Source: a virus. Taken from it: a DNA stretch of 21,377 nucleotides. The position numbers were made by a program, and so were the translations under genes. Where the stretch lies: the IMG/VR virus record IMGVR_UViG_3300022602_000482, positions 1-21,377 of that record, one strand, 5' to 3'. Under the pieces are notes generated by a model. That model worked only from the letters and a program-made list of their open reading frames with translations. It did not search any database and was not told the origin of the DNA. Below are positions 1 through 21,377 of the stretch, one piece after another (positions within the stretch are counted from its first letter, which is position 1; each line of letters starts with the position of its first letter).

Positions 1-635
1 CGTTTAATCCTTTCTTCAGAGAGTGCTTCGATGAGCATGGGCTGATCTAGTACAAGCACGGGACGCGTGTACATCTTGAGTGTCATGTCGATGAGTCTGA
101 GTTCCTTAGCAGGGTAGCCGTGTACCAGCCTTCTGAAAATTTGCTCACAAAGGTATACGTCATGTTTGCAATATTCTGCCAACTCTCGTTCGATATTGAC
201 ATCACAAAGTCGTTCGATTCCATCCGTTGAATGTACTGCCTTTCCCTTGGGAGGGAGTCCAAAATCTTCAGCCAACTTTGCAAGTGAGTTCCCAACTTCC
301 ACGCCTCGTAAAGCTCGCCCCATTGATAGCGAGTCAAAGATGAAACAGGGATGGACATCGTAGACCCACTCGAGGATAGAGACGTCAAACTGGGCATTGT
401 GGGCAAGAACGGCAGTCTGTGACCAGTCGTATGTAGATAGTATTCGTGGAAGTTCATCTCCTCGGTACCATTGTGTAGGTCTATCACTTCCGTATTCGTG
501 GATACAGGCGCCGAAGGCTGTGAATCTTGCATCTCTTATGTACTCCTCTGTTGTCATCTTACTTAAGGTGTAGTCTTTGCTACTCCACCGGGTCTCAAAG
601 TCAATCGTCAATATTGTTTTGTATGGGGCGCTCAA
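1..635 (-). CDS. Family A DNA polymerase, N-terminal 3'-5' exonuclease domain (partial, continues past the window start)
   Basis: This is the first 211 codons of a replicative polymerase whose polymerase domain lies outside the window. The proofreading exonuclease (DnaQ/DEDDy fold) is visible: Exo I in TIDFETRW (D12, E14), Exo II in LAHNAQFDVS (N80, D84) and Exo III in EYCKHDVYLC (Y155, D159). It is followed by the PAKELRLIDMTLKMYT segment common in phage family A polymerases. The start is inferred to be TTG at 635: there is an in-frame stop just upstream, AAGGAG lies 8 nt before the TTG, and the next ATG would remove Exo I. The TTG overlaps the stop of the preceding gene. The exonuclease call is firm. 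The polymerase domain is inferred from the usual architecture of this family; a stand-alone exonuclease is less likely. Confidence 0.85.
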   Translation of the reverse strand, partial: MSAPYKTILTIDFETRWSSKDYTLSKMTTEEYIRDARFTAFGACIHEYGSDRPTQWYRGDELPRILSTYDWSQTAVLAHNAQFDVSILEWVYDVHPCFIFDSLSMGRALRGVEVGNSLAKLAEDFGLPPKGKAVHSTDGIERLCDVNIERELAEYCKHDVYLCEQIFRRLVHGYPAKELRLIDMTLKMYTRPVLVLDQPMLIEALSEERIK

Positions 636-916
636 TTAAACATCTCCTTGGGCGGTGCGTCCTTCATATTAATGTGTTCAAAGTAGTCCTTTAGTCCATC
701 TAGTATCTCGGCTGCCTCCATGTCGCTGCAGTTAAGCGTGATCACTTCGCCCACACCGCCAATCAAATGTCCTTTGACAAGCAGTAGCCCTGTACACGCA
801 CCTTCACCGTAACACATAACCAATCTGTGTATGCACTCTTTTAAATGATCGCGTTCTTTGGTAGAGAGTTTCGCAATCCGCGCTTCCATTTCTTTTTCAG
901 CTTCTGTTAGCTTCAT
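632..916 (-). CDS. Hypothetical protein, 94 residues
   Basis: I do not recognise the family. The protein has a charged helical N-terminus (about residues 1-35, rich in E and K), a central glycine-rich hydrophobic part (LLLVKGHLIGGVGEVITL) and an acidic helical C-terminus. It has no signal peptide. The start at 916 has AGGGG about 7 nt upstream. It overlaps the VRR-NUC gene upstream by 20 nt, and its last codons carry the Shine-Dalgarno of the polymerase gene. Position between a nuclease and a polymerase suggests a DNA-metabolism accessory role, but this is inference from context only. Confidence 0.75.
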   Translation of the reverse strand: MKLTEAEKEMEARIAKLSTKERDHLKECIHRLVMCYGEGACTGLLLVKGHLIGGVGEVITLNCSDMEAAEILDGLKDYFEHINMKDAPPKEMFN

Positions 917-1196
917 CTAGTATCCCCTGTAAAGTGTGTAAGTTGTCTTCGTTAATAACATATGCTTCTCCTCCTGCATTTTTTATATCTTGTAAATGTT
1001 TGAGTTGTAGTGCTGTTGGTTTTCCTCCTTTAGCTTTAGCTTCAATACCAATAAAGCGACCTTTGTGGCAGACCAAGAAGTCTGGCACACCAGAGTTACC
1101 CATTCCCATACCAATTGGCATAGCGTAGTAACCGCCATTATTTTTTATGATTGCTTTGATTTGTTTCTTAACTAAAGCCTCGGGAGTCATAGCCAT
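897..1196 (-). CDS. VRR-NUC domain nuclease (PD-(D/E)XK fold)
   Basis: This 99-residue protein is a stand-alone VRR-NUC domain. The PD-(D/E)XK signature is clear: the GVPDFLV strand supplies D39, IEAKAK supplies E52 and K54, and the downstream helix carries Q64 in ALQLKHLQ, all with normal spacing. VRR-NUC proteins of phages are structure-selective nucleases thought to act on branched replication or recombination intermediates, sometimes beside a helicase. Here the gene lies two genes before DNA polymerase, which fits replication. Either of two in-frame ATGs (1196 or 1190) may be used. The second forms an ATGA overlap with the DUF3310 gene, and neither has a strong Shine-Dalgarno. Catalytic residues look intact. 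Confidence 0.9.
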   Translation of the reverse strand: MAMTPEALVKKQIKAIIKNNGGYYAMPIGMGMGNSGVPDFLVCHKGRFIGIEAKAKGGKPTALQLKHLQDIKNAGGEAYVINEDNLHTLQGILDEANRS

Positions 1197-1420
1197 GAGT
1201 CGCTTTTAACCTCGTCTAGTTTTTCTATGTAGTGACGTGCCTTATCAATGTCTTCTTGCTTTGCGCCTTTGCGCCCTGCACGCATAGAGTACTTAATGAT
1301 GTTACCCTTTAAGAACCCAATGAACTCTTCTTGTGTTAAGACTTGCTGCATTATTGTCCACGGCTGTATCGCCATATCTTTGTAGTGACTACCGCCCACT
1401 TGCTTTTCATCTGGTCTCAT
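1187..1420 (-). CDS. DUF3310 family protein (T7 gp1.7-like)
   Basis: This 77-residue protein carries the DUF3310 pattern: VGGSHYKDMAIQPW near the N-terminus, a helical FLKGNIIKYSMRAG segment and a C-terminal DIDKARHYIEKLDE helix. The family is widespread in phages. Its best known member, T7 gp1.7, is a nucleotide kinase that influences sensitivity to dideoxythymidine, and some members are annotated as nucleotide kinases. Whether this protein has the activity cannot be read from the sequence. The start at 1420 is preceded by GGGAGG at good spacing and overlaps the end of the previous gene by 14 nt. It belongs to the DNA-metabolism end of the leftward operon. Confidence 0.88.
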   Translation of the reverse strand: MRPDEKQVGGSHYKDMAIQPWTIMQQVLTQEEFIGFLKGNIIKYSMRAGRKGAKQEDIDKARHYIEKLDEVKSDSWL

Positions 1421-1598
1421 CGTTATCCTCCCTGTACGTTGATATGCCTAATTGTATTTCTTCTGATCTGATTTGACGGTTCAAGTATTTGCGCAACCAA
1501 TCTGCACCACCCAAGTCATAGAACATCTCGCGTTGTTTCTCGCTCAGGCGCATGGTTACAAACTTACCGTTTGTTATTTCACTTTTGGGTCTTGGCAT
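1407..1598 (-). CDS. Small basic protein, possible CopG/ribbon-helix-helix-like regulator (63 residues)
   Basis: The protein begins MPRPKSEITNGKFVTMRL and continues with a helical SEKQREMFYDLGGADWLRKYLNRQ segment. A basic N-terminus, one short strand with alternating residues (KFVTMRL) and two helices ending in WLRKYL is the layout seen in small phage ribbon-helix-helix-like DNA-binding proteins. That is a resemblance only, not a firm assignment. A longer open frame to 1733 exists, but ATG at 1598 is preferred because AAGGA lies 8 nt upstream and the extra part is antisense-like sequence overlapping the zinc-finger gene. It overlaps that gene by 20 nt and the DUF3310 gene by 14 nt. Confidence 0.7.
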   Translation of the reverse strand: MPRPKSEITNGKFVTMRLSEKQREMFYDLGGADWLRKYLNRQIRSEEIQLGISTYREDNDETR

Positions 1599-1779
1599 CG
1601 TCCTTGTCCTTGTGATCGTGAGTCTCTGTTTCTTCTTTGGTAAAAAATACTTTCTTACAAACGGTGCACATCCAAGCCGGTCGAAAGATCTGGTTGACCT
1701 CTCCTGTATGCACACCAACGGGTCTGCCTTCATAGGTATTAATTTTTTGGAACACTTGTTTCTTTCTCCATGCGGTCAT
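1579..1779 (-). CDS. Small zinc-finger-like protein (66 residues)
   Basis: The C-terminal half contains CTVCKKVFFTKEETETHDHK: a CxxC knuckle, 12 residues, then HxH, a compact C2H2-like zinc site of unusual histidine spacing. The N-terminal half is basic and polar (AWRKKQVFQKINTYEGRPVG) and the tail is very charged (KDKDDAKTQK). It could be a nucleic-acid-binding or protein-docking module; no named family is recognised. ATG 1779 has AAGGGA about 6 nt upstream. The last codons contain the Shine-Dalgarno of the next gene. The intact zinc ligands support this frame over the antisense frame. Confidence 0.7.
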   Translation of the reverse strand: MTAWRKKQVFQKINTYEGRPVGVHTGEVNQIFRPAWMCTVCKKVFFTKEETETHDHKDKDDAKTQK

Positions 1780-1797
1780 GTTGTTCCCTTGCTTTCA

Positions 1798-2106
1798 TTA
1801 ACATCTCCCATCCATATCAACGTATTTGGCTTTGTACTGACGTATCGCCTCCATCTTAGCGTGGAACTTTTGCACGTGCACAAGCGCATCTCCGTAACGA
1901 CCGTTATCTACATCATCGCACACAACGGATGCTTCATTTACTGCATCTTTATACAAAGATAATTCTGATAGCGCATCGCCAAGTTGTAGGTCAATCTCTC
2001 TTGTTTCTTCGTCCATCGGTTTACTCCTAAAAATTAAATCAAAATTACTTGCAAACTTATTATGATCTGTTGGTCTTTGCTTAGACCCTTTTCCACCATC
2101 GCTCAT
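1798..2106 (-). CDS. MSDGGKGS-type small phage protein fused in frame to a second open frame (102 residues)
   Basis: Residues 1-27 (start MSDGGKGSKQRPTDHNKF, then ASNFDLIF) match a widespread, very short phage protein type that normally stops soon after the DLIF segment. Here the frame runs on into MDEETREIDLQLGDALSEL and a helical, acidic region. The second part has its own ideal initiation signal: AGGAG 7 nt before ATG at 2016. One extra T in the T5 run just before this AGGAG would end the first protein at TAG. So this is either a genuine fusion, two genes joined by a 1-nt deletion (biological or sequencing), or one frame with internal initiation. AAGGA precedes the ATG at 2106. Function unknown. 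Confidence 0.75.
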   Translation of the reverse strand: MSDGGKGSKQRPTDHNKFASNFDLIFRSKPMDEETREIDLQLGDALSELSLYKDAVNEASVVCDDVDNGRYGDALVHVQKFHAKMEAIRQYKAKYVDMDGRC

Positions 2107-2114
2107 TTTTGTCC

Positions 2115-2366
2115 TTATGGGTAGTTTTTATATTCAAAGACAACTTCAACGGGTTCGTAGGTTGCCTCAAATATATCTGGTTTGCAGGGGTAGCACTCAC
2201 CTTTAACGCCTGTAATAATCCAGTCGCCAGAAGTTACAAGATGGTCTCCTTCAAGTGTTTCTATAAATATTCGACCGGTATGTTTTCCTTGTTTGACCGC
2301 AGGATGGTCACCCATCTTGAACCACTGCGTAGCTTCAATTTCAATGGGTTTTTTTCTAAACTTCAT
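2115..2366 (-). CDS. Conserved phage protein with GDWIITGVKGE...PCKPDIFEATYEPV signature (83 residues)
   Basis: The protein opens MKFRKKPIEIEATQW and ends with GDWIITGVKGECYPCKPD then IFEATYEPVE. This combination is one of the commonest small-protein types in phages and prophages of many hosts. It is a small all-beta, PGDYG-like domain, but no biochemical role is established. Length is typical. The start overlaps the stop of the upstream zinc-ribbon gene by one nucleotide, and AGGGGACAA before the start serves as Shine-Dalgarno. Family recognition is confident; function is unknown. Confidence 0.88.
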   Translation of the reverse strand: MKFRKKPIEIEATQWFKMGDHPAVKQGKHTGRIFIETLEGDHLVTSGDWIITGVKGECYPCKPDIFEATYEPVEVVFEYKNYP

Positions 2367-2593
2367 TATTGTCCCCTATTAGCAATAATTATTTTCATAG
2401 TTTGCTCTTGTGCTTCATACAAAGGCTTTGCACAATCTTTGCATAGTTGAGCATTTATCCCCAACCAATTAAACGAAAATCGTCTATGTGGCCTTGGAAA
2501 TTCCATTCCAGGATAGTCACTGCATTCATAAACTTCTGTATCAAGCGTTTTCTTGCACCCGTCACAAATGTGTTCGTAAGTTAGCTTAATCAT
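2366..2593 (-). CDS. Small zinc-ribbon protein (75 residues)
   Basis: Two cysteine knuckles, CDGCKK near residue 10 and CKDC near residue 52, are separated by a PRPHRRF-containing loop and could bind one zinc ion. The C-terminus is helical (AKPLYEAQEQTMKIII). Small proteins of this type are often met in phage early regions; a role is not known. The final codons (RGQ) are the Shine-Dalgarno of the next gene, AGGGGACAA. The start at 2593 follows a similar AAGGGGACAAGA leader and overlaps the upstream gene by 4 nt. Confidence 0.78.
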   Translation of the reverse strand: MIKLTYEHICDGCKKTLDTEVYECSDYPGMEFPRPHRRFSFNWLGINAQLCKDCAKPLYEAQEQTMKIIIANRGQ

Positions 2594-2790
2594 TCTTGTC
2601 CCCTTGCTTGTATAGCTTTAGCACAATCTTTTCCGCCAGAAAATTCACCGTAAAAAGAATCATCTTCTAAAACTAATTTTTCACACAACTTTGCACACTC
2701 CTCACGTTCTTTTTGAATAGCTCTATCCATATCATCACAAGTAAATAATTTATCTGTGTAATAACCCGGTGGTTTTGGTGGCATACTCAT
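2590..2790 (-). CDS. Hypothetical phage protein with IQKEREECAKLCEKL...GGKDCAKAIQARG layout (66 residues)
   Basis: After a proline-rich start (MSMPPKPPGYYTDKLFT) comes an amphipathic helix IQKEREECAKLCEKLVLED, a short glycine-containing turn and an AKAIQARG end. This helix-turn-AIRARG layout is common in small phage proteins of unknown function, alone or as a C-terminal module in larger mosaic proteins. Two cysteines sit on the helix (ECAKLC). AGGAGG from the end of the upstream gene lies just before the start. No function is assigned. Confidence 0.78.
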   Translation of the reverse strand: MSMPPKPPGYYTDKLFTCDDMDRAIQKEREECAKLCEKLVLEDDSFYGEFSGGKDCAKAIQARGQE

Positions 2791-3080
2791 TTTTTCCTCC
2801 TTGGGTTATAGTTTAGAATTCCAAGACAACCTTTAATCTTATCTTGCGCCGCCTCTAAAGGGTTAAAGTTAAGACATACAAGACAATCGTTAATCTTGTC
2901 TTGCGCCACCTCTAGATCACGTTCCAATTCATAAATGTATGCATGATTTGACGCGCGTTCTTTTTCTGCTATTAGTTTGGCAAAACTTATAAACATTTTT
3001 AATGCAGGTGAATCATCTTCTGGTCTGTCGCACATACCTATTTGCATAACAATATCAATTATTTCTTCATTGGTCATCAT
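2787..3080 (-). CDS. Hypothetical protein with an internal tandem duplication (97 residues)
   Basis: The frame is open to 3137, but the segment above 3080 overlaps a small membrane protein gene read in another frame, so ATG at 3080 (or 3077) is preferred. The N-terminal part (MTNEEIIDIVMQIGM, then a helix FISFAKLIAEKERASN) is helical. The C-terminus consists of two consecutive 19-residue copies, LEVAQDKINDCLVCLNFNP and LEAAQDKIKGCLGILNYNP, followed by RRKK. Those last codons are AGGAGGAAAAAA, the Shine-Dalgarno of the next gene. The Shine-Dalgarno of this gene itself is weak. I do not recognise the family. Confidence 0.7.
   Translation of the reverse strand: MMTNEEIIDIVMQIGMCDRPEDDSPALKMFISFAKLIAEKERASNHAYIYELERDLEVAQDKINDCLVCLNFNPLEAAQDKIKGCLGILNYNPRRKK
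2802..2915 (-). repeat. Tandem duplication of 57 nt inside a coding region
   Basis: Two adjacent 57-nt units (2859-2915 and 2802-2858) encode 19-residue copies that agree at 13 of 19 positions. Both keep the AQDKI...CL...LN.NP pattern. The DNA copies have diverged, so the duplication is not very recent, yet the frame is preserved. Confidence 0.85.
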
Positions 3081-3183
3081 ACACCCCCAGTATAAATAAC
3101 ACATAGCAAAATACAGCGGTTGTCCACACAGCACCAAGACCGAGCACGGCGATGAGCATTAGTATTTCAAATACGTCATTCAT
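3067..3183 (-). CDS. Small single-span membrane protein (38 residues)
   Basis: ATG at 3183 opens a frame ending at 3067. It begins MNDVFEILMLIAVLGLG, continues with a hydrophobic stretch to about residue 33 (AVWTTAVFCYVLFILGV) and ends YDDQ. The hydrophobic run of about 28 residues is long enough for one membrane span or a tight hairpin. The start forms an ATGA overlap with the stop of the upstream gene (3180-3183), the junction style used all along this operon, and the end overlaps the next gene by 14 nt. Tiny inner-membrane proteins are frequent in phage early regions; no function can be given. Confidence 0.72.
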   Translation of the reverse strand: MNDVFEILMLIAVLGLGAVWTTAVFCYVLFILGVYDDQ

Positions 3184-3365
3184 GTTTCATCCTTTGTGTA
3201 TAGTATTTTATTAATCCATTCTTCTGTTGGTTGTACATACTCGCGTATAAACTCATTGGATAAAACTTTGTACATCATGGTCGAGCCAAGATGTCTACCT
3301 TCCGTGTCTCTCAAATCATTTGCAGCTATGAGTAATTGTTCTATTGAATCAGGGTGTATGTTCAT
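3180..3365 (-). CDS. Hypothetical protein (61 residues)
   Basis: The chosen start, MNIHPDSIEQLLIAANDLRD, forms an ATGA overlap with the previous stop and has AAGGA about 9 nt upstream. The open frame extends to 3395 without support. The protein looks fully helical and soluble, with EYVQPTEEWINKILY near its end. No family is recognised. It is followed, again by an ATGA overlap, by the 38-residue membrane protein. Confidence 0.72.
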   Translation of the reverse strand: MNIHPDSIEQLLIAANDLRDTEGRHLGSTMMYKVLSNEFIREYVQPTEEWINKILYTKDET

Positions 3366-3562
3366 GTATTTTTTTCCTTCCTGACCTCTTTCCACTCGCC
3401 GCCCTCAACTGGTTGCCAACCATGCGTCTCGGTCAGAACTTCGTTTTGATGCCACTGCTCAAGCACGGATATGGTTTGGTTTTGGCTGTCGTAGGAATCG
3501 TAGTAATAATATTTTTTATCTATCCATCTGAGTTGTGGTGTTGGTGATTGTCTTCTATTCAT
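3362..3562 (-). CDS. Hypothetical protein (66 residues)
   Basis: The sequence starts MNRRQSPTPQLRWIDKKYYY and is rich in tyrosine, tryptophan and glutamine (YYYYDSYDSQNQTISVLEQW, then HGWQPVEGGEWKEV). The alternation suggests a small beta-rich fold. The pattern LRW...K...LEQW.....GWQPVE resembles small proteins met in phage early regions, but I cannot name it. Its last codons (RKEKNT) overlap the Shine-Dalgarno of the next gene, and the start overlaps the previous stop by ATGA. Confidence 0.72.
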   Translation of the reverse strand: MNRRQSPTPQLRWIDKKYYYYDSYDSQNQTISVLEQWHQNEVLTETHGWQPVEGGEWKEVRKEKNT

Positions 3563-3732
3563 TTGTTTTCCTTAAAAAATTCGTTAAAAACTTTTGCACA
3601 TATTTCATCTCGCTTATCTTGCCAATATTTTTTATTTGCAATGTCTTCCTCTTCAGTCACAGGAATCAAATTACCATCCGCATCTTGTTTATGCCACCAA
3701 GGTTTACCGTCTTTATTTCCCAGAAACCACAT
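3559..3732 (-). CDS. Hypothetical tryptophan-rich small protein (57 residues)
   Basis: ATG at 3732 opens MWFLGNKDGKPWWHKQDADG and continues with NLIPVTEEEDIANKKYWQDK and a charged helical end (KVFNEFFKENK). It lies between two genes with the same strand and junction style. Its stop overlaps the next start as ATGA, and its start lies 20 nt inside the end of the upstream gene. AAAGGAG lies 7 nt before the ATG. Two antisense frames across this stretch are shadows. Function unknown. Confidence 0.7.
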   Translation of the reverse strand: MWFLGNKDGKPWWHKQDADGNLIPVTEEEDIANKKYWQDKRDEICAKVFNEFFKENK

Positions 3733-3931
3733 GATTTTTCTCCTTTAATTTAGCTTCTATTGCAAAGTAAACATCGGTTATTTGAAAACTGTTCCACGTC
3801 CTCATGCTGTCACTAATGGCATTTAATTCATCAGCGGTCAAACCTACCCATTCACGTTTTCCATCCGCAGGTTTTTGTTTCTTTTCAAACAAAGCAGAAA
3901 ACGCTGTTGGTGATGTTGGGTGTTCGCTCAT
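3713..3931 (-). CDS. EWVGLT-module small protein (72 residues)
   Basis: A variable N-terminus (MSEHPTSPTAFSALFEKKQK) is followed by REWVGLTADELNAISDS and ends in a helix FAIEAKLKEKN. The EWVGLT...IEAKLKEKN unit is a widespread module of small phage proteins. It occurs again in the gene at 4062-4325, so the two are paralogous in this part. The start at 3931 overlaps the stop of the small membrane protein gene in the ATGA style. The encoded helix AKLKEKN coincides with the Shine-Dalgarno AAAGGAG of the next gene. No role is known. Confidence 0.78.
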   Translation of the reverse strand: MSEHPTSPTAFSALFEKKQKPADGKREWVGLTADELNAISDSMRTWNSFQITDVYFAIEAKLKEKNHVVSGK

Positions 3932-4065
3932 GCGTTCTTTTCCTTTAATTTATTTTTTCTTTCTTTGCTAATAAAATGCGTGGTCAAAATAAAACCAAGC
4001 AAAACTCCATCGGCAATGCTTAACCCAATGATTAAAAAAATTTGTCCGTATGTAAATGTAATCAT
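3928..4065 (-). CDS. Small single-span membrane protein with basic tail (45 residues)
   Basis: ATG at 4065 opens MITFTYGQIFLIIGLSIADG, continues VLLGFILTTHFI and ends with the strongly basic tail SKERKNKLKEKNA. A hydrophobic span of about 24 residues followed by a lysine-rich tail predicts an N-out, C-in inner membrane protein. Both ends form ATGA overlaps (with the genes at 4062 and 3931). The tail KLKEKNA is almost the same as the end of the upstream gene, KLKDKNA, at DNA level too, so the junction sequence itself may have been duplicated. Function unknown. Confidence 0.75.
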   Translation of the reverse strand: MITFTYGQIFLIIGLSIADGVLLGFILTTHFISKERKNKLKEKNA

Positions 4066-4325
4066 GCGTTCTTATCCTTTAATTTAGCTTCTATTATTCG
4101 GGAAATGACATATAACTCATCAGCACTGCAATCTAATTCCACGGGCGATTCCATACAAGCCTCCCAAATTTCCTCACCCGTCAACCCTACCCATTCTTTA
4201 GAATGAGTATAGAGAGGCACTCCGGCAGATCCGTCTGTAACTTCTCGCCATATGCCATCGTTAAACTTTGCAAACTTTCCCACGGGTTCTTGGCTTTCAT
4301 CTTTCAATTGTTTTTGTGTTTTCAT
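4062..4325 (-). CDS. Mosaic EPVG-LYT-EWVGLT small protein (87 residues)
   Basis: Modules in order: a short charged start, EPVGKFAKFNDGIWREV, VPLYTHSKEWVGLTGEEIWE and a closing helix VISRIIEAKLKDKNA. This is a typical phage mosaic small protein: EPVG plus PLYT, then EWVGLT plus a helical end. It shares the EWVGLT part with 3713-3931 and the EPVG/LYT part with 4508-5113. Such modules recombine between phages but have no assigned activity. The start overlaps the previous stop by 4 nt. Confidence 0.8.
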   Translation of the reverse strand: MKTQKQLKDESQEPVGKFAKFNDGIWREVTDGSAGVPLYTHSKEWVGLTGEEIWEACMESPVELDCSADELYVISRIIEAKLKDKNA

Positions 4326-4504
4326 TCTTGTTTCCTTTTTCTTTTATCAATATAACCGCACCAACATTTTTGGTTGGGCATGAGAATCTTTGGTTGAGCT
4401 TTTGGTAAACGAACGGTACATTCAGGGCATGGCATACCTAAAAGTTGTTTTCGTTCTTTTTTGTAGGCATCATAGTCTCGCCACAATTCAGCCATATCAC
4501 CCAT
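4322..4504 (-). CDS. Small zinc-ribbon protein (60 residues)
   Basis: The N-terminal helix MGDMAELWRDYDAYKKERK is followed by GMPCPECTVRLPKAQPKIL and NQKCWCGYIDKRKRK. The CPEC and CWC clusters form a likely four-cysteine zinc ribbon, and the ends are basic. Short phage proteins with the order helix, G(I/M)PCPxC, RPKA, ILxPxQxC are common and uncharacterised. AAGGAG lies 6 nt before ATG 4504. The C-terminal KRKQE is encoded by the Shine-Dalgarno of the next gene. Confidence 0.8.
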   Translation of the reverse strand: MGDMAELWRDYDAYKKERKQLLGMPCPECTVRLPKAQPKILMPNQKCWCGYIDKRKRKQE

Positions 4505-4507
4505 ATC

Positions 4508-5113
4508 TCACTCCTTAATTCCGTGAGCAGATTCAATTGCTCTGGCAATTCGCATTGATGTTGAACCGTCTCGTCTGATTGCACTCCCATGTGATACCTC
4601 TCGAACAATGTCTGCAATCCGCTCATCCGTCAGAGGCTTGCGGTATTGTGGTTTAGTATAAAGAAGGGTTCCTTCTGGTGGAGGTTCGCCAAACCATCCG
4701 TGTATCAATGAGCCATCCCAACTCATTACACTACCTACGGGTTCGCCCCGCTCTTGCTTTGGAAACGCTCGTGCACCACCTCCACAAATTGGACAATCAA
4801 TTTCTTGCCATCCAAGTCTTGCTAACTGCTCACTTTGATCTTGCTTTAGTGCTTCTTCTAAGGCTTTAATTGCACTTTGAGCTTTATCTGCCCAGTCACC
4901 ATCAACTATTTCATCGTGCCAATTACATCCTCCAAAAACTTCAAGTGCTTGTTTTATTGCTTCTTTAGTCATACAGCTTTCACTACTTTTTGGTTGTTCT
5001 TGAATAACTTTGTAATGCGCTACTAAGCATCCTTCAATACCATCAGGACAAGGTATCCTTTCTGCTTTTTTACCACCTACTATATTATTCCAATTCATTT
5101 CTTCTTTACTCAT
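4508..5113 (-). CDS. Mosaic phage protein with MTKEAIKQAL helix, CPICGG zinc motif and EPVG-LYT-PLTDE modules (201 residues)
   Basis: The protein seems assembled from modules: an N-terminal cysteine-containing stretch (RIPCPDGIEGCLVAHYK), a helical MTKEAIKQALEVF...AIKALEEAL segment, a DCPICGGGARAF zinc motif, then EPVGSVMSWDGSLIHGWFG, GTLLYTKPQYRKPLTDERIA and a C-terminal helix ending IARAIESAHGIKE. The EPVG/LYT/PLTDE order is a common phage mosaic. The frame is open three codons further (to a TTG at 5119), but ATG 5113 has AAGGA 6 nt upstream and overlaps the previous stop, so it is preferred. No enzymatic motif is visible. Confidence 0.8.
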   Translation of the reverse strand: MSKEEMNWNNIVGGKKAERIPCPDGIEGCLVAHYKVIQEQPKSSESCMTKEAIKQALEVFGGCNWHDEIVDGDWADKAQSAIKALEEALKQDQSEQLARLGWQEIDCPICGGGARAFPKQERGEPVGSVMSWDGSLIHGWFGEPPPEGTLLYTKPQYRKPLTDERIADIVREVSHGSAIRRDGSTSMRIARAIESAHGIKE

Positions 5114-5414
5114 TCTCAATCCTTTCTACTTTTTGTCTGGTGCATCCTTTACCGCAAGACTCCGAGTAATTACGCTCAGTTACTGTATGGTTACCGCACC
5201 TAGTAACGTAATGCTTGTTCTCAAATATCCATATATCACAGTCTTCAAACTTATAGGCAAGCCTTGGTTTGTTGAACTCCGCTTGTTGCTCGGGTGTCGG
5301 GCCAAATATTGAGTAAAGCGCCAAAATTATTGACCCTATTACCGTACCAAACACAATAACCATGAGCGTTGCCCCGCCAATAGGTAATATAATGTCGTCC
5401 CAAATTTTATTCAT
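5106..5414 (-). CDS. Membrane-anchored cysteine-rich phage protein (102 residues)
   Basis: Residues about 9-38 (ILPIGGATLMVIVFGTVIGS and onward) form a hydrophobic membrane span. The rest (YKFEDCDIWIFENKHYVTRC, GNHTVTERNYSESCGKGC) has four cysteines in a pattern CD.W.F......VTRC......SCGKGC. This pattern is seen in many small phage envelope proteins, usually lipoproteins or single-span proteins with the cysteine-rich domain in the periplasm. Here a transmembrane anchor replaces a lipobox. Pairing into two disulfides is plausible but inferred. The start overlaps the previous stop by 8 nt with GGAG 5 nt upstream. Confidence 0.78.
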   Translation of the reverse strand: MNKIWDDIILPIGGATLMVIVFGTVIGSIILALYSIFGPTPEQQAEFNKPRLAYKFEDCDIWIFENKHYVTRCGNHTVTERNYSESCGKGCTRQKVERIENE

Positions 5415-5745
5415 AATAACTCCGCGTTATTAAACCCAAAACTGCATAAAGCAGCACCGCATACAAAGTACAAAACACCACAATATCAGTCGTGATTGTT
5501 GTTTCTATACCCAGTAATGCTTTTTGCACCCAGTCTTGATCAGGGTTATAGTAGTTAACCTTCGGCTCATAGTAGATACCGATCTTTACTTTGCCTGTGT
5601 CGTATGGGACGGAACCCTTTGTCAAGCTTGACTGCCTAACAAACGCAGGATCATTTCTAAGTTTCGGTTTACTATTATTATTTCTATCCAACATAAGATC
5701 ACCATTAGCCATATTGCGAATTTCATGTCGTCTCCTTTTATTCAT
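5407..5745 (-). CDS. YDTGKVKIGI-type phage protein with C-terminal membrane span (112 residues)
   Basis: The central part, PYDTGKVKIGIYYEPKV followed by DQDWVQKALLGIE, matches a common small phage protein in which 'YDTGKV.IG..Y.P' precedes 'D.D..Q.ALLG'. The C-terminus (IVVFCTLYAVLLYAVLGLI) is a membrane span, which is less usual. The N-terminus is basic and asparagine-rich. ATG 5745 forms an ATGA overlap with the previous gene but has only a weak Shine-Dalgarno. The strong Shine-Dalgarno just inside this gene belongs to another frame (see 5622-5726), so the true N-terminus is uncertain. Function unknown. Confidence 0.75.
   Translation of the reverse strand: MNKRRRHEIRNMANGDLMLDRNNNSKPKLRNDPAFVRQSSLTKGSVPYDTGKVKIGIYYEPKVNYYNPDQDWVQKALLGIETTITTDIVVFCTLYAVLLYAVLGLITRSYYE
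5622..5726 (-). CDS. Possible overlapping hydrophobic micropeptide (34 residues)
   Basis: AAGGAG lies 5 nt before ATG 5726 and opens MKFAIWLMVILCWIEIIIVN, ending in a short basic tail (MILRLLGSQA). It lies wholly inside the preceding gene's frame. The initiation signal is far stronger than that of the host gene. The peptide looks like a signal anchor, without a clear lipobox. It may be a real overlapping gene, or the original start of the host gene separated by a frameshift in the AAT-repeat run at about 5675-5690. Tentative. Confidence 0.35.
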   Translation of the reverse strand: MKFAIWLMVILCWIEIIIVNRNLEMILRLLGSQA

Positions 5746-6236
5746 AGTGTGCCCCCAAAATATTTATGCAACTCCACATACAAAGCCTTGGCTTGTTGTA
5801 GCGATATATCTCTGAGTAATCCCTCAATGTTCCAACGTACAACGGGCACTTCATTCTTAGGCTCGGGTATTGCTACGGGTCTGCGTTTTATTTCGACAGG
5901 CTTCTTTTTCTTGCCGTTGTGCAACTTCGTGCCATGCGCTTGGGCAAATGCTTGTACGGGTATGTATTTATCTGCCTTGGCAAACAACTCGCTGCACACA
6001 GGGTCTCGCACCACCATGCCTACCTTTATGAATTGCCCGATCATGGTCTCGGTCGTGACTGTCTTGATGCCCTGCTTGTACATAGCGTCTATGACATTTT
6101 TAGATACGCATCCCTCGTTGTCTCTGATGTAGTTAAATATGATCTCGCTCTTTGACATTTTATTCTCCTGTTGTAAATCTTCTGGCTCTGTCCACTCGTT
6201 AATGGCTTTTTTTAAGGCTTCTTGTAATGTTGGCAT
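5742..6236 (-). CDS. Putative winged-helix DNA-binding protein (164 residues)
   Basis: Residues about 25-90 (SKSEIIFNYIRDNEGCVSKN, then DAMYKQGIKTVTTETMIGQF and GMVVRDP) read as helix-turn-helix with a wing: a first helix, a GC+SKNVID turn, a recognition-like helix and a short strand pair. The middle is lysine- and proline-rich, with KKKKPVEIKRRPV acting as a basic linker. The C-terminus (NIEGLLRDISLQQAKALYVE, ending YFGG) is a helical hairpin found at the end of several phage DNA-binding proteins. ATG 6236 has a perfect AAGGAGG 6 nt upstream. The longer frame to 6269 is not supported. It may regulate phage or host genes; targets are unknown. Confidence 0.68.
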   Translation of the reverse strand: MPTLQEALKKAINEWTEPEDLQQENKMSKSEIIFNYIRDNEGCVSKNVIDAMYKQGIKTVTTETMIGQFIKVGMVVRDPVCSELFAKADKYIPVQAFAQAHGTKLHNGKKKKPVEIKRRPVAIPEPKNEVPVVRWNIEGLLRDISLQQAKALYVELHKYFGGTL

Positions 6237-6237
6237 C

Positions 6238-6450
6238 TTAGTCCTCCTTATCATCGTTGTGTCTAACATTATACATATCTTGTAGGTCGGTAAACCTCGA
6301 GAGCAAACTTCTCATCAAGCCATATTTATGGTCGTTCTGTTCAAAGTTAGCGCTTACTGATACGGCAAGGCTCAATGCTTGGCATATCAGGTCTATCTCC
6401 CTGTCGTGCAATACGATAGATTTGGATACATCGGGTTTACTCTTAATCAT
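6238..6450 (-). CDS. Hypothetical helical protein (70 residues)
   Basis: The protein starts MIKSKPDVSKSIVLHDREID and is predicted to be mostly helical (LICQALSLAVSVSANFEQND, MRSLLSRFTDLQDMY). No family is recognised. ATG 6450 overlaps the end of the previous gene by 8 nt. The open frame to a TTG at 6456 adds two codons without support. The gene ends with AAGGAGGAC, which is the Shine-Dalgarno of the next gene. Confidence 0.68.
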   Translation of the reverse strand: MIKSKPDVSKSIVLHDREIDLICQALSLAVSVSANFEQNDHKYGLMRSLLSRFTDLQDMYNVRHNDDKED

Positions 6451-6724
6451 GGGCAACTTCCACGATTGGCATCTCTAACACATGGAAAAACTCGGAGTAG
6501 TCTTGTCTCATATCTCCATCATCGTCATACTTGACTGGGTACGCAGTAAAGAAAAACGTCTCGCCGTCACAGTATAAGTTGATGTCATACTCAGCGCCGT
6601 CTATCTCCACGTAGTCCCAATCATCGTGGTCGGTGTAATGCCCATCAGGGCAATGCACCATTGGGTTAAGGCTTATGCCTTTGCTTAGTAGTTTGAGTAC
6701 TATCTTTCTTTGCAGTTCGTTCAT
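6443..6724 (-). CDS. Hypothetical acidic phage protein (93 residues)
   Basis: An N-terminal helix (MNELQRKIVLKLLSKGISLN) precedes an aspartate-rich beta-like part (DHDDWDYVEIDGAEYDINLY, FFFTAYPVKYDDDGD). The strongly acidic, small beta fold recalls DNA mimics and other host-takeover proteins only in composition. That is not an assignment. ATG 6724 follows AAGGAGAAGGAC, whose codons also encode the EGEGQ tail of the upstream gene, and overlaps it by 4 nt. Confidence 0.72.
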   Translation of the reverse strand: MNELQRKIVLKLLSKGISLNPMVHCPDGHYTDHDDWDYVEIDGAEYDINLYCDGETFFFTAYPVKYDDDGDMRQDYSEFFHVLEMPIVEVAHD

Positions 6725-7008
6725 TGTCCTTCTCCTTCTGTGTATTCCTCTACCATGTGCTCGGCTATTTCGTACCAGTTAACGTCTGAGAGAAACGCTA
6801 AAGCGTATGACATGGCTAACCCGTCAGGTATTTCCGCACATTCAAAAATTACTTCTTCGGCATACTGTTTGATGCTCTTAGCCAATCCGTATGTATCTTC
6901 GGGGTCAAATTTAGAATAGTATTCGGCGGGATTAAACCCATCAAATACCTCTAGATTTACTCTCCACGTAGCGTAGTTAGTCCATCCGTTGTATGTTGTG
7001 TCTGTCAT
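6721..7008 (-). CDS. Conserved phage protein with YNGWTNYATWRVNLE signature (95 residues)
   Basis: The N-terminal YNGWTNYATWRVNLEVFDG is a highly recurrent signature of small phage proteins. The rest is helical and acidic (LAKSIKQYAEEVIFE, LSDVNWYEIAEHMVEEYT). The family is widespread but uncharacterised. Length is typical. The start is fixed by AAGGAGAAGGAC 3 nt before ATG, an unusually close spacing, and by an ATGA overlap with the previous gene. The EGEGQ tail is encoded by the next gene's Shine-Dalgarno. Confidence 0.85.
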   Translation of the reverse strand: MTDTTYNGWTNYATWRVNLEVFDGFNPAEYYSKFDPEDTYGLAKSIKQYAEEVIFECAEIPDGLAMSYALAFLSDVNWYEIAEHMVEEYTEGEGQ

Positions 7009-7139
7009 TGTCCTTCTCCTTCTTCTAGTTCACTATCATCTACCTCAAAGCGCAGTAACCTTGAGCCATCAAAGATCTCGATCAGATCGAAATCAATCCC
7101 TGCCTTATGTAAGGCGTCATACAGTTCTTGTGCAGTCAT
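7005..7139 (-). CDS. Small acidic phage protein, MTAQELYDAL type (44 residues)
   Basis: The frame begins MTAQELYDALHKAGIDFDLI and continues EIFDGSRLLRFEVDDSELEE to EGEGQ. One helix followed by two strands and an acidic tail is the usual form of this very short phage protein, which I have seen as MTAQxLYDAL...GIDF..VEIF.G.R.L. Function unknown. AAGGAG lies 7 nt before ATG 7139. The stop overlaps the next start as ATGA. Confidence 0.78.
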   Translation of the reverse strand: MTAQELYDALHKAGIDFDLIEIFDGSRLLRFEVDDSELEEGEGQ

Positions 7140-7157
7140 TTACTTTCTCCTTGGTTG

Positions 7158-7179
7158 AATGGGGGGAAATCCCCCCGTT
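7158..7179. repeat. G6-AAAT-C6 hairpin, copy 1
   Basis: A perfect 6-bp G:C stem with an AAAT loop (GGGGGGAAATCCCCCC, 7161-7176) is extended by three weaker pairs. It lies about 20 nt downstream of the peptidase gene stop, on the 3' side in leftward transcription, and before the Shine-Dalgarno of the 44-residue gene. There is no T-run on either strand, so it is not a standard intrinsic terminator. See the four other copies. Confidence 0.85.
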
Positions 7180-7199
7180 AAAAATCGTGATTGCTGAGA

Positions 7200-8330
7200 T
7201 CATGCGTACGCATACACCGAGTCGAACAAGTCAATCAGTAATGAATCGGGGTCTTCTACCCACGCACGACTAAGTGCCTCGTTCACCCACTCCTCGGTCA
7301 TGCGTGATCGGTCGATCATCTTGATTGCCATCTCTGTATCTTCGGGGTACACGGCTTCTGCCATAAGCTCTAGCAGAAAGTCAAACATACCTACCTGCGC
7401 ATCGAGTAGCGCATCTTGTACATCTTGGGCATAGTAATCAGCGTAGGTTGTAAACGACTTACTAAAGTTAAATGAGTTGTCGGTCGTCTTGTCCCAGTTG
7501 TACGCATAGGCACCGTATGCGTAGTCGTCTTGATCCCATTTACTCTCATGTATCTTAGGGTCACGACTGGTCGGCAAGGTATCCCAGTCAATAAGCAGCA
7601 CTTGCTTGGACAACTGTTCATAATGCACAAGGTCAAGCGACTCGAACTCGCTGTGCTCACGGTCGTAGCCTACGCTAATGTTTGTACACTCAGGGATGAT
7701 GCTAGTAAACTCTGCGGTATCTGTGTACACACCACTATCGTCAGGCGAGTACATCATCACATCGGTATAGCCGTCAATATTGAGAGCATTAGATAAGTCC
7801 TGCGCAAACGCATCGCTACAACACCTAGACCATCCTTGATGTGTAATGACACTATCTATGCCACGTCTATCAAACGCTATCGCACGATCAAACTCAGCAA
7901 GCAGATCGGGATAGTTCTTAGCCAGATACTTAGCACCGATACCCCCGCACTCCTCACCTTGCGTAAAGATATAGTACCCATTCACACCTTCGTGCATCAT
8001 GTGCATGAGCAAGGCAATACCCGCACCATCATCGGCGCCGAGGGGCGCACCACACGCAGACCATTTGGTTGCAGTCATGGTGATATTGTTCTTACCCTCG
8101 ACACGGTGCACCGTATCTACGTGCGACACGAATAGTGTGCGGTGTCTTGACTCGGTTCGGTAGTCCACGTGCAAGTTACCACACGCATCAATAAAGGATA
8201 TATCCCACAAGAACTCGGGTATGGCCGTTGCTAACCAGTTTGTAAAGTCAACATTGGTTTGTGATTTGTGTGGTCGCTTGAGACTGAGTGCGTACTTAAG
8301 CGTTTTGTAGAGTGTAGATTTTTTATTCAT
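7200..8330 (-). CDS. Clan MH zinc metallopeptidase (M20/M28-like), 376 residues
   Basis: A phage-encoded di-zinc exopeptidase-like enzyme. All expected ligand positions are present and in order: H70 and D72 in VSHVDTVH, the bridging aspartate in LGADDGAG (D100/D101), the general base and ligand in TQGEECGG (E126/E127), D153 in IAFDRRG and H226 in GYDREHSEFES. LGADDGAG resembles PepT-like M20 enzymes, and the late DREHS...D..HY resembles M28. The extra C-terminal 120 residues are acidic and tyrosine-rich and probably non-catalytic. No signal peptide, so cytoplasmic. ATG 8330 is chosen (AAGGA 8 nt upstream, overlapping the previous stop). Likely roles are peptide or small-amide hydrolysis during takeover, but the substrate is unknown. 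Alternative: a related aminoacylase or amidohydrolase. Confidence 0.85.
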   Translation of the reverse strand: MNKKSTLYKTLKYALSLKRPHKSQTNVDFTNWLATAIPEFLWDISFIDACGNLHVDYRTESRHRTLFVSHVDTVHRVEGKNNITMTATKWSACGAPLGADDGAGIALLMHMMHEGVNGYYIFTQGEECGGIGAKYLAKNYPDLLAEFDRAIAFDRRGIDSVITHQGWSRCCSDAFAQDLSNALNIDGYTDVMMYSPDDSGVYTDTAEFTSIIPECTNISVGYDREHSEFESLDLVHYEQLSKQVLLIDWDTLPTSRDPKIHESKWDQDDYAYGAYAYNWDKTTDNSFNFSKSFTTYADYYAQDVQDALLDAQVGMFDFLLELMAEAVYPEDTEMAIKMIDRSRMTEEWVNEALSRAWVEDPDSLLIDLFDSVYAYA

Positions 8331-9621
8331 TTGTTTCTTCCTTGGTTGTTTGTTCAGGCGCATGGTCTGTGTGGTATCTGTTGCCGTCTATCTCGACATA
8401 GTCTGTGCAGTCGTTTGTGTACCAGTTGAATGACCCCTCGCATTGCCAGCAGTTGTCTCTGAGATCGTACTCATTGGTATCCTCGGCACAGCATATGCGG
8501 TCATCGTCACATGGGTAATACTCACCCTCACTCTCAATAAATACCACATCGTCATGAGTATGGTACTCACCGTCTACATCACACACGATCTCATTGTCAT
8601 CGAGGTAGTCTGTATGGTAGTAGTCACCGCCAACGGATATGACACAGTCTTCGGGTAAGTAGTACTGGTCACCTCTGCGTGAATACGCATAGATATAGTT
8701 GTTGCTACAGCAACGTTCGCATATACCACGATCTTCGTGCATACCGACCCAGTAACCGTCATCTTGATCGTAGCCCTCACCGCAGTCCTCGCATGTGTTC
8801 TCAGACACCTCTCGTGTTAAGCCCGATGTGCTATCCATTTCGTAATCACCGTCAGGGTCAATCACAAAATACGTACCTGTTGATGTGTTCTTGAGTGCGG
8901 CACGCTTTACGTCACCGTCAAGGTACGGTGCAACCCAATCATCTCGGTGCGGTATAGCCTTGAGACGGAACCCCTCCCAGTCGCTTGCTTTTTTATAGCC
9001 CTGAGACTTAAGCCACGCCTCTAGTTGCTCATCGCTGTGTGAGTAGCCGTCATTGTTCTTGCGATAACTTCGCACGAACACCTTATCATCAGGGTCGCTA
9101 TCGTTGATCAGCGCACGCCCGACTGTGTCGTTACCCTCCTCACGCACCGCCATTGCCCAACCATGCGCAGGGTCATAGCACTCATAAGGATGTGTACTAA
9201 ACGATGTATTCACCATGCAAGACCTTGGCCCACGTTGCAAGTGATAGATCATCTCTGCGGTTGTGCGTACGATCCTGACACCGTTTACCACATGAAGCGC
9301 TTGGATGTCACGTATCTCATGGTCTGACAAGTCAGGGAAATGTCTGCGTAGATACTTGCCAATGGTTGTGATGGTCTGACGATCTGCCTCACCTGCTCGG
9401 TCGTCCTGTGTGTAGGCTATGCGAGTGGGGTCAGTCTCGGATTTGTAGGGATGCTCTAACACCAGTTGATGCCAGTCTTTGGGACGGGCTAACTCTAACG
9501 CATCCCAGATCGCAGGATGCACACGGTGTTTGTAATACTCTCTGTGAAACCAAGGGCGTGACTTGCGCAATACCTCTTGAAGTAAAAAGACCCATTGGGT
9601 GGTGATAAGTTGTCTACTCAT
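8323..9621 (-). CDS. Large conserved hypothetical protein with cysteine-rich repetitive C-terminus (432 residues)
   Basis: Three parts are visible. Residues 1-100 are helical (FLLQEVLRKSRPWFHREYYK). About 100-260 carries HLQRGPRSCMVNTSFSTHPY, GWAMAVREE and GRALINDSD, a motif set that also includes FVRSYRKNN and AWLKSQGY. From about 275 there is CEDCGEGYDQ...GICERCC, a likely zinc site, followed by short repeats around GGDYYHTDYLDD, DGEYHTHDDV, EGEYYPCDDD and DGNRYHTDHA, with further cysteine pairs. The C-terminus is very acidic. I cannot name the family. It overlaps the peptidase gene by 8 nt, so the two are co-translated and may cooperate. ATG 9621 has AAAGGAG upstream. Confidence 0.8.
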   Translation of the reverse strand: MSRQLITTQWVFLLQEVLRKSRPWFHREYYKHRVHPAIWDALELARPKDWHQLVLEHPYKSETDPTRIAYTQDDRAGEADRQTITTIGKYLRRHFPDLSDHEIRDIQALHVVNGVRIVRTTAEMIYHLQRGPRSCMVNTSFSTHPYECYDPAHGWAMAVREEGNDTVGRALINDSDPDDKVFVRSYRKNNDGYSHSDEQLEAWLKSQGYKKASDWEGFRLKAIPHRDDWVAPYLDGDVKRAALKNTSTGTYFVIDPDGDYEMDSTSGLTREVSENTCEDCGEGYDQDDGYWVGMHEDRGICERCCSNNYIYAYSRRGDQYYLPEDCVISVGGDYYHTDYLDDNEIVCDVDGEYHTHDDVVFIESEGEYYPCDDDRICCAEDTNEYDLRDNCWQCEGSFNWYTNDCTDYVEIDGNRYHTDHAPEQTTKEETNE

Positions 9622-9639
9622 TTGCTTTCTCCTTTGTTG

Positions 9640-9849
9640 TTACTCTTTCGAGCCATCGTTTTCAATCGTGATTTTTGTCTCAATGATGAAGTGGTAATCC
9701 CCTCGCTCACCGAGCATACGAGCGTCACGTTCCGCTTGTAATCTGTTGGTGTAGATACCCTCGGTGTATCTACTTGCCGTGTCTTTCTTATATCCGTACA
9801 GCATGTACACCATGACACACTCTCCTTTGTTAACGTATGTAAACTTCAT
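9640..9849 (-). CDS. Hypothetical small protein (69 residues, alternative start gives 57)
   Basis: The core is MVYMLYGYKKDTASRYTEGI followed by an amphipathic helix (RLQAERDARMLG) and a final strand pair (YHFIIETKITI). It looks like a small alpha/beta protein; family not recognised. Two start sites are equally well equipped: ATG 9849 (AAAGGAG, 7-8 nt) and the in-frame ATG 9813 (AAAGGAG, 9 nt). The 12 residues between (FTYVNKGECV) would then be either an N-terminal extension or untranslated leader. Confidence 0.7.
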   Translation of the reverse strand: MKFTYVNKGECVMVYMLYGYKKDTASRYTEGIYTNRLQAERDARMLGERGDYHFIIETKITIENDGSKE

Positions 9850-9875
9850 TTGCTTTCTCCTTTTAGTGTTTTACA

Positions 9876-10604
9876 TTAAATCGAATCGGGGGAAATCCCC
9901 CCGATCTCTAACCCATGCCATGTGTGTGGCACAGCGTCATTTGGCTTTAGCTTCTCGATGATCGTGATTGCTCGTCTCATCTGCGCTATCAACTGCGCTC
10001 GTTCCTCGGTAGGTTCGATCAGTTGCTCGGTCTCGGCGTTGCCCAGTTCCTTTTGAGTACGGACAAGCAAAGTTTGTTTTTGTTTTGTATTGGGGCGTTT
10101 GGTTCTTTGGAATGGAACTTTGCGCTTAGTCTTTGGTGCGTGTGGTATCGCCTCGAATAGCAGGGCTATCTCTGTGCGTTTGGATGTGGGTATCCAATCC
10201 GTCCAATGGTCTCCGTTGTTGGGGATGTCCGCATCTTTGGCTATGGTAGACGGGGTCATCGGCTTATCTGTCTGCTCATCTCTAAGCAACTGGAGTGCCT
10301 CAAACTTAGTCAACAGTTTCTCCATCAGTTTGATGTACGCACTAAACGCAACGTCTCGCTCGGGTTTGTGTTTGCCGTCATGCCTTGCCCCTACCTTGGC
10401 GTTGGAGAGTTCGTATTTGAGTGGTGAGATGAGACGTGACCATAACTTTCGGTGTTGTAGTCTTAGCATCTTGTCTGACCTCTGCGCTTTCTTTGCTTTG
10501 AGTATCGCTGCTTTCTTTTGTTCGAGTGCTTCGGGTTGGGCTATGCGTTTGCTTAGTCTGTTGTGCAACTCTTGCGGTTTCATTTTCACGTATGGTTTTG
10601 TCAT
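9876..10604 (-). CDS. Hypothetical basic helical protein (242 residues)
   Basis: The first 90 residues are very basic and helical (KMKPQELHNRLSKRIAQPEA, KKAAILKAKKAQRSDKMLRL). The centre is polar and the region around 155-180 is again basic (KTKRKVPFQRTKRPNTKQKQ). The C-terminal part is helical with ERAQLIAQMRRAITIIEKL. Composition suggests nucleic-acid binding, but no fold or family is recognised. AAAAGGA precedes ATG 10604. It is the first gene after the non-coding gap 10605-10999, so it may open a transcription unit. The last codons (GGISPDSI) lie in hairpin copy 2, so the hairpin is translated. Confidence 0.75.
   Translation of the reverse strand: MTKPYVKMKPQELHNRLSKRIAQPEALEQKKAAILKAKKAQRSDKMLRLQHRKLWSRLISPLKYELSNAKVGARHDGKHKPERDVAFSAYIKLMEKLLTKFEALQLLRDEQTDKPMTPSTIAKDADIPNNGDHWTDWIPTSKRTEIALLFEAIPHAPKTKRKVPFQRTKRPNTKQKQTLLVRTQKELGNAETEQLIEPTEERAQLIAQMRRAITIIEKLKPNDAVPHTWHGLEIGGISPDSI
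9883..9905. repeat. GAATC-G5-AAAT-C6 hairpin, copy 2
   Basis: An 8-bp perfect stem (ATCGGGGG with CCCCCGAT) around an AAATC loop. It overlaps the last codons of the 242-residue gene, just upstream of its stop in leftward reading. The first 20 nt, GAATC to C6, are identical to copies 4 and 5. Confidence 0.88.
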
Positions 10605-10618
10605 GATTAAAATCCTTT

Positions 10619-10798
10619 TTAGGTTATTAGTCTTTGGTGGTGTCCGAGACTACTCATTGTGCCACAACTTTGGACAGTTGGGAAGCCCCTTGAATACTGC
10701 GTTTGTGCCATTTGTGTCCGACACGTATATCGTTTTAAAAGAACACTAACGCCAAAGTAAAATAAAGAATGTCCGAACCAAATAAAGAATGAACACAT
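10619..10798 (-). CDS. Possible small open frame (59 residues), weakly supported
   Basis: ATG 10798 is preceded by AGGAGG at 10 nt, and the frame runs 59 codons to a TAA just before the next gene. The N-terminus is hydrophobic (MCSFFIWFGHSLFYFGVSVL) and the rest is polar (RYTCRTQMAQTQYSRGFPTV). The good Shine-Dalgarno supports it. The composition of the second half and its overlap with repeat-like sequence argue against it. No family is recognised. Confidence 0.3.
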   Translation of the reverse strand: MCSFFIWFGHSLFYFGVSVLLKRYTCRTQMAQTQYSRGFPTVQSCGTMSSLGHHQRLIT

Positions 10799-10942
10799 AT
10801 ATAAATACCCTCCTATATATAAATATATATTTAAATAGATAAGTAAGTAAGACAGTTTTTGAGGACACGCAATAACGGCGGGGCTTTTCGACTGTCGGAA
10901 GTTTAGTCCAGGTGCTTAATCATGGATAGGTAATTTTTGAGA

Positions 10943-10970
10943 GACTAAAAACCCTTTTTGGTGCTTAGTC
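10943..10970. other. Hairpin GACTAA...TTAGTC
   Basis: Arms GACTAA and TTAGTC (6 bp) enclose a second short pairing ACC/GGT across an internal loop. A T-run lies in the loop rather than after the stem, so terminator function is doubtful. It sits directly beside hairpin copy 3. Confidence 0.5.
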
Positions 10971-10974
10971 TTAC

Positions 10975-10996
10975 ATTGGGGGGAATCCCCCCCAAT
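10975..10996. repeat. ATT-G6-AATC-C6-AAT hairpin, copy 3
   Basis: A 9-bp perfect stem (ATTGGGGGG with CCCCCCAAT) with a 4-nt loop. It lies 3 nt downstream of the stop of the 69-residue gene in leftward reading. It has no T-run. Confidence 0.88.
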
Positions 10997-10999
10997 CTC

Positions 11000-11209
11000 C
11001 TACTCAAAGAGAGCCAGTTGCTTAGGTGCATGGGTGCACCATGCTTGATAGTCTGCCGCTGTCTCGAACACTAAGCCACGTTCCATAAGGTTGTGTTTCT
11101 TAAAGACGTAGACCATGTGCTGCTTATTGGGTGAGGGTTTGTAGTGTTGCACATGGTAGTGTGTTGAGCCAATGGTGATGATGCCTTGATATGTGATGCT
11201 GGGTTTCAT
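11000..11209 (-). CDS. Hypothetical small protein (69 residues)
   Basis: It starts MKPSITYQGIITIGSTHYHV and continues QHYKPSPNKQHMVYVFKKHN, then a helix ETAADYQAWCTHAPKQLALFE. A beta-sheet followed by a helix is likely. It is unknown to me. ATG 11209 has GAGGA 6 nt upstream, within the last codons of the preceding membrane-protein gene. The longer frame to 11260 only overlaps that gene. Followed at once by hairpin copy 3. Confidence 0.72.
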   Translation of the reverse strand: MKPSITYQGIITIGSTHYHVQHYKPSPNKQHMVYVFKKHNLMERGLVFETAADYQAWCTHAPKQLALFE

Positions 11210-11211
11210 GA

Positions 11212-11391
11212 TTAGTCCTCGAAGTGTAGGGTGAAGTAAGTAAAATAAGCGCCTGTACAAATAGCAAATACCATGAGTAGTAAGACGGCAAGGAAAGGTG
11301 CATCGGCACAGATACGATTGGCAAAATACAATGTGCCAATGGAGAGTGCAAGGATGACGAATAGGTGAGAGATGATTTCAATACGTTTCAT
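11212..11391 (-). CDS. Small two-span membrane protein (59 residues)
   Basis: ATG 11391 opens MKRIEIISHLFVILALSIGT, then LYFANRICADA, then a second hydrophobic stretch PFLAVLLLMVFAICTGAYFT and a short end FTLHFED. Two membrane spans joined by a short polar loop with one arginine and one aspartate are evident, with a basic N-terminus predicted to be cytoplasmic. The size fits a holin-like or other takeover membrane protein, but no lysis gene is nearby, so holin is not claimed. The gene is flanked by same-strand genes with gaps of 2 nt on both sides. Confidence 0.72.
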   Translation of the reverse strand: MKRIEIISHLFVILALSIGTLYFANRICADAPFLAVLLLMVFAICTGAYFTYFTLHFED

Positions 11392-11393
11392 GG

Positions 11394-11534
11394 TTAGAAC
11401 TCCTCATTAAGAATACGGATAACCTCGGCATCGTCTCGATCTTTAAGAGCTTCGCAAAGCTCGTCATTCTCAAGGGCGAGTTGAGGGTCAATGGTGCGCT
11501 CGGCACACTCGGTCATAAATTCTGTTTTAGTCAT
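11394..11534 (-). CDS. Small acidic protein (46 residues)
   Basis: ATG 11534 opens MTKTEFMTECAERTIDPQLA, followed by LENDELCEALKDRDDAEVIR and ILNEEF. It is a fully helical, very acidic peptide. AAGGGG lies 5 nt before the ATG. It sits with 2-nt gaps between the neighbouring genes, which supports a real gene. Family and role unknown; the 'ALENDEL..AL...D...V..IL..EF' layout is common in tiny phage proteins. Confidence 0.7.
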   Translation of the reverse strand: MTKTEFMTECAERTIDPQLALENDELCEALKDRDDAEVIRILNEEF

Positions 11535-11536
11535 GA

Positions 11537-11719
11537 TTACCCCTTAAAGAATAGGTTGAATTTCTGCTCGTACTCGCAACGACTTGCGAAGATTTCCACG
11601 AACATTTGCTCGGACGTACTGAGCCAAGCCGTGGGTTGCTCACCTGACATAAATAAAAGCATTGCGTAGTTTTCGAGGGTTTCGATACGCTCATCAATAT
11701 ACTGATTAAAAGATTTCAC
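11537..11719 (-). CDS. Hypothetical helical protein with GTG start (60 residues)
   Basis: GTG at 11719 is chosen: GGAG lies 6 nt upstream and the protein begins (M)KSFNQYIDERIETLENYAM, a clean helical start. The extra upstream codons to 11776 look like leader. The rest (LLFMSGEQPTAWLSTSEQMF, VEIFASRCEYEQKF) is helical. No recognised family. The gene stop is 2 nt from the next start. Confidence 0.7.
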   Translation of the reverse strand: MKSFNQYIDERIETLENYAMLLFMSGEQPTAWLSTSEQMFVEIFASRCEYEQKFNLFFKG

Positions 11720-11783
11720 GGTTATCTCCAGTTGACAGTTAAAAGAACAGCGCAGAAACCTCGTGTCCCTGCGCATCGAAAAA

Positions 11784-11808
11784 GAATCGGGGGAAATCCC
11801 CCCAATCG
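11784..11808. repeat. GAATC-G5-AAAT-C6-AATCG hairpin, copy 4
   Basis: It is identical over 25 nt to copy 5. The stem of 5 G:C pairs has two further A:T pairs beyond one mismatch. It begins directly after the stop of the 134-residue gene (11809) in leftward reading. Confidence 0.9.
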
Positions 11809-12213
11809 TTACTTAGTCTTAGATGCCCATGCTTCTTCAAATGCTTTGAGTGCCTGTTGCTTAGTCTTGAATTTGGTTACGATGCGAGCGAATGGGTTAA
11901 CTGGCTCGGTGCGGTTCGATGTCTTAGGCTTGCCTGTGTAGTAGATCTCACAATCAGTGAGTATGACCTGCACCGCATCTTTTGCCGCTTCGTAACTCTT
12001 AGCTGTGTTGTCCATGACCATGCGCCCTGTGGCTTTGCCTTTGCCGTCTTTGAGTGGTACGCCGTATTTGCCTGCGACTATGGGCATGACGAGTGCGTAG
12101 GCACTATCGTACTTTTTACCTTTGAGTGATGCCTTGAGTGCCTCAATAGCTTTGACGTATGCCTCACCAGTTGCGAGTGCGTTGAGTACGAGTGTGTTGA
12201 ATGAAATTTTCAT
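11809..12213 (-). CDS. Hypothetical protein, first gene of the leftward arm (134 residues)
   Basis: It starts MKISFNTLVLNALATGEAYV and shows helical segments (VKAIEALKASLKGKKYDSAY, TAKSYEAAKDAVQVIL) around a basic loop GVPLKDGKGKATGRM. The C-terminus (FARIVTKFKTKQQALKAFEE) is helical and basic. I do not recognise the family. AGGAGA lies 5 nt before ATG 12213. As the first gene behind the leftward promoter it would be expressed earliest, which suits a host-takeover protein. The gene is bracketed by hairpin copies 4 and 5, identical over 25 nt. Confidence 0.78.
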   Translation of the reverse strand: MKISFNTLVLNALATGEAYVKAIEALKASLKGKKYDSAYALVMPIVAGKYGVPLKDGKGKATGRMVMDNTAKSYEAAKDAVQVILTDCEIYYTGKPKTSNRTEPVNPFARIVTKFKTKQQALKAFEEAWASKTK

Positions 12214-12228
12214 TATGATCTCCTGAAT

Positions 12229-12253
12229 GAATCGGGGGAAATCCCCCCAATCG
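12229..12253. repeat. GAATC-G5-AAAT-C6-AATCG hairpin, copy 5
   Basis: It is the same 25 nt as copy 4. This copy lies in the 5' leader of the leftward operon, a few nucleotides before the Shine-Dalgarno of the 134-residue gene. Confidence 0.9.
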
Positions 12254-12474
12254 GCTAGAGCGAATCCCTTAACCGATGCCTCTATTGTACGGATAGGGGT
12301 AAAAGAACCAATCCAATAGTAGTAAGCCTAGCCCAAATCTAAGCCAAAACGAATACTAAAATACCCACACTACCCCCATCACCCCTCTTTTAAGGATGGT
12401 CGCATGGTCACCATGAACACTGTTCCTCACCCGCTCCCACTACTTCTGTAATACTTAAGTACCGCTATTCAATT
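12254..12474. other. Leader of the leftward operon with two short palindromes
   Basis: About 220 nt with no convincing gene on either strand. Two adjoining palindromes stand out: CATGGT-C-ACCATG (12403-12415) and GAACA-C-TGTTC (12415-12425). They would lie in the transcribed leader, about 45-65 nt after the predicted start, and could be protein-binding sites or small RNA hairpins. The rest is C-rich on the plus strand with no obvious structure. Confidence 0.45.
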
Positions 12475-12504
12475 ATTATAAAAAATCCAAATACCCATTG
12501 TCTA
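12475..12504 (-). promoter_or_regulatory. Leftward sigma70-like promoter
   Basis: On the minus strand, TAGACA (12504-12499, five of six matches to TTGACA), an 18-nt spacer and a perfect TATAAT (12480-12475). A start near 12468 is expected. The next gene on this strand starts at 12213, so the leader would be about 255 nt. The -35 box lies in the palindrome at 12497-12516. Confidence 0.7.
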
Positions 12505-12516
12505 ATGTTAGACAAT
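12497..12516. promoter_or_regulatory. Palindromic operator candidate ATTGTCTAA-TG-TTAGACAAT
   Basis: Perfect 9-bp arms around a 2-nt centre form a site about two helical turns long, as bound by dimeric helix-turn-helix repressors. It covers the -35 box of the leftward promoter. A bound dimer would block RNA polymerase. No repressor gene is identified; the winged-helix protein at 5742-6236 or a host regulator are candidates. Confidence 0.65.
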
Positions 12517-12523
12517 AGCACAT

Positions 12524-12561
12524 AAAAAAACCCCCCAGGCTGATTAGTGCAGCTTTGGGGG
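12524..12561 (-). terminator. Rho-independent terminator, minus strand
   Basis: On the minus strand, CCCCCA pairs with TGGGGG and, after a small internal loop, GCTG pairs with CAGC around CACTAAT. Seven Ts follow (12530-12524). The structure is complete and oriented leftward, although the nearest genes to its right run rightward. Confidence 0.8.
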
Positions 12562-12602
12562 CTAAAAGGACCATTGAGCCAAGTCCTACAGGAGAGAGCA
12601 AA

Positions 12603-12617
12603 TGCACAACTTGCGCA
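12603..12617. promoter_or_regulatory. Imperfect palindrome TGCACAA-C-TTGCGCA at the rightward -35 box
   Basis: Seven-bp arms with one mismatch. It overlaps the -35 box TTGCGC (12611-12616) of the rightward promoter and could be an operator for it, or the first stem of the candidate RNA. Sequence differs from the leftward operator. Confidence 0.4.
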
Positions 12618-12640
12618 CTTGATCAAATGTATTATATACT
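12611..12640 (+). promoter_or_regulatory. Rightward promoter of the packaging/head operon
   Basis: TTGCGC (12611-12616), an 18-nt spacer and TATACT (12635-12640) point to a start near 12647, about 27 nt before the small terminase gene. The -10 box overlaps that of the leftward small RNA promoter. Match to consensus is moderate. Confidence 0.55.
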
Positions 12641-12660
12641 ACACCCATTCGAGGTTACAA
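12631..12660 (-). promoter_or_regulatory. Leftward promoter of the candidate small RNA
   Basis: On the minus strand, TTGTAA (12660-12655), an 18-nt spacer and a perfect TATAAT (12636-12631). The -10 box shares two base pairs with the rightward promoter's -10 box, so polymerase can occupy only one of the two at a time. Confidence 0.55.
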
Positions 12661-12673
12661 GGACCTACGCGCA

Positions 12674-13258
12674 ATGTTAGAGCATCTTATTGATTATGAA
12701 CCGGAAGTGAGTGACAACTCACACGGATTCGTGTCGCTTGAAAAAAACACCCCGTCTCAAACCGTAGACGCTAAAGTAAACACCCTTGACTGGCTCCAGC
12801 AATTAGGAGCCGTAGACACAGATACGAAGGCAGACGAGCTGGATACCCAGCACGCACGTAAAGCTTTTGCCAACATCGTATCTGCCACACCTGACGAAAT
12901 CACCCACTCATCGCTTGCCGAAGTTAAAACGCCACAGGCCGTAAGACATTTGGTCACCATGCTGACCGCTTACGACTGGGAGTTTGTCGAGCGAGCCAAA
13001 GAACTTAGAGGCTACACAGTAGCTAAAATTTTGGAAGAATGTGAGAATCCCAGCGCCAACATACGCCTGAAGGCACTTGCTTTATTGGGTAAGGTCACAG
13101 AGGTTGGACTCTTTACAGACAAGATTGAGGTTAAGAAAACCGAGCTGTCTGATGCAGAGATTGACTCCAAGATTAAAGAAAAACTCAATCGGTTCATGGG
13201 TGTGGTCGATGTCACGGATGTGGGGGATGTTCTTGAAACTCAACGACTTAACGCTTAA
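12674..13258 (+). CDS. Terminase small subunit (194 residues)
   Basis: The small terminase recognises phage DNA and brings it to the large subunit and portal. The N-terminal 60 residues are acidic and variable. The middle (VSATPDEITHSSLAEVKTPQ, AVRHLVTMLTAYDWEFVERA) is helical. The ENPSANIRLKALALLGKVTEVGLFT segment followed by KIEVKK matches small-terminase proteins that precede this type of large terminase. A DNA-binding helix-turn-helix is not obvious. AAGGA lies 10 nt before ATG 12674. It overlaps the large subunit gene by 32 nt, which supports the pairing. First gene of the rightward operon. Family recognition rests on the C-terminal pattern and the context. Confidence 0.85.
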   Translation: MLEHLIDYEPEVSDNSHGFVSLEKNTPSQTVDAKVNTLDWLQQLGAVDTDTKADELDTQHARKAFANIVSATPDEITHSSLAEVKTPQAVRHLVTMLTAYDWEFVERAKELRGYTVAKILEECENPSANIRLKALALLGKVTEVGLFTDKIEVKKTELSDAEIDSKIKEKLNRFMGVVDVTDVGDVLETQRLNA

Positions 13259-14771
13259 TCCTCAAGAAATCCAGGCGCTACAAGCCGCCCTTCCCCGTAT
13301 GAGTACGGCGGAGAAGATTGAACTTATGGACATGCTGGAGGTCAGAGAGCAAAGATTTAAGATAGCCACCGCCCAAAATAGTGTGCTCGAGTTTGCCAAA
13401 CGGGTCTATCCTGGTTTTAAAGTAGGTCCCCATCATAGAAAACTGGCATCTATATTTGAAGCGGTGCTAAGCGGTGAGAAAAAACGAGTCATTATCAATA
13501 TTGCGCCCCGTATGGGCAAGTCTGAGTTCTCATCCTACCTATTCCCCGCCTATTTTTTAGGTAAATTCCCCGAGAAAAAGATCATCATGGGCACCCATAC
13601 AGCGGGTTTGTCTGAAGATTTTGGTAGGCGCGTGCGAAATTTAATCAATTCGGAGGAATACCATGAGCTATTTTCCAACACTGAGGTCTCAGACGACCAA
13701 AAAGCTGCAGGCAAGTGGTCTACTTCAAGAGGTGGACAGTATTATGCGGCGGGTGTCGGGGGTGCACTTGCGGGACGCGGAGCGGATTTGTTCGTTATCG
13801 ACGACCCCCACTCAGAGCAAGATGTCAAAGCAAATAGCAGACTGGCGTTTGATAATGCTTGGTCGTGGATGCAGACCGGACCGCTCCAACGTTTGATGCC
13901 GGGGGGCGCGATCATTGTAATTATGACGCGTTGGGGACTCCTTGATCTGACCGGACGCTTGATTGACTACCAGATTAAGAATCCAGACTCCCCTAGATGG
14001 GAGATTGTGGAGTTGCCTGCAATACTGAACGAGGGCACGGAGAACGAGAAGTCGTTATGGCCTGAGCAGTGGCCTCTTGAGGCGCTAAAGTCTGCAAAAG
14101 CCTCTATTGATCCAAGGTATTGGAACGCGCAGTACATGCAGCAGCCTACGAGTGACACATCTGCGATCATATCAAGAAAGAGTTGGCGCATGTGGACAGC
14201 GGACACACCGCCTCCTTGCGAGTATGTGATTCAGTCTTGGGATACGGCGTTTGAGACAAAGAACAATTCTGACTACTCAGCATGCACAACGTGGGGTGTT
14301 TTCTACAACGAAGAGGAAAACAACAAGCCGCAATTGATATTACTGGACGCGTTCAAGGATAGAATGGCGTTTCCTGAACTCAAGGTAATTGCGCTCAAAC
14401 ATTACAAAGAATGGGAACCAGACGCGTTTATCGTGGAGAAAAAAGCCGCAGGTGCTCCACTGATTCAAGAGTTACGGGCAATGGGAATACCTGTGCAAGA
14501 AACAAATCCGAGCAGAGGCAATGATAAGATGGTCAGGTTAAACGCCGTCTCTGATCTGTTCGCAAGCGGAATGGTATGGGCACCAGAGACACGCTGGGCC
14601 AGAGAGGTGATTGAAGAAGTTGCGTCATTCCCAGTTGGGGACAACGATGACTATGTGGATACAACGTCCCAAGCGCTGATGCGTTTTAGACAAGGGGGGT
14701 TCATTGCGTTAGATTCAGACGAGCGTGATGACATGAGAACTTTTAGGCGCAAAACCGCCGCATATTATTAA
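13227..14771 (+). CDS. terL: Terminase large subunit (514 residues)
   Basis: The DNA-packaging motor: an ATPase domain plus a nuclease domain. Walker A is NIAPRMGKSE (residues 91-100) in the terminase-specific form without GxxxxGK. Walker B is ADLFVIDDP (186-194), and the coupling motif is VIMTRW (231-236). The nuclease has IQSWDTAF (D339), FIVEKKAAG (E404) and NDDYVDTTSQ (about 473-481), the three acidic RNase H-like positions. All are intact. The frame is open back to 13077, but ATG 13227 gives the usual N-terminus (LTLNPQEIQALQAALPRMST). The Shine-Dalgarno there is poor, so translation may be coupled to the small subunit. The type alone does not tell headful from cos packaging. Confidence 0.95.
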   Translation: MFLKLNDLTLNPQEIQALQAALPRMSTAEKIELMDMLEVREQRFKIATAQNSVLEFAKRVYPGFKVGPHHRKLASIFEAVLSGEKKRVIINIAPRMGKSEFSSYLFPAYFLGKFPEKKIIMGTHTAGLSEDFGRRVRNLINSEEYHELFSNTEVSDDQKAAGKWSTSRGGQYYAAGVGGALAGRGADLFVIDDPHSEQDVKANSRLAFDNAWSWMQTGPLQRLMPGGAIIVIMTRWGLLDLTGRLIDYQIKNPDSPRWEIVELPAILNEGTENEKSLWPEQWPLEALKSAKASIDPRYWNAQYMQQPTSDTSAIISRKSWRMWTADTPPPCEYVIQSWDTAFETKNNSDYSACTTWGVFYNEEENNKPQLILLDAFKDRMAFPELKVIALKHYKEWEPDAFIVEKKAAGAPLIQELRAMGIPVQETNPSRGNDKMVRLNAVSDLFASGMVWAPETRWAREVIEEVASFPVGDNDDYVDTTSQALMRFRQGGFIALDSDERDDMRTFRRKTAAYY

Positions 14772-14779
14772 GGACAGAC

Positions 14780-17302
14780 ATGGCAACCAATATTGATAAA
14801 GCACTATACGCAGATACGCAAGGCATTGCAGGGGCACAGGACGAGGAACCCCTTGAGATTGAGATCATAGATCCAGAAGCGGTTAAGATCCACGCAGGTG
14901 ACTTGGACATAGAGATTCAACCAGATGGTGAGGCTGACTTTTATAAAAATTTGGCTGAAGTCATGGATCCGGATGATGCGTCATCAATGGTGAGTGAACT
15001 GTCTAGAAATATTGAAGATGATAAAAACTCCCGCAAAGACTGGGAAAAAGCGTATGTAATGGGACTCAAGCTACTGGGTCTCCAATACGAAGAGAGAACG
15101 GAGCCTTGGAACGGAGCATCGGGTGTCTTTCACCCCATGATTACAGAAGCCGTTGTTAGGTTCCAAAGTGAAACGATCACCGAGATGTTTCCCGCCCAAG
15201 GCCCCGTTCGCACTAAATTAATAGGCAAAGAAACACCCGCCAAAAAAGAGTCTGCCATCCGGGTAGAAGATGACATGAACTATGAACTGACCGAAGTAAT
15301 GGTTGAGTTCAGACCGGAACACGAGCGCATGTTATGGAGCTTACCCGCAACAGGGTCAGCGTTTAAAAAAGTCTATGATGATATAACTCTAGGGCGCCAA
15401 ACATCCACGTTTGTACCTGCAGAAGATGTAATTTTGCCTTACGGTACGACCGATATGGACACGTGCTACCGCATGACGCACGTGATGCGTAAGACAAAAA
15501 ACGACATACGCAAGCTGCAAAAAGCAGGTTTTTATTTAGATTTTGAACTCCCAGACGCAACACAACTGCGCGATGACATACAAAAAGCCAAGGATCAAGA
15601 GACCGGATTCAATGACTTAAATGATGATCGTTATGTAATTTATGAAGTTCACGTTGACCTGGATTTAAAAGGCTACGAAGACAAAGATAACAATGGCGAA
15701 CAAACAGGGATTGCGTTACCATACGTTGTAACTTTTGTTAAAGGAAGCAACAATGTCTTGTCAATTCGGCGCAACTGGAAGGAAGACGATGAAAATAGAC
15801 GCAAACGCCAACACTTCGTCCACTACCAGTACATCCCCGGATTTGGAGCCTACGGCTTCGGACTGTTCCACCTCATCGGCGGATTTGCAAAATCAGCAAC
15901 CTCGATTATGCGTCAACTGGTGGACGCAGGAACTCTTTCTAACCTGCCCGGAGGACTTAAATCGCGTGGGCTTCGCATTAAGGGTGATGACACTCCCATT
16001 GCACCAGGAGAATTCCGGGACGTTGATATTGCGTCGGGTCCGCTAAGAGACAACATCCTCCCCCTTCCATACAAAGAACCCAGCGCAGTTTTAGCCGGAT
16101 TACTCGACAAAATCGTTGAAGAAGGACGCAGGTTTGCTGCAACCGCTGATATGCAGATCAGCGATATGTCTAGCCAGGCTCCGGTCGGTACTACCTTGGC
16201 ACTTCTTGAGCGCCAGTTAAAAGTAATGACAGCGGTGCAAGCACGTATGCACTATGCGTTCAAGCAAGAACTAAAACTGCTTGCCGCACTTATTAAAGAA
16301 GACACGCCTGTTGACTACGAGTACGAACCTGAGTATGGTTCAAAGTCTGCCAAGCAGTCTGATTATGATGATGTAGATATTGTTCCAGTCAGTGATCCTA
16401 ATGCGGCGACCATGTCACAACGCGTGGTGCAGTACCAAGCTGTGATACAGATGGCGCAGATGGCGCCAGATATTTACGATATGCCGGAACTTCATAGGCG
16501 TATGCTAGAGGTAATGGGTATTAAAGGTGCTGATAAGCTCGTGCCTTTACCAGACGATATGAGACCAAAAGATCCTGTCACAGAGAACCAAGCCGTTCTC
16601 AAGATGGAGCCGGTCAAAGCGTTTGTATACCAAGATCATCAGGCGCATATTGCCGTTCATATGGCAATGATGCAAGACCCGACAATAATGGCGCTGATTG
16701 GACAAAACCCTAACGCACCTAAGATTCAAGGTGCAATGATGTCTCATATTGCTGAACACGCAGGGTTTGAGTACAAGAAAACAATTGAAGCACAACTTGG
16801 TATAGCAATTCCTGAACAAGACCCCAATGATGACAGTATGGCAATGCCCCCGCAAGTTGAGCGTCAGATGTCTGGAATGATGGCACAGGCCGCCAACCAA
16901 GTCTTAATGATGCACCAACAGCAAGCCAAGCAACAACAAGCTCAGCAACAACAGCAAGATCCTATGTTCCAGTTGCAACAACAAGAACTTCAATTACGTC
17001 AACAAGAGTTGCAACTCAAAGGCCAAGAGTTCCAAGCGCGTATGGCAATGGAGGACAAAAAACTTCAAGTACAAGCAATGGATAAAGCGGGCAAACTCAA
17101 AATGGATGACAAGCGTATTCAAATGCAGGGGCTTGAGAAATCCGCTCAAATCAAAGCAAGACAGCAAGATATGGGCATGGAGCTAATGAAACACGGCACT
17201 AATCTAAAACACGAAGAGAAACTGCAGACGATGGCTCAAGGGCTTGATTTGGTCAAGCATGCTGCAACTTTAAACAAACCAAAGGAGAATCCACCTAAAT
17301 GA
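14780..17302 (+). CDS. Portal protein, P22-type, with glutamine-rich C-terminal extension (840 residues)
   Basis: The portal is the dodecameric ring at one head vertex through which DNA enters and leaves. The body (residues about 60-650) has the P22-type portal pattern: DWEKAYVMGLKLLG, PWNGASGVFHPMITEAVVRF, LLGRRFAAT-like EEGRRFAATADMQISDMSSQ, PVGTTLALLERQLKVM and ENQAVLKMEPVKAFVYQDHQ. From about 711 it turns into glutamine-rich low complexity (HQQQAKQQQAQQQQQ) and then a long methionine- and lysine-rich coiled coil up to the end. P22 portal has a C-terminal helical barrel, so the extension could be an enlarged barrel. The acidic N-terminus holds EIEIID, shared with the scaffold-like protein. 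AAGGA lies 5 nt before ATG 14780. Confidence 0.93.
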   Translation: MATNIDKALYADTQGIAGAQDEEPLEIEIIDPEAVKIHAGDLDIEIQPDGEADFYKNLAEVMDPDDASSMVSELSRNIEDDKNSRKDWEKAYVMGLKLLGLQYEERTEPWNGASGVFHPMITEAVVRFQSETITEMFPAQGPVRTKLIGKETPAKKESAIRVEDDMNYELTEVMVEFRPEHERMLWSLPATGSAFKKVYDDITLGRQTSTFVPAEDVILPYGTTDMDTCYRMTHVMRKTKNDIRKLQKAGFYLDFELPDATQLRDDIQKAKDQETGFNDLNDDRYVIYEVHVDLDLKGYEDKDNNGEQTGIALPYVVTFVKGSNNVLSIRRNWKEDDENRRKRQHFVHYQYIPGFGAYGFGLFHLIGGFAKSATSIMRQLVDAGTLSNLPGGLKSRGLRIKGDDTPIAPGEFRDVDIASGPLRDNILPLPYKEPSAVLAGLLDKIVEEGRRFAATADMQISDMSSQAPVGTTLALLERQLKVMTAVQARMHYAFKQELKLLAALIKEDTPVDYEYEPEYGSKSAKQSDYDDVDIVPVSDPNAATMSQRVVQYQAVIQMAQMAPDIYDMPELHRRMLEVMGIKGADKLVPLPDDMRPKDPVTENQAVLKMEPVKAFVYQDHQAHIAVHMAMMQDPTIMALIGQNPNAPKIQGAMMSHIAEHAGFEYKKTIEAQLGIAIPEQDPNDDSMAMPPQVERQMSGMMAQAANQVLMMHQQQAKQQQAQQQQQDPMFQLQQQELQLRQQELQLKGQEFQARMAMEDKKLQVQAMDKAGKLKMDDKRIQMQGLEKSAQIKARQQDMGMELMKHGTNLKHEEKLQTMAQGLDLVKHAATLNKPKENPPK

Positions 17303-17493
17303 TCCAAAACTTCGCAGGTGCGCTGCGCAACCAAATACGCAAACAAATGAACGATTACGCTGACGATCTAGCAACAGGTCAGTGCCAAAATTTTGATCAA
17401 TATCAAAAACTCTGTGGGGTGATTTCGGGTCTAGCCATCGCAGAGGGTTTATTACTTGACCTGCTAGAAAAGGTGGAAAAATCTGATGAGTGA
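17299..17493 (+). CDS. Small helical protein between portal and GroES-like gene (64 residues)
   Basis: The sequence MIQNFAGALRNQIRKQMNDY, ADDLATGQCQNFDQYQKLCG, GLAIAEGLLLDLLEKVEK is typical of short helical phage proteins encoded just after the portal gene ('.D.Y..LCG.I.GLA.AE..LLDL'). A structural accessory role is likely from position but unproven. The start overlaps the portal stop as ATGA, with AAGGAG 11 nt upstream. The end overlaps the next gene by 8 nt. Confidence 0.8.
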   Translation: MIQNFAGALRNQIRKQMNDYADDLATGQCQNFDQYQKLCGVISGLAIAEGLLLDLLEKVEKSDE

Positions 17494-17923
17494 ACTCATA
17501 CTCCCTGAGCGTTTAAAGCTCAAACCTACGATGGAGGTAATTGAACAAATTACTAAACCACCAGAGAAAGACGAGGAGAAAGCGACAATGCTTCCTAGCC
17601 CATCCGGGTATCGGTTGCTTTGTAGCGTGCCACAAGTCTCTAAAAAGATTGATGGTACTGAACTCGATCTAGAGCGTCCTGATTTCTATGCCAAACAAGA
17701 AGACCATGCGACCACCGTGTTGTTTGTTCTAAAGGTTGGGCCAGATGCGTATCAGGACAAAGCCAAGTTCCCTAGTGGTGCTTGGTGCAAGGAAGGTGAC
17801 TTCATCATGGTACGTACCTATGCAGGTACGCGTTTCAAAATTTACGGCAACGAATTCCGGTTCATCAATGATGATCAAGTTGACGGCGTTGTAGATGATC
17901 CCCGCGGAATAACCCGCGCATAA
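17486..17923 (+). CDS. GroES-like co-chaperonin-type protein (145 residues)
   Basis: After a charged N-terminus, PSPSGYRLLCSVPQVSKK begins a beta barrel like that of Cpn10/GroES. It continues LFVLKVGPDAYQDKAKFPSG, AWCKEGDFIMVRTYAGTRF, and the end FRFINDDQVDGVVDDP corresponds to the last GroES strand ('..+.DD.I.A'). A mobile-loop-like segment (KIDGTELDLERPDF) sits in the expected place between strands. T4 gp31 and similar phage proteins replace GroES to fold a capsid protein, and this gene is located in the head module. It could also be a structural barrel without chaperonin activity. The overall length exceeds GroES (about 97 residues) because of the N-terminal extension. Confidence 0.72.
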   Translation: MSELILPERLKLKPTMEVIEQITKPPEKDEEKATMLPSPSGYRLLCSVPQVSKKIDGTELDLERPDFYAKQEDHATTVLFVLKVGPDAYQDKAKFPSGAWCKEGDFIMVRTYAGTRFKIYGNEFRFINDDQVDGVVDDPRGITRA

Positions 17924-17934
17924 AGGAAAAAACA

Positions 17935-18891
17935 ATGGCAGACTTTAAAGGCGAAGATTTCAAGTTCCCTGATGAAATTGACGACAAAGATAAGGGAAAA
18001 CCCCAAGAGACAAACGATGATGATTTTGAAATTGAAATCATTGACGACATACCGGATCGTGATAAAGGTCGCAAACCTTTAGATCGAGAAGTACTGGATC
18101 CAACAGATGAAGAAATCAACCAGTACACAAAGGGTGCTCAAGAAAGAATTAAAGAGCTGACTCATGCAAGACATGACGAGAGACGCGCTAAAGAAGCGGC
18201 TCTACGTGAACGTCAAGAGTTAGACAGAATTACTCAGCAGTTGGTTGAGGAGAATAAACGTCTCAAACAATATGTCAATACTGGCACTGAGCAATACACG
18301 CAAATGGCCAAGACTGCGGCGGAAGCAGAGCTTGACAAAGCGCGTCGCGAGTACAAAGCAGCACAAGAAGCTTTCGATACGGATGCGATTATTGCGGCGC
18401 AAGAGGCGCTTACTGAAGCCAAGATGAAAGTGGAGGCTACGAAAAATTTTCGTCCAACCCCTTTACAAGTCGAAAAAAATGATGTATATTCGGCTCCACA
18501 ACAAGTCCAAGAACCATACCGCGATGAAAAGCTCTTGCGCTGGCAAGCAAAAAACCAGTGGTGGGGACAACCAGGATTTGAAGAAATAACCAGTTTTGCA
18601 CTAGGACTGCATCAAAAGCTAGTGAACTCCGGGGTTGATCCTCGCACAGATCAGTACTACGAGACTATAGACTCTCGCATCAAAAAGACCTTTCCTGAAA
18701 TATTTGGAGAGGCTATGGCTTCAGCCGATCCTCCAAAAAAGACGCCCTCGGTAACGGCACCATCAACTCGGTCGACAGGTACCAAAAAAGTACAACTGAC
18801 ACCGACGCAGGCGGCGCTTATTAAAAAATACAAACTCGACCCTAAACTGTATTACGCAGAAGCTCAAAAATTGGAGAATCAAAATGGCTGA
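17935..18891 (+). CDS. Probable head scaffolding protein (318 residues)
   Basis: Scaffolding proteins drive procapsid assembly and then leave. This protein has the expected features. The N-terminus is very acidic (residues 1-60, with DDFEIEIIDDIPDRDKGRKP). A coiled coil from about 65 to 165 (RIKELTHARHDERRAKEAAL, ELDRITQQLVEENKRLKQYV, AEAELDKARREYKAAQEAF) follows. Next is a tryptophan-containing part (LLRWQAKNQWWGQPGFEEIT), and a basic C-terminal end (LTPTQAALIKKYKLDPKLYY) could bind the capsid. It lies between portal/GroES-like and capsid genes, as scaffold genes do. No protease domain is visible. Function is inferred from architecture and position. Confidence 0.78.
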   Translation: MADFKGEDFKFPDEIDDKDKGKPQETNDDDFEIEIIDDIPDRDKGRKPLDREVLDPTDEEINQYTKGAQERIKELTHARHDERRAKEAALRERQELDRITQQLVEENKRLKQYVNTGTEQYTQMAKTAAEAELDKARREYKAAQEAFDTDAIIAAQEALTEAKMKVEATKNFRPTPLQVEKNDVYSAPQQVQEPYRDEKLLRWQAKNQWWGQPGFEEITSFALGLHQKLVNSGVDPRTDQYYETIDSRIKKTFPEIFGEAMASADPPKKTPSVTAPSTRSTGTKKVQLTPTQAALIKKYKLDPKLYYAEAQKLENQNG

Positions 18892-19339
18892 TAATCGTAC
18901 CCCCCGTGACAATGTAACACGCGAAAAAGAAGCTCGATATGTGTACACACCATCGAGTAAGTTGCCAGATCCAACACCCATACCAGGTATGTCTTTCCGC
19001 TGGATTGCTACCCATGTAATGAGCGTTGCGGACCCAACCAATGTGTCTAGAAAACGCAGAGACGGTTGGGAACCTGTGAAGGCAACTGACCATCCCGAGC
19101 TGATGCTTGAAGGAAACGCCAACGGTAACGTAGAAATTGGAGGCCTAATGCTATGCAAGATGCCTACAGAACGCGTTAAAGCAATGGATGAGTACTATCA
19201 AAGGCAAAATCAGTCTCAGATGGAGTCTGTAGACAATAACTTTTTGAAGAACCAGTCCGCGCCTCAATACGGCAAATTGTTTTCTGAACGCCAGTCAACA
19301 AGTTCCAGAGGTAACGGGTTTGGTTTAGGTACTAAATAA
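18884..19339 (+). CDS. Conserved head-region protein with LPDPTPIPGMSFRWI...DPTNVS signature (151 residues)
   Basis: The pattern RYVYTPSSKLPDPTPIPGMS, FRWI, ADPTNVSRKRRDGWEPVKA, DHPEL, VEIGGLMLCKMPTERVKAM is a conserved small protein of phages with this head module, always near scaffold and capsid genes. The glutamine/asparagine-rich C-terminus (YYQRQNQSQMESVDNNFLK, ending GFGLGTK) is usual too. A minor structural role is likely from synteny; none is proven. It overlaps the scaffold-like gene by 8 nt, and GGAG is embedded in that gene's last codons. Confidence 0.8.
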   Translation: MADNRTPRDNVTREKEARYVYTPSSKLPDPTPIPGMSFRWIATHVMSVADPTNVSRKRRDGWEPVKATDHPELMLEGNANGNVEIGGLMLCKMPTERVKAMDEYYQRQNQSQMESVDNNFLKNQSAPQYGKLFSERQSTSSRGNGFGLGTK

Positions 19340-19356
19340 ACTTAGGAGTTTTTTAA

Positions 19357-20256
19357 ATGGCATATCCTATCGTTCCTGCAGCTTACGGTCTAAAGCCTGT
19401 AAGCCTGTCTGGTGGTAGAGTGTTTTCTGGTTCTACCAGACTCATTCCTATCGCTTCAAACTATGGCTACAACTTGTTCAACGGTGACGTTGTTACAGCA
19501 AGCGGTGGTTCATTAGTCGTTACAACCCTTGGCGCAGCCAACTCTCCTGTTGCTGGTACTGTCGGTGTTTTTGTTGGCGCTCAATACGTCAACTCAATGA
19601 GCCAAACAGTACGCGCACAGTTCTATGCAGCTAACACAATCACTAACACAATCTACGGACCTAACAGTCTGCAAGGTTATGTTGTGGATGATCCTTATGC
19701 TGTATTCCAATCTGCAGTGCTCACACAAGGTACATCTTCTGTATCTAACACACCTGGCGCTACTATCGGTTATGTAAACCCATCTTTCATTGGATCTAAC
19801 ATGTTCTTAGTAACAAACGGTTCTAACGGTGGTTCAGCTTCTGGTAACACTACAACTGGCGACTCAGCAATGGGCTTGACAGGTAACGTTGTTACTTCTG
19901 GTACACAAGGTAATACTCGTTATACCTCTACAGCACCTTTCCGTGTTGTTAACGTTGTTCCAGATACAGCAGTTACTGTTACTGCAGTTGGTTCTACATC
20001 CGGTTCAAGCACAACACTTACTTTGACTGCCGCTAATACAGCGATCAGCCCCGGTATGCAGTTGATTGTTCCAGGTGTTACTGGCGCTTTAGCAAGCAAC
20101 TTCTTAACTGTGACTAACATTAGCGGTACAACTGTTACTTTGTCTGCAGCAGTTACGATTGCAAGCGGTACAGCACTGTCTTTTGTCGGTTACCCAGAAG
20201 TTCAAGTACAGTGGAACTTCGGTTACCACGGTTACTTAAACGCAACAGCAGCTTAA
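19357..20256 (+). CDS. Structural (decoration-like) protein with apparent inserted beta domain (299 residues)
   Basis: The start MAYPIVPAAYGLKPVSLSGG, RVFSGSTRLIPIASNYGYNL, FNGDVV resembles phage virion proteins ('..P.GL+PV....G....G..R...I......L..GD.V') found beside capsid genes. Such proteins are often annotated as decoration or head-fibre-like. The fold is beta-rich, and threonine, serine and glycine dominate. Residues about 205-277 (from AVTVTAVGSTSGSSTTLTLT to GTALSF) look like an extra beta-sandwich-type insertion between PFRVVNVVPDT and YPEVQVQWNFGYHGY. AGGAG lies before ATG 19357. No glycosidase or protease motif is visible. Codon use is like that of the highly expressed capsid gene. 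Confidence 0.78.
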   Translation: MAYPIVPAAYGLKPVSLSGGRVFSGSTRLIPIASNYGYNLFNGDVVTASGGSLVVTTLGAANSPVAGTVGVFVGAQYVNSMSQTVRAQFYAANTITNTIYGPNSLQGYVVDDPYAVFQSAVLTQGTSSVSNTPGATIGYVNPSFIGSNMFLVTNGSNGGSASGNTTTGDSAMGLTGNVVTSGTQGNTRYTSTAPFRVVNVVPDTAVTVTAVGSTSGSSTTLTLTAANTAISPGMQLIVPGVTGALASNFLTVTNISGTTVTLSAAVTIASGTALSFVGYPEVQVQWNFGYHGYLNATAA

Positions 20257-20271
20257 TCAAGGAGCACATAA

Positions 20272-21174
20272 ATGGCTATTTCACGCGCACAACTATTGAA
20301 GGAATTGCTCCCAGGATTGAACGCACTGTTCGGACTTGAGTATGCAAGATACGGCGAAGAGCACAAAGAGATCTATGAAACAGAGACTTCTGAGCGTTCT
20401 TTTGAAGAAGAAACAAAACTGTCAGGTTTCTCTGCAGCACCAGTCAAGAACGAGGGTTCAGCCCTTGCTTATGACAATGCGCAAGAAGCATGGACAGCAC
20501 GCTACAACCACGAGACAATCGCCCTTGGCTTCTCCTTAACAGAAGAGGCTATTGAGGATAACTTGTATGACTCATTGTCTGCACGTTATACCAAGGCTCT
20601 TGCTCGTGCTATGGCGTACACCAAGCAGGTTAAAGCTGCTGCGGTACTTAACAACGGTTATAACGCTGCCTACGCAGGCGGTGACGGACAACCTTTGTTC
20701 TCTACAGCACACCCATTGGTCAATGGCGGTACAAACGCCAACACATTCACAACTCCATCAGACTTGAATGAGACTTCTTTAGAAGCCGGCGTTATTCAAA
20801 TTGCTGCATGGACAGATGAGCGTGGACTTTTGATTGCAGCTCGCCCCAAGAAGCTTGTTGTTCCTCCAGCATTGATGTTCGTTGCTACTCGCCTCTTAGA
20901 GACAGAGTTGCGCGTTGGTACAAACAACAACGACATTAACGCTATCAAGAACAATGGCGCTATTCCTGAAGGCTACACCGTTAACCACTTCTTGACATCA
21001 ACCAACACATGGTTCCTGACAACTGACGTGCCAAACGGAATGAAGCACTTTGAGCGTATTCCTCTCCAGAACTCAATGGACGGGGACTTCGACACCGGTA
21101 ACGTTCGTTACAAATCACGTGAGCGTTATAGCTTCGGTTATTCCGACCCACTTGGTATGTTTAGTTCATACTAA
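20272..21174 (+). CDS. Major capsid protein, Mu gpT-like / HK97 fold (300 residues)
   Basis: The protein begins MAISRAQLLKELLPGLNALF and GLEYARYGEEHKEIYETETS, with ERSFEEETKLSGFSAAPVKN and AIEDNLYDSLSARYTKALAR. It goes on with KQVKAAAVLNNGYNAAYAGG, PLFSTAHPL and ends RYKSRERYSFGYSDPLGMF. This is the standard capsid pattern of phages with P22-type portals and Mu gpT-like heads. The N-arm (1-60, E-loop-like EEETKLSGF), helical spine (about 90-130) and late beta strands fit the HK97 fold. No cleavable N-terminal scaffold domain is visible, in line with a separate scaffold gene. AAGGAG lies before ATG 20272. A strong terminator follows. Confidence 0.93.
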   Translation: MAISRAQLLKELLPGLNALFGLEYARYGEEHKEIYETETSERSFEEETKLSGFSAAPVKNEGSALAYDNAQEAWTARYNHETIALGFSLTEEAIEDNLYDSLSARYTKALARAMAYTKQVKAAAVLNNGYNAAYAGGDGQPLFSTAHPLVNGGTNANTFTTPSDLNETSLEAGVIQIAAWTDERGLLIAARPKKLVVPPALMFVATRLLETELRVGTNNNDINAIKNNGAIPEGYTVNHFLTSTNTWFLTTDVPNGMKHFERIPLQNSMDGDFDTGNVRYKSRERYSFGYSDPLGMFSSY

Positions 21175-21179
21175 AAATA

Positions 21180-21203
21180 ATGGGGACTTCGGTCCCCATT
21201 TTT
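21180..21203 (+). terminator. Intrinsic terminator after the capsid gene, TTCG tetraloop
   Basis: ATGGGGAC and GTCCCCAT form an 8-bp stem closed by the very stable TTCG loop, followed by TTTT. It begins 6 nt after the capsid stop and probably ends or attenuates the head operon transcript there, giving more capsid than downstream mRNA. In the minus direction the flanking TTATTTTTAG would also give a T-run, so it may work both ways. Confidence 0.88.
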
Positions 21204-21314
21204 AGTGAATTTAGTGTATAGTTAGGTATCTGGGATTTTTCGCCTTGTTGCCAACCCACCCAGGGGTCACGATGCAACGATTAACAAGGTAACTTTTGCA
21301 TAAGGAAACTTATA
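21204..21314 (+). other. Leader of the next gene with long inverted repeat
   Basis: CCTTGTT (21243-21249) and AACAAGG (21283-21289) are perfect 7-nt arms, with GTTGC/GCAAC pairing possible inside. A TATAGT box (about 21217) lies 20 nt after the terminator, with no good -35 partner. The region probably restarts transcription or controls translation of the next gene. Confidence 0.4.
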
Positions 21315-21377
21315 ATGGCACGTTCCACGTTTAACGGTCCCATACTATCTGGCGATCAAAGATTCACAGCCGCACGC
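21315..21377 (+). CDS. Start of a further structural-region gene (partial)
   Basis: ATG 21315 with AAGGA 8 nt upstream opens MARSTFNGPILSGDQRFTAA. The pattern M..STF.GP..S is common for small phage virion-associated proteins encoded after the capsid gene. Only 21 codons are inside the window, so no function is given. Confidence 0.7.
   Translation, partial: MARSTFNGPILSGDQRFTAAR

Follow-up and report, generated by a model that had tools for sequence, protein, structure and literature searches.

In a tailed-phage genome fragment, positions 12624-12524 of the minus strand very probably constitute a conserved gene for a real small RNA (sRNA). The DNA analysed, called the window throughout, is the complete stretch of 21,377 nucleotides of virus record IMGVR_UViG_3300022602_000482 (G000). 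The overall model which we favor, with moderately good confidence, is that of a trans-acting sRNA with an anti-Shine-Dalgarno (anti-SD) segment, which would be transcribed divergently from the late promoter and would block translation of early mRNAs. Comparison of related phages showed that promoter, core and terminator of the unit, as well as its structure and strand, are conserved, and that early and late genes differ in their ribosome binding sites (RBSs). A first-pass annotation of the window had proposed an undescribed phage sRNA at this place; this reading is supported by the conserved unit and by the absence of any Rfam match, whether the gathering score or permissive filters were applied. 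The bidirectional promoter, the conserved anti-SD segment and the occurrence of the unit at another site in a second phage group go beyond that annotation.

Genomic Context and Parts of the sRNA Unit

The genes at positions 1-12213 of the window are all oriented leftward, the nearest of them starting at 12213, and the rightward late genes follow in the order TerS, TerL, portal and capsid. TerS (12674-13258, plus strand), assigned by position and conservation, heads the rightward late operon, which a promoter region shared with the sRNA would drive; TerL (13077-14771, plus strand) comes after it. Early and late arms were assigned from gene content. As described before, no minus-strand gene ends at 12524-12624, and the genes to the right run rightward, from TerS at 12674 onward.

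Read on the minus strand, the unit starts with a promoter at 12660-12631, composed of a -35 box TTGTAA (12655-12660), an 18-nt spacer and a -10 box TATAAT (12631-12636). The predicted transcript of about 100 nt (12524-12624), its start placed from the promoter and its end from the T tract, comprises on the same strand hairpin 1 of the GCAA...UUGC type at the 5' end (12596-12624), a single-stranded anti-SD core UCUCCUGU (12588-12595), hairpin 2 with variable, covarying sequence (12567-12587) and a GC-rich intrinsic terminator (12524-12563). The terminator consists of a two-part stem (12563-12529) and a T7 tract (12530-12524); because of the interrupted stem it was missed by a simple terminator scan. 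Promoter, both stem-loops and the complete leftward terminator had been recognized by the first-pass annotation, and all were recovered here. A promoter-like sequence was also found past the terminator, where the leftward operon had been thought to start from its own promoter. The U-rich linker and the poly-U tail of the predicted sRNA are compatible with Hfq dependence, no more.

The minus strand of the unit folds with a minimum free energy (MFE) of -36.8 kcal/mol (z -2.6), compared to z -1.2 for the plus strand. Five promoter-like sites were counted in 3.5 kb where 4.6 were expected, so that the window promoter alone is not above chance. As the fold is also only mildly unusual, the case rests on comparison.

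Conservation Behind a Bidirectional Promoter

Relatives were collected via TerL, yielding 80 viral contigs with identities from 94% to about 72%, and 66 distinct regions upstream of TerS, window included, were aligned. The layout of promoter, hairpin 1, unpaired UCUCCU core, hairpin 2 and terminator was kept in 61 of these 66 loci, each time on the strand opposite to TerS. The core reads UCUCCU in 60 of the 61 loci and UCUCUU in the remaining one, its columns in alignment A1 being invariant. A terminator stem with T5-9 was present in all 61, giving the unit its own Rho-independent terminator on the sRNA strand. Promoter, stems and terminator were thus kept in close and distant relatives, the outcome by which the first-pass annotation had wanted its proposal checked. 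A covariance model (R2) gave one strong match per phage; the match in the window covers 12524-12603 on the minus strand (E 1.6e-6).

Five of the 66 loci (L021, L040, L053, L058, L075) have another intergenic region without a covariance-model match, which argues that the unit is dispensable in some lineages. In L021, L040, L053 and L058, with TerL about 75-77% identical and no sRNA, GC-rich repeats of the CCGGCGCAGCCGGCCAT type were seen upstream of TerS instead. Nine relatives (L062, L054, L034, L045, L076, L022, L042, L072, L081) carry short palindromic insertions, TTTTGGCC(T/A)(T/C)(T/C)GGCCAA(A), in the hairpin-1 region between -10 box and core, at differing positions.

The sRNA promoter was of the type TTG-17/18-TAYACT in 61/61 loci, with a spacing of 17 nt in 56 and of 18 nt in 5. 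The TTG of the -35 box is fixed in all of them, while the three bases following it vary freely, and in most relatives the -10 box lies within the palindrome AGTGTACACT. The same -10 region serves a rightward late/terminase promoter predicted from its sequence, TTGCGC-18-TATACT (12611-12640, plus strand), which was present in 58/61 loci. As both -35 boxes are kept, the sRNA unit sits behind a conserved bidirectional promoter. Judged by these sequences, the unit has a promoter of its own, as required of an independent trans-encoded sRNA gene.

The carriers are uncultured, mostly freshwater phages. Nucleotide searches of isolated phages, near and distant, and a protein search with TerS gave no match. 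Among bacterial genome contigs only three distant TerL relatives were found (57, 47, and 66% identity), all from metagenome-assembled genomes and yielding no usable host; the covariance model was run on two of these (L338, L340) and had no match there.

Structure and Strand of the RNA

Hairpin 2 provides the main structural evidence. At its position a hairpin folds in 110/110 distinct units although the sequences differ completely. Chimeras joining the left half of one hairpin 2 to the right half of another reached -3.0 kcal/mol, compared to a native mean of -6.9 kcal/mol (z about -20; 90 distinct segments, alignment-free). Two-sided compensatory changes were observed at 5/5 model pairs, with up to six pair types. 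The covariation score was reached by 0/500 shuffles and collapsed when the partner was slid by one column. As the covariance-model alignment was fitted to the structure, the alignment-free chimera test is the independent one. RNAalifold on a plain MAFFT alignment recovered the terminator only; hairpin 2 slips in sequence alignments, and for this reason chimera tests and a structure-given covariance model were used in its place. By these comparative measures hairpin 2 is a real RNA structure, with compensatory changes among relatives.

For hairpin 1 the mean MFE was -14.1, versus -6.6 for shuffles and -9.2 for chimeras (40 distinct relatives). In the predicted folds of the 61 loci, the UUGC preceding the core was 88% paired and the core 93% unpaired (mean unpaired probability 0.93), so that (C/U)UCUCCU would be presented between two hairpins. 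G-U pairs outnumbered A-C combinations 57 to 20 (terminator 15 to 2), and due to this excess the RNA was assigned to the minus strand.

A Second Phage Group Carries the Unit at Another Site

An exact-pattern scan of viral contigs led mostly to the TerS locus again and to few contigs without it. Following the neighboring DUF927 gene gave 80 further contigs. This second group is related to the first, with TerL about 44-50% identical. Its equivalent unit, located where the early arm ends, consists of a promoter, a UCUCC(U) core and a terminator. TCTCC or CTCCT was present in 58 of 61 distinct predicted second-group transcripts, versus 12 +/- 3 in shuffles. The model of the first group matched 6 of the 7 second-group genomes searched (E 1e-4 to 3e-9), always right after the DUF927 gene. 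These copies face a convergent gene and have no operon behind them. Three other non-terminase matches of the pattern scan (L096, L113, L131) look like chance and were discarded.

The Conserved Core and the Ribosome Binding Sites of Early and Late Genes

UCUCCU is the only strictly conserved unpaired part of the sRNA, and it is complementary to Shine-Dalgarno (SD) sequences. For this reason, base pairing with mRNAs is favored among the roles suggested by the first-pass annotation, and those of a sponge or decoy are set behind it. The sRNA probably acts by anti-SD pairing, as far as can be judged from the comparison of sequences. Weak covariance-model matches elsewhere in the genomes turned out to be phage RBSs read in antisense, for instance AGGAGAAGCAAATG; in four genomes it was the AGGAGAAGCAAATG-type RBS of a conserved 149-aa early gene which was matched in this way. 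Candidate targets in the window are the RBSs AGGAGAAAGCAA at 9622-9633 and 9850-9861 (both minus strand), belonging to the early-arm genes 8323-9621 and 9640-9849, each with a predicted duplex of -14.1 kcal/mol.

The RBSs of both arms were compared in nine first-group genomes using simple gene calls. In the first seven genomes AGGAGA was found at 62/283 early-arm genes (22%) versus 14/255 late-arm genes (5.5%), a raw count inflated by orthologs, so that ortholog groups were counted instead. On this basis, a purine, able to pair with the core, follows GGAG in 84/97 early versus 12/35 late ortholog groups of the nine genomes (p = 1.4e-8). In the second group the difference was weaker (57/84 early versus 14/35 late ortholog groups, p 0.007). 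Only positions facing the seed show the bias, namely +1 followed by +2 and +3, and none was seen from -3 to -1 or from +4 to +6; for second-group phages, significance was limited to +1. Inside coding regions the base after AGGAG did not differ between the arms. An example of an early site is AGGAGAAAGCAAATG, and of late ones the AAGGAGU... type; there are exceptions on both sides, GGAGA being absent from some early genes and present in a few late ones. The usual early-arm base after GGAG is A. Given the 16S 3' end (CCUCC), an A at this place adds no strength to ribosome binding, and SD strength alone can therefore not explain the bias.

Four isolated distant relatives without a significant model match gave purine counts of 25/30 versus 34/47 (p 0.41, not ortholog-corrected), a weak control since their hosts and layouts differ; one of them (LC04) leans toward the same early/late difference. 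G004 and G007, from lineages without the unit, have too few GGAG genes for this comparison. An extra seed base (CUCUCUCCU) in G003, G006 and the window makes pairing with AGGAGAAGCAA imperfect, and a simple test for co-variation of seed and target fails in some lineages (UUGCUCUCUCCU seeds, AGGAGAAGCAA targets).

Proposed Role and Alternative Explanations

In the proposed mechanism, RNA polymerase would start at the promoter which overlaps the rightward late promoter in the -10 region. It would read leftward through hairpin 1, the single-stranded (C/U)UCUCCU and hairpin 2, and would stop at the unit's own terminator before reaching the leftward early promoter. The exposed segment would then pair in vivo with SD regions of the form (A)GGAGA(A)(G) and block ribosome binding. 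Its main targets would be the leftward early-arm phage mRNAs, and late mRNAs would escape, since the base after their SD is usually U or C, or since the SD fails in some other way to match the seed. Regarding the direction of regulation, we give about an even chance to silencing of early-arm mRNAs as the main role. As to timing, firing of the late promoter would co-produce the RNA which silences the early genes. More tentatively, and with somewhat less than even confidence, we envisage a translational early-to-late switch, in which one symmetric promoter sends the late mRNA rightward and the anti-SD RNA leftward, and in which the base after GGAG acts as a code (A/G silenced, U/C immune).

If this is true, RNA contributes to the early-to-late transition in a large lineage of uncultured, mostly freshwater phages: a single short RNA is directed against the SDs of their own early mRNAs, and the base after GGAG gives late genes immunity. 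Most members of the two related phage groups would then share an undescribed sRNA family, which would also be a natural case of divergent transcription being exploited. The simple RBS code would be testable with a laboratory reporter, no phage needed.

Host mRNAs might be the main targets of a real anti-SD sRNA, which would then shut off translation in the host, either generally or selectively. Any strong SD would be a pairing partner for a UCUCCU seed. The promoters resemble host sigma-70 promoters, so that synthesis of the sRNA could begin as soon as the phage infects, and some phage sRNAs already known, lambda PreS among them, have host mRNAs as their targets (PMC12197685). This reading does not predict, however, that it is precisely at the seed positions that the RBSs of late phage genes avoid pairing. 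Late genes may have evolved an escape from a general SD blocker, which fits host and phage targets alike; on balance we consider mainly host targets unlikely. The first-pass annotation had already offered as its alternative that the terminator simply stops stray leftward transcription before it enters the early genes. Taken further, a symmetric late promoter would be the source of this leakage, the terminator would serve only to shield the early operon from it, and the short RNA would be functionless. Divergent transcription is expected from symmetric promoters with a palindromic -10 box. Such a box is found in most relatives, and the terminator lies directly before the leftward promoter. Insulation leaves unexplained the covariation of hairpin 2, the invariant unpaired core and the invariant TTG of the leftward -35 box, and the equivalent unit of the second group stands at a site without an early operon behind it, so that we regard this explanation as improbable.

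In the window family the order promoter, hairpins, terminator and operon would also suit an attenuated leader of the leftward operon, with an antitermination factor providing read-through, comparable to the lambda 6S leader with Q or to HK022 put. Against this, the leftward operon has its own promoter-like sequence past the terminator, and the hairpin sequences are too variable for a sequence-specific factor. The second-group unit ends the early arm, faces a convergent gene and has no operon to control; attenuation is therefore not a general explanation, and we consider it very improbable. The least plausible of the readings, to which we attach hardly any weight, places the function on the plus strand, either as RBS and start codon of a mini-ORF (AGGAGA..AAATG) or, for the palindromes, as a DNA site (cos, pac or origin). 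In many relatives the motif indeed resembles a phage RBS with ATG, and it adjoins TerS; but the ATG is not conserved whereas TTGCTTCTCCT is, the plus-strand promoter lies downstream of the motif, and T tract and G-U bias place the RNA on the minus strand.

Comparison With Known Regulatory RNAs

The lambda 6S late leader and HK022 put are promoter-proximal structured RNAs which end at or act on a terminator. The phage sRNA described here is likewise promoter-proximal and structured, with a terminator; these two are operon leaders, whereas the second-group copy has no operon behind it. The closest known kind is found in alpha-proteobacteria: in the alpha-r14 sRNAs of rhizobia the stems vary, while an unpaired anti-SD motif is ultraconserved (PMC10746234). 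Alpha-r14/NfeR1 RNAs are short and trans-acting, only their anti-SD motif is ultraconserved, and they silence at the translation initiation region (PMC10746234). They present three CCUCCUCCC hairpin loops, in contrast to the one UCUCCU core between two hairpins, and lacking the three CCUCCUCCC hairpins the phage sRNA does not belong to this family. It is moreover phage-encoded, shares a divergent promoter with a structural operon and has no Rfam match. By analogy, it would work like alpha-r14 and form a separate, phage-borne family.

No phage sRNA with an anti-SD seed was found in the open-licence literature, where absence is no proof of novelty; a 2025 review of phage sRNAs mentions SD pairing once, for a host sRNA (PMC12197685). 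Lambda PreS, VP882 VpdS and phi24B_1 are phage-encoded as well and act, or are thought to act, by RNA pairing (PMC12197685). These RNAs of temperate phages are directed mainly at host RNAs. In the present case, sequence evidence suggests that the phages' own early mRNAs are the targets, and conservation of the unit extends across two broad groups of uncultured phages. Short phage RNAs which control the expression of phage genes are also known from P22 (sar), P1/P7 (c4) and lambda (OOP); in the case of sar, translation of a phage mRNA is blocked at initiation (PMC12197685). Each of them pairs with one specific phage transcript, unlike the sRNA described here, which has a generic anti-SD seed and no overlapping target.

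Further Observations on the Phage Genomes

A palindromic operator-like site TGTCTAACATTAGACA (12499-12514, no strand given) lies at the leftward promoter past the terminator, as a neighbor outside the sRNA. A second copy with one mismatch is located inside the early arm at 6260-6275, and relatives have a related site (AACGTTAGACAAA) ahead of their 149-aa early gene. Together these sites suggest a phage repressor regulon. A second intergenic block at 12364-12470 of the window is strongly conserved in sequence across the family (minus-strand sense GGTGNGGAAYAGTGTTCA ... TGRTGGGGGTAKGGTGGGGTC). Some lineages only (L014, L031, L007, L010, L012, L013, L064, and, with another sequence, L073) have a hairpin of the CTGTGT...ACACAG type in the 5' leader of the late mRNA, between shared promoter and TerS. 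Finally, an early-type RBS (AAAGGAGAAGCC...ATG) precedes the small gene that follows portal, despite the location of this gene in the late arm, in the window at 17283 and in L014, L010, L031, L076, and L080 at about 10.1-10.3 kb.
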